Assembly (NCBI GenBank): GCA_949317995.1
Contig: OX439039.1
Coordinates: 74,844,002 to 74,908,001 of the forward strand
Direction: 5' to 3'
Source of the DNA: Acholoe squamosa
Lineage: Eukaryota > Annelida > Polychaeta > Phyllodocida > Polynoidae
DNA: 64,000 nt
Under the pieces are notes generated by a model. The model made no database searches, had not been told where the DNA came from, and saw only the letters and a list, made by a program, of their open reading frames with translations. Within the stretch, counting starts at the first letter, position 1; every line of letters starts with the position of its first letter. Position numbers and translations under genes: made by a program. Positions 1 to 64,000 of this stretch are shown here, piece by piece.

Positions 1-2009
1 CTTTGGTAATGTATCTTTTTTAGGATGAGATGTTGACTATATCTGGCTACTGTATTTAAACCCATTGATATCCCCCATTCACACGTATGGGTATTGTCAA
101 TCATTCCAAATCCAAAATATTGACAGGATTGGTTTTAACTAGAGTCCATTTGTGCCAATTGAATTCTGTCCATCAACCAGTCATGTGAAATTGTATCAAT
201 TGAAACTACCGATATGTGACATAATATATTTTACGCCTGCCTGCCTACTATGTTCGAATCATATCACATGACGCAAATAGTTCGTGGTTCACTTTTATAA
301 TATAATACCCAACGCTATTGAGTGTATGACTACATTAGCATGCCCACAAAGGGCTGTGTTTTTATCTCCGTTATAACTCTGTAAAAACGCTCTACCCTGT
401 GGTTGCCTCACAATGAGGTATACATAAAAAAAGGGGAAGAAAAAAAACCTGACCCATTGAACCTCAACCTCCCTGCTCTGTTTGGAGGAGACAAAAGAAA
501 GGGTCTTTATAATCACGCTAACTTGGTATATATTTGTACACAGCAACAACATAGGGCAGCATTTTGTGCCACCTGCGCATGCCCACGCATGCGTAATAAA
601 CAATGAAAGTTGGATGCCCAATGTGAAGTCTGTTAAATGAATTGTTTTAGCAGAATTTAAGGACCATTGTTTACCAAAAATGAACCTTTAGGCTATGCTG
701 CTGATTGGTTTGGTTTTGGGTTGGGGGCTGGTTTGTGTTTTGGAGAAAGTGTTGTCAATGGTTACTTTACTGCAGTGGTTGTTCAAACGTCTTTTTAATG
801 AATAAGTTACAGTTCAGAATATTTGCAATATGAGCAGTGGTATTCAACAGAATTATGTATGGACCAAAAGCTCATAAATCTATTCAATAAGCACTAGTCT
901 TGATTGGTTACTGGAGCAAAACCTACTCACTACCCCCTGCTACCCGGGCCCTGCTAGTACTAAAGGCACCAGGGTAAATATACAGGCAATTAGGGTATGC
1001 AAAACATACCTGCATTTATTATTAACAAGCTTACAATAACAAAAACACACATAAAGCACACCCCCCCCCCTGGAGGCCGCCCCTCGAGGTCAGGGTTGCA
1101 GCTGGGTTTCTATATGGACTGGAGGATTATTGGCTTAGGTCATGTGGGTACAATATAGGTTGGTCTTTATGGGAGGTACTTTATCGTGGACCCTTTTAGT
1201 GCAGCTTCCATACCCTGCATTATAGGGTTTATGAGCTGTATGGTCGTGACTAGGGGCGGTAGGCTTTTGTGTGAGAGCTTGTAGTACGGTTTGTAGGTGT
1301 AGCCCTTATACATGTTCTTGTGTGTGGCTAACTAAATTCTTGTTTACAGGCCTGCATGGGATACTTCAGGAAATTTGGAAATTTTTAGGTCATACAGGTC
1401 ACTTTTGTAACTTGCACAGATCCACTGAGAAAATGTTTTAACATTAATAAGGGGGGGGGGGTCTTAGATGATTGAGGGGCCTCATCCCCTAAAATTGCTC
1501 CCAAATACCAACCGGAAGAGGAATTAAATCACCCGCTTGTAAATTTCTTCAAAGCCCAGTACCATGCCTGTGGTCAAAACCCAGTCCCATGCCTGTGTAT
1601 ATACACTGGGGTTTGAAAATTCCTGAATGGGATTTCAGTATATATTCATCTACTTAAATGACTTAGTCGCCAAAGTTAATAACATGGCATCTCTATTAAT
1701 GTCCCTCAATCCAGCAAAACTAGTCACTGGTCAGGGCTAAAGAAAATGCTTCAATTTATGGTTATATTTATTGGAACAAGTGAGTTGACGGGAGAGAGGT
1801 GCATGCTATAAGTTGGGAGAATGAGGTGGGAGGGGAGGGGGTACCACGGAGTACCACGAAAGGTGATCATGGCTGCTGACATCTGGTAGCAGCACCTATA
1901 GCATGACCTCAGCCCCTTCTCCTCCATCTTAAACTACAATCACCTCCACCCATTACCTGTAGCACCAACCCCCTCATCAGCACAGGTAGCTACAGGTATC
2001 AGTTCAAAC
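1..2009. other. No gene seen; unique AT-rich DNA
   Basis: Only short shadow frames. Poly-C (1062-1071) and poly-G (1449-1460) tracts. An NRF1-like TGCGCATGC lies at ~574. Confidence 0.6.
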
Positions 2010-2480
2010 TTATAGGGCCGCATGGTGCCTCCAGGTTCATGTCCCTTGGTCATTATGTACTACATGTAGGAGTGTTGGTGAGTCGACTCGGCAACACTAC
2101 ATTGGTGCAACTTGACGACCCTTTTTGGGACCTCCGGTTGGGAGCAGACCAACCCTGCAAGGTGAGCATGATACATGTATGTAGACCTGGCGAGTTACTC
2201 ACTAGCGCTGTTTTCATGCACCATTCGTTAGAAGATCAATGGAGATGAAGGGAACTGGTGGTTGCATCCCCCTCATCCTCCTCCATCCTTCATCAAGATG
2301 ATCCCCATCCTCTCACCTCCTGAACCCCCACCTCCATTGAACCATTTACAAGAATGCTCCAGGTCCATGTCCTTTTTTGTCATGATGCACCGATACAGTG
2401 CTGGTGAGTCTACTCTCCAGTACTGTATCGGTCCATCATGCCACTCTCGTAGGATTACCATGATACATAAATGCAGTGAC
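2010..2480. mobile_element. Two adjacent diverged multi-hairpin copies
   Basis: First: AGGGCCGCATGGTGCCTCCA at 2013 with GAGTGTTGGTGAGTCGACTC / GGCAACACTACATTGGTG. Second: GCACCGATACAGTGCTGGTG / CTCCAGTACTGTATCGGTCC (2386-2433), a near-perfect hairpin with altered but still paired bases. Confidence 0.6.
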
Positions 2481-2984
2481 TTCATGTTCTGTGTGAAACT
2501 GAAGGTTCAATCTCCCCAGCCCCACTACGGTATTATAAACAACCAATGGGAAGCATTGCCATCCATTAAGAAGATACTTGTTATCAGTGCTTATCTCTCC
2601 AGTATCAGATCAAGCAATGGCAGCCTACACTGGGGGTCATGCAAATGAGGAATATAGTGACAGGTAGCTGTGGCACACAGATAGACCTCAGGCAGGGCTG
2701 GGTAGGTGTATGTGCTTCTGGGGGTTTCTCTATCCCTATCATACAACCTACTAACCCCTCTCTCAACCTCCAGTACCTGTTTTCAGGATCAATCAATGCA
2801 CTGCCCTCCTCCAGGGCCGATGTAACATGCGAGCTATCGTTTCCTGGCCCTCCTCCTGGGTTTCTCTGCCAACACGCACGTACTTTTCATACGCCAGTGA
2901 GAGTGCATGTGAGAGTGTTTGTGGGGGGGGGGGGGATTGATATGAATACATGCACAATGAAGTAGGGATGTGCTGATGTGTAGC

Positions 2985-2988
<4 letters not shown>

Positions 2989-3071
<83 letters not shown>
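2989..3071. repeat. (AT)n microsatellite
   Basis: About 41 uninterrupted AT units. It produces a spurious YIYIYI reading frame on the - strand. Confidence 0.98.
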
Positions 3072-3073
<2 letters not shown>

Positions 3074-4354
3074 CCTATGTGACAAAGAAGTAACTTTTTT
3101 TAGTCTAGTAGGCAGGAATTGACAATTCCTGCATTGTGGCTGGTGGAAAATCCTGTATTGGATTATGATGACCAAAAAGTACAGTTCCCTGCTCTTTGCT
3201 GACCAGATATTGGCACCTCCGAAATGCAATTGAATGGATTCTAATTTGCATTTGTACTAAATTGTAGAGATAAAGGCCTGAGGGAGAGACATCATTTCAG
3301 AGATGGCTGTGCCCAATCATTTTTATCTTTGGGTTGTATTAGGGCCAAATGGAGTTGGTATATTATAGGTCTAATGAAGGTTAGGGGTTCTGTGTATCGG
3401 TAGATGTTGGAGGATACTCCAGCAGTATGTGTGACCCTGTAACATGCAATACCTGGCCTCCTCCACACCTGTCTGGAGGACGTGGGAGATGTAGAAGATT
3501 TCACCGATAACGTGGGGGATTCCCACAGAAGCAGGTAGATTAACCTGCAATACCAATGCCTCCCCCTCCACCCAAGTACCTGTATAGGATTACCTGTAGG
3601 TTTCCACCCAAGTACCTGTAGATTCCCTTTGATCAGCTAACATCTACTGTAAGATAACAGGTAAATGTAAGAGTTTTAGGTAGCTACAGCTGTAACCGTA
3701 CACCTATATTGCTTACAGGTGCCAAAACCACCAAATAATCTCTGCTGTCCAGACTTTTGACCTAAATCGTTTTACATACCTGCAAGATATTAAGCAACCT
3801 TTTGGGACGGGGGAAGGGTTAGATGAATTTCAGGTTGCAAACATGCGAGCGAAAAGAGAAAGAAGAGAGGGGTTTTATGTGATTAGAAAAACAATATTCC
3901 TTCATAATGTCGAAATAGGTTAGTACATGTAGATGCTACTTTTCAAAAGGTGAATATCAAAACCATCCTTGTTTCCAAATAACCTCTTTGATCACGTCCT
4001 CCCTTCCCATCTTAAACACTCCAAAAAAAAAACAAGTAAACCATCCCAAACGTGCTGGTGTCAGTGTGGTTGTCAAAAAGGCAAGTTTTATTGTTCATTT
4101 GACACGTCTAGCATCATTACTCTATCAGATAACAATAAGCGCCCGGAGAGGCGCCAAACCTGCTGGGCACCCTGCCAGAGGTATACCTAGTCACCAGCCA
4201 ACTGCAGACCACGTCTGGGGCTGGTAGAGGTTGGTGTTGGTTGTTGGTGCTACTTCTCAGATTTGTGTTAGTCCAACCTCATTTTGCCATCCTCCAGACC
4301 CTGATAGTTAGGAATGAGCGTTGGCTGAATAGCCCTATAAGAACCAGTTCTCTA

Positions 4355-4450
4355 GCTATGCATCATGATGCACGGATGCAGCTCTGGTGAGACTGCTCGC
4401 CAGGACTGCATTTATGTGTCATGCTGACCCTGCAGGTATGTTACACTCAT
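4355..4450. mobile_element. Partial multi-hairpin copy
   Basis: GATGCACGGATGCAGCTCTG against CCAGGACTGCATTTATGTGT; single hairpin only, no termini. Confidence 0.5.
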
Positions 4451-5059
4451 GGAGGGTCTAGCAACCCTGCAAGTTTGATCAAGGTTGATACACTCCTGGC
4501 CCTGGGAGATCAGCTTGGAAGCACACCTTTTGGTGCATTCAGCCTACTGATCTGCATGATAACACTTGTGCATTTTCCTTTAAACGGTCAAAGCAGATGA
4601 TTTAAGCCTTCAGTACATGCAGTTTGCATGATGGTTGTTGCTATGCTCTAGGGCCTCCATCTCGGCCTCTGGCTTTCCTTTCATGATGTGGTTTCACAAC
4701 CTGACACATTGTATATGATATATGGCACAGGTATAGGCCTATAGACATTTACAGCGTTACAGCTGTAGTGTATGGGGGAGAGATTTAAAGAGGCACTTTG
4801 GAAACACTAGACCTATAGAGTCCAGTACACCCAAGCATTTCAACCAGAGAAATTCAGATGTGAAATGCAATGGAAAGCATGAAGGAACATAGTATATAAT
4901 TTAAATCCATTTGTGAGCATTTTTTGCTTGATATATGAAATGTTGAACAGTTATAAATTACAGCTTTTTGTACTGCTCAGAGGACATGTCATTATTATTG
5001 GGGGAAGGGGGCTGACATTTTGTAAATTTGGGACCCCCCCCACACACACACACACACGC

Positions 5060-5166
5060 AATGCTCCTCCCTCATTAATGAACCCCCACCCAATCATGTT
5101 AGTCAATTTATGCATAGAACTACAAACACCCCCCCCCCCCCCATTGATAAATGACCACTCCCTTAG
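5060..5166. mobile_element. Fragment related to the GATCACTCCC MITE
   Basis: CCCCCCATTGATAAATGACCACTCCCTTAG at the right (5132-5166, shown in part) resembles the right end of the 51306 element. The left end is not clear. A similar degenerate end lies near 38425-38438. Confidence 0.45.
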
Positions 5167-5630
5167 TAAATGCCTGGTAAACATGGCGTATACAGCACCC
5201 ACTGGTAGTGATGGATATAAAGCAAGATATACATACCTGTGTTAAAAAGAAACAAACACGACCACAAACACCAACAATAAAAGCAGCCTCGGACAAGATT
5301 AATAATCACCAGGCATCTTTTTATTGCCACTGGGGAAGGATCCCTGTGGTTTCCCCTCTCCGTGGTATTTACAGTTGTGTTAACCATTAATCTTCTGGCA
5401 CAACATTACACCCAGTGTACCAGTGTAGAAAAAAGGAGGAAAATGTACTTGAAAATAGAAGAAAAATGGTTGTAGAGAAGGGAAGGGGAGGGGATAGGGG
5501 TGTCTATAATGTGTTGTTACCTAGACTAGTGAATCTGCTCTGGCTGATTTATTTTCACTTTTGTTGGCTGGAGAATTAGGCTGTTGTGGTGCTTTTGGTT
5601 AAAAATACCATACTCCAGGTGATTTCTATT

Positions 5631-6596
5631 TTATAAGAAAAGACCACCCTATTTTCATGATGTGCTCTTTCGGTGTTTTTTTTTGTACTAAATAAAAAGA
5701 CACTGGCATACTTAGCAGCATCTCTGTTTTTATAAGGGCAAGAAGTACACCTAACTGATGTGCGGTATGACGTCACAATTGGTCAAATGCATCCCAGTGG
5801 TGACTGCACAGGACTGGGTATAAAAAAAACAAATGCTGATCATAAGTGTCTTTTTGGAACTGCTTGCATATTTCTTTTGATAATTAACATTAGATACCCC
5901 CAATGATGTATCCTACATGATATAATGATCTTGCAAAAGTGGTATGCAACAGCCCCGTAGCTTACGCAATGCATTATCTGATGCATTTGACCAATTGTGA
6001 CGTTATACAACACATCAGTTTGGCGTGTTTCCTGTCCTTATAAATGCAGAAAAGCTGCTAAGGCCACACCAGATTAAAATATTGGTCTATGGATTTCCCG
6101 CACCTTAATTTCCAAATTACAAATTTTTATTTTTTAAGAAAATTTATTGGTCTTTGGATTCCGCCCGCATCATTTTCTGGAAAATTGCAGATTTTTTTTT
6201 TTTTACCAAGGAGCTTAAAGGATCAATCAATAAAAGTACAGAAATGGCAGACCACTCATTGGATTGGTAAAGATGTCCCCAGTTTCATTATATAGGCCTA
6301 TTCTACACTTAGGAAAAAAATGAACATTTTCAGCAAAGGGATCCCCCCCCCCCCGCCACCAAAAAAAATAAAAAAATTAGCCCTCTCCATATTTTGGCCA
6401 TGCAAAATCCATAGACAAATATATTTTCCTAGAAAAATAAAATAAAAATTTCGCCCTCCCGCCTCTTTTTCTAGAAAAGAAAATCCATAGACCAATTTTT
6501 TAATTTGGAGTGGCCTAAGTATGCCAGCATCATTTTATTCAATATAAAGACTATAAAAAGAAGTCATCATGAAAATGGGGTGGTCTTTTCCTTTAT
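5631..6596. mobile_element. Large palindromic element, right arm split by a MITE
   Basis: Left arm 5631-5792 (AAGACCACCCTATTTTCATG ... ATTGGTCAAATGCAT) matches the reverse complement of the right arm 5981-6061 plus 6519-6596 (ATGCATTTGACCAATTGTGA ... CATGAAAATGGGGTGGTC). The ~190-bp centre is unique. Arm similarity is moderate, so the palindrome is old. No coding capacity. Confidence 0.85.
6062..6515. mobile_element. PIF/Harbinger-like MITE with TAA target duplication
   Basis: Ends GGCCACACCAGATTAAAAT and its imperfect inverse; inside both ends is ATTGGTCTATGGATTT or its complement. It is flanked by TAA at 6059-6061 and 6516-6518. The other arm of the surrounding palindrome preserves the empty site GCTGCTAAGTATGCC (complement at ~5703-5718), so insertion and a 3-bp TAA duplication are directly visible. 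A TWA duplication is typical of PIF/Harbinger elements. Confidence 0.85.
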
Positions 6597-7429
6597 GTTC
6601 TTGCCTGTGGGAAATTGCCTATAAATCACACTTGGACCAAGTTGTACATACACACATGGTTGCTGCTATGTAGTGTTGGTCTTCTTACCTAGTTAGGATT
6701 CCCTTTTAGAATAAGATTGCCTTGGAAATATTATGTGAGATTCAGATGGAATTATCTGGGGTAACCCAAAGCATGTTGGTATGCTTTTCCTGAGACAGGC
6801 TGAGTGCATATCTCACATAGTATGTACAAGCTCTGTATGCGAACAGAAACTTCTGGCTTTGATCTGATAAAAGTGACCTTTGCACGTTAAATTGTAAACA
6901 GATGTGCACCCCACCCCCCTGCCTGCACATTCCCTGCAAACATAATCGGTTCCCAACAGTCGTTCACCACGGCCACTACCACTAGCCTACCAACAACCCA
7001 TCTCACTCAACTCCTGCACATACTACCCTTACACCCTATGTATGTACCAACTGTATAATCTAGTCTACATATAGCCCCTAGGCCAAGAAAATGTGGTTCT
7101 GGTGACCCTGCTAATCAAAGAAAATAGGGTTGGCCCTTTCCATCTTTGTCATTTACAAACAAATGTCAACTAAAATATCTCGTGGCTCTGGCTAGAAATA
7201 TAGAAAAGACGTGACTTTTTGTGGGATCTTGTTTATTCTTTCTTTGTTATTTCTAGCTTGTTACCTGGAATGCCATTTTCTGTGGCCTAACTAGCAAACC
7301 CAAAACCCTGTTCTGGTATAGAACAGAGGCCTTGTCATTCCAATCCATCACCACCTCACAAACCCTTATACCCCTCCTCCCCACCACCATCCCAACCCTT
7401 CCAACCCTTAGGGCCTAGTCATACCCAGA

Positions 7430-7830
7430 GTCATACACCATTGCCATTATTCTAACCCTGCAAGGGCTCAAGATGCCCCCAAATTTATGTTCCTTATTCG
7501 CCTTGATGCACCAATACAGTGCTGGCAGGTCTGCTCACTACAGTGATGAAAGTCTTCAGGGAATTCCCTGATTTCAGGGATTTTGAAGTTCCAGGGCCCT
7601 ATACATTCATATAAAAACCCAGGTTTTTAGGGCGAATATTGGACCATTTCAGGGGGTTTTGTGCTCTGTGACTTTCATCCCTGTCACTAGCAGTACATTT
7701 ATGTATTGTTTTGACCCTTTTGGGACTGTATCAATGCCATTGGGTCGACACAATGCTTGAATGCAGCCTTGGTGAGTTGACTGGCCAGGGCTGCATTCAT
7801 ACATCATGAATCGATGCATGAATACCATAC
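7430..7830. mobile_element. Diverged multi-hairpin copy with nested MITE
   Basis: TGATGCACCAATACAGTGCT before the insertion and GCAGTACATTTATGTATTG after it are the two arms of one hairpin. The second hairpin AATGCAGCCTTGGTGAGTTG / GCCAGGGCTGCATTCATACA is intact at 7755-7806. Confidence 0.65.
7532..7683. mobile_element. MITE (GATGAAAGTC ends) inserted in a multi-hairpin element
   Basis: CAGTGATGAAAGTCTTCAGG ... GTGACTTTCATCCCTG inverted ends around a CAGGGATTTTGAAGTTCC interior. It sits inside the hairpin loop region of the TTAA-type copy at 7430-7830. Relatives at 30277-30509, ~12020-12090 and 31040-31110. Confidence 0.75.
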
Positions 7831-10451
7831 GATGTGACCCTCAAAGACTTAATAGCCTAGATATACCCCATAGCCACTGGTCTAGGATAAAGGCATTATT
7901 TACCTACCCTTCTGTATGCTGGAGGAACCACTCCAAGCCGCCAGACCCCACACCCTCCACCACACGAGGCACTACAACCCCCTACTACACACACACATGG
8001 GGACACTGCTCCTAAACAACCGTCACCCTCAACACCAACAACACATGTGTCTCTACTGCCAGAATATATAGGGCTTCTGCAAGATTTCTGAGATTCTGAG
8101 ATTCCCTGCTATGTAGTATTTTCTTACATTTTTGCTGTAATTCGTATCAAATAAGAATGTCAATTTCATGCTAAATGCTGAGATGTCCATCTTCATATTG
8201 TCCACAAATAACTCTGCAGTACAGCATAGCCCCAATCCCATAGACATGGGGTTTGTGGATTCAATAAAGGTCTCTGTTCTATGTCCAAACACAACATTTC
8301 ACCACTTCTTCCCAATGATAGCCCTAATTCTGCATCATAATCTATCTACCACTACCTCATAGGCAGGGGGGGCATTCCCTTCCTTGCCTACCAACCCTAC
8401 TCCCAAACTCACCACCCCCACCCCACCCCCCGACAACCTTCTGGTAAATCCCATATTGCAATATAACCCTATGTGCAAATCACTCACAATGCCACTGGAG
8501 CATACTGCACGGCGCCACAACCAGGCCTGGAGGGGAGCTGGAGGTGGACCATATACATGCCCCTTGCTCTGCTAGTCATTTCTCATATTATAAACCCCCT
8601 TGTACATTTTCACATGTGTCTATAGTGTTCTGATGGTCTTTGAGGGTGTATTTAAACCTCTGATCTTATCCAGCTCTCAATGGGTAAAGCATGGCCAATT
8701 GGGTGATGATAAGAGATAAGGGGAGGGTTTGGGGTAAGTTGGGTTTAGGAATTTGTTAGATGGATTGATAGACATTTCACAATGTATTTACCAAAGGACC
8801 AGATTGTATAAATGTGGTAGTATGATGGTCGACGGAGATCTTGTGAGGATTTGAGGGATAAAAGGGATCTGGTTTTAAGTTGAAAAGACCAGTGAGAGCT
8901 ATTAGTTTGACAAGGGACCCACATACAGAATATGAATAGTATGATGAATAGTGCATGTAAGAAAAAAGAAGGCATGGAAAATATGATTGCAATGAAATTG
9001 AAGATAATTGGAGGGAGCTGAAAGTACATGCATCTTCATTCAGGAGATGGTAGAAAAGGGGGTTATTGAATACCCTAAGTGCTTTACTATCTATGTCTAG
9101 TCATGTAGACTCTATAACCTAGAGGAGGAAAGGAGGTTGTTGTGATTGAATCTGGCAGCTTGAAGCATCCACCATCATACACCATACCCGTCTTACTGCC
9201 AGCACTATAGTATAGGCTCATTCTCACCAAATGTCGTCAAATTTGAAAGAGGAAAAATTTGGAGTATGCCATAAATCAGCGGGTAGTGTGAACTGTGCTT
9301 AATGAACAACCTCTGGATAAAGAATTTGACACCAACTGCCTGATCTAATTTCTTTACCTGTAGACTGATTTTTGTAGAATTATAAAATAATATATTATAA
9401 AATGAAATATGGATTTTTGCCTAATTCTTGGGAATTGACCTACAGCAAACCATCGTCCTCCACACAATATAGTATACCTCCAAACCCTCCTCTCTCCTAC
9501 ACACTCACCATACATCCCCCATCCTGCATCCCATCCTACTACCCCAACTCGCCAACACCGACATCGCCGCCACCGCCGCCGCAGTTTAGCGAACGAGGAG
9601 ATCGGATTTCCTGAATCAAGGTCAGTGCGTTCACGGCAAGGGGGGCTGGAGGGGGAGGAGAAGGCTGGAGAAGGCTGAGAGTGGGCTGGATGGACAGGGG
9701 ACCGACCTGCGACTGCCAACACTCTACCTCGTGTAAATATACTCAGAGCTAGGGCCACACTGATCAGGTGAGACTATGTCCCCTACACCCTTCTCCTCCC
9801 CCCCCCCCTTCTCCTCCTGGCTCTGGATAATACACCTTTTCATTCTCACTCAGTCAGAGGAAGCTCAGGTGTGTGGTAGTACTACCCCCCCCCACCCACA
9901 CACACACACCCATACACACACACACTTTCAATCCTAACCTCCAACCATCCCACCTTCTCCAATGGTGGAAATGTGGTCTGGGTTGGTGTGAGGTGAAGGG
10001 AGAGTCTTCAGGAACAAAGAAAAGCAAGGCATCGGTGCATGGTATTAGGAGAGTAATGGACATCTTGGAATGTCCAGAAAACCCTCTGTGTCACTTCCAT
10101 GTATTCGCCTCTCCAGAGAAAAGAAATTAAAGACGCAAAGATTGAACGCTATCTTGGGACTCCTGCTGATATATTTGTGCACTGCTATCCTAAATTTATA
10201 CATTTGAAAACATGAAATATTTGATACTTTCATTCACCCTATAAAATACATGCTTTTTTCCACAGTTCCCAACATGAAAAGGTTAGACTTCACGACCACA
10301 TGCTTTCTTACCTTTACCTCATCCTTTTTTCTGAAGCAGAAACCTCAGGTGGACCATGTCGACATTTCACCCTCATGGCGCCATGTTTACAAAACACACC
10401 TGCAAACCACCACATACTGCCTGATTTACGACCTGGAGTTATGATCGTGAG
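7831..10451. other. No supported gene
   Basis: A locally CpG/CCG-rich stretch at 9540-9620 (CGCCGCCACCGCCGCC) is followed by CAAG|GTCAGT, a donor-like site, but no reading frame through it resembles a known protein. Poly-C and CA tracts near 9800-9925. Confidence 0.45.
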
Positions 10452-10690
10452 AAGCCACCTTAACCCTTTAAACCTGGAGGATCAGGTACCTATATTGCAC
10501 GAATGCTGTTCTGGTGAGTTTACTTAATTACCAGGACTGCATTGGGTCATCATGTCAACCCTCCAGCAGTGTATTAATCTCCAAAAGATTTATGGATTTA
10601 GCATTGCATGGCGAGTTACTCACCAGAGATACATTCATGTATCATGATATTAAACAAATGAGCTTTCAAAGGGTTATGGATAAAAAACAA
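10452..10690. mobile_element. Diverged multi-hairpin copy
   Basis: TTAACCCTTTAAACCTGG start, AATGCTGTTCTGGTGAGTTT with inverse ACCAGGACTGCATTGGGTCA, then GCATGGCGAGTTACTCACCA. Confidence 0.6.
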
Positions 10691-13299
10691 CCCCCCCCCC
10701 CCATCCCCAGCTCACCCATCTCCATATATACATATACACCGTTGCCTCAGCCTACTCACGCACTGCCATGCCAGTGATGCCCAAGACAACAATTACCCCA
10801 CTACTTACCTCAATTACCCACATTCCCATGGGCCCAATTACCCTAGCAGCCTGATCACTGCCCTGCTCCAGCAGCCTATAAATCTACCCTCCTCCTCCTG
10901 CACCATTTATTATACATGCTGGGAGGGGTCCTGCAGGCAGGGAGGGCCCCCTGGGGTAGTAATAATACCGGATAAGTGGACAATTTCTTCAGAACCAGGT
11001 GTGTTATTACATGATCATTGATTTGGGGTGCATGGAACAATTGGTCAGCACAGTTAATCAAATATATTGAGGATTATCAGGGTTCAATATCTATAAGGAG
11101 AAAAAAACTTGAGTAAGCCACACCTTATACATGTTCAGAGACAGTCCAAGTTGTGGTTTATATGAGTCATCTGGGTGTGTCTTATAGGCGAGTTATTTAT
11201 CACCATGTAAGATATTGACAAATCAAAGGCCTAATGAAAGCTATCAAACCAAAGTAGGTGTGCGGCTTGAAAATTGGCCTTACCTACAGACAACTTATAC
11301 ACGACGGTTTACAGTAGTTCAAATTGTTCAGTGTATTCCCCGTCCCTCCAATTGTCATATTCATCTCAATTATAACTATCATGGTCAGTGATTTGACAGA
11401 TGAAAATGATGGAGTTACGAGGTAACTAAGTACATGTACCTGATGGCAACAGCCCAGGTTTTTGAGTTTGGCTAGCTTGATTATAACTTAAAAGCTATAA
11501 TGTAGATTTTGAATAGCATGGTTGTGTAGTTTCTGTATCAAAGTAGCTAACCCAGTATGTGCCATACACACAAAAAAAAACAGTATCCATAGAATATGAG
11601 AAATTATTGATGATAATTGCAACTAAACTAATCCAAAGACCTAGAGAGCAAATTTCTGACTTGGGGACTTATCCCAGTCATATCTCACAACCTACCTCTC
11701 CATGTGAAGAGGCTATACATGATGGGACTATATGCCTCTGGTTGTTGTGATATTTCTGGGAGTCTGTCGGGTGCATGTTTACATATGTAGCGTATAAGGT
11801 AAATAGGGAACATGGGGTGGGGGGAGGTGGGGTGAGGAGAGATGGAACAGAGGAGAGGGTGTGGGATGGTGGATGGGGGAGGGGGGGGGGTTGGGTTCCC
11901 TACCTTCACACACAGCCAAGGTCAACCACGCTCTTTGAAGATCAATGGACAGGAAAGGAGGAACATGACCTACAGATGCTGTACCTTGACCTTTCACTCT
12001 TATCCCCAACACTTTCACCCCTACCAAAACGTTGGTGGAAGGGCTTCAGGACTTGCCCTGATTTCAAGGGTTTACAATTATAAAGAAACCCTATATCTAA
12101 TGAGTCTGTATAGGCCTAATTTAATACATGTACTAGCATTTCTTAGATCCTTTTGATTCTGGACCATTTCCCTGGTCTTTTCTAGCCTCCAATGATAAAT
12201 TTGATCAATTTCGAAATTGAGTGCAATCTTTTCTTGGGCTGATGTGTCGACCTGCATTTTCATTGATCAATACATGTACTACAGTATTTCTTAGATCCTT
12301 GTGGTCAGGCGGAGTGAGGTGTCCAAGAAGAAAATGAAAAGTAAACAAGCATGAATCATTGTTTTCAAAAATAGCAAACATGGGCAGAAGCCAACGCATT
12401 CCATTCAGTTCCCCTCAATTATACATGTGGGTATTTACAGAAGAGTAAAATAGGCCTACATGATTTAGAATAGACATGTCAAGATGCACTCGGTATATGA
12501 CCCCTCCCCCTCCCCCTCCCCCACCCACTCATCTCCTCTGTCCAGTTAATAACATGGATAGTTATAGTAATTACACTACACGCAGGTAGTGGCTTAATTA
12601 CACCTGACGACCCTGATTTCCTCAATCTGACCTGCTAATTAGGCAGGTCTAGTTATCAGGGATATATATCTGGTCGATCTTCATAAATCTGGCCAAAAGA
12701 ACATATTTTCTTCACTCTATGATATATGGGGCGATAAGGCAAGCAATGTTAACCTCTGCGTATAAGGCATCCAGGTATAGGTCACAATCGAAGATAGGAA
12801 GGGAGCCATACCTGGGGTTGAAAATTTACAATTTATTAATTTGCTAAACTTTAGTGTATCAAGAGTCCATGTACATTGTAGAAGTGCAAGCCACACCCTG
12901 AATATAAGTCACACCTAGGAATTGTTTTGATTATCTTTGTTTGCGGCTTATCCACACAGCTTTACCATAGTAAGCCAAAAGATATTGATACATACCCTCA
13001 GTCTCTATTTTCCATCAAAATTTGTTCTAATTCATGAGAAATCACCAGTATGTGCTTCTTGAAATACTTAGGTTTTCCATGTCAGCCTAATATTGGGAGG
13101 TGGCTGAGTACATTTTAGGAGGGGTGGGGTGGTGGGTAGGGCTGATAGGGACAGGGAGATAGGAGTTGTGTAAATAGTGTCTGTTAGAGATCATATAGGA
13201 TAACGTTGTAGGTAATATAGATGGATTAATTTATAGCAGAGTGGCTGATAGCAAAGAGAATAGGATACAAGGCCATGTGCCCCTTGGTTAATGCCTATG
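10691..13299. other. No supported gene
   Basis: Homopolymer tracts (10690, 11880), scraps of the GCAAGCCACACC repeat and of the GATGAAAGTC MITE interior. Frames at 11685-12156 arise on purine/pyrimidine-rich sequence on both strands at once. Confidence 0.5.
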
Positions 13300-13530
13300 T
13301 GGGCACGATGCATTGGTACTGTAATCAAGCATATATATAGTGCCAACCCATACGGGTGATAGACTTGCAAAGGGCCAAATTGATTTCTTGTACCAATGCA
13401 GTGCTGGTAGGTCGAGTCTCCAGCACTGCATTTGACAAACGTGAGGTTTATCCAGAACCATCAACCCATTGAAATGTCAAAATAATACAAGCATGCATCA
13501 CTGGTGAGCTACTCACCACATTCAGGCGTC
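13300..13530. mobile_element. Diverged multi-hairpin copy
   Basis: ACCAATGCAGTGCTGGTAGG with inverse CTCCAGCACTGCATTTGAC (13397-13436); GCATGCATCACTGGTGAGC follows. No clear termini. Confidence 0.55.
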
Positions 13531-13639
13531 TGATAACAAATGCACAAAGGTTTAAATCAAACTGTGCAAGCTTTAAATTGGTTTGTGTTTTTTTTTTCTC
13601 TTTTATTCATCTATTCATAAGGGGGTGGGAGCAGATGAC

Positions 13640-13960
13640 ACCAAAAAGACAATGGCAGGTCCGGTTACCAACATGGTTTTGAAACAAGCAGTGGTAGAAG
13701 CCTCTCGCTCACCGTACCAACGTGTGATTCATGCCTGGTAGAAAACAATACAAAGCAAAGACCATCCACACCATGCAATGCCATCTGCTGCTGTGCCTGA
13801 TTCTCGGTGACCGCTTCTGGTGCAATGCAATAAACGCCAAAGGCAGTCGGCAGGCAATGAATGGACGGCCTTGCTGCATTTGGAGCAGTGTCCAAGGGCT
13901 GGGTAGGCTTAGGTCTTTAGTGCATCTCGTCATAAATTTGGTTATGTGAAGGGAGACTAA
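13640..13960. other. CpG-containing segment with protein-like frames, not recognised
   Basis: The + frame from 13652 reads MAGPVTNMVLKQAVVEASRS then PYQRVIHAW and a stop. Overlapping frames on both strands are also open for 70-97 codons. No family recognised and no splice structure proven. It may be an old repeat or a decayed exon. Confidence 0.15.
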
Positions 13961-13999
13961 CCCCTGAAGGGCCACATGATATCTCAATTTTCCTGAATG

Positions 14000-14342
14000 C
14001 ATACCTACAAACTCCTCAGTTTTTTTTCAGTTTTCTCAGTTTTTTTTAAGATCGACCAGGGTCATTATTGTGATTCATCCAGATCCAATGAGACCTCATT
14101 TTAACATTTATATATGGAGGGTGGTCTTAGTAAAATTCTAAATTGAGGGTAGCAAACATCTTCGAAAAAAACCTAAATACATATATTTGGTCTCTATAAT
14201 TACAAAACTTCTTGGGCTACTGGGGGGACACCCCCCAGACACGCCTATATTGACAATCTCGTGCCTCATTTTCAAAAAAAAAAAATTATGGTGGGTTTTG
14301 CAGGCTCCGTTTTTTTTTTCTCGCCTAGAGTTTGCAGGTATG
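14000..14342. mobile_element. MITE with CATACCTACAAACTC ends
   Basis: CATACCTACAAACTCCTCAG ... GAGTTTGCAGGTATG inverted ends. The interior carries GGGGGGACACCCCCCAGACAC. A related end (GAAAACTGAAAAAAACTGAG) lies at 60650-60680. Confidence 0.7.
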
Positions 14343-15344
14343 TGAATGTTTCAATCCTGTAGAGTCGACATATTGCATGACTGCAGTACTCTGCGGCTGA
14401 ATTATTGCATTATAAAGATATTTATTGGGCATGATATCATGCATTAATACAAACTCTGATTCTTTAAGACCATCGATTTCTCCGCCCCGCTCCACCCCTG
14501 TTCCAGATCCCTCGGGGAGTTTTCATACCTGTCTACTTGTCACCTGCTAGCCTTCTCATCCCACCTGCAGCACATAAAATGTATAGGGTACATTCACCAT
14601 ATTTCTGACACACGACTTAAATTGAACAGTTGAATATGTAGATTTTTATCTGACTGTCAAGCTCTCTTGAGAATGACAAGAGGGAATAGCAATTTGCACT
14701 GTAATTTATAATGCAATGGCCATTGCATGTGTGGATAACAGCCAAATCAAACGTTCATTTTTATAGTATTTGTGTGTACATTTTCCCGACTCGGGATGCA
14801 TTTACCCTATTCCTATGGACAGGTGGAAACCTCATATGTCATCAATGTAGGCTCTGTGTATAGGAATCTCAATCCACAAATAGGACATCAATCATAAAGG
14901 GTGACACGTGAGAAAGAGAATTGACTGATATGCTTATCCAATTCCATGTACAGTATACTTATAAACCCTGGGTATGATTGGATCAATGACTGCTTGCAGC
15001 CCACAGAAAGCAAATGGTTAAGATTACACTAGAGAAAGGAGAATGTTGCAATGAGGCCAGAGGTAGAGAGGTCCCAGATAAAACCTGGAAAAGCTGGACA
15101 AAGGAGGAGCACACAATACAGGTCTCTGGACTGGTGTGTGGGATGGAAATGTCTGTGTGTGTGGGGGGGGGGGGGGGGGGGCAGGACGGGCATCATGAAT
15201 ATTTCAGACTACACCGTCGTCGATCGATAGCCGCAGATGAAGCGATGAGTGCGACATGGCATTAGGGACCAGCATGCAGGAGAAAGCACGGCTGTCCCTC
15301 CTCACCACTCTCCTCACCCCAGGGGGGTGCTCACTATAATGCTA

Positions 15345-15680
15345 TCTGCCCACTGCCAAACTACCGACCCCCTGAATCCATGCAATCCCCGACTCCTGTA
15401 AGTATCCACTGCCCCCTAATTTTAGGGCATTTGAAGTCACCGCCCCTTTATTTCAAGGCATTTGAAGGGACTGTACCTGAAATTTTTAGAAATATTTGCA
15501 GCAAGGTTCCTAATTTGTAAAATAATTTTTCTGATAAACAGAAGATATTTACCGCCCCCCTATTTTTGAGGTGCACACAGAGATATTACCCCCTATTTTT
15601 AAGGTGCATACAGAGGTTACTGCCCCTGAATTTTCATCTCACCGCCTCCGGTTCTGTGGCCCGTTTGGCAGTCGGTAGCC
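15345..15680. mobile_element. Probable degenerate element with CCACTGCCAAAC ends
   Basis: CCCACTGCCAAACTACCGAC at the left, CCCGTTTGGCAGTCGGTAG at the right in inverse orientation. The interior has repeated TTTTAGGGCATTTGAAG / TTTTTAAGGTGCATACAGAG blocks. Confidence 0.55.
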
Positions 15681-15916
15681 TATTCCAACCTGAGTACCCC
15701 CCCCCCCGGTCTCCTCACAATGCATCTGGGCTTGTGTTATTTTGCTTTAGACCCCTGTGTCAGGTCCCCAATTCACACATTTTCAATATATTTGAGCATG
15801 TTTCTCAAGACTGGATAAAGTGTTTCATGGTTGAGGCCTCAGTTGAATGGAAAAGTATGTGTGTGAAGGGGGGGGGGTGTTGAGGTGTTGATCTTCAATT
15901 ATTCACCAACACAATA

Positions 15917-16060
15917 TGTTATCCCTCACAGAATTAACTGATGACTCTCTTGAGTCCATTTCTATACATTTGTTAATTATAAATGACAAATCGGTCATCC
16001 CTCGCGGAGATAGCTGATATCTCTCTTGGATCCATTTCTATACAATATGCTGAATAGTCG
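15917..16060. repeat. Direct duplication, period ~76 bp
   Basis: The block ATCCCTCACAGA...ACTCTCTTGAGTCC, then ATTTCTATACA, is repeated with substitutions from ~15997 (ATCCCTCGCGGA...CTCTCTTGGATCC, then ATTTCTATACA). Confidence 0.75.
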
Positions 16061-16239
16061 AACTGAACACCTCAATGTCAAAAATCAGTCATCCCATCCA
16101 TCCAGCCCACCCACAACACTGACCACCATAGAAGAGGTAGTAGTAGTAGTATGATATACACCCTATCAACCCCTTGTCTACAGAACCCCAACTCCCTTCC
16201 CATCACCCTCACCTCCCACATCCTGGAGGGTCTGGTTGT

Positions 16240-16500
16240 TTAGTCAGTAGGGGTAGTGGGGTGGAGATCCCTATTGACTGCAGCCCACGGCGGGGATGAC
16301 AGCTGACGGCGAGCCTACCAGACTGGGGCGGCGGCCGCGCGAACCTCCCGACACCCTAGCTGGCTTTCCGCTTTCATGTGTTTGGTTGTTTGGTGTGTTT
16401 ACATACCGAGCTACCGTAATTCCTGCTCCCTAACCAGCAGTCAGCCCTCAGACCGACTCCGACCCCTCCTGATGCTGCTCCTCCTCCACGTGGGGCATGT
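16240..16500. promoter_or_regulatory. Second CpG-rich patch, unassigned
   Basis: Around 16300-16360 the sequence is locally very GC/CpG rich (ggcggcggccgcgcgaacc). A frame just downstream reads MLLLLHVGHVTEG at ~16470, which resembles a short signal-peptide core, but no convincing donor follows. It could be a promoter or first exon, or nothing. Confidence 0.15.
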
Positions 16501-16999
16501 CACTGAGGGAATTAACCAGGGAGAAAGTGTACAGTTCCCAGGGTACAGTTACTTCTACAACCAGCGCTCTTCACAGCTCCACCCTTTCAGTCACTCACTG
16601 GGGAAATTTATAATCATTTAAAAGCCATTGCCAGATATAAATTTAGTGGTGGACAGTAGCTGTAGAATATGTCCACTATGGAGCCATATTCCACATGGAT
16701 TCAGCGTTGGAGGAATATGGCTTCAGCTTTGGATACGCTTGGCCTCTGTCCTTTGGAGACATGTTGCTTCTGCTACTGTCTTCCTACAGTTTTACTGAAC
16801 AGGTACATGGCCCATGGCTCTAGTCCCGGAGGCATGTTTCTTCATCTTAACAGGTATATGCCTTCCAACCCAAAGTCCCACTCGCAGAACTCCCTCTCCT
16901 TTTCATAAACTCTGCTCTGTGCTTCCAACCTTAGGGCACATGGCTTCGGCCTTAGGGACATGTAGATTCTGCTCTAGAGCCAAATGTCCTCATCCAGGC

Positions 17000-17650
17000 A
17001 CGACACAAGTGGCTTCTGCTGTTCAGACACATGGTTTCTGCTGTTCAGACACAGGGTTTCTGCTGTTCAGGCACGTGGCTTCTGCTGTTCAGACACGTGG
17101 CTTCTGCTGTTCAGAAACATGGCTTCTGCTGTTCAGGAACATGGCTTCTACTGTACAGACATGTGGCTTCTGCTGTTCTGAAACATGGCTTCTGCTGTTC
17201 AGGAACATGGCTTCTCCTGTACAGACATGTGGCTTCTGCTGTTCAGAAACATGGCTTCTGTTGTACAGACATGTGACTTCTGCTGTTCTGAAACATGGCT
17301 TCTGCTGTTCAGGAACATGGCTTCTACTGTACAGACATGTGGCTTCTGCTGTTCAGGAACATTGCTTCTGTTGTACAGGCATGTGGCTTCTGTTGTACAG
17401 ACATGTGGCTTATGTTGTTCAGAAACATGGCTTCTGCTGTACAGACACGTGGCTTCTGCTGTTCAGACACGTGGCTTCTGCTGTTCAGACACGTGGCTTC
17501 TGCTGTTCAGAAACATGGCTTCTGCTGCACTGACATGTGGCTTCTGCCGTTAAAAAACATGGTTTCTGATGTTCACGAACAGGGCTTCTGTTATACAGGC
17601 ATGTGGCTTCTGCTGTACAGGGATGTGGCTTCTGCTGTACAAACACATGT
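17000..17650. repeat. 22-bp minisatellite array, open in all three + frames
   Basis: About 30 copies of GTGGCTTCTGCTGTTCAGACAC and variants (GACAC/GAAAC/GGAAC/TACAGACAT endings). Degenerate copies of the TGGCTTC core extend from ~16690 to ~17830. Because 22 is not a multiple of three, the frame rotates; every frame is stop-free, giving overlapping frames of 239, 122 and 139 codons that read as a 22-residue repeat around TRGFCCSETWLLLF. Confidence 0.95.
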
Positions 17651-17830
17651 CATCTACTTAGAGATATGTGGCTTCTGGCATTTATTCGAGGTACACTTGT
17701 TCCACTTTTTGTGAGCATGGCTCCAGCTTCATATTCATAGTAAACTCCACCTGGATTTCACTCAAGGGACAAATAGCTTCTGCGACAGAGAAGAGGACAT
17801 GTGGCTTCCTGGGTGGCTTCAACTGAAGAA

Positions 17831-20072
17831 ACATCTGGCTTTAACTACAGAATAGAGCTTTGTGTGAAAAAAAGGCACTTCTTTCTGGCCGTGCTGTCAT
17901 ATATTAGGGCCTGGACGAGTTTTTGAATTCTGATAAAATCTCACAACACATTGTGCGACGATTAAGCACAATAACTGCCTCTCTTTGAAGGGACTTTCCC
18001 CTTGATGAAAACTTAAATCAATTGAGGTTGAAAAAAGGCTAAATTGTACAATAACCCGGGTGTTGATGGAGCACGTGGGCTTCAATTCCGATCACTTTGC
18101 CCATTAACTGAAATACATTATATGAATTTAGTGATAAAAAATAATGGTAATAGGAGCCAGCACTCGCAGAAACAATTACCACATTGTGTGCGCCCCTGGG
18201 ATTAAGTTACCAACTTGGGCTTTTTTAGTTGGGAGTGAGAGGGTTTTAGTTGGGCGCTGGGGGATCGTGGGTGGGTGTGGAATGAAAATGGGCCCTAGGG
18301 GGATCAGTAGGGATCCACATTCCGCCCTCCCTACCCCATAATTAGCCGGGCCTCAAAGTGGCCACGGTCCGGGAGCAGAGGACGGGTTGTTGTTAACAAA
18401 TTACCTCCAGTGCACTAGTATGGCAGCAGGGGGAGGGGAGGTGGGTGGTCATTAATGTTTTACAGCTCCCCTCCCACACCCTACATGATAACATGGTGCC
18501 CGGTAGTATTTAGATACGCCATCAATATAGTGGTATGGAGGGGTTTATTAACTATGGAAACCAGGGACCACAACAGCTATATCTGGGGAACATGGTGGCT
18601 ACCCGGCATCATTGATATCCACTTTTGAAAGCAGCTACACCTACGTTATCTACATGCAAGGCCAAACATGTCATAAGAAGATATGGGGAGATTCTGGGTA
18701 GGAGCATAAATGTCGTATTCGTGTTTTTTGCATTTGTTCCTTGAGACATGCTCTGACTGTTTTTATGTCACCTTTACGTAAAACTACTATTCATAAGTGG
18801 ATAATTCCCCAAGCCTTTGACGGCAGAGTACAATGTTGGGGTGGAGGAGGGGGGTGATCTTGTGAGAAACTTTCAAGTCTCCTTTCCCTTGCCTTTTGAG
18901 AAATAGAGGGGACAGTGTTACTGGGCCCCTGGGCCCCTTCTATAACAGAAGTGGGACGATACTCCATAGGTGAAGAATCGTAATTATAGAGTGTCAGTCA
19001 GTGAAGGAAAATGTCGTCTGCTACCTTGGTTACCTTGGTTACGCTACAATGAGCCTATGTATATACTACTACCCCCTTTACTACAGACCTTTGACTATTA
19101 CAACCGTCAAACTATACTGGTGTACCCTGTGTGTAGACTTTGTTCCTCAACTGTAGTGAGGCGATTCTTGACATCTCTAGGGCTAAAGTCCCTTTCACCT
19201 CAAGCCCCACTTCTTTATCCCATTGGCCATTGCAGATCTTCATGACATAAGTTGTGGTTGCTGGTCTTATCAAGGATATTTGATAATTACTGGGTATTAA
19301 AGAAATGTAAGGCAATTTGGGTGGAAAGGTTATTAGTATGAAATTATGTAATGGCGTTTTTATCATAGACATATTGTATCAAAAAGAAGATGGGAGGAGG
19401 CACATACAACTCATGATTTGTACATCTAAATTATTATACAATCTCTCCCCAACCAGTGTATACTATAGGTCTTAAGTCCTCTCACACGAGTCCAGGTAAA
19501 GGCTAGAACGGTGTAAACGACACTGGCTTGGTGTATGGCAAATACCCCCAGGCAAGACTTCTCTCTACGCTACACTGCAACTCAGTTTGGGTTGTAGTGA
19601 GGGGGGAGACTAAAATGGGAACAGGGTATATATGCTACTCTGTAACTCTGTGTAAGTAAATGTGGAGTAGTGGCTTTCTGAATAAAGTACACGTTGTGTT
19701 TGTGTATTGGCGATTTCTCCACAGATGAGACTGACCATTGCAATAGAGTGAGGCCTGTCTTTCGTTTTAGAGTCTCAGGGGTGCGCCTACACTTTATAAG
19801 CCCACATGCATCTTGACCATTATAAGCCCACATGCATCTTGACTATTCAAATAGATGGGTTTCATAACAAAAACAAAAATGGCTGTGCTTAAAATGTTTA
19901 AGTTCTGCTGGTCAAGCCTGTTAAAGAGACCCTTGGGACTCCATACTATTGCTCCTGGTCCTCTTTAGGCTGTGAATGCGAGAGACCCTGTCTGCTAGCT
20001 AAAAAGTGATCTATATGGTGGATTTTAGGGTAAATTCACCATAAGCTGGACACATGACTTGCTCTTGGTTAT
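17831..20072. other. No supported gene
   Basis: Unique DNA with short GGGG tracts; one 26-bp duplication. Confidence 0.5.
19794..19843. repeat. 26-bp direct duplication
   Basis: TTATAAGCCCACATGCATCT plus TGAC occurs twice, 26 bp apart. Confidence 0.9.
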
Positions 20073-20515
20073 TGACTCAGGGTTGTCAGCCTGAGTCTAT
20101 TCCGGGTTAGCAGGTTGTCCCATGGGCGCCACCATTACTGAAACTTGTTATCAGCGAGTTCTACTAATAACACCTATCAGATGGGTACCAGTTTGGCCCC
20201 GAGAGGACTGCAGTGAATAGTTGGTGTCATTTCATTGGCTGATAATCAAACCAGCTAAGGCCGTATACGCCCATGGGACAACCTGCTACCTCGGAATAGG
20301 CGTGGGATTTCAAGATGTTTGAAAGGGTTTTCTTGTCACTCTCTTCAAAAGTATGTCACTCAGTCAATAATTGTCACATGTTAAATTTTATCATGCAAGC
20401 ATAAACCTGAGACATGTAGCCAACAGTAACACTAAAAAAATAGAGGCCTTTATCCAACGACAACCCCCAATGGGACAACCCTGTTCCGATTAACCTATTT
20501 TGAAACCCTGAGTCA
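20073..20515. mobile_element. ~440-bp palindromic element
   Basis: Outer ends TGACTCAGGGTT and AAACCCTGAGTCA. Inside are AGCAGGTTGTCCCATGGGCG near 20110 and CGCCCATGGGACAACCTGCT near 20270, plus another TGGGACAACCCTGTTCCG near 20471. It is probably a non-autonomous DNA transposon, perhaps nested. Confidence 0.7.
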
Positions 20516-23500
20516 CTTGTGATCTATGTCACACGACGTCCATTCATTTTATGTTTACTTAGAAGCCCTCACACCCCATGTCTGTTAGTGAAGAAGCACT
20601 GGGGATCCAGTGGATCCCATTGTGCAACAACAGTGCTGCAGGATGGACGAGGTACATCCAATGATAAATCTATAACTACTCGCGCGTTATCTTTCGCATT
20701 TGACATTCGCAAGGAAATTTGTAAGAATGGATGATCTGCTTTAAATTCACACCTAGCATGTATGGATGGATACAGATCTTCATGTCAGGGTAAACTGTCC
20801 GACTTAGGGTAAATCTACCTTAGAGCTGCAGCCATTGGTGGCTATGGCCCTTTGTCCTTAGGGTGTAGTTTGAGGCAGACTTGGAGGTGGTGGACATGTG
20901 GGGACCGTCTGTTTGTACCCAGGTCGGCCTCGCACCTCGCCCTGCCCTGCCTCCCCTGCAGCGCCGACCAAATCAGTAGGAAGACCAGGATGGCTGGCCA
21001 ACTGGAGGGGAAAGAGGGGGACCAAGAGAAGAGGGAAATAGGGCAAGAGCAGGAAGGCCAGTAAATAAGCTGGCTGATGCAATGAAGGCAATGTTGGATG
21101 TATAGTTGGAGAAAGAGACTTCTTCCTGTCTGTCATCATGTTGTCCTCATACTCATGTTGAGCGATTTCTCTGACAATGGGGAATTGAATGCCATTCAGA
21201 TTTTGAGTCCTCCCCAAAACCTAGAAAGATAGGTAGTTTCATGGTTTTGAAAATAGATATTGTAAACATTAGGAGATCTTAATATCCCACTGACCTCTCT
21301 TTGAATTGAGGAATCCACTCAGTAGTGGCTTCCTCAATTCAAAGAGACTTCCAGTGATTGGAAGTAGATATGTGTATAACCTCAGGGATGCACCTGAAAT
21401 GAGGACCTAAGATAAGGGTCCAAGGCATAGAGGCCCTAATGCATCCAAAACATTCTGTTATTTTAAACCCAGGTTTCCCACTGCTTCTCTGAACTCTCAT
21501 TCCCCAATGTAGAAATTGAATTTTTACAAAATAAATAATCTGAAGAGTCTTAAGCCCAGGAGAGCCCTCCTCACCAAGGAGGTCTGCAGGTGTATACACT
21601 GACAGAGTGGAGGTCTATTCATTACACCAGGTAAAGGCTAGGGTAAGAACGCCTAGGGGCGGGGGAGAGGGGTTAGTGATAAAATCATCCAGGAGTATGC
21701 ACCCCCTGATAAATGACCAAAATAGCAGGAGAAGGGTGAAGGTATCAAGGGAGAGGGAGGGTTTGGGAGTAAAGTCCCCCTACAGATGGCTTCTCTGTGT
21801 GTACAATTGACTTTCCAGGTCATCCTGAATAAGTTCATACAGTTTAAATGTTAAAGGAGTCAACGATATGTTCAGTACATGGTCATGGGGGACAGATTGT
21901 GGTGTATAGTATGATGAGTTGTAGGTGTGGTTGGAAAGAGGGGGAGGGTTGAAGGGGGGGGGGGGTAGGTTGCGTGCTAAGGAGTATTTTACTTCTTAGT
22001 GAGGGATTGGAATGAGCATACATCACCCCACCCTCCTTCCCAATCCTCACTCATCCTTTCACCCATCCCACACTTCTTCCTTTCAACCCTGAGTCTAACT
22101 ACTGTAAGTGCAACTGACACTCTTACAAGGTTAAGCCTGTACTCTATATTGATATCATTAAACAAGAAAGAGAAGGCTTATACTCTGTGCCAATAGCGCT
22201 AGGGGCATTGTGGTTTTTGGGGGTGGAAAGCAGGTGACTATGCTCCTGTCCCTTCACATTAGTCAAGGTAAACTAAGGACTGAACTAGACATTGTGTTGA
22301 ATATTGAGGTATACATCATATGTAGTCATGTGATTAAAGTTAGGTTTTTCCAAAGGCTGCATTAAACTGGATGCAACACTCAGTGTATTCTAATTAATAC
22401 ATGTTTAGGTACGAGAGACAATGAATACAACATTGTTGCACATGAACTGAACTATCTCACAGAGTTGTTTAGAGCATACCTTTATGCTTTGGGCTCTAAA
22501 CTGCACACCTTAATACAAATTTCTGCTCGACAAACTACTTGCTTAGACTTGCTTTCTCCCATAATGTGGAATGATCAGATGATAAAGTGAAGTAATTAAA
22601 TGTTGGCCAGACTGTTGAGATTAAAACTAATAATCCCTATCCCTCAGCCTAAGTATTAATTAGTACGATAGGTTCCTCTAGGGTGGACTCTTGTTGTACT
22701 GAGACCCAGGAGGAGCACGTGGAGAGAAGGTGTTTTGTATTTATCGTGGATCACTGACACCCAAACGTCAACAAAGACGCAAAACCGTGTGAAGGGGCGT
22801 TTCCACCCTGTACCTTCTGCCCTTCTCCACTCATCCTAGTCACCACACCTTTTCACTGTCCGTTTTTACCTTAAATATGTTATTAGTATTTTTTTTTTTT
22901 TCTAAGAAGTCCTTGTTTAAACATTATATAGGCGGATTGGGAAGTAGGGCAGGGTTATTTAAGATCATACTGGTCCACTTTTTTTCAGCTTCTCTACTTT
23001 TATATCTTAAGATGGGAACATGTAGTAGAATGTACATATAAAATCATATTTCACGCTCCATCCTCTTCTTGAGACACATGAAATCTAAATATATAATTGA
23101 TGTTATATACAAGCAGGCAAAGTCATAAGATCATGGATGTTATTTTCAGATTGGCCAAGCAGGCAAAATCATCATAAGATTGGCAGAAAGCTGGTCAAAA
23201 TAATAAGGATCCCCCCCCCCTTTGTTGACTAGGCAGCGGCATCTCTGGTGATATCTCCAGAGGATTCACAATGATATGTACCATGAGGAATAGAGGGTGG
23301 TGTTTCTTTTTGTTTATAGATGGGGAGGCTAATGAAGCTGTGTACAGAGCTACATGGTGTAAATGTAGCCCCCAAATGTTGACCAGGATACAAGTTACTC
23401 ATTGTAAGCTGTTAGCAACACGGCCTGGTGATTTATCTACCCCCATGTATGAAGTGGGGGAGGGTAAATGGTCAATTCTCACTAGTTTGGCCAAAATTGT

Positions 23501-25217
23501 ACAGAGAAAAAATCAGCAAAGAAAGGTGAATAATAGGCCATACTGCTTTGGACTAAAAGAAAAGTACATCATAAAAGGCCTAAAAGATAAAGTTGGGAAC
23601 ACTAACTGTTTCAGTCCTCCCCATGGGATGAGAGATATCTTACATTAATGAATTCAATAAAATGAATTTATGCATGAATTTTAGGCAATGTTGTGGGTAT
23701 TAACCAGATACTCCAGTAGAGATTAGGGGAGGGCTTCTATGTCATGGTGGTCTCTGTAAAGAATCTGTCAGCCTCCTGGGCATGTGGGGGTCGGCCGGGG
23801 AAGATTGTTGGGGGGGGGGCAACGTGGAGGAATGGGGAGTAGAAGGAAGGGGATGCTGCAGCAGCAGGGGTAGGAAGGCTATAGGTTCATCACTACCACC
23901 CATGTGAACATGACGAACATGGGGGCTTCCTTGTACCCCCCCCCCCACCTCCCAAAATCCAAACCCTTCTCATTCCCAGCGTCTTCAACAGGGGGCGTAC
24001 ATGGTGCCCAGACGCTGGACTGACTTCCCTACTGACTATAGAGGTATAGTCACTAGGTCAGTGCACGCCGGGGGCAGGCAAGCAGAAGGTATACATACTA
24101 GACTTGCAGCCCTCAACCTTGCTAAATTTCTAACCTTCCCTCCGCTCCACATTAAAATAAAAAAAAGAATCCCTTCATCTCATATCCCCTGTGAATTCAC
24201 CCAAGCATAGGCTACTATTTATCCCATTAAACATGCGGAAATAGTGTAATTCAGTGTGGTTAAAAGGGTAGGCTGTCAAGTCTTGATTGGCCTGATGATG
24301 TATGAGTATGTAATGTAATGTGTATAATGATAATGTTACAGTGGGTAAACCATGGGGTAACATCCATGTTATGGGGTGGGGAGCACCACAGGTGTACCAC
24401 ACATAACACTGGGGTATTATACTCCCACAATACCATTGTTAAATACCCCCATTGTGCCGTTACAAGATGTGGATACAGATATACATTGATCCCATTGGGA
24501 GAACTGTGAGAGGTACATTCTCAGGGTCACCATGGTTCAGGGGAAGTTTGGGAGTAGAATAAGGATAAGAAAGGTTGGGGAATTTCATTATACAAATGCA
24601 CATTGTTCCTCATTGTGGGAGATAAATACCAAGTCTCTTCATGGTTCAGAGAAGGCAAGTCTTGGAGTGAAAAGGGACCAGGAAGGGTTAGGAAATTCCA
24701 TATAGGCTATTTAGTGCATCAGGAAGGAGGGTGTATGGAGGAGTTATACAAGGTCAGAGAATCCATTGTGGGTCATGAGAAATCAGGGATGCTGGCAAAT
24801 ATCTAATATTCTATCATAACAATAGCCACACATTTTATTTTTGTAGGTTTTATGAAGCCCCCCCCCAAGACCCATGAAAATCCAATCGGGAAGATACACT
24901 TGGCTGTGTACTGAAATGAATATGAATTGTATATTTGCCTAGTAAAAATTTCATTTCATTCACAGGGAAATTGAATATTAGATTTTCATTGAAACTGCAT
25001 ACCATTTAACTTATATAATAAATAATCACTCAGCCTCCACCACTCACATACATACACACTTCCACCACCATGTTATGGAACTTTTGTAGGATGTGGTATA
25101 AGGACATGACACAAGTACATCAAGTGTTGTTTAGACAAGATTATGACAACTGTGAGCAGGTCATGATGGGGTCACATCCTTGTTTCTTTTCACACCCTCT
25201 GCACACTTAGTCCCTTA
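20516..25217. other. No supported gene
   Basis: Poly-G/C tracts at 21952, 23211, 23810 and 23938. The longest frame, 125 codons at 23271 (+), shows no family signature. A near-perfect short palindrome TCTCTTTGAATTGAGG...CCTCAATTCAAAGAGA lies at 21296-21346. Confidence 0.45.
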
Positions 25218-25505
25218 TCCTTGTCTTTGTGCTCCTTTACCCTTTAAGGGATGTGTGTTCCTTTACCCTTTAAGGATGCATATTGCTTTAATGCATTCTC
25301 TCCATTGGTTGTCATGATGCATGAATGCAGCCCTGATGAGTAACTCAACCAGGGCTGCATTCATGCATCATGCTGACCAGGCAGGATCGATACACCCCCA
25401 AGAGAGTTGTCATGATGCACCAATGCAGTGCTGGCTAGCAGATCATTGGGGCATCAGGATAACAAAGGGACATGAACCTGGGTGCATCAAGTGTCCCAAA
25501 GGTTT
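25218..25505. mobile_element. TTAA-family multi-hairpin copy
   Basis: TTTACCCTTTAAGGGATG (seen twice). Hairpin 25314-25371 has arms CATGATGCATGAATGCAGCC against GGCTGCATTCATGCATCATG; then a CATGATGCACCAATGCAGTG arm without its partner. Confidence 0.7.
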
Positions 25506-28009
25506 GAGTGAGTTCACATTCCAGAGCAGAGGTCACATGTGGTTAGCGTCTGTGTCTCATTTACTTAGTTCACCATTCTGGGAGATAGTGGAAATATGTT
25601 GCTGCTACTGCCAGGGGTATTGTTTCTATTGTACTCTAGCATCTTTTTCTAATGTCTCTCCAAAATCTTATTTTCTAACAAAGAATATAACCTAAAGCAT
25701 TTCAGAATTCGTGCAATGTGGTAACAGCGAAATTAATCCCTAGCATATAAGGAAGGTGCTTCTTTATTTCATTTCACAAAGATTGAAATTAAAAACAAAC
25801 ACATTGTATAACACGATCCAAATCATGATAACTAATAACTACAATTCTAGGACATGTCTACCAGTCATACTATAGCTATAATAAAGACCGGGGGGTATAC
25901 ACGTCTATTCTGCCCTACACCAATGTGGCCGTTGTCCCTCCTGCCCCTACCACCATCACCCTATCCATAAATCACATCCCCTGCACGTCGACTGACAAAT
26001 TACAGGCCGTGCTGCTGGAGGCCCGGGGGCCCCTTTGTGGCAGGGTAGGGTATCCTGATGACCAACTTTTATATATACAAACTCTGCCACTGGCCAACCT
26101 CCATATATAGGCTCTATAGTTACTATATACTTTAGGCTTACTTCTGGCTTTAACATGTTTAAAAGTTCCGAGTTCCTCATACCAGCTGATGCCAGTGGTG
26201 GTAATTCAATATGGTCAAATGCTGAAATAAAGTGAACTGTTCTTCCCTCCCTGGTAAGATTATGCTGGATTTCAAGACTGATGTCATAAATATTCAGGCA
26301 ACTTTCTTTGTATAAAATATTTGTCAATACTCCTATATGATAGCATGTATACTATCATTATAGAAAACGATATTTAAAAAAAATAATGTTCAAAAATGGC
26401 ACATGTCATATTGATACTGGAGTCCCTTGTCACCATTCCACACATAGTATGACCCTACCCCCTGGTGATGATTTCATACTTGTATAGTCCACTTTCCCTT
26501 CTCCTTTCTCCTCCCCCTGTAGGTCGGATTAAGACATTATAACCCTGATAAGTTGGTGGTAGATTTCCGATGTCACCTTTAATGCTCAAGAGATAATGTA
26601 GAACATATCACAGAAAACATGCTACCGCCTAAAACTCGTCAATACAGACGAGTTTAGGGTAGTCAAGGTCAAATGACCACCTAAACTCGTCATACTGACA
26701 ATAGAAAGTCGTCACACTGACAACTTAGGTGGTCAGGATGACGACCTAAAGTCGTCACTTTGACGATCTAAACCTGTAGTTTTAAGTATCGTCAACCTGA
26801 AGACTTAAAGTCGTCTGCACTGACTAGTTTCGCGCCTCTCAGTTTTTCAGTGATTCAAAATGGTTGAATGATGTGAATTTGGATTCTAATTTGATCATAA
26901 CAATAGATCTGAATACCTGACGGTGATTTTTTGGGATATTTCAGTCAAAATTAGGACATTGAATTTCAGTACATTTTTGGTGTAGGCCTATTTATAGTGG
27001 AATTTTGAATAGAACATTCTGGATTTAGATAAATGTAGTTACAGTGTTTTTTTGTTTTTTTTTGGACAGACAATTTTGGACTTAGATAAATGCAGTTGTT
27101 AGAATGTCAGGTATAAGGAGGGGACAGAGGAGATATGCGAGCTGGGAGGGATGCTTGATACCTGAGAACATTAATTGAAAGCGCCAGGGATAAACACCTC
27201 CCCTTTAATGGTGGGGCAGGAGTATCGGATGACGTGAGGTATTTACCCTCTCCCTGTCAGACCATAGAAACTATGTCACCAAATGAAAGAGAAATGTCAA
27301 TTAAATGTAATTTGATTGCTAAAATACTGATGAGCTGCTTACAAGATTAATATTCTCTACAGATAGTATTTTAATCTAGAAAAAGGAAGCTGCAGTTGAA
27401 GAAAAACGGTATGGTAGGCCTAACAACCGAATACTATTGCTTAAACAGAGGTAGCTATAGTATGCACACATATACCCTTTCATTAAAGTTCCCTGTGCTT
27501 GTTGCAAAAGTCTGCTCTGTGATCTTGTTGGATCACATTGACCTGAACTTTTGCACTTAAATGTACCACAATGGTAGACTCACAATGTAAAATGAGATGA
27601 TTTTAGTTTTGCTTGGCCACTGGGGTATAAAAAGTGCAGTGTGACCTGGGATAGGAAATCTTCTCCAAGAGGGATATTGGATTATATGGTGAGAATCTTC
27701 AAAAATAAACATTAATGAGGAGGCAGTGGTCCCATATCATTAGCCACTTTTTCAGGTAGGGCCTACATGAATTCAGGGGACATTGAGTTAGGGTCAATTT
27801 TAGCCCCAACCACAGTCTAATACTTTTTGAATAAGACCCTGTAGCACAAAACGTCAAACACCCTTTTACAGTGTCTCTGTCACCCCAGCAGAGACTTGAC
27901 CCTATTTCCTGATTCCTGAACTGTGTCAAAGGGTGGAAAGCAGTGAGTGGCAACACTCAGCGACAGAAAAAGACTTGGATGAGAAGGCCCCTGTATCAGG
28001 TAGAGACGT
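25506..28009. other. No supported gene
   Basis: Unique AT-rich DNA plus the GTCGTCA word cluster. Confidence 0.5.
26625..26825. repeat. Clustered GTCGTCA/TGACGAC short repeats
   Basis: A series of CTAAACTCGTCAnnnTGACGA and ACCTAAAGTCGTCACTTTGA words in both orientations over 200 bp. A smaller related cluster lies at 48555-48635, and a 52230-52262 palindrome has GCAGACGAC...GTCGTCTGC. Confidence 0.7.
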
Positions 28010-28480
28010 GATGGCGGCGTCGTCTGCTTTATCGGCACAAACGGGACGCTTTAAAGTTAAATGTAATCAGTACTACAATCAGGGAATCTCTACTTAAAGC
28101 TAGCCAGCGTCCGTTGCGTGACGTCGTCGCAAACGCGTTAGCGAAATGTGACGTCACGTACGCGTGCGCATGCGTGAGCGTTCCAAACAAAAACATGACC
28201 TGGGCCATGCATGCATGTAACATATCGCGGGGTCATGGATAGACACTTGTTCTGTGTCCTTTTTTGGCAGGAAAAAGGGTCGATAAGGCAGACGACAAGC
28301 AACATTTGGCGATAACCATCTCCGCCGCGGAGACGCCATGAGCCCCACTTGCCGCCTCCCCCGGTTTGGCACCAACTAGAGCGTAACCATATAACACATA
28401 ACTTGGCACGCGGGTGTCATTTGCTCGCATTTGTACGGGGCAACGATAGCACCCAGATAAGATACAGTGCTTAGCCATTG
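28010..28480. promoter_or_regulatory. CpG-dense, promoter-like block with CRE and NRF1-like sites
   Basis: CpG density is far above the surroundings. A full CRE palindrome TGACGTCA sits at 28149-28156, and an NRF1-like TGCGCATGCG follows at 28165-28174. Both are typical of housekeeping-type promoters. A short frame starting ATGGCGGCGTCG at 28011 (+) gives MAASSALSAQTGRFKVKCNQ before soon reaching a stop. It lies 4.0-4.5 kb before the RGM last exon, so it could serve an RGM transcript or an unrelated one. No start exon could be proven. Confidence 0.35.
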
Positions 28481-29858
28481 TACGCCCTGACAGTTCTACC
28501 GGTAAAAAGCAAAGAATTAGGAACCAGATAAAAAGGGAAAAATAGGATTAAAAAAAAAGATCCCAACGGAACGATTGGAGGGCAAAAAATCCAACCCTAC
28601 CCTTGCTTAGTAGTCGTGTTGGTTGCTACTCTAATGGTAACAGTGGGGTGGGGTCTACTTTAGGGTGGTGAATAGGACAAAGTCGGGACAAAGTATGGAT
28701 CCATTTAACGTCTGAGTGTCATGGAAACCTTTAAGTGGCTGATGCGGGCCTTGTTATAAGTAACATGATGTGTTCTTATGCACCATTTGGAGCTCCCAAG
28801 TCAAAGAGAGTTGTCGACAGTATAGAGGACCCACTGTTTGGTAGACTAGACTTTATACTTCACTAGATCTGTGCTGTGATTAGTCGTGTGCTTTTTAGCC
28901 GGAAGTCTTTTTTGTAAGTTTATTTTTGAATATATCTTTTATCTTCTCAGATTGCTCTCCTATGTGTAACATATTACTGAGATAACATCCAACATAGTAG
29001 TCTTTTTGTTTTTTGCACATACGTGTACTTAAATGGGGTCAGAAGCAGATAGGCATTGTCTTGTCATGTTGTATTAGGTTAATGAGTGACATAATGTATA
29101 TAATTACTCAAAATCTCCTCTTTTTGGTGAATTGACTAACGCGCTTAATAGATTTGGAAATTGTTAGAACATCACATGATGATAGTGATTAATTCAGTGG
29201 TTTAGAGACATAATTTGTTCAAAATAGAGAAACAACATGTGCAATAGTACGAGCAGAAGATTGATTGGAAGCACGTATTATATGGCCGTATATATGTCCT
29301 ACGTAAAGTGGTATAATTTTAGAAACTGCACATTGTAAAGAGTGAATTATGAAAGTACAGCAGGTTGTTTGGTATGCCTGACACAATAACTGGATACCTT
29401 CAAAATGAAATGCATTTGATTGATGGTTCAGCAACAGCTCATAAACTATGAATGATATGTTCCCAATACCTATAGATATTGTTGTATGTGAGAAGAAAAA
29501 AAAGAAGCTAACAAATACCTGACTCAGAGCCCGACTGGGCAGTCCTTTCTACTGTAAAACACCCTCATATAAGCCGTGGTTTCTAGACCCGGCATATAGA
29601 CCATTTCTCTATACATGGGGCCGGGGTGCGTCTTATACGTGTGTTTTTATGGCACGTACAGGATCAGGGGCATGATTAGATATGTTTTCTGTGCATGTAA
29701 AAGGGCCATGTTGTGACCTTAGATCGATCTACTCACAGCGCTCGACTGTAATAAACTATCGTAGCTAGCCCACAAAATGACACACGGGCATGTTAAGGCA
29801 TTTGTTGAACACCACTGTATTTAGGGCTGCCTTTCACACAGGGGTGGTTTTAGTGTAT
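28481..29858. other. Probable intron or intergenic DNA, no gene seen
   Basis: AT-rich unique sequence between the CpG block and the GTACACTG MITE. Confidence 0.5.
29548..29655. repeat. Fragment of the TAAAACAC/TATAAGCCG repeat family
   Basis: ACTGTAAAACACCCTCATAT AAGCCG at the left and GTCTTATACGTGTGTTTTTA at the right are imperfect inverses. Related scraps (GCAAGCCACACCCTG, GCGTATAAGGCGTACC) at 11105-11300, 12885-12960 and 62590-62625. Confidence 0.5.
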
Positions 29859-30167
29859 GTACACTGTAAAAACAGTGTTTAGGTATTAAACACCAGTGTT
29901 TAGAAGTTAAACACTTGGTTAAACACTTATTTGTCCCACTTTTCTCAACACTTCTTAAGTGTTAAACACCTTCAATTTTAAACGCATTTAACTAGGAAGT
30001 GTTTAACCAAGTGTTTAAATGCTAAACACTTAAACACTTCAGTGTTTAGGTGTTTGAGAATAAGTGTTTAAAAGCTAAACACCTAAACACTTCAAGTGTC
30101 TAAATGTTTAAATGTTGGTGTTGAGAAAATTTGGTGTGTATCTTTAAACACCTTTTTTGCAGTGTAC
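29859..30167. mobile_element. GTACACTGTAAAAA MITE with GTGTTTA internal repeats
   Basis: Ends GTACACTGTAAAAACAGTGT and the inverse of GTACACTGCAAAAAAGGTGT. The interior is built from AAACACTTAAACACT-like words in both orientations, so it can fold in many registers. It sits immediately left of a TTAA multi-hairpin copy. Confidence 0.75.
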
Positions 30168-30600
30168 CTTAAGGGCCACATGATGCCTCCAGGTTCATGC
30201 ACCTTGGTCGTCATGATGCACCAATGCAGTGCTTCTGAGTCCGCTCACCAACCCTTATGAAGTGGGTTACAAGGGTGGATGAAAGTCTTCAGGGTTTTCC
30301 TAGTCACAGATCTGAGACCCTAATGACACTACGTTATAGGTTAACAAGTATGTGAGTTTGGCGCCGATCCAACTAGGTTTTCCAAGATTTCAGGGATTTT
30401 CAAGTTCCAAACAACCTAGATACATTCCAATAGAACTCCTAGTCCTATATCCATGCGGCTTCTAATTGAGCATTTCAGTGGTGTGTGTGCTCAGTGACTT
30501 CCATCCCTGGGGTTGTTGACCCTGTAAGTGTTGGCATGATACGTGAATGCAGCCAGGTGAGATACTGACCTGGGCTGTAGTCATTCACCCTGAAGTAATA
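30168..30600. mobile_element. TTAA multi-hairpin copy carrying a nested MITE
   Basis: CTTAAGGGCCACATGATGCC start, CATGATGCACCAATGCAGTG arm, then the MITE at 30277-30509, then GATACGTGAATGCAGCCAGG and its inverse GGGCTGTAGTCATTCAC. Confidence 0.6.
30277..30509. mobile_element. Second GATGAAAGTC MITE, itself interrupted
   Basis: GGGTGGATGAAAGTCTTCAG ... AGTGACTTCCATCCCTG. Compared with the 7532 copy it contains an extra ~75 bp (about 30302-30378, starting TCACAGATCTGAGACC and ending GCCGATCCAACTAG), flanked by CTAG-like sequence, so another small insertion is likely. Confidence 0.65.
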
Positions 30601-31020
30601 ATACATTGAAGCAACATGTTGCCCCTAGAGGGTTAGATCCTCCCGGTACATATAATACATACATGATGGAGGCAAGGGGCCCGACAGGGGAATTGGGTCT
30701 GGCGCTATTGGGGCGTGTCGGGGGCTGTAGGGGTGGTTGGGAGACGTGAGGGTGTCGGCCCCACGATCGACACGCTTCACTTCCGTCGGTAACGAACCGC
30801 GCTCGTTCGGCGACCGGAAACGCCCGACCACATCCGGTATGTGTCCGCGGGGGTGGGTGGGGTGGTGACCAGGGTGGTGGTGCGGGGAGGTGATGGACGG
30901 TGGTGCTGGTGGTGGACAGGTATTGGGTATGGAGATAGAAGTGGCAACCGTAGAACAATGTCAAACACACAGGGGGTGTGTATAAAAGCAAATGCAGATT
31001 TAATACTATTTTAGTGTGCA
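30600..31020. other. CpG-rich block, no exon proven
   Basis: CpG-rich at 30690-30860 with a donor-like ATCCG|GTATGT at 30836. Inspected for the missing RGM exon: a frame reads SFGDRKRP, but stops close upstream and no Cys-rich domain exclude it. The - strand is open for 136 codons without a recognised motif. Confidence 0.3.
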
Positions 31021-31290
31021 GTCGGAAATGGAGGGCTTTACCTCACAGGGTTTTCCTTGATTTCAGGGGTTTTCAAGGTGCAAATACCTATACATTCATT
31101 TATAAAAACTTATATCTTAGGCACTCCGATAAATCATTTCAAGTACTTGGTACATAGGCTATATGTAAGTTCAGTAGTACTAGAAGGTATGTCAAGCTTC
31201 CATGGTGTTAGATATAGAGTTGTTAAGAGATGGGAAGAATGTAGATTGATGGTCTGCCCAGTGTAGTGGCTTGAATAAGGACGGTATATG

Positions 31291-31446
31291 CAGGGGCGTA
31301 GGAAGTAAATCTTTATTGGGGGGGGGGGGGGGCACGGGTCTCGGTTGGGGGGCCTGCTATATTTTTATATAGGCTTATATAGGGAACCTCCTCATTATTG
31401 GGGGGGGGGCAGGCCCCCTGCCCCCCCCCCTTTTCCTACGCCCCTG
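31291..31446. mobile_element. MITE with CAGGGGCGTAGGAA ends
   Basis: CAGGGGCGTAGGAAGTAAAT at the left, TTTTCCTACGCCCCTG at the right; the interior is dominated by G and C homopolymers that probably pair. Target duplication not clear. Confidence 0.75.
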
Positions 31447-31899
31447 ATGTGTGGAGATTAGAAGTACCAGCTATTGGATCTGAGAGAACCCAGGGAGATA
31501 CTAATGGAATCCCACAGACAACTTATGTCAGTTATTCTGAAATATGACCCAATTTTAAAATTTCCTTTGGTGATGACTGGGATCGGCATTGATTCGCCTA
31601 AAATTGCAGATCATAGGATCTTATGAATATTTGCAATACCAGGATCGGGCGTGGTGGTGTATCCTAACGTTAGAGAGGAGACTATCATGGAGGAGGGGGG
31701 GGGGGTGCTGTCCTGATTCTGTCTAAAACTGACATTAATTACCACCCCTCCTCCGGCACCCCCCCCCCATCCCTCACGCCCTTCTCCTCCTGTACATAAC
31801 GATGCGCAGGTGTGCTCTAATTAGTTTACTGCAGGTGGCTAAAAGCACAGCCAGGAGGCCAGCAAGCCGACCATGACAAACATGTTTTTATTTAAAACA

Positions 31900-32140
31900 C
31901 TCTAAAGAGTGCATGGTACATCAAAATGCATCAGTGCATGGGATCAATGCAGTGCTGGCGAGTGTGCCCATTTGCACTGCATTGGTGTATCATGCCACCC
32001 CAAGGTGCATCAATGCTAGAGAGTCATCATGATGCATGTATGCAGTCCTGGTGAATAACTCGCCAGGTCTGTATTTAGGTATCATGAAGAGCAAATTGCA
32101 CCATGGATTATAAAGCACTATGTACACCTTAAAGGGTTAA
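31900..32140. mobile_element. TTAA multi-hairpin copy just upstream of the RGM exon
   Basis: CAATGCAGTGCTGGCGAG with inverse CACTGCATTGGTGTATCATG, then CATGATGCATGTATGCAGTC with inverse GTCTGTATTTAGGTATCATG, and right end CCTTAAAGGGTTAA. It lies ~370 bp before the exon, in the last RGM intron. Confidence 0.7.
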
Positions 32141-32449
32141 ATGAACGCTTTATGCCAGACTCGGGGGTGCTATATCTTAATGCTATCTGTCATTGAACAC
32201 CTTTTTAAAAAGTGACAGTTAATACATTTTCCAAATACCTTCATACTCACTGTGTCCTCCTGTGTGTAGGTGTTTTTTTTTGTTTTGTTTAGTTTTGTTT
32301 GTTTGTTGCTGTGTTTTTTTTTTTTGTTTATTTTGGTTGTTGTTGTGTTGTTTGTTTGTTGTTGGGTTTTTTGGGGGGATGGGCATACACCCTTCCTTTT
32401 CCTGAGCAACAGCAGACATAATTATCAATCCTCAGAGTTTATGTCAAAA

Positions 32450-32509
32450 TCTGTCAATGTTCATTATGAAAACAGCACTAATTTATGTTTCTTTTTTTGT
32501 CTGTTACAG
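32450..32509 (+). other. 3' splice site of the last RGM intron
   Basis: A strong pyrimidine stretch (ttctttttttgtctgttacag) precedes the exon that begins TTGACG. The junction falls before the codons for LTV, the place expected for the last vertebrate RGM intron from memory of those genes, and is phase 0. Confidence 0.85.
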
Positions 32510-33304
32510 TTGACGGTGGTAGTAAAGCGTCATGACGAGTGTGCCGCCGACCGGTTCGTCACCTATCAGGCGCAAACAGACCTACTTCCGGCCGTGTTCG
32601 ACGATGGCCGGTCGGAATTCGGACCGGAAGGAGCCGTCCGCATAACGGAAGTGGAGCCGGGTCGCCATGTGCAGATCTACCTGCGCTACATCGACACGAC
32701 GCTCATCATCCGCCAAATTGGCCGCTTCTTCACTTTTGCCGCCAAAATGCCGGCGGAAGTGATCTCTGAACGCAGGCCTTCCTCCTACCCCACCGCTGCC
32801 AGTGGCGAACTCTGTGTACGCGGATGCCCCCATGGCGAGCGTATCAACTATAAAAAGTTTTTGGCGCGAAAACATAAGCGTCTGAAATCAGGTTCAAAGA
32901 ACGTTCTGCAGGAGCAGACGACATCTGACGCCACCATGATGATGAACCGTGACTTGGCGGAAACGCTGTGTCGGAAGGCGCAAGTGGTGGATTTCTACTT
33001 TGACAGCTGTGTTTTTGACTTAATGACCACTGGAGATATGAATTTCACAGTGGCAGCGTCTCAAGCATTGCGGGACGTATTACGTCTTATGCCGCAAACG
33101 GCGCGCATGCACAAAAATCGCACGGACCTCTTGGAGATAGACGCTGAGTATACGTCGTCGGCTACCTCATTGCGCACCCAGGGGGCGCACCGAACGGAAA
33201 CCTACTCCCGGATATGCGCGCGCAGCCTGTTGTTATCCCTATGGACGTACACAATATGTTTGACATTGTCCCAATGGGCTTCAGGGACAACGACGACGGT
33301 ATAG
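32510..33304 (+). CDS. RGM: Repulsive guidance molecule (RGM/hemojuvelin family), last coding exon
   Basis: RGMs are GPI-anchored co-receptors that bind BMP ligands and neogenin at the cell surface. The exon starts after a polypyrimidine tract and TTACAG acceptor (ag at 32508-32509), phase 0, and runs 264 codons to TAG at 33302-33304. Landmarks seen: LTVVVK at the exon start (human RGMA LTVIFK), YIDTTLIIRQIGRFFTFAAK about residues 60-80, the LCVRGCPHGERINY segment (human LCLRGCPLNQQIDF), and DFYFDSCVFDLMTTGDMNFT (human [20 protein letters not shown]) with a conserved NFT glycosylation site. A second N-R-T site follows. The tail (LLLSLWTYTICLTLSQWASG, then TTTTV) is hydrophobic, as expected for a GPI signal. 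A basic RKHKR lies in the variable linker. The nearest in-frame ATG upstream lies in intronic poly-T/G sequence and is not the start. The GDPH autocleavage motif belongs to the preceding exon, which I did not find. Family certain; the paralogue cannot be assigned. Confidence 0.94.
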   Translation: MTVVVKRHDECAADRFVTYQAQTDLLPAVFDDGRSEFGPEGAVRITEVEPGRHVQIYLRYIDTTLIIRQIGRFFTFAAKMPAEVISERRPSSYPTAASGELCVRGCPHGERINYKKFLARKHKRLKSGSKNVLQEQTTSDATMMMNRDLAETLCRKAQVVDFYFDSCVFDLMTTGDMNFTVAASQALRDVLRLMPQTARMHKNRTDLLEIDAEYTSSATSLRTQGAHRTETYSRICARSLLLSLWTYTICLTLSQWASGTTTTV

Positions 33305-33364
33305 CACACGCTCTCCACCTATCGGAGTAGGCCGGAACTACAGGACTGTGTAATTTATCATGTT

Positions 33365-33378
33365 CATAAAAGTATGTA

Positions 33379-33453
<75 letters not shown>
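33365..33453. repeat. (TA)n microsatellite in the RGM 3' region
   Basis: Imperfect TATG units lead into a long pure TA run starting ~60 bp after the RGM stop codon, so it is probably transcribed in the 3' UTR. Confidence 0.97.
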
Positions 33454-33454
<1 letters not shown>

Positions 33455-34075
33455 GCCAATCACACGCGAAATGTATTATAGAGTATAAATAATAAGATAT
33501 TGTTGTACATAAGATGATATGGCCATGAGGAGATAATAATATTATATTGTACAGAAAGGGGTCTCTCTCTCTCTGACAGGTTGTCATTTTGTGGGGATGG
33601 GGGGATTGTCACATGCTGTGGTCACATGGTCACTAGGAACGCTGACGGTTCAGGTACATGTCAAATGTATAACAAAGGAGAGGAAAATGTTGTATATATT
33701 GTATAAAAAAGGACAGACAAATTCACATTACAAAGGGAATGTCAATTATGAATGTCTGTTTCATTTCAAAGGCATTTTGTTAAAGGGAGGTTTTTGGAGG
33801 GCAGGGGGTTATTTGATGTTGGGAGAATGGGAACAATAACTGGGATTGGGTGGGAAACTCTAGACTAATGTTTGTCTTTGGGGTGAGGTATCACTTAATA
33901 CCAACAATATACAACACACATTTCTCCCTGGCGTCTCTGTCACTATTCAGCGTATCTACTTGTGAATATGAACATATCACTTTCATCTTGAAGTAAACCA
34001 GCGATGTCGAGATTAAAGACAAAAGAAACTCGCATAGATTCTCCCAAATAGTCCTGTAAAGCCCGAATGATGCAT
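33454..34075. other. Probable RGM 3' UTR and downstream DNA
   Basis: Follows the TA tract; ATTAAA at ~34012 could act as a poly(A) signal. No coding frame of substance. Confidence 0.35.
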
Positions 34076-34345
34076 TAACCCTTTACAGACCACTAAATCA
34101 TTAAGGCATCATGCTTTATTGAGAGGCATGATGCATGAATGCAGCCTTATAGAGGAATTCGCCAGGGCTACACTCATGCATTATACTGACCCTTCAGGGT
34201 CGATACACTCCCTGAGGGTCAGCATGATGCTCTAAATAATGACGTGTGCGCTAGCAGACTCACCAGCACTTCATTGGTGCATCATGACGACCAATGGGTA
34301 TGATGCACTCCTACATCAGAGCTATGTAGCATTGAAGGGGTTAAA
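34076..34345. mobile_element. TTAA multi-hairpin element
   Basis: Left TTAACCCTTTACAGACC, right GAAGGGGTTAAAGG. Arms CATGATGCATGAATGCAGCC with inverse CACTCATGCATTAT, and GCACTTCATTGGTGCATCAT. Confidence 0.75.
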
Positions 34346-36909
34346 GGACTAATGCTATTGCATATTAGCATGTTCAGAGCAGCTCATATAAACAACCTCT
34401 TTCCTAGCAAATAACCCTCTCCATGATGGTTTAAAACGGGGTATAATACTTTTAGTTAATAGATGTAATGCACCCACCCTATGTAGCTCTCCTGCTTACT
34501 AGAGTGCTACTGATTAAAGCCATGTGACTTCAGTTTGACAGGGTGAGGGAGGAGGGCTGGAACGCTCAAAATCAAATCATTTCTCTGGTAGTTATTTCGC
34601 ACGCTGTTACATCGGGCTGCGTTAGTGGCATCGTCCCTCTGGTCTGGCTAGTAGTAACCTGGTTTATTTTTCCTCCATCCTCCTCCTCCTCCTGTTGCTG
34701 CTGCCCCCTCTATGCCCCTCCTCCAGGTTCTCCTCCCACACCCACCCTCAATCAGAAAGTTTCAAGTTGGGCCATTGGATCTTGGATCTGGTGGTGGTCT
34801 ATGTGGACTCTTCTAGACTGTTTGCAGTTTCTTTCCCTTGTCCTGCTCTCTCCTCCCCTTTCTCATTGTATGTTTAAAGAAAGACTTCAAACAACCATTT
34901 TGACTAAATTTGATTAAGAAAAAAAAGTAAGTTTGATCCTACCTTCGCCTATACACCACCCTGAAGTCTGAGCTCTACCATTATAAAAGGACTTTCTGTG
35001 TTATTTTTGGGTACCTCAAGTGAAGAAAATTAAATAACATACGCAAGTCTAGGCGCTGATCCCACCACTCCTCCTATGTCCACTCTATACTGTGCCTACT
35101 TTACCTTGTATAAAAAAAGGAAAATTACTTCTTTTTTTCAAATTCTCATATTAAAACTCATAGATCTAGGCCTGTGAGGAATAAAAAGACTTGGGCAAGT
35201 CCAGTGCTGCTCCCGCCCCCTCCTCCAGTGTCTACCCTATACCCTGCTGCTCCCTGCTTCACCTTCCTCCATGGTCTTGTCATCTCCTAACAGCTGCTAC
35301 TTTTCAAGCGAAACAGACAAAGTGGCAAGGTTTGAATTGGCTGCCCCGCTCCAACATAAACAACACCGCTCTGCTCCTTGATAGGTCGACTTGTGAAAGG
35401 TTTGCCAAACTCTGGTGGGCCCCAGTTGTACGTATAGGGAGCTTAGGCAGGTTGGACAGTTGGGAGTGGGATTTTAGGGCCTCCTTCTTTTCCTCTCAAG
35501 AGTTTGCCACTAAAAGATACTACACTGCTGTTCGTCTCCCACCTGCTCTATGTGGTTACTCTACTGAATGCGCTGGTGTGTAACCACTCCATTTCTGAAG
35601 GGTTTAATAGATAAATACCACTTTTCCTTTTTTTGTAGGAATTTCTGACCTTTTCCTTGGGATTTCCATAATGGATAATTCTTTGGTTTTTTTTTTATAG
35701 ATATAAGATGTTCTGCTTCTTGTTGCCTGCCCATGGCTTGGCTGACATTGTTGGGTTTAACTTTGATATAGTTCTATGTCTTCCTTTTCTTCTATCATTA
35801 ATGTCATATATACATCAGCATTTGATGTAATTATGATTTTAATTAGATTCAAGTTTGGATAAAATATGCAGCTGCATAATGTTGAGTTCAGTTTATTCAA
35901 GTACATGTGCCAGGTGAACGATTAACTTCTATTTATCTTGTTGTTAAACATTGGATATAATTATTATTTATATCTACATATGGCAGCCCCTCCTTTCATA
36001 AATCTACATTAAAAATGCCTGTCACTCATTTTGCATATTTGTATTTCAATAGCTCGTACACTCATTAAGTTGAGAATGGGAATTTGAACTGGTTAGTGAA
36101 CTGCACATGCTGAAGCTTATACCTGCTTTTCTACAAACTCCAAATTATATACCTGATCTGTTTAAAAAAAAATGGGAATATTCACTTAAATGCCTAAATC
36201 CAATTACCTGTTCATAACCTAAAAAATAAAAAGGGCCACATAAGATTCTACATTTCATAGAAAAGATTATTCATTTGTACCATTTCAGATTCACAGTACC
36301 CTTTTTTAATTTGCTATAATGAAAGCATAATAATATCTCACAGAGCATTGGTTATTTTATCATGGAATGACCCAGTGTCCTCATGGTAAGGGACAGTGGA
36401 ACATTATGAACCTATATTTAATGATGTTAATGATCAATATGATGTACATTTTGCGAATGTTTCCATTTCTTTATTTGTGTTTCCATCACGCCGTTGGCAC
36501 AGACGTGGAAGACAGATGACGTTATTCAGTACGTCCATGACGTATGGTGTCACCTAGGTGCTTTTCTCAAGTTACATAATGTGTCATTATTTCTTTCTGT
36601 CACTTGTCTCAAAATGAAAATAAAAAATATGAAATATATATGATCTCATTTGTTTTATTTTCATTTATGCAGGTATCTTCCCCTTATATAGTTTTTGCTC
36701 ACAATTCTGACAGCTATTATAGTGTGTTTGTGCTTTTAGATGATTGTGATGGCTTGGATAATTACACAAATAGAGATTTGAATTCACCACCAGTGAAGTT
36801 ATTATTCAGGTTCACTTGTCATGAGATCCATTTGGTATTGGATTGACTATATACATGTATTCAGAACAACATTTTCTCAAACCTCAAAGGCAGAATATCT
36901 AATGCATTA
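34346..36909. other. No supported gene
   Basis: A 130-codon + frame at 35191-35583 has ordinary composition but no recognisable motif. The remainder is AT-rich. Confidence 0.4.
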
Positions 36910-37080
36910 TTCGCTTTTACATGTATATTCATGATACTATTATGCATCCATTAAGTACTGCATTAATGCATCATGTTAATTCTGTTTGATGCACTCTAAA
37001 AGGTCAGCAAAGTGCATTAATGCATCACCTACTGATGGTGCATTGGTGTATCATGAATACTTGATGCATCAAGGATTAAC
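36910..37080. mobile_element. Diverged AT-rich multi-hairpin copy
   Basis: GCATTAATGCATCATGTTAA, TGCATTAATGCATCACCTAC and GGTGCATTGGTGTATCATGA show the family words with C/G pairs largely replaced. Confidence 0.5.
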
Positions 37081-37166
37081 TTCCCTGCGTCATATTCTAA
37101 AAAAAAATGTTCATTTAAGAACCATAACTCATGACACTTTCATTATATTTATATTATATTTATGCA

Positions 37167-37230
37167 GTCAAATACCGATGAGATATAAGTAAGAATCTGT
37201 CAAATATTGATGAGATATAAGTAAGAATCT
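37167..37230. repeat. 32-bp direct duplication
   Basis: GTCAAATANNGATGAGATAT plus AAGTAAGAATCT occurs twice in tandem with two differences. Confidence 0.9.
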
Positions 37231-37428
37231 GACATGGACACACTCTTGATAGATTGCATCTGAACTTTGAGGGTAATTTCCATTCCTCTGTAATTTGAAA
37301 CGAGAGCATAATGATTCAATTACCGAAGAAAACGTTGGAAGCATTCTCTGTAGGAAAAAGAGGTACAGTGAAGATTTAGTAGGACAGTAGTCACTCCCAC
37401 CAATATGTTAGCACACCTGCACGCTATT

Positions 37429-37700
37429 AACCCTTTAAGGGCCATATGGTGCCTCCAGGGTCATCAACCTATGTCGTCATGATGCACCAATGCAGTGCTG
37501 GCGAGTCTGCTCGCCAGCACTGCATTAGTGCATCATGCCGACCCTTCGGGAGTGTATCGATCCCATAGGGTCAGCATGATACATGGATGCAGCCCTGGTG
37601 AGGTACACACACCAGGGCTACACTCATGCATCATCACATCCACCAGATTGTATAAAGCATGATAACATTATTAGGCCCTTAAAGAGCCTTTAAAGGTTTT
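37429..37700. mobile_element. TTAA multi-hairpin element (best-preserved long copy)
   Basis: Starts TTAACCCTTTAAGGGCC and ends GGCCCTTAAAGAGCCTTTAA. Hairpin 1 at 37478-37537 has 27-nt arms (CATGATGCACCAATGCAGTG CTGGCGA) with one mismatch and a 6-nt loop. Hairpin 2 (~37576-37634) uses a different arm, GATGCAGCCCTGGTG. The centre carries GACCCTTCGGGAGTG / CCCATAGGGTC. No coding. Confidence 0.85.
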
Positions 37701-38667
37701 AAGTTTGTAATCCTCCCCAATCACCACATGTAGATAGTTAAAGGGGGAAGAAGGGAACTGGAGGACACAGGTGCGTACTTATATGTAGGAAGGTATACAG
37801 GTGTCTATTTTGTAGCTGTGTGATGGTGGGGCGAACAAGGCAGGTAAAGGGGTGGTCATTATCAAAAAAAAATGTTGGTGTGCTTTGTGGATCTTTGTAT
37901 GAGCAAATGGAAATATTCCATCCCAAGACCTCTATGAGAGGGGTCAACATTTCTTACTCCTCTCTTATCTAATGCAGAGAGCAGTGAAGAGTAAGGTACA
38001 AATAAATTATGAAAATGTATGACTTTTCTTTTTCTCTCACCTCCTTGTAATCTAGAAGGGACAAAATCCTTGTGCACTAGAGGATCTAGACTGGCTTCAG
38101 TCCCTTGCACTTTACTTCACGACAACAGGCAGGGTAGGGAGGATGAAAGGGGGGGGGGTGCTCTCACTCCTTCATTACATCTTCATGAATTCATTATCAC
38201 ATAATCAGAGACTGAAGCCAGTCTATAGAGGATCCAAGGGGAAGGGTCATGCGTCCCCCTAGACCGCCGGAGAATTTGCCTCAGTATGACTCGTAAAAAC
38301 TAGCCGGGGCCCTGCCTGCGCCCCCGCGACCAGAACGTAATGTTCCTAGTTTTATCCCCCTGGACTACCCCCCCCCCCCGTTGTGCCCCCCATCCTTCAA
38401 CTACCACCCATGTTGATACACAATGACCACTCCCCAAAGAAAGTCACAGCAGTCAGTAGTCGATGTCAAATGATGTATGTTCCTGCTGCCCTAGCTGCTG
38501 GTATAAGGCTGAGATCCAATAGATGACCTCCAAATTCAAATAGAAAAGGTCTAACGTTCGGGGCTTGTTTAATTGTGCAGAGACCGTGTCGGGTCGGTTG
38601 GAGGAGGGGGGGGGGAGGAGCCTTGCACCTCTTTGTGTATGTACCCCCAATCCCCTTGCCCCCTTCT

Positions 38668-38915
38668 TAACCCTTTAAAGGCAACATAGTAACTAGATAC
38701 AGTATTCCCATTGGACATCATGTTTTATGAATGTAGCCCTGGCATGTTACTCAGCAGGGCTGCTGTCATGTATCATGCTGACCTTACAGGATTAACATAC
38801 TCCTGGAGAGTTAGCATGATGCTCCAATGTAGTGACGGTGAGCAGAAAAGTCAGCACTGCATTGGTGCATCATGAGGACCGGGGGACCATGTGGCCCCTA
38901 AAATGTTAACCCCAT
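38668..38915. mobile_element. TTAA multi-hairpin element
   Basis: TTAACCCTTTAAAGGCAAC at the left, GGCCCCTAAAATGTTAACCC at the right. Arms AATGTAGCCCTGGCATG and GTCAGCACTGCATTGGTGCA. Confidence 0.75.
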
Positions 38916-40508
38916 CCATCTATCTTATACCCCCCATCACTTCTCCCTCCCCTCCAGCTCTGTGTACATTCTCTCACTTCACACCACCACGACCAATACC
39001 ATCACCACTACCACCACCAACACACATTCTCTACTCAAGAATTCCTCTTCAGTTTTCTCTTTGGATATCATCAATGAAATGTGGGGTATAAAAGATATAT
39101 TCTTCAGAGCAATCGATGGTAATACTTTGAAAATGAAAAACAACATATATTTCCCCAAATACTCATTCAAATTGAGTAAATAACACATTTTAAGAATCAT
39201 TTTGGTAAATTTGATTGACTGCATGCATTGTAGATTTAAGTAAAGTGTTATAGCAGGCAGTGACAAAGGTCTAGTGTAGGTAGAACTTAGTCCACAGGTA
39301 GCAGCCCCCCCCCCCTTACTGTGTCCTCTCCTACCTTTACTGTACCTGCCCTATCTGTGGATACCACTTTAGGCTAATCGTAGCCCCAGGCTCAACTTTC
39401 ACCCCAGTTTTTGTCCTCCACAAGGCGAGCGAGACCAAGTGAATCACAGCTGCTTGGTGAGCATAAAGACACTGAAACTGAAGACAAATAAGTCCTTGGT
39501 GGTCCTGAACATGCAGGCCTTGGGCCCATGGGGCTTGTCCTTTCATCCCCTATCATATCCGATCTAACGTTTACGATCAGTACAACTTGCTATAGCGAGT
39601 TTTATTTTTGACCTGGAATGAGTCTTTATTATGGGACCTATTTTTTCACATTTTTGTCCCTGGAAAAAGAAGCTATGGAATTTGGATTGAGACGAGAGTT
39701 GGAGTAGTATAAAAAGACGGAAGGGGGACTAGCAGGTTGGCCTCTGGGAATTCTGGCTATGTTGACTCTATACCATTAGAGGGATTACAGATATGTGTGA
39801 AAGAAGTGTTCTCAGCTTTCAAAAACCCTCTTCAAATGCCATTCTTTATACTAGCCTCTCCTTGGTCAAATAAAACCTTCACATCGAAAAAAATAAGAGT
39901 TTCTCTGGGAATAAATGATCAAACCATCTAACCATGCATCCAATGAACCTGTGTTTCCCAAATATATATAAAAAAAAATTATTAGGTTCCAAAGATCTGT
40001 AGGTTGCAGTAGATCTACTTGAAACATAAGAAACAATATTTTTCATTGCTTCTTAAATACCTGAATTTCAACTTGTTTAACTGCGACTAAAATCGTGGTC
40101 ATCAATCATTTCGACTAACAAAATACTACTTTGAGTAAACATGATACCTCGCATGAATGATACCAATATGTCACATGAAACACACCTTTTTAGCCTATTA
40201 TTCTGGCAACAGTGAAATTATGCCATAATGGGGAGGCTTTGCGTTGGTCTGCCCCAACTACTCCTGCCAAATTAGGGTTGTTGCGCGATCTCATAAACAC
40301 TGCTATGCTCGCAGAGATGAATGAATGAATGTATACAAAAAAAAAATCCCTTTCACTTGACTATCAATATCTGTTCCAAGGCTAGATCTATAACCAACTC
40401 TGATTTCATTGCCCCACTTATCATGGCGATGGAGTAGCATGGAACCACGTGCGTGATTCACAAGTTGAGCTCTCTAGGAGGCACATTTAGTGGAGCTCAG
40501 TTTAGAAG

Positions 40509-40893
40509 TTAACCCTTTACGGGCCGCCAATGCAGGAGTGCATAATGCCCATTGGTCAGCATAATGCACTGTAGTCTGCATGCTCAGCAGCGCTTCATTA
40601 GGGGTGATGCAACGGTTCCCACACGTCATGGAAAGTCATGAAATGTCATGGTAGTTCTGGACATTTCATCTTGAGTCATGGAAAGTCATAGAAAATGAGA
40701 AAACTGAATATCTATTGCAAACTCCATTTGAGTGCATGGACCATTTTCCCCCACCTCGATTGCAGGAATTTTGTCAGACGTGCAACCCCAATAATGTCCA
40801 AAATTAGTTAAAATGTCATGGAAAATTTCAATTTTTGTCATGGAATTGAGTCTTTGTGGGAACCCTGGTTAACGCATCAGCGGCCCGTTAAGG
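40509..40893. mobile_element. TTAA multi-hairpin element, split by an hAT-like MITE
   Basis: Left TTAACCCTTTACGGGCCGCC, right CGCATCAGCGGCCCGTTAAG. The right half of the hairpin region is replaced or separated by the GGTTCCCACA element. Confidence 0.7.
40611..40867. mobile_element. hAT-like MITE (GGTTCCCACA ends) nested in a TTAA element
   Basis: GGTTCCCACACGTCATGGAA at the left, TGTGGGAACCCTG at the right; the interior has repeated GTCATGGAAAGTC words. The host copy's left part ends near 40610 and its right end (CGCATCAGCGGCCCGTTAAG) resumes at ~40872. Confidence 0.75.
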
Positions 40894-41695
40894 TACTAGT
40901 ATGTGAGGCACATTTAGTGGAGTTCAGCCCGGGAGGCATACATCCAGGAATAATGACTTAATTGTGCCCCTGAATCCGGAACCATTCTGACAATGAAGAA
41001 TGTGGTGGCAGTTTGCTGTCAGCCCCAAACATGTATTTATAATCATAACCTATCACCCACGCCATGTATATATACATGTGGTTTGGACATAGAGGTGTAA
41101 GCTTAAATCTTGTTTTCTTGATTTATAGATGACATTTAGAAGTATGTATGATAGTGTGTATTCATGCACCATCTAATATTTAGATCAAAATCACATTTAA
41201 TAGAAATGGGCAATTCGGTACATACATGTATGACCTATACGTGTACCAACATGCAGTTGCGGTGCAAACATCTAGAAATCAATCTACATTTTCCATTCAT
41301 CACACTTTCAAGTTCAAGTCATGACATGCTGAATTTCTATGACAATGACATGTCATAGAAACGAAAATAAAACAAGAAGCAGAGCTTAGATTCAGTAGAT
41401 TTAACCTCATTTAACCTCATTTGTTGAACCTCATTCACAATTTAAAACCTCCATCTTTTTCCCTCTCTGACTCGACACAATTACACATCATTTGACTCAC
41501 TCAGGTTTTAAATGGAGACAGTACACTCTACGAAGTATTTGTTGAATCAACCTCATAAAGCTGAACAGTGAACCACCGTTATCATATTGCAGAAAGCACT
41601 GTAGTCTCTACAATGAAGCCCCAAATGGCAGTACAGTTAGGCACTGTGGCACGAGGAATTTCCGTGTAAATAATGATGAATCTCTGCAAATTTAA

Positions 41696-41865
41696 CAGTG
41701 GCGGATATAGAGGGGCGCGGGGGTGTGCACCCCCTTTTATCTTACCAGTACTAGTACAGAGTTTAATTTGATGTTTTGGACCCCAAGATTTGCTCAAAAA
41801 TAGGGGGTGCGCCCCCTCCTTTAGGGCCGCGCCCCCTCCTTTTCCAAATCCTGGATCCACCACTG
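41696..41865. mobile_element. hAT-like MITE (CAGTGGCGGAT ends)
   Basis: CAGTGGCGGATATAGAGG ... CTGGATCCACCACTG: 11-bp inverted ends with a G/C-rich interior (GCGCCCCCTCCTTT). The form is typical of the CAGTGGCGGATCC class of hAT-derived repeats in animals. A clean 8-bp duplication is not visible. Confidence 0.7.
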
Positions 41866-42125
41866 ATTTAGGATCAAAAAGTTCACCGTTACTTTGACGA
41901 CATTTTTACAGTGTGACATGACCCTGGGCTTGCATGATGACTACAATTAGATGGACAGAGAAGATATATCATGTGCTGTACAAAGAAGTGACTGAGTGCA
42001 AATGGTGTCATGTAAGTGATCTAGTGTCCTGTGGCATGAGCTGCTCATTGTGACTCGTTGTATTTTCATTCCTATAGTTAACACTTTAAAGAACACACGG
42101 TGCATAAATATGGCTCTAGACCTCT

Positions 42126-42300
42126 AAAATCGACATGGCGACATGGACCTTTTTTGGCTTAGTGAATGGGACATGAACCTTTCTTTGAAATCGACATGGT
42201 GACATGAACTTTTCTTAAAATCGACATGGGGACATGGACTTTTCTTAACATCGACAAGGAGACATGGCCATGTCTTAAAATCGATATGGGACATGGGGAC
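42126..42300. repeat. 30-bp tandem repeat
   Basis: Four to five units of AAATCGACATGGNGACATGG plus ACTTTTCTTA, period 30. The - strand frame is open and reads ILRKVHVPMS repeats because the unit is a multiple of three. Confidence 0.9.
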
Positions 42301-42998
42301 CCCCCCATCAATGGCCCCATTATTGAAAAATGCCCCTTGATTGTCATAATCTACAAATGCCACCCTGCAGTTGGTAACTCGCTAACTAGGGGTACATACA
42401 TATTCTGACCCTGCAGGATTACAACACTCCTCCCTCACTTCCTGGACCCTTAAAATCCTCGGATCGCTAATTAGCCAAGACTTAGGATTTCCAACTACCT
42501 CTAGCTGTCCCATTATATCTCCCACCATGGGGGCAGCTCAAAGAGGAAATAGTCAGTGAGTAAGTGCACTTCAGAAAACATTAACCATTTAAGGGCTGCA
42601 TAGGAATTCCTGTATAATGCTTAGCTAATGCACTCTGCCCTCAGCTACCATAATTCCCTGGTATAACTGTAAAAGCTGCACATACACATACACGGTTATG
42701 CATGGATATAGGCTCACGTTCTGTTCAATTGACGAGTTTTTTTTTTCCTGAACATGACTTGTGCAATATTTGGTGTCACTCTGCCCCATCTACATTTTTG
42801 ATACACTCTATATCTCTTCTTTTTTCATTCTCCTTTATTTTAAGTTTGTGTGCTACTATAGGATAGAACGGTTGGTATCAAACAAAAGGAAAGGGTACAA
42901 AGTCCTCAGCTGTCTCGACACCCACACATACTTATCGGTAAATAAGTGTTAGAGAGAGTGTTGGCAGCTCCTGTGCAGTGTTACCCCGGCTAGTCTGA

Positions 42999-43279
42999 GG
43001 GAGTGATCAACAAGGGGGGGGGGGCTGGTGGGTTTGCGCTCAGACGCGCGAAATTTTTTTTGACCCCCCCCCCACCCCCCGTAAGGGATGAAAATCGCTC
43101 CGCGAACATGCCCTTTTAACCTATAGTAATGCGCGGGGTTTTCCACTGAAAACAGGTGAAATTATTTTTGACCCCCCCATCACAGGGGTTGAAAAAATTC
43201 TGACCCCCCCCAAACCTACCAGCCCCCCTCTGTTGTTAAAAAATGATCACTCCCTTAGGGAGTGATCATTTTTTAGAAC
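42999..43279. mobile_element. Second copy of the GGGAGTGATC MITE plus an abutting inverted end
   Basis: Left GGGAGTGATCAACAAGGGG, right TTAAAAAATGATCACTCCC ending at 43254, then TTA, then directly GGGAGTGATCATTTTTTAG (43258-43276). A further terminus therefore abuts the first in opposite orientation, forming a perfect small palindrome. Confidence 0.8.
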
Positions 43280-43315
43280 ATGGGTAGGGGGGTCTGCTGA
43301 TTGGTACTTTGATGA

Positions 43316-43515
43316 AAGGCAGAGAAAGAGACAGAGAGAGACAGACATACAGAGATGGAGAGAGACAGACAGACAGACAGAGACAGACAGACAGACAGAG
43401 AAAGACAGACAGACAGAGAAAGACAGACAGAGACAGACAGACAGGCAGAGGGGGAGAGAGATACAGTCAGACAGATAGAGACAGAGAGACATAGACATAC
43501 ATACAGAGACAGAGA
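43316..43515. repeat. (ACAG)n/(AG)n compound microsatellite
   Basis: Purine-rich tetranucleotide array of ACAG/AGAG words, ~200 bp, interrupted. The frames across it (RQTDRQ; SVCLSL) are artefacts. Confidence 0.95.
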
Positions 43516-43589
43516 ATTAAGGAGATGCTTTAAGAGAGAAGTAGCAATGGCCTTATTCAGCATCATGAGCATGGCAAGAGTCTTTCTCT

Positions 43590-43912
43590 AACCCTTCAAG
43601 GGTCCCATTAGACTTAAAAGCATTTTCTCCCTTGTATCATGGTATGTTGAAATTTTATCATGAAATAACCAGGTTGATATTTTACCAAGAAATAAAATGT
43701 TCTGCTGTTGAGCCTAGAATCACCAGAGCTGCATTTATGCATCATGCCTAGGAGCATGCCAGCCAATAAAGTTGATAAATCCTGAAGGGTCAGTGCGATG
43801 CACCAAACTGCTACGACTAATATACCAGATCCTCGTTGCTTGATTACATATGCACCAATCTTAGAGAGGATTAACTAATGCGGGCATGATGCACTCCTGC
43901 ATCACCGGCCTT
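43590..43912. mobile_element. TTAA multi-hairpin element, diverged
   Basis: Degenerate left part; GAGCTGCATTTATGCATCAT at 43727-43746 and a right end GATGCACTCCTGCATCACCG then GCCTTTAA identical in layout to its right neighbour. Confidence 0.6.
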
Positions 43913-44155
43913 TAACCATTTAAGGGTCATGATTCACCAATGAAGTGCTGATGAGACTGCTCTCAAGCACTTCATTGACCCTATGGGATCAATGAAGTGC
44001 TGAGCCTATAGGGTTGATACATATATATTCCCAGAGAGTCGGCATTATCCTCCAATGAAGTGCTGGCAAGCAGTCTTGTCAGCACTTCATTGGTGCATCA
44101 TGACGACCAATGGGCATGATGCACTCTTGCATCACCAGCCTTTAAAGGGTTAAAG
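43911..44155. mobile_element. TTAA multi-hairpin element
   Basis: TAACCATTTAAGGGTCATGA at the left, CCAGCCTTTAAAGGGTTAAA at the right. Hairpins with CAATGAAGTGCTGATGAG and CCAATGAAGTGCTGGCAAG arms. It abuts another copy at 43590-43912. Confidence 0.8.
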
Positions 44156-44734
44156 TGTTAGTGAGTGAGTGAGTAATAGATGTTTGACGCCATTTCAACA
44201 GCTGAGGTCATATTCATGGCAAGAACTACATTATACAATTTCACAGAGGAATGTATCAGTGCCAGCGCATATATGTGCACCACACACATCCGAGGGAATA
44301 GGAAAGAGAAGAAATAGACCCTTTTAAGTGGGCTAGGGAACCCCGTTAAAGTGTTAAGCCCTAAGACTAAGAGGATAGCCATGGTAGTGTTCAGAAGAAC
44401 AATGAGCAGTGTCTGTCTGTCTCTGCGGGACCTCATGCAGTACAGTGCCTCTCCCAGAAAAGATATATTGTTTGTTTGCGATTCAGGGCCATTGCTGAGA
44501 AAAAAATCTGTGAGCGAGGTATGGATAGTGTGGAGCTGGGTTTTAACCCTTTCTTCGCTACAAAACACCTCAATATTAAAGTTCCTACGTATACGTTTTC
44601 ATTAGCACCAATTGTATAAAATGTGTTTTAAAAGCGATATCTGACAGTCTGTATTGTTACCACATTGTTGCCCACGTGAAAAAAAACTGTAGGCTGTATA
44701 TTCTCTATGGTATTGTCAATTCCATTGTTTACTG

Positions 44735-44940
44735 TCACCCCTATGGGGGTGCTTATTGCAAGCATGGCGAGTAACTTGCCTCTGCTGCATGGCTGCATCA
44801 TGGCAACCATTTTGGTCTGTATGTATCAAACCGATAGGGTTGGCATAATGCATGAATCCAGAAATGGCGAGTAACTCACTATGATGACCAAATGCCATAG
44901 GGCAGTAAAAACACTACGTAGCTCTGCAGGGGCTAAGCTA
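44735..44940. mobile_element. Diverged multi-hairpin copy
   Basis: GCATGGCGAGTAACTTGCCTC hairpin area followed by GCATAATGCATGAATCCAG and GCGAGTAACTCACTATGATG; termini not clear. Confidence 0.5.
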
Positions 44941-45175
44941 CCACGCATGACCAATGCTTGATCCGAGATGGCGACCTTGTATTTGTCTAAGGAAAGGATT
45001 TCTACTGGCTTACCGACCAGACTCGAGTCATAACTTTGTATTTATTTTGTTGTTTGTGAATAGGATTTTGGATGGGCTTTGCATGGACCAGTAAAATGGC
45101 CCATTTGGGTAGTGTCACACATAACATCACTGACTTTACTTGGGGAACTTTTTTAAGGTCCACCTCTCTCCCTCT

Positions 45176-45179
<4 letters not shown>

Positions 45180-45248
<69 letters not shown>
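45180..45248. repeat. (TC)n microsatellite
   Basis: Pure CT dinucleotide run of ~34 units preceded by a looser pyrimidine tract from ~45161. Confidence 0.98.
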
Positions 45249-45249
<1 letters not shown>

Positions 45250-47309
45250 TGGTCATCTCCCTCTCTGTAGGCTACAGCACTACCCAGCCAGCACGTCCCA
45301 CGTCTGGGCTAGCCCAGAGGCTCAGAGGAATCCCATCTGGGGCTTTTGTGGACATGCTGGCTGGGTAGAGAATTTTTCAATGAATCTAAATCGTTTACAC
45401 TTACAAGCACATAATCATCACATGTAGAAGTGATATATCAGGAACTTTTAATATGACTACATAACTTCTCTATATGACTCTCCTGTCTCTCTCCTCTTAT
45501 TTGTTAATTCTCTTCTTGTTCTTTATCCAGCCCCTCCAGCCCCAAGTTTCTTTCAGCCCCTGTGCATCATATGTTTTAGATGGGAAGACCCCAGTTAGAA
45601 GGCACAACTGCCAACAACAGCACGCCGCAGTGGCTTATGGGATGCTTCCAGCTCACTGAACATGCGCACGCAGCCGACCAGCGTCTCTCCGCCAATACAT
45701 GTTAGACAAACATTAACCCAACTTTTAGTCACATGACCTCAAATGTATTGTTTATTTTTCTCACTTGGAATAAAAAGTAAGGCATATCGGGTAGCGGAGG
45801 GGTGTTTGCTTTTCTCACTTGGCTTCGAGAGGCCGGCAAGCCCAGGTCAAGTCCATGGCATAAGCAAAGGCCCGGAGCTTCTGGAGTTTTTGTTTGAGAG
45901 GCATCCAAGGGTATAGACCTAATACTGTCTTGAGGTTGAAAGTGAGAGTATTCAGAAAATTTATAAGAACAAAGGCAGCATTATGTATCAAAGTAGTCAG
46001 GTCCCTAGGTTTCCAGTGAAGCCATAATCTTGAATATCGGAAGCCACTTCATGAATACACCTCAACATACATTCTCCTTTGACATATTGTTTTAAGAAAT
46101 CACATTGCATATTGAAATCAAATTATATTTTGCAAAGTGGGTGAAGAATCAGAAAACCTATTTCCGTGTGAGTCAAACCTATGGGGGTTTGTCCCACATT
46201 ATTAGGAAGTTATGAAGCCACAGTAGGTACATATACCTTATCTAAACACAAATCACAATATTATAATATACCTTTCAGTGAAGGCCTATAATTACTATTA
46301 ATGAGAAAATTGAAATGGAGGTCTATACTAAGGGGGTGCTACCAATGTACATGTTTGCCATATATTCAATGTGTGAAAGGTCATTTTAGTGGAGGAATAA
46401 TTTACAGGGGAAACATTTGCCGGTCAACAGACGCTGACTGGATCACGTGTGCACGTCGAGGGTGGCCCCCTGTCGGCCGTCTTTGACGTATCGTCACCTG
46501 ATACCTGGACCAGCCACCAGGCGTCACTAGCAGTATGTAGGAAGGTCAATCTCTCCCCTCTCCATGGCCTGTTCTGAACAGGGCCGGAACACCTGGGCAT
46601 GACAGCGCATGAACACCTTCTCTCACAAGTTGTGGAACAATCGCACTAACAAGTTTTGTTGCGCCCCCAGGCGCGGATCCGGGGGGGGGGCGCGGAAAAC
46701 GCCCCCAACTCATCACCCAATTTCTTGGAGTTTGTAAGGTTTTTAGGGGATGGTTGATCATCTCTGTATGCCTTTATACTTCTTCTTCACATCCTCCCTA
46801 TTTTTATACCTTTTATACCAAAAAGTATCTGCAAAGCTGATAATCCTTTTAAGGGGCTTTAGGGGCTGATCCAGATGGGTTGGTCAGGTGGGGGCACAGC
46901 CAGGAAATTTGGTTGATGGGTGGGGTGGGGGGCCTAGACTGGGACCCAGGCTGCATTTCATATAGTTAAAAGTTTTATTATGAGGCCCATTTTCCTGGGG
47001 TATATATGGATTCCATGTATAGATCCCATGTATAGATCAAGAACTATCACAAAAGAAAAAAAGACCAAAACAAGGCAGATATGATGTTATGCCTGCATTG
47101 GGTGTGGTTTCTTTAGTGTAAACCAGTGCTGATGTCATCTTGTTCTAAATAATATGTGCACTGTGAATTATCTGCCAAGGAGCTATTGTTACCAGGCTGC
47201 TTTATCATTGGTGCTGCCCATTTTTATTACTGGATAGGACTATAAATTTCCTGTAGCTTCCAGCGCTATAGATTGCTTATTTTATGTTAGGATGAAGGGA
47301 AGGGAGAAG
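45249..47309. other. No supported gene
   Basis: Unique DNA. Near 46655-46690 lies a GCGCGGATCCGGGG scrap of a hAT-like repeat. Confidence 0.45.
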
Positions 47310-47600
47310 GTTCACCCCCAGTCCCACCATTCCATCTCACCCTGCCCTCACCCCCAGCCCTACCATTCCTTCACCCTCAGTCTCACCCTGCTTTCACCCC
47401 CAGTCTCACCCTGCCCTCATCCCCAGTCCCACCAATCCTCCACACTCAGTCTCACCCTGCCTTCACCCCCAGTCCCACCAATCCATCTACCTCAGTCTCA
47501 CCCTGCCTTCACTCACAGTCTCACCACACAACCACCTTCAGTCTCATCCTCCCCTCTCCTCAAACTGCACCATTATTTCAACCACAATCTCACCCCCACC
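47310..47600. repeat. Pyrimidine-rich minisatellite
   Basis: Recurring CAGTCTCACCCTGCCCTCAC / CAGTCCCACCAATCC modules of ~20-25 bp, C/T-rich on the + strand. The 116-codon frame over it (SLTLPSPPVPP...) is a repeat product, not a gene. Confidence 0.85.
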
Positions 47601-47759
47601 CAAATCCATCCACCCTTAAACCATTCCTACCCTGGAGTTTAAGTCTGAATATCTGATATTGCATATTAAAGGAAACTAGAGATCTACCTCTCACCTGTAA
47701 TAAATGATTTAAGGCAGCCTCTAAATTATCTCTAGAAATGCACCAGAAGGCACCAATTG

Positions 47760-47945
47760 CCCTCTAGAATTTAAAATTTTCCTGGGGGGAGGCATGCCCC
47801 AGACCCCCCTATCATGTCGCTTCGCTTCGCTTGCGAATTCACTGCGCTTCGCCTGTAAAACACCTTCCAGCCCATTCACCTATCTCCAATGGCCAAAATA
47901 TGCGCCCCCCCCCTTTTCTCAAAATCCTCGATCCGACCCTGGCCT
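47760..47945. mobile_element. Degenerate C/G-rich transposon-like repeat
   Basis: Contains GGGGGGAGGCATGCCCCAGA, then CTTCGCTTCGCTTGCG and ends TCCTCGATCCGACCCTGG. Similar phrases (GGGGGGACACCCCCCAGACA; GGCGCGGATCCGGG) occur at 14220 and 46670. Ends not resolved. Confidence 0.5.
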
Positions 47946-48554
47946 CCACTCCAAAAAGTAGTCCACACTTAGTGTGCATGACGTAGTTCCTGCGCATGAC
48001 GTACCGTGCCTGCGTCCCATGTACAGTGGGAAACAGAGTGCGTCAAATCGAGAATCCTATAAGTGGCTACAGGGACCCACCCTATAGTCTCTGTTAAATA
48101 ATTGATCAAGCTTTTGACTCAGATTGCTCTAAATAGGTTTACCCCTCTGTCAAAAGAGAGATGCCACTGACTGATGCTTGATCCGACCAGCGACTAGATC
48201 TAGGCCTACTTTCCTTCTCTTCATCAGAATCATATTCAGCCATCCTTCACTTCCTCGACCCTTTAATTCATAAGATCTCTCATTTAATACCTGAGACAAA
48301 AAATCTACAACTGCCCCTGAGCCTACCCCCGCTACGTGTTCTGTTATTTGTCTTAAATCCTCAGAAAAGTTGCTTCCTCAGACATTTTTTGTCACGAATC
48401 AGATCCAGTCTGGGGCAAGCCAAAGAGAATAGATAAAGGGGAACGGCACAGAGACCAAGGAGGCAGATCTAATGGGATGCAGCTTTGTTGGGTATCTGTA
48501 CAGATGTGAGGTGTTTGACACTGAAAACCCACCGCTATTGGAAACTAGTCATAT

Positions 48555-48635
48555 ATGACGATTTTAGGGTCGTCAGAGGGTTGTCATGCATTTCTGACGA
48601 TCCAAACTCGTCATTCTGACCACCCTGATAGGTCT
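48555..48635. repeat. Second GTCGTCA/TGACGA cluster
   Basis: ATGACGATTTTAGGGTCGTC then TGACGATCCAAACTCGTCAT; same word family as 26625-26825. Confidence 0.65.
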
Positions 48636-48969
48636 ATTAGTGTAGAGTTGATCCATAAGAGGGCCCCACTATCCAAAGGCCAGATTCTTATGATCCGCCC
48701 TAAGATATTTATTGACTAATATCTGCAATGAATTTGGTGCATTGTCAGTTGAGAATAATTGGGGGATGTATCTTTTGATATAACAATGTACCGTAAAGAA
48801 AAAAAATTGCTCGAAGATTATTTACAGTAGAACACTGACATTTCCATTACGCTGCCTCTTTTGTGTTTTGGGATTTTTATAACTCCCTATTGATTGAGTA
48901 CAGTTGTTAAACTACCTATATGCATGTACTGGGGAGAATGCTATTGCTAACCTCACCTAATAATGCACA

Positions 48970-48973
<4 letters not shown>

Positions 48974-49025
<52 letters not shown>
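48974..49025. repeat. (GA)n microsatellite
   Basis: Pure GA run of ~26 units after cacagggt. Confidence 0.98.
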
Positions 49026-49029
<4 letters not shown>

Positions 49030-49476
49030 CCCTAGCTTCTGAATGCCAGTTTTCCCTACACTCAGGATTGTTCCCTACCCTCACTGTGGGATTACTGGGG
49101 TGGGTCTAGGTGTCAAAGAAATATAAAATAAACAAGTTAAAACCTGTCAAATTTAATTTGTTAGTGCTGACTCAGGGTCTTTAGATAACCCAGATTACTC
49201 ATGTAGTTGACCTTGAGATATAGGCCCTGAAATGGTCACCATGAAATCTGATAGGTTTTGCCTTGCTCATGCCATCCTGCTCACTTTGAAAACTATATTT
49301 TCTATGCAATAGGCTCCTCAGAAAATGTCCCCCTCCCCCTCTCCCCGACCGACCTCCATTCCCTTCTCTTTCCTGCTTCTTACTTCTTCTAGCTCATGGA
49401 CGATCCAAGGTATCCCAATCCTAAGTAAATAAACGTCCGCCACTGCGGCTGCCTACAGCGGCACCCCCTCCCAGCT

Positions 49477-49720
49477 CTTTAAAGGCCGCTGATGCAGGAT
49501 CGCATGATGCCCATTGGTCATCATGATGCACCAATGAAGTTCTGGTGAGACTGATCGCCAGCACTACATTGGAGCATCACGCCGACCCTATGGGGTGGAT
49601 ACATATGCTCCCGGAGGGTCAGCATGATGCTCCAATGAAGTGCTGGCCTCGCCAGGACTTCATTGGTGCATCATAAGGACCAATGGGCATGATACATTGA
49701 TGCATCAGCGGCCTTTAAAG
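49477..49720. mobile_element. TTAA multi-hairpin element (best terminal repeats)
   Basis: TTAA at 49479-49482 and 49715-49718 bracket inverted ends AGGCCGCTGATGCA (14/14), then ATGCCCATTGGTC again inverted (about 31/37 overall). The interior has two hairpins with AATGAAGTGCTGG-type arms. The TTAA flank is the target used by piggyBac-like transposons; assignment is inferred. Confidence 0.85.
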
Positions 49721-50613
49721 GGCCTCTAGACTGTGTTCACATATGCAGAGACACGAAACCTTGCCATCGGAGCTTTATATCGTCTCCAACGAACCTCAGC
49801 GCACAAAGTCTACTTGTTCTTGAAAAGCCTTCAGCTTCTGGCCTGACCTATACTCGTGCAGGCTGGAGCTGGTTTGGTTATAAAGGAACATATGCATTGA
49901 AATTTGATGTGATGAAATAAACACTGCTGTGATTTATGGTGGAAGAGTTTTTGTTATTTCTTTTATCTCTTTCTTTTTTCATTGTTTTTGTTTTTTTAAT
50001 TTATTTAATGTATTTATTTTATTTTATTTTATTTTATTTTTTTTTTGGGGTGGGGGGGGGGTGTTAACTCAAAAGTCCTTCGAGTTGCCTTACCTCATTT
50101 TCCCAATATTGCGTTCATCACCGGAAAACAGGAAGCATTTAGGCCCATATTCTTTATCATTTGGCATGGTAAACAATGTTTTTTTTTAAACCAGGATGAT
50201 TTCAATATTTTCCCATGGCTACCTTCACCGCCATTGTTGTAGTCCTGTGATAAATCATAGAAAGATGTATACATGCAGCAATTTCTCTCTAACACTGATG
50301 GCATTTTCTACCTTCCAGAGACCAAGCATGGATTGAGGTTGGTTTAAATCCTGGGCTCAAATGCAAATAAACTGCTTACAAAAGTAGATAAAAAAGGGGA
50401 CTGTCAGTATAATCTGTTAGATCATCCACAAAGGGCTAGTGTTAGATGAAGACCGTATAGGCATAGACAGCAGGTGCCAGAAACTATAACTGGGATATAA
50501 AATACTCAATGATATGACTAGAACATGTATACATGTAGTATATATTTCTACATGTACATACATGTACTTCTATGATTGGCTTCCATCTCTGTAGTAGGTA
50601 ACTTACACTTTAA

Positions 50614-50742
50614 GGGGCCGTCCACAAATGACATCATGCTTTTTTGACCATTCTAACCCTCCCTCTTCCTCATGCATTTGCTATAGAAATATATAGGAGA
50701 CTTGGCCCCCCTGCCGCATGACGTCATTTATGGACGACCCCC
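50614..50742. mobile_element. 129-bp palindromic MITE
   Basis: GGGGCCGTCCACAAATGACA ... ATGACGTCATTTATGGACGA then CCCC: ~24-bp inverted repeats around a CT-rich core. No coding. Confidence 0.8.
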
Positions 50743-51305
50743 AATCAGTGCAATATATTCGTAAACATTTAATATTTTTGAATGCTGCACTCTCGCACAT
50801 AACAATAGGCGCGTCACAAATTGCAGCCTTGTCAAAGTATGATGCGATTTTTAGTTTGTGACTTTTTCCTATTTCTAAGTGAAATGATATAAAGGCACTT
50901 TTAACAAAAACTATACACAGCGCGAGTAAGTATATGCATGCTACTGCCTATAAGCTACTATCTAGAAGGTTGGGTGAATTCTTCCTCTATAAGTATAAAG
51001 TGTACCCCAGAGACAGGTCTCCTAGCAAGCAAAACCAAAGACCTTCACCTGTGAGTTGGGCAGAGGTACCAGGTTATCTAAACCATATTTTGTTTTCATA
51101 GAAGATGGAAGAGACACCCCCCCCCCTCTCCTGGAGCACAGCAACCTACAAAGAAGAACCTTTCACTAACAACAAGTTAACAGGCATGTAAAGGGTTGAT
51201 CGGCCACCTCCAGCGTGGATCATCCTTTTTGTGTGCTTCTCATCAAACGGTGCACCTGATGTGGACCATGCAGCTCTCGCAAGAAAACAACGAGAGAACG
51301 CGTTA

Positions 51306-51472
51306 GGGAGTGATCATTTTTAACAACAGGGGGGGGGGGGTTGATGGATTAACCCATCTGTGCGAATAAAAAATACCCCCCCCCTCACGAGGGGCCACGT
51401 GCAGGCTTTTTTTTTTTGTTGAGAAGAAAAATGATTTCCCCCCCCCCCCGTTATTAAAAAATGATCACTCCC
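51306..51472. mobile_element. MITE with GGGAGTGATCATTTTT ends, TTA duplication
   Basis: Left GGGAGTGATCATTTTTAACA and right AAAAATGATCACTCCC, each flanked by TTA (51303-51305, 51473-51475). The interior has long G and C runs. The TTA duplication suggests PIF/Harbinger. The same family occurs at 42999-43254. Confidence 0.85.
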
Positions 51473-51705
51473 TTAGGTCCGCGAAGCCGCTAGAAAAGTG
51501 GTTATGGGAAACAGGGGAAGGGCGAAAAGGTCATTGTTTGGATAGGCTCAAATTACCAGAACCGATTGTTTTTCCAGGGTCGTTAGGCGAAGGAACGTTC
51601 ATGTCCTCTCCTCGTATCAAAGGACTCTTTGACTTTCGAGTTGGGAGATTTTCAGAAGGAACGACAAAACATCTAAAATTTATCACAAGATACTTGTATA
51701 GGCCT

Positions 51706-51981
51706 TCATATTGGTTCCTCAGAATACCATGGAGTAGAAATTCCTATTGTAATTGAAGAAGGCTTTGAAAGAACTTGCTGTGTCAAAATCGGCAGATTTT
51801 CTGCTAGGTGCTCATTTTCGACACTTTTGATGAAAATTGATGAAATTGGATTATCGTCAAGGAACATTTGAATAATACATTTGTCTGGAGTACATTTCAT
51901 GACTGGATCATTGTCTTTTAAAAAATCTTTTACTGACGGTTCCCCATAAAAAAACACCCATTGATCATCCATAGCATGCAT
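51706..51981 (-). other. Protein-like 91-codon frame, unrecognised
   Basis: The frame begins MHAMDDQWVFFYGEPSVKDF and continues with a mixed, normal-looking composition rich in D, E, K and hydrophobics and no low complexity, ending PWYSEEPI. I recognise no family. The opposite strand just left (51538-51756) is also open. It may be an exon of an unknown gene or a transposon remnant. Confidence 0.2.
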
Positions 51982-52284
51982 ATACGTGTTTCAGTAGTGT
52001 GCAATGTCAATCTTTTGTTTTCAACTTTGATAAGGCTTTTATTTTGGCAGAGAAGATTGCAACCAAGCTGTGATAGAATTAAGCTGAGTTGCAGTCATTT
52101 CTACATACAGCAAAGTGTGTGGTTGTGTAGAATACTGACATCCAGACAACAGAAAGACGCAAAGTGTTGAGGACTTTTGGTGCATCTATAAAGGGCGGAG
52201 TGGGCGGCGTCCCAAAAGCTGTAAACCACAAAAGCAGACGACTTCCAACCAATGTCGTCTGCTGCCTACTTTACACCCCTTTAG

Positions 52285-52690
52285 TAACCCTTTGAGGCTT
52301 ACGTGGAGCTGTACCAGAGAAACTTCTCGTTATAATTCCTGTATACATTCAACTCAAGTAAACAACAATTCTCCAGGGCTGAATTCATGCATCCTAACAC
52401 CAATGCCACACGATACAGGGTCGATGCACTCCTTCCTGAAGGGCCATTGTGTAAGACAATGCCCCAGTGCAGTGCTGGTGAGTAGACTCAGCAGTACTTC
52501 ATTGGTGCATCATCCCGGTGCATCATGACTACCCTTCAGTTGTGTATTGGCCCTGTATATTCTGTATAACTAAGGTCAGGATGATGCATGAATGCAACAC
52601 TGGTTGGTTACTGAGCAGAGCTGCATTTTAATATCAATCATGACAAATGGATGAATCAATAGACAGTATATGCAGTCTTAAAAGGGTGAG
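52285..52690. mobile_element. TTAA-family multi-hairpin copy, rearranged
   Basis: Contains AACCCTTTGAGG (52287), CAGGGCTGAATTCATGCATC, CAGTGCTGGTGAGTAGACTC with inverse GCAGTACTTCATTGGTGC, and GATGCATGAATGCAACACTG. Longer than average, so partly duplicated. Confidence 0.65.
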
Positions 52691-53794
52691 ACACCTCCCC
52701 CTCCCTCTCACTCCACACAACATCTATTACAAACGGATCTTGATCCTTACATCGATTCTCAATTAGTCCTCTCTCCCGATATGATCTCGTCCCGCCCGAG
52801 AAGTCACGAGATGGATGTCTTGATTCCCAGCATGCATTAGCGCCATGTTTGAACGTCATGCTTGACTAACGTCATCGCTGGCAGGTGGCAGGTTTGTTAA
52901 TGGCCTCGTGAATTTTATTTTAAAGGATGCCTTTAGAGTTGTCAGGTGTTGAAGCTCTCAGCATTGAGCCGACTGCACCTGCATGGATCACTTAAGGTCC
53001 AACTTAATCCACGTTTAAGGATATTCAACACTTCGAATCAAACAGGTGCGGATCGGATATAATTGGGATGTCATTTCATTGTGTATTTTCCATCCCGGGA
53101 TTTTCCGCTAAATAAAACTTATTTCACTAGATTATTTTTATTGCAGGGGCATTATACCCATGCCTAGGAAGGGAAGTCAAGTCTATACATGCTCACTGGA
53201 CAGTTGCTCAATATTTTCAACCAGACATAAAGGATATGCCTGGCATGTTTTCTTAGGTAACTTTTGGGTCCGGGTTTATGTGAGTGATATTTTGTTGTTG
53301 TTATAGGACAAACTTTAGAGAGTGTCCTCTGTATTGGATGGTTCGGGATATTCTAATAGCCTTGTCTATGCCTAACTGCATGTGTAGGCTTAAACGTAGA
53401 GAAGCAATGGTACTAAGACCAATGACACAGTAAGTTACAGCTGTAGTAGTAGAATGAAGAGAACAGTCGTTAGTGGAGGGGAGGCTATGCAGGCGGCGTC
53501 TGTTAACATTGTACAGTTGCTAGAAGCAATTTGTCATGGTGGGGATGTGAAGGTGAGAACGGCTATGGACGCGGGAGGAACGCTGACGAGCAGAGACAGG
53601 TGGACGCTGGCATGGGGCGCGCCCTCTACATGCAGCGTCTCACACTAACATCAAAACACAGACTGCCACGCCATCTATCGCCAGGTCGTTTACCGACAGC
53701 TGCCATCCTTCTACCAGCACCTACTGGAGTAGGCTGGAAACCTACCCCTGAATTCCACTCCCGCTTCTCTCCCAATACACACACAAAAAAAACT

Positions 53795-54600
53795 TAGTCA
53801 AAGTGACTTGTTATTCCTAGTTAGTACTTATGACTAACAAATGACCAAGGACATCTAAGTTTTCTTAGTCACATTGACTACCCTAATCAGTTTCACTCTC
53901 CAAGCACAATCTTGAACAGGGTGTCTGCTGTGAGTTTCAGGCAACCTAACCTATCTTGGTCACTTTCACTAAGAAACCTTAGTCACTTTGACCAAAATCC
54001 ATTTGTAAATTCGACTAATGGATTGACACATGGTGTTGCCTTTACACACCAGATGGCAGCATGGTTTGAAACAGGACTTTTATGGTGGGAGTGTACCATA
54101 GATAGTTCCATACATGTTAAAATTATGATGATTTTCAGGACAACATATATTTGGGGCTTTCAAAATTCAATCTAACATTACACTTGGCAAAAATATACAA
54201 AATAGGTTGATGCCTGGTCAAATGAAATAGGTAGTCCGATAGAAACACCTATTCTGTAGTAATCTAGATAAATATAATATCCCAATTCGAATCTACTTCT
54301 TTGGCAAACCCAGAGTAACTTGGCTCAGGGGTTCTAAATGAATAGGATGTGAGACATTTCAAATGTTTCCTAAATGAGGAGGCTCTGATCTGTGGGATGT
54401 GATTTCTACATAGAGCTTAACACAATCACCATTTGGATTGAATCAAAACTATTGGGTAGTGTACTTGGTCAAAACAACCAAAGAACCCTAGTCAAAATCA
54501 GGCAAGTTGGCCACTTTGTCTAATGGTTAGTCATATTTGACTAAGCTTAGAAAAACAGGGACATTTAGGCACGGCGTTTTGACTAAGTATTGCTAGAAAG
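53795..54600. repeat. Region of repeated TTAGTCACTTTGAC words
   Basis: ACTTAGTCAAAGTGACTTG opens the region; inside are TTAGTCACATTGACTA and TTAGTCACTTTGACCAAA, and TAGTCATATTTGACTAAGC lies near 54530. It looks like an old inverted-repeat element of ~750-800 bp; ends uncertain. Confidence 0.5.
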
Positions 54601-57600
54601 TTATTCAAAAGTTAGACGATTCGACTCGTATTTACTAACATTTGGAATTTTTTTTTTCTATGCAGACCACAGATGCCCAGCGTACTACTGGAGGTACTCG
54701 ATGTTTAGCAATGTACCGTGGAGGTTGGTTTGCTTAGCTCTCAACCACACCAAGGTGGCCCCACCACATATATGCAGGATCATTAGGGGTCAACGTGGAT
54801 GAGTGTAAAAAAACAAAACAAAAACAAAACTATAAGAACACCCCCCCCCCTCGACAAATATCGATTTAACATGGGTGTCTCACAGACTGTGCATTTGAAA
54901 ACTGAATATCTTTGTAGTTGGGATGGAAAACCAAGTCTCCTTTCAAACAGATTTTGTACATGATGACCCTGTTCATTTTCAACAAGTGATCAGGGAAGGA
55001 GTGGGAGGTGGGAGGAGGGGGGCAATTTCACCCGATCTAACTTCTAAGTGGGAGAAAAAAAAATGACTTGGCCTGTAAGGGGAGGGGTGTGTGTAGCTTG
55101 TATTTGGACCTCTGCAATTGGAGATGCAAACTTTGAACACATTTCAACAACTCCAGAAATATGGTAGGTCAATACAATGGAAAATATTATTTGGGGTTAA
55201 AAAGTCAATCTGGATAAAATGTGAAGGGGTTCTGACCCCTTTAGGCACCCCACCTTCTCCTGAAAATTGCCCCTACATACCTCGCTATGACATGGATAAT
55301 AAGTCTGGCGAGCAGCTCACAAATTGCTCACTGTGAGGGGCTGCAACAGGCGAGCTGCTCCTACTTTTTGAAGAACTACACTCCACACCCTGTGGTCGGT
55401 GTCAGTCAAAACAAAGAATAACTCTACCGCCTCAAGACCTGCTGTACAACCACTATCGGTGTAAATAACCACTAGGCCTATATGTAGTATTACAGTTAGA
55501 GGCTGACCGACCAAACACTATAGGACTCAGTATGGAGGCCTAGTGGAGCCGCCATTTTGAATTTCACTGGTTGAGGTAAAACCCACTGATAAGACATACC
55601 ATGATGGGTACCTTGTCCCTGGTTAGCATGCTGACATGTAACATGCTGGTCCCATCTTATCAATGTGTGTCACCGGAACCAGCTGCAGACCAGCTAGTGG
55701 CCAATACCTGTCGAGGTGGCAGGACGCGCTCTCATCCATCTCTTGAACACTATATCTGTGTAAGAATAACTATCTATATCAAATTCAGTGTGTGAAAAAG
55801 CTGTCATCAGTTTCAAGACACACTAGATTCCCCTTTACATGAAGTTCATCAATACTGCTTATCCACACGTTAATGGTACATGTCAGATGTTGATGGAGAA
55901 GTTTCTACAGATAGTGTTAATTTAAACAGATAATGGCCAAGTGGGCACTACAGATAGTGTTTCATTTTTACACAAATAGTGATTGGATGGTAATCCTGTA
56001 TGTGTAGTACTACAAATAGCGGACCTTTACACAGATACTGGCTGTACACCTGCCCAAGGCCGCTTAGTGTAGGGCTGGCTACATAGGTGTGTATTAGCAA
56101 ACTGACACCAGAAATACCAGTGTTTTCATTAAAAAGAAAATACATGGGTGTTTTTTTTTGTTTTTTTTTATTAAAAAGTGGTGTTTTGAGTCATAGGCGT
56201 GGCCTACATGGGCTTAAGTAACAATGTAAACAGTTCAGTTCCTATTAACGTGGGTGACATAACTACTTATGTAGTAGCTCTCTTCCCATAAGAGCGCCTC
56301 GACGAGTTTTGATCCGAACATTACTAATGGTCATTTCATTTCCTCTTTTGTAGGAATTTAGTACTTCTACACATAAGTTGATTACACAAAAAGGATAGCT
56401 TTTGGACAGTTTACATGCATGACCTTATAATCGGATCTATAGAGGTGCTCAGTATGGAATCATGTTATGGGAACTTTTAAGGGGAACATGGGTTTGATTT
56501 TTAGTTTCCACCACGCCTTTATGTATAAAGTACACTTCCTCTTTGGTATTACTGTTATGCAAATTTGTAGCTTATTATTAGCATCATCAACCTACATGTA
56601 CCGTATTAGGAACTGAATGAAGAGTTAGTGCTATTCCTAAATTCTGTTTCCAGCTCAACATTCTATCTTAAACATGGATAATTTAGCACCCGATTTGAGG
56701 TAAAAGCATGGACAAGTGCAGCACTAAAAAGGCATGGCGAATGCTATGGGCAGGCGCGTGTGCAATGTAAAGGGATGAAAGAGATCGAGCACAAAAATTC
56801 TTGCAATGTTCAGGTAGAAGATATATGCTCTGTATAGGGATACTAATCACCCCCAATTAAGGGATTAGGATAAGAATCTCTTTGATATAACAAGATTATA
56901 TTTCTGTAATCCTCCCTCTCCCTGTCTGTGACCTGACCTTGGCACAGGAGGAAGTAAGGGGAGAGGGGTTAGGGGAGTGAACTCAGTGCCGCCATCTAGT
57001 GTTACCCTTACAAATCAATGTGTTCAGCATAGGTAAACACACTACTTTTTTCAGACGTCGGTTTTACTTAATCATGATAACATAAAACACGATAGATTAA
57101 TATCCAATTCAGGACATTTGACAAAATCCTTGTGACAGAGGCTTGATTGTCAACAGAGGTTGATTTAAAAACGATTATAATTTAAAAGATGAACTGCAAA
57201 TAACATTTAGTAATAGTTTATTAGTCTGATACTTATGATACAGAAGAATGATTAAGAGTAAAGCGCCTGTCTAGCAAGTTAAAAGACTAACTAAATACAT
57301 GGCTCACATAGTTGTATGAGTTCTGGAACTTTGACGCTTCTCATGTATTATTGCTTATGTGCTGGCGACATTTACCGTAAAACCAAAGGCACAATCCGAT
57401 TCCATTTTGTGATTTTTGACCTAAAATAGTTTATAGCATTTGTCAATGTCATCTCCACATTTTGAGCAGCTTTCTTCTTTTTTTTTCGCAATAGGCTACA
57501 ATAAACGCACTTAACATTTGCCTTCAAAATGGGATTTTATCATTTTCTCAAAATGCCTATGACTAAGGTCGGTTTGATAATCATGAGGTGGGGGCTTTTA

Positions 57601-58262
57601 CAGTATATGTATATGCTGTAATATGTTGAACAACAAAAGACTGAAGAAATTCAAACATAAATAATACAACCAGCAAATTTACTCGTTCAGTTCCTTCCGA
57701 GCATTTGCTTAACAGAACACATAATATTTAATATATACATAAAAGTGACAATACACATACAATGTATATATTCAACATATAAAGCAGCATGCTTCATCAT
57801 TTCTATCACAGCTTTGCACCTAAATGGTGGTCATCAATCTTCTAGTTTTCTCTAATTAGTTAATGGCCCTTCTCATGAAAATGACGCAGGCACAGATTCT
57901 GATAAATTGTCATCCATTTGACGTGGATATAGCTTAGGGGCAATTCTATATTTCCACCCTTACATTTCTAACAGGTGCCGTTAATACCCCTGTAGTATAC
58001 ATGTATTCCTGTAAAAGTATTAGTTTTAAGTATATTTGATAAATTCTTCAGCCCATTGGGTCATTTTCGTGAGACAAGGTCTGGTTGACCAGAGTAGAAA
58101 TGAACACATTTTTGTAATATATCCAAAACATATATACATTGCTTCCTAAGCATACTATGTTCTACATTTTAGAAAGGGAATGTTGTTGAATACAGCCTAC
58201 ATAGTATTACGTGATTTATGTATTGCACATTGGACAATGCCAAATATTTGTATGGGTATAAA
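54601..58262. other. No supported gene
   Basis: AT-rich intergenic DNA before the VPS33B 3' end. At 55905-56040 CTACAGATAGTG-like words recur loosely. Confidence 0.45.
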
Positions 58263-58574
58263 TTATCTTTTCCTTTTGAAGTGGTGACTTCCAGTCATTT
58301 TGATAGTTGCCAAAGTATATTTATATTCATTTTTCAAAATCAGAACAATTGGCATCTTACGTGGATGAACGTCAGGGAAGCTCACTTTGAGTTCATATTC
58401 GTGAAGTGTTTGGCATCCATTGAAAACATCAACACACTGGAATTCTATTTCTTCCTGGACATACAAGTCTCTAATCATAAAGTTGTAGTCTTTACCAAAC
58501 ATATTAACATTATGTTTTGTATATGTACAACAGTTTTGTGATATGCATGTATATATTCTTCTATAATATTTCAA
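58263..58574 (-). other. Open frame of 103 codons in the probable VPS33B 3' UTR
   Basis: It starts ~250 nt past the VPS33B stop on the same strand. It contains NFMIRDLYVQEEIEFQCVD and LKVSFPDVHPRKMPIVLIL, compositionally protein-like, but the + strand is open over the same span (58218-58541), which weakens the case. No family recognised. Confidence 0.2.
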
Positions 58575-58824
58575 ACAGCTTTTTGGTGTGTTTTTTTTGT
58601 GTTTGCAAATACTCCAATTCTATGAAATAGAAACATAATATTACTTCCTCAAAGATAACTATGAGGGTGCTATAGAACCACTAGAGCTTGTTTTCTTCTG
58701 TAGGTATCCAAGTTAGAGAGCAGTCACAGGAACCTCCCCAAATATCCCAAAAGGGTGAGAGAAGCACATCACCATATACCCCACTATACATTCCTTGGTT
58801 AGTATGAGATTATTGGTTGGAGGT

Positions 58825-58907
58825 TCAGGACGTCTCTCTATCTGACACACTATTGATGAGGCCGGCTCCATTTATAATGTTAGTAGTGGCAACAATAAAT
58901 TTATATC
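58825..58907 (-). CDS. VPS33B: VPS33B terminal coding exon
   Basis: 83 nt after a tctttttttcag acceptor. Encodes (G)[19 protein letters not shown] then VSDRETS and a TGA stop. It aligns with human GYRFIFLTTAVTN and ends at nearly the same length as the human protein. Confidence 0.93.
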
Positions 58908-61900
58908 CTGAAAAAAAAGAGAACAATTGCATCCTTAAACCTTTAATAAGTCAGAGTATAATCAGGAGAGCGCAAGCACTGGGTATGTTGATACAAATTT
59001 CTTTTCCCTCAAAAGATTTCTTTGGCACCTATGCAACTTTCCAAAAAACAGGGTGATAATCTGAAACAGGGTGGGCTGCTCCCTTAAACGTTATATAGTA
59101 GAAAGATTATAAACATTGAATAACAGGACAACATTTTTAAAACTGCATCTATGTAAATCTAAAGTTCAAGCAGTGAGTTATATCTAGAGGTCTGCAGAAA
59201 TTGCTGACCAAACATAATATCATACAATTTCTTGTGATGCTCTTGAAAAACGATACCTACTGATACAGTTTATTACAAATGGCACCTACCCTTCAGTCTT
59301 CCAAGAAAGCGAAGAGCGGTTATCTCTGAGAATGTGACACCTCCGAGGAAGAAGACGAGGACAACACGAGTGGACGGGTCAATGGCACCTGCTCCTTTAC
59401 CTTCAATACAGAACAATCAAACTTAAAACAAATTATAAACTTACAGCATAAACTATAATGATTAAAACATACATGCAAACTCTGGATGAGAAAAAAAACT
59501 GAGCGAATAAAAGTGATGAGGTTTTTCCTTAGAAGTATTAAAGATTGAAATCTCAAAAATTGGGGGGTGTTGAATTCTGAGAAGCTAAATGGTACATGCT
59601 GGCGATTTCTTTGGATGGTACCGTAATCTCCCGCGTAGAAGGCGCAGCTCGCGTAGAAGGCGCAACCCAACTCAGAGAAGGCCTTTTCATGTAGAAGGCG
59701 CACCTACCTCTTCTGGATCAATTTCTGGAAAAACCCGCGTAGAAGGCGCCCCCCCCCCCCGAACTCACAGGGGGGCTGTTTTGCGTAGAAGGTGCCCCCC
59801 TTCCCACCCACCCCCCATTGTACACCGACCGGGCTGCCGCGCTGCTGGCTCTAAGAGTTCAAGCTGTCATTGGTACACGGTCGGCTTGGTGCCCGCCGAG
59901 CGCCTATACACCGACCAGGCTGCCGCGGTGAGGGCTCTATGAGTCGATGCTGTCATCAGCACATGGTCGGCTTGGTGCCCGCCGAGCGCCTGTACACCGA
60001 CCGGGCTGCCTCGCTGCTGGCTCTAAGAGTTCAAGCTGTCATCGGTACACGGTCGGCTTGGTGCCCGCTGAGCGCCTATACACCGACTGGGCTGCCGCGG
60101 TGAGGGCTGTATGAGTCGATGCTGTCATCGGCATATGGTCGGCTTGGTGCCCGCCGAGCGCCTGTACACCGACCGGGCTGCCGCGCTGCTGGCTCTAAGA
60201 GTTCAAGCTGTCATCGGTACACGGTCGGCTTGGTGCCCGCTGAGCGCCTATACACCGACTGGGCTGCCGCGGTGAGGGCTGTATGAGTCGATGCTGTCAT
60301 CGGCATATGGTTGGCTTGGTGCCCACCGAGCGCCTGTACACCGACCGGGCTGCCGCGGTTAGGGCTCTATGAGATCAAGCTGTCATCGGCGCACGGTCGG
60401 CTTTATTGCCCCAAAGTACCCCAATTGAAAGTCAGAAAAACCCGCGTATAAGGCACACCCCAAACTCAAGGCAATGCCCCTCCCGCGTATAAGACCCAGG
60501 CGTAGAAGACGCGCCTTCTACGCGGGAGAATACGGTAATACCTGGTATCAGAAATTTTCTAAGGCCACCCCCTATATAAATGGTAAAATGATATTTTTTT
60601 AGATCTGGAAGAATCACAAGGATGACTCTGACAGATCATAGAAAAACTGAGAAAACTGAAAAAAACTGAGGAGTTTGCATTTATGTTAAAAACAAGAGAT
60701 AATGAAATGCTACTATTACTATATCATCTGGTACCATATCTTATTTTTGTAGATAAGGATATCCTAGGACAATGAATAATTTTCTTTTTTTAATCTTTTT
60801 CTTTATATCTAATTCTTATTTTTCTTACCGGACACTGTACAGAGAATTTCACCATACATATTTGACATGCATTTACCGGTAGTATTTTCATACATAATAA
60901 GGGTCATAAATTGGGCTTTGTATGATCCCTCTATGAACGAGTGTTCATCACATTATGTTCATATTCATTTGGTCTAAAACATTTATCATGGGGATGTTCT
61001 TGGGATACTTATACTTTCTTGTCATACTTATACTTTCTTTTGCTTACTTGTCGGGTTTGTTTTCAATGTTATTCTATATTTATTCTAACCACTATTAGAG
61101 GTAGCATCATCTTCATTTCCATGCACTTTTATGCAATATATTTGTCTTTTGTTTTGGACTGTAGTGTTATTTTGGATATTACCCTTAGCTCCTAATAAAC
61201 CTTTGTTATGTAGAATTTGGCGTTTCTTTTTTTGTAATTGTATCCTGTATTGTTTAACCTTAACATCACTTTTAAACTGTTATTGAGTAACAATCTACTT
61301 GTTTAAAATCATCTATACGAGTCTGGAAAACATAGCCAGGAATGCCCATAACCATGAAAATAACGTGTAACAAAAAGAACAAAAGAAATAAACATAATTC
61401 CCCTGTAAAGATCCAGTTGAACTAAAACCTGATTCTTGTTAATTTCTTGTAAATTTAGATACACTGACAGAACTTTTCCATAATGTCGATTTGATGAGAT
61501 AATGAAAGTGAAAAAAAATAAACAAACAAATGATATTCTATACTTGTTATTTTCTTCACCAGTATTGAACCTTTGAACTGGCCTTATTGCATACTAATTT
61601 TGGTCCACTAGGTAGGAGTTAATGTATAATACTAATTGTTAATGGGGCTATCATTAGTTCTTATCTGGTTAGCACTAGATTTTAGGTTTACAACTAGTTA
61701 ACAAGACAAAAGTGTTAATCTTACCAAAGTCAGCCTTTTTCAGTTCAGGTCCTTATAACAAAAGCACTCTAATATCAAATACGTACAGCATTTATTTCTA
61801 ATCCTTAAGTAACTCAGGGTGGAGAAAGGCGCCACTTTGACACAGAAATGATTATGTATAATGTGAAAATGCAGTTGTAAGAGTGTGTGAAGTGAATCGT

Positions 61901-63722
61901 GGTAGAAATGTGATCCGGAGTAATGCTCACGCATGGTTATGACATAATATGGGTAAAGTGAAAAGCAATCTATATCCTTCTTAGTTTGTATGTTGTGAAA
62001 AATTTCTCAATGACAAATATCGAATATTTATCAAAAACTAAAACAAAGAAGTGAATGGTCAAGCATAATAGGTACTCCGTCCACCACTTTTCAGAGCATC
62101 CTATTTGGCTGGGTACTCATGTTGGAATGCACAGATCTATAAGTGAAATAATACAATCACACAAATCGATAAACACACAAGAATCACTCTAATCTTATCT
62201 AAGCGAATGTCATGTCACTCACCTTTAGCAGACTTGGCTTTGACTTCACAAATATTTGTTCCAGGAAGGGTTCTCGTGACGTCGTCTATACCAGCAAAAC
62301 TCTCTTTGCTTAACACCTGGAAATGGGCGTAACATTGCTTATGTTATGGACGTTGATAGAACAGGTAAAGTATTGCTTATTGATTCTGACTAAAGAATTG
62401 GGCCTGGTCTGGAAGGCTTAGTCCTAGAATTATGCCAAGCCCAAGGATGCGCTGCTTATGGTAGATCTCAGGATTTCCAATGATAAGCACCCTAACCCAT
62501 TAAGAGTGGCAATATACCTCCAGTGTTGTGTTTCTTGGCCATCATGCAGCGCTAATGAGCGGAACATACCGACTGGCAAGTATAAGGTGTACCCCGCGTA
62601 TAAGGCGTACCCAGAAATACCATAAGTCGCAGCTGGGACTTGATTTTAGAAGGTTTGGTACAAATCTATTATAAAAGTGTCAGTGTATGAAAATACATAT
62701 TCTAGAAAAATTACAGTTGATATGAATGAACTCACATGATCCACCATTTTACACAATAGGGGCGTGTAGGCTCCACTGTAGACGTAGGACATGTCTGTTG
62801 GAATCTTCAAGTTGATATCTTCAGCAGACTTAGGGATCTAGAAGATAAGGGGTTAAAACTGAGGTGTGGCTTGGAAGATCAGCCCAACAAGAGGTGTGGC
62901 TTAAAGACAGGGATTTTTTTCTTATAACTTTCAATGATAATCCAAAAGTTACCAAGCATTTACACGTCATACCAAAGCGTTTTAAAAAGAATTTAAATTA
63001 AATTTTAAAAAATCTATCATTTCAAAGATTACACTCAACATGAGACATAATACTGACCAGATTGAGTTTCTTGGCGACAGTCCTGAAATGACTGGATCTC
63101 TGTAGGTTTGTGATGTTGGCGGCAACCTTCCCCAGTGGTTTAGCAGACTGTGGGGCTTCCTTCTCCTCAAACAACCCTAGACGTTTAAGGTTGTGGAACG
63201 TCAACAAGTAGTCGAACCCATGACTCTGCAATTCAAGATATTTTACATATTTAATCGGCAAAAAATATATCAAAATTGTCGTTTCCGTACGTGTGTTTTT
63301 TCATTCGTTTTTTCCCTTTCTTTTCTCTCTTACAATCTCCTCCAGTTTTCTCCACCGAAAGGTACAGTATTCTTATCTACCTCTCTCCTTTCAAGCGTTT
63401 AGAGCATATGTGATGAGTTCTTAATCAGTAAATGGGAATCACTATGAACATGCGAAGTTAACAGTAATGAGGATACCTGTAATTACAGGGAATTGAATCA
63501 GTTATCAATGATTTATCCAAAAAATGTGACAACTTTGATGCGTATGCACTCTGGAAAGATTAGTGGATAAGAAATCAGATTCAATGAATAGTGATTTCGA
63601 AAAAAACACACCGCAATGCATTTTACTTACCTGCAGAAACTGTGTTTTGAGGAACTTGTACATTTCAGGAGATAAGCCGTCCTTTGTTGCAGATAACAAA
63701 CACATCATCCGCAAGGTGATAC
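58825..63722 (-). CDS. VPS33B: VPS33B, C-terminal third (six exons; 5' part outside window)
   Basis: VPS33B is a Sec1/Munc18-family protein that works with VIPAS39 (CHEVI complex) in late endosomal and Rab11-linked trafficking; human loss causes ARC syndrome. Exons on the - strand: 63722-63631, 63225-63058, 62837-62736, 62316-62223, 59400-59290, 58907-58825. All have AG/GT borders and join in frame to ~215 residues plus TGA (58827-58825). Family landmarks: [89 protein letters not shown]. The KKLNLIP and SGAY versions match VPS33B rather than VPS33A (which has SGYAPL). Human VPS33B is 617 aa, so roughly two thirds is missing off the right edge. No frameshift or stop is seen. The largest intron (59401-62222) holds an inverted-repeat element with a tandem array. 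Confidence 0.95.
59290..59400 (-). CDS. VPS33B: VPS33B exon with two possible in-frame acceptors
   Basis: 111 nt, phase 1 to phase 1. Encodes [20 protein letters not shown] then [17 protein letters not shown], the most conserved Sec1-type core of the C-terminus. The acceptor could be ...ttgaag (exon from 59400) or, 12 nt further in, ...ggagcag (exon from 59388). Both keep the frame and differ by four residues (KGAG). Donor AAGG|GTAGGT. Confidence 0.94.
59619..60537. mobile_element. 919-bp element with 27-bp terminal inverted repeats, in a VPS33B intron
   Basis: Left end TACCGTAATCTCCCGCGTAG plus AAGGCGC; the right end is its reverse complement with one mismatch in 27. Both ends carry TA, fitting a TA target duplication, so a Tc1/mariner-like non-autonomous element is possible. 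Further GCGTAGAAGGCGC copies recur just inside the left end (59650, 59690, 59740, 59785). No transposase is present. The core is an 86-bp tandem array. Confidence 0.85.
59820..60402. repeat. 86-bp tandem array with A/B higher-order structure
   Basis: CCGACC/CCGACT phase points fall at 59825, 59911, 59997, 60083, 60169, 60255 and 60341, exactly 86 bp apart. Units alternate between type A (GCTGCTGGCTCTAAGAGTTC) and type B (GGTGAGGGCTCTATGAGTCG), a 172-bp higher-order unit; the last copy is a B-to-A hybrid. Frames across it are artefacts. Confidence 0.93.
60640..60682. mobile_element. Solo end of the CATACCTACAAACTC family
   Basis: AGAAAACTGAAAAAAACTGA then GGAGTTTGCA is the reverse complement of the left end at 14007-14040. 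Confidence 0.55.
60683..62222. other. Rest of the long VPS33B intron
   Basis: AT-rich, contains a CATACTTATACTTTCTTGT duplication at ~61003-61040; no exon-like sequence seen. Confidence 0.55.
62223..62316 (-). CDS. VPS33B: VPS33B exon
   Basis: 94 nt: 31 codons plus one base. Encodes [19 protein letters not shown] then [12 protein letters not shown], a poorly conserved segment matching human VLERRSWQGLDEVVRLL in position. Acceptor ccatttccag; donor AAAG|GTGAGT. Confidence 0.88.
62585..62630. repeat. GCGTATAAGGCGTACC scrap in a VPS33B intron
   Basis: TATAAGGTGTACCCCGCGTA TAAGGCGTACCCAG followed by AATACC; belongs with the TACCGTA/GCGTATAAGGCGC family seen at 59619 and 63786. Confidence 0.6.
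62736..62837 (-). CDS. VPS33B: VPS33B exon
   Basis: 102 nt, 34 codons, phase 0 at both ends. Encodes [19 protein letters not shown] then [15 protein letters not shown]. Human counterpart: LKVPRDMAYVFSGAYVPL. Acceptor ccttatcttctag; donor CAT|GTGAGT. Confidence 0.95.
63058..63225 (-). CDS. VPS33B: VPS33B exon
   Basis: 168 nt, 56 codons, phase 0 at both ends. Encodes [19 protein letters not shown], an acidic/proline linker, then [17 protein letters not shown]. Acceptor gaattgcag; donor CTG|GTCAGT. The linker [14 protein letters not shown] is shorter than in human. Confidence 0.94.
63631..63722 (-). CDS. VPS33B: VPS33B exon (first one inside the window)
   Basis: 92 nt, entered in phase 1 (GT completes a split codon), encoding [15 protein letters not shown] then [15 protein letters not shown]. 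It corresponds to human LRLMCLLSITENGL and LKTQYLQ. Acceptor ...tgtccccag; donor CAG|GTAAGT, a near-perfect consensus. Confidence 0.93.
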
Positions 63723-63810
63723 CTGGGGACAGCTGGACAGATAAGGAAGGACTTCGTGTTACTTATACATGCACATATTTGGCTCTACCGTAAATTCTCT
63801 TGTATAATCA

Positions 63811-64000
63811 GCATCCTCGCATAAGCCGCACCCTGAGTCTAAGGAAATATTTAAAAAAAAAACACTTAAAATTGTATAACTTTTTTTTTAATGAATGTAT
63901 CTTTATGCATCCTCGCATAAGCCGCACCCTGAGTCTAAGGAAATATTTAAAAAAAAAACACTTAAAATGGTATAACTTTTTTTTTAATGAATGTATCTTT
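63811..64000. repeat. 96-bp tandem repeat running off the window edge
   Basis: The unit begins GCATCCTCGCATAAGCCGCA at 63811 and again at 63907, with near-identical A-rich and T-rich interior. It is preceded by TACCGTAAATTCTC (63786), resembling the terminus of the element at 59619, so it is probably the same TACCGTA/GCGTATAAGGCGC family. Confidence 0.9.

Follow-up and report, generated by a model that had tools for sequence, protein, structure and literature searches.

The window, a stretch of 64,000 nucleotides lying in contig C5 of the 1.48 Gb genome of the annelid Acholoe squamosa, contains 24 matches to one short repeat family, which together make up 6.8% of its length. The family that the original prediction had described is real, with copies at the places it had named, and its estimate of about twenty copies is borne out by the 24 model matches, some of which read as halves of interrupted copies. 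The type copy (37427-37702, forward strand, model columns 1-252, A/B kind) starts with TTAA at 37427-37430 and the CCCTTTAAGGGCC end from 37431, and has a degenerate right border. On the same strand it carries the core of the hairpin A module (TCATGATGCA-CCAATGCAGTGCTGGCGAG-loop-CTCGCCAGCACTGCATTAG-TGCATCATG; 37477-37537), a centre stem-loop GACCCT...AGGGTC whose asymmetric loop sets the orientation (37540-37572), and hairpin B of the AGCCCTGG/CCAGGGCT kind (37584-37627). Other near-full copies lie at 34075-34344 (reverse strand, bordered by exact TTAA at either end, with hairpin B, the reversed centre and hairpin A in that order), 25264-25502 (reverse, with a perfect 23-bp B arm), 31897-32139 (forward), and 49475-49722 (reverse, A-type in both slots, folding as one long hairpin). 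Exact TTAA also borders both ends of the copy at 43912-44153 (reverse), whose two slots each hold an A-type hairpin and which abuts a partial copy at 43696-43915 (strand unassigned).

The remaining matches are less complete or interrupted. Copies occur at 38668-38891 (reverse, model columns 35-255), 2009-2249 (forward, the strand being taken from the centre and hairpin types) and 10491-10660 (forward, with TTAACCC farther left at 10460), and partial copies at 2349-2555 (strand unassigned), 4361-4583 (reverse), 13389-13544 (forward, strand again from centre and hairpin types) and 44757-44932 (forward). By our own reading, two matches form one interrupted forward-strand copy both at 7453-7850, where another short element interrupts hairpin A, and at 30167-30635, where the interruption spans 30256-30504. 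Two adjoining partial matches were found at 52366-52687 (forward), a left-end fragment with TTAACCCTTTACGGGCCGC at 40510-40601 (forward), and fragments without assigned strand at 14342-14450, 36954-37076 and 42318-42430. The element is about 250 bp long, and the window has two open reading frames of 150 aa or more, neither of which overlaps any listed copy.

Altogether 125 copies were listed (24 in the window, 80 in loci L010-L038, 13 at piggyBac loci and 8 in L001), the best of the 40 scored being 93% identical to the consensus. Exact arm words were found 6,861 times, against 6 for reversed controls, which points to many copies, and the end word TTAACCCTTTAAGGGCCGCTGATGCA occurred 939 times (reversed control, 0). 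The best copies are concentrated toward chromosome ends, 70 of 73 being less than 20 Mb from an end compared with 18 of 38 for a control repeat; separate location counts over 18 contigs gave 38/39 and 38/40. Parts of the hairpins also form satellites, as tandem arrays of 24, 36, 38 and 55 bp.

A border profile of 63 left and 55 right ends (including one left end from the array at L041 and four right ends from that at L055) revealed that conservation stops abruptly outside TTAA-CCC...GGG-TTAA. CCCT is conserved at 0.71-0.92 at the left end and its complement at 0.76-0.91 at the right, in agreement with the CC[C/T]T by which the terminal inverted repeat (TIR) of piggyBac/TTAA MITEs is defined in the relevant passage of PMC2872659. 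The ends are CCCTTTAAGGGCC..., and the AGGCCGCTGATGCA that had been proposed as terminal is subterminal. TTAA is exact on both sides in 11 of 30 near-full copies, and at least three of its four letters are present on both sides in 24 of 30. Of the four copies originally named, two are flanked by exact TTAA at either end (those starting at 34076 and 43911), and the one at 37429 has TTAA at its left end and a degenerate GG-TT-TTAA at its right end; the copy at 49477-49720 lacks flanking TTAA outside its CCC/GGG (left CAGCTC-TTTAAAGG, right CCTTTAAAGGG-CCTC). This last copy has TTAA at an inner place only, as would be expected of a Kolobok/T2-type MITE whose ends begin with AGG and whose border is the inner TTTAAA (TTAA-AGGCCGC...GCGGCCT-TTAA), and T2-MITEs are described in part of PMC6004289 as combining TTAA targets with a terminal AGGRR motif. 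However, the profile shows CCC, GGG and the outer TTAA to be conserved at 0.65-0.92, with the stop lying beyond the outer TTAA, which largely refutes this assignment and leaves it very unlikely.

An insertion-free site with a single TTAA was sought at 16 sites and found at none: 13 flank searches matched their own locus only, two met paralogues that were also filled (L032 on C2 and L026 on C15, with paralogous loci L078 and L079), and one lay beside an unrelated repeat. The left flank of L023 lies in a repeat whose matches end before the insertion point. A direct repeat other than TTAA, CTAA/CTAA, was detected in one of 30 copies (L026:597-857). These observations, and the tandem arrays built from arms, hairpins or end-like units, would suit a palindromic satellite, or a foldback repeat, that recombination has spread and in which TTAA is part of the unit and no target is duplicated; however, the copies sit in unrelated flanks at the 16 sites searched and the sharp TTAA border is transposon-like, so that such an origin is hardly credible.

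Long hairpins are present well above chance, as had been claimed: 66 arm matches of at least 11 bp, a count that includes nested registers and some unrelated hairpins, were found in the window, versus 0, 1, 0, 5 and 2 in five first-order shuffles. Examples are the AATGCAGTGCTGGCGAG arms at 37489-37505 and 37510-37526 and the 23-bp arm at 25313-25335. Folded alone against 200 shuffles, two copies gave z = -10.8 (37429-37700) and -17.3 (49477-49720). The order A-centre-B is fixed in all 40 clear rows out of 63, where the 39 A-B rows are as counted and individual inspection was confined to the other rows; one row, L020:2625-2848, has a B-type second slot and an ambiguous first slot, and its short centre scores reversed (5.0 vs 1.5). 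Two different arm types were predicted for all named copies, which holds for the A/B type copy, whereas the copies at 43911 and 49477 have the A type (AATGAAGTGCTGG kind) in both slots. The inverted GACCCT/AGGGTC centre forms the tip of a third stem.

The account of two distinct hairpins plus a centre is incomplete, as the interior is made up of a single 71-bp palindromic module present twice. The modules are identical to each other at 54 of 71 positions and self-palindromic at 66/71 and 68/71. Modules and TIRs taken together, almost all of the consensus pairs with itself. It folds as a cloverleaf with 228 of 255 nt paired, because two near-palindromic modules stand in tandem between TIRs.

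Comparison of the A and B consensus stems showed that six of 19 pairs differ, every time on both arms, which has a probability of about 5e-8 if the arms mutated independently. It is possible, although rather unlikely, that the hairpins themselves are selected, either as DNA, folded single-stranded or cruciform, that is recognised in transposition or as a transcribed hairpin RNA. Such selection would fit the two-armed changes, the lower divergence of stems (0.12-0.21) than of loops (0.30-0.39), and the compensated double cells, of which the true register has 243 and ten slid registers 55-106, although any self-complementary consensus would tend to outscore slid registers anyway and inherited subfamily differences are counted many times. 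Counted per copy (85 of 92 rows kept, array rows dropped), rare compensated doubles numbered 16 versus 6.8 expected, a ratio of 2.4 where slid registers reached up to 2.1, so the copy-level excess is weak. An APC-corrected scan placed five structural pairs among the top 200 column pairs (about 0.7 expected), and arm covariation is strongly mixed with subfamily structure. It speaks against selection that template switching on its own predicts the same matched arms (in the sections of PMC8794818 considered), that the arms of the 55-bp array at L076 no longer match by eye, and that an Rfam search of the window returned no family at the gathering threshold.

Both consensus ends carry a palindrome at bp 16-33; in piggyBac of Trichoplusia ni, a palindromic internal repeat at bp 17-33 is bound by a dimer of the cysteine-rich domain (CRD), according to the portion of PMC7351741 concerned. 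A second palindrome in the MITE ends (bp 28-55) scores equally well. The same genome contains piggyBac elements with TTAACCC ends (L039/L059, L040/L060 and L043), and all three with both ends found differ from the MITE beyond TTAACCC. Of the six ends of L043, L059 and L060, only two have the palindrome where it is expected (bp 14-35 at the L059 left end and bp 15-34 at the L043 right end); among the other four, one has a palindrome at bp 7-19 and three have none there. A PF13843 profile search gave 90 matches, corresponding to 38 places (20 kb clustering), and no autonomous piggyBac with MITE-like ends was found at the 20 viewed, 12 of them with about 1.5 kb of flank and eight also in larger stretches (L059-L066). 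Strong MITE-like matches near transposases were copies or fragments (L057, L061, L064, L066) or arrays (L041, L042/L055). The arrays of 38 bp next to L041 and L055 were rejected as ends of an autonomous partner: the L041 right end is shared with L043, and the array is therefore probably a mere neighbour.

The family is quite probably an old non-autonomous MITE of the piggyBac/TTAA group, about 250 bp long, and the original interpretation stands as regards the TTAA-flanked MITE-like family, the piggyBac-type ends and the two hairpins in fixed order. Its plan comprises TTAA, the CCCTTTAAGGGCCGC tip, the palindrome TGATGCA-NNNN-TGCATCA at bp 16-33, a spacer, modules A and B (71 bp each, B being a diverged duplicate of A) separated by a linker of about 25 bp, and the same end inverted. 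A piggyBac-superfamily transposase may have cut and pasted the element in trans, its CRD reading the TGATGCA/TGCATCA palindromes, and each internal module may be such a palindrome with its spacer filled by a hairpin. The arms might be kept matched mainly by replication template switching, one arm being copied onto the other, and the cloverleaf could be the automatic outcome of palindromic-module duplication, selection not necessarily being involved. An unlikely alternative is a mobile four-way junction: since the two palindromic modules share ends, a single strand could adopt a cloverleaf, a pair of extended hairpins or, where both slots are of the A type, one long hairpin, changing from one to another by branch migration, and use of the fold by the transposase or the replication fork would make modules evolve as matched units that are swapped between slots.

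Thousands of module copies, with two diverged versions per element, offer a natural experiment on how hairpins arise, are copied and stay matched, and pose the question of whether they are kept up by selection or by template switching during replication. Should the CRD bind the end palindromes, the family would also show a MITE multiplying transposase-binding sites within itself. Its concentration near chromosome ends, while the control repeat is spread evenly, could be informative about recombination or about insertion bias.

The nearest published relative found is CMITE of Acropora corals, whose families have an internal sequence of about 75 bases in common; the likeness lies in general features. 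Judging from the relevant parts of PMC2872659, both are TTAA-flanked piggyBac-type MITEs with CCCTTTAAG... ends (CCCTTTAAGCCCTA in CMITE family II), an interior more conserved than the TIRs, and tandem arrays; however, CMITE is about 100 bp long versus 250 bp here, those parts describe no two-module palindromic interior, and "hairpin", "palindrom-" and "secondary structure" are absent from the main text. piggyBac of T. ni shares the TTAA target and a similarly placed palindrome (bp 17-33 vs bp 16-33), but its ends are asymmetric, whereas those of the family have equidistant palindromes and enclose no coding sequence (PMC7351741, in part). According to passages of PMC6004289, the Xenopus T2-MITE/Xmix of the Kolobok group is likewise an abundant TTAA MITE, the internal segment of one such element having become the repeat family Xstir, but it belongs to another superfamily, with AGGRR rather than CCC ends. 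Template-switch hairpins show matched multi-base changes on both arms as here, demonstrated for RNA genes and not for a MITE in the part of PMC8794818 used. The plan of the family was not described in the MITE literature covered, namely titles, abstract openings and passages of PMC13155455, with subscription papers mostly outside. Composed almost entirely of nested palindromes between piggyBac-like ends, the family represents an uncommon form of a familiar kind of MITE.

Hairpin A, the centre stem (GACCCT/AGGGTC) and hairpin B of the TTAA-flanked MITE family follow one another in a fixed order, which the original prediction had implied for the two hairpins. Of the aligned copies, 63 allowed both slots and the centre to be read. 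In these, five diagnostic stem positions on both arms gave the type of each hairpin, and the asymmetric loop separately gave the orientation of the centre. Two different hairpin types and a clear centre were present in 40 of these 63, none of them discordant: 37 read A-B with the centre forward and three B-A with the centre reversed, the latter being the A-B element seen from the opposite strand. Two more A-B copies had an ambiguous centre, nine carried the A-type in both slots (including three from the tandem array at locus L001 and one from that at L055), and a slot was unclear in 12. One of these 12, L020:2625-2848, is B-type in its second slot with a centre that scores as reversed (5.0 vs 1.5), and is the only copy leaning against the rule.

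The consensus computed from 40 near-full copies among 103 aligned is predicted to fold into a four-armed structure in which 228 of its 255 nt are paired (free energy -164 kcal/mol, DNA parameters, 25 C). Its arms are an outer stem (columns 1-59 paired with 197-255), hairpin A (columns 60-100), the centre (102-154) and hairpin B (156-196). It can also be read as two 71-bp modules (columns 45-115 and 141-211), which are identical to each other at 54 of 71 positions and to their own reverse complements at 66 and 68 of 71. Because the ends of the two modules are alike, the four-way junction could migrate between the outer and centre arms and the hairpin arms, suggesting that the cloverleaf and the two-hairpin picture originally described differ in where a single junction sits. 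The one A/A copy folded, 49477-49720, is predicted to form a single long hairpin. All folds are single-strand predictions and concern single-stranded DNA, not extrusion from double-stranded DNA.

The consensus A and B stems differ in six of 19 pairs, with both arms altered in all six. Pair 66/94 in slot A, read in 69 copies, is A-T in 30 and C-G in 24, and the remaining 15 show neither. Compensated double changes occupied 243 cells across 92 copies, compared with 55-106 when the partner was slid by 1-5 columns, and much of this excess reflects differences inherited within subfamilies: in a scan with APC correction, the 200 highest-ranking column pairs included five structural ones (about 0.7 expected) and the highest 500 included eight. 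For letters rare in their own column, compensated doubles numbered 16 (6.8 expected) and uncompensated ones 10 (11.1 expected); as slid registers (4-9 compensated vs 3.2-4.8) reached ratios of up to 2.1 compared with 2.4 at the true register, the copy-level signal is weak. Matched arm changes are a known product of template switching, according to the available text of PMC8794818, and selection on the fold would likewise yield them.

All four copies originally cited (37429-37700, 49477-49720, 43911-44155 and 34076-34345) are present in the window (C5:74844002-74908001), where a family profile built from 80 copies and one hand-made consensus gave 24 matches covering 4,341 bases (6.8%). The 13-mer AATGCAGTGCTGG occurs 6,861 times in the assembly (1,481,437,319 bases, 63 contigs), compared with six for its reversed control. 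Since the window holds six of these occurrences and 24 profile matches, a crude scaling, inflated by arrays, suggests that copies and fragments together number in the tens of thousands genome-wide. When matches were extended outward (63 left and 55 right ends, one and four of them array-derived), conservation was 0.65-0.89 at TTAA and 0.71-0.92 at CCC/GGG, and at most 0.40 at each of 13 positions checked outside TTAA on both sides. The expected TTAA borders are sharp in this profile, but copy 49477-49720 has no TTAA outside its CCC/GGG; among 30 near-full copies, TTAA was exact at both borders in 11 and matched in at least three of four letters at both in 24. AGGCCGCTGATGCA, previously taken as the element end, proved to be subterminal.

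MITE copies lie on each side of a repulsive guidance molecule gene exon at 32270-33304 (+) (Pfam RGM_C, E = 1.3e-49), a gene whose presence points to an animal genome. The window also contains a GC-rich tandem array (59819-60403, 86/172 bp), which by eye resembles a 151-bp array of L042/L055 on contig C6, and a 22/66-bp minisatellite, TGGCTTCTGCTGTTCAGACACA (17005-17677), most of which is spanned by a 239-aa ORF. In two copies, another short element has inserted within or close to hairpin A (7540-7690 and 30256-30504); the former, with ends CAGTGATGAAAGTC and flanks TCACTA/TCACTA, may be hAT-like.

Parts of the element also form satellites, including one arm of hairpin A (L001, 40 repeats, 24-bp period), an arm plus spacer (L075, 28 repeats, 36 bp), the hairpin with a 55-bp period as read by eye (L076) and an end-like 38-bp unit (L055, 10 repeats). 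L032 1445-1705 and L078 are paralogous copies of a single insertion, and L078 has lost most of one hairpin B arm, consistent with expectation for unstable palindromes. A truncated copy at L016 (~1470-1720) is flanked on both sides by the 14-bp direct repeat ACACCCACCTGACA.

In the available text of PMC7351741, a CRD dimer of the piggyBac transposase sits on a palindromic repeat at bp 17-33. The MITE consensus carries TGATGCATGAGTGCATCA at bp 16-33 of its left end and, with one mismatch, TAATGCATTAATGCATCA at bp 16-33 of its right end, and a second palindrome at bp 28-55 scores equally. Three piggyBac elements from the same genome provide six ends for comparison; the palindrome was found at bp 14-35 (L059 left), 15-34 (L043 right) and 7-19 (L060 right), with none there in the other three. 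These elements (L043, L059 and L060) have TTAACCC ends and TIRs otherwise unlike those of the MITE. Given the TTAACCC ends and a palindrome in a piggyBac-like position, assignment of the MITE to the piggyBac superfamily fits. The autonomous piggyBac partner with MITE ends, for which a search had been proposed, was not identified among 20 of the 38 transposase places (20-kb clusters of PF13843 matches). The piggyBac elements at L059 1672-4742 and L060 1175-4445 are bounded by TTAACCC on both sides and contain an open transposase frame, 486 aa long in L059 and 443 aa in L060, and 38-bp arrays of TTAACCCTTTATGGATGGCATGATGCATTGATGCACAG-like units adjoin two piggyBac transposase fragments (L041 1-242 and L055 2732-3122).

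The family looks old, since the best of 40 scored copies (the best 40 of 2,446 initial candidates) has 93% identity to the typed consensus and median divergence from the computed consensus is 16% in the 40 near-full copies. Based on the lengths of contigs C1-C18, with distal defined as no more than 20 Mb from the end of a contig, 38 of 39 best copies in one set, which leaves out the query copy (18.9 expected), and 38 of 40 in a second (19.4 expected) were distal, neither count being matched in 20,000 random placements. After merging, 70 of 73 distinct best copies were distal, the exceptions being C17:22.7, C12:31.1 and C11:28.7 Mb; the window itself lies ~12 Mb from the end of C5, which is 87.1 Mb long. 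A control repeat was distal in 18 of 38 cases (18.2 expected; its own pieces and one match on a small contig left out). PiggyBac transposase places were distal in 16 of 38 (19.3 expected), and therefore do not share the location pattern of the MITE copies. On C1, 81 of 86 sites of the exact end word are at most 16 Mb away from an end. No MITE copies were present in four 5-kb samples taken at 40-60 Mb; four such samples at 4 Mb contained four or five in all, confined to two of the four. As MITE fragments also occur inside chromosomes (e.g., L064, C4 at 61.8 Mb), the location of the best-scoring copies may not be that of older ones.

The nearest published elements found are the coral CMITEs, which, in the available text of PMC2872659, resemble this family in having TTAA, ends of the CCCTTTAAG type, an interior that is conserved and copies in tandem arrays. 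Because these features match but that part of the coral account does not describe a two-module palindromic interior, the family is filed as a probable variety of piggyBac/TTAA MITE with this interior.
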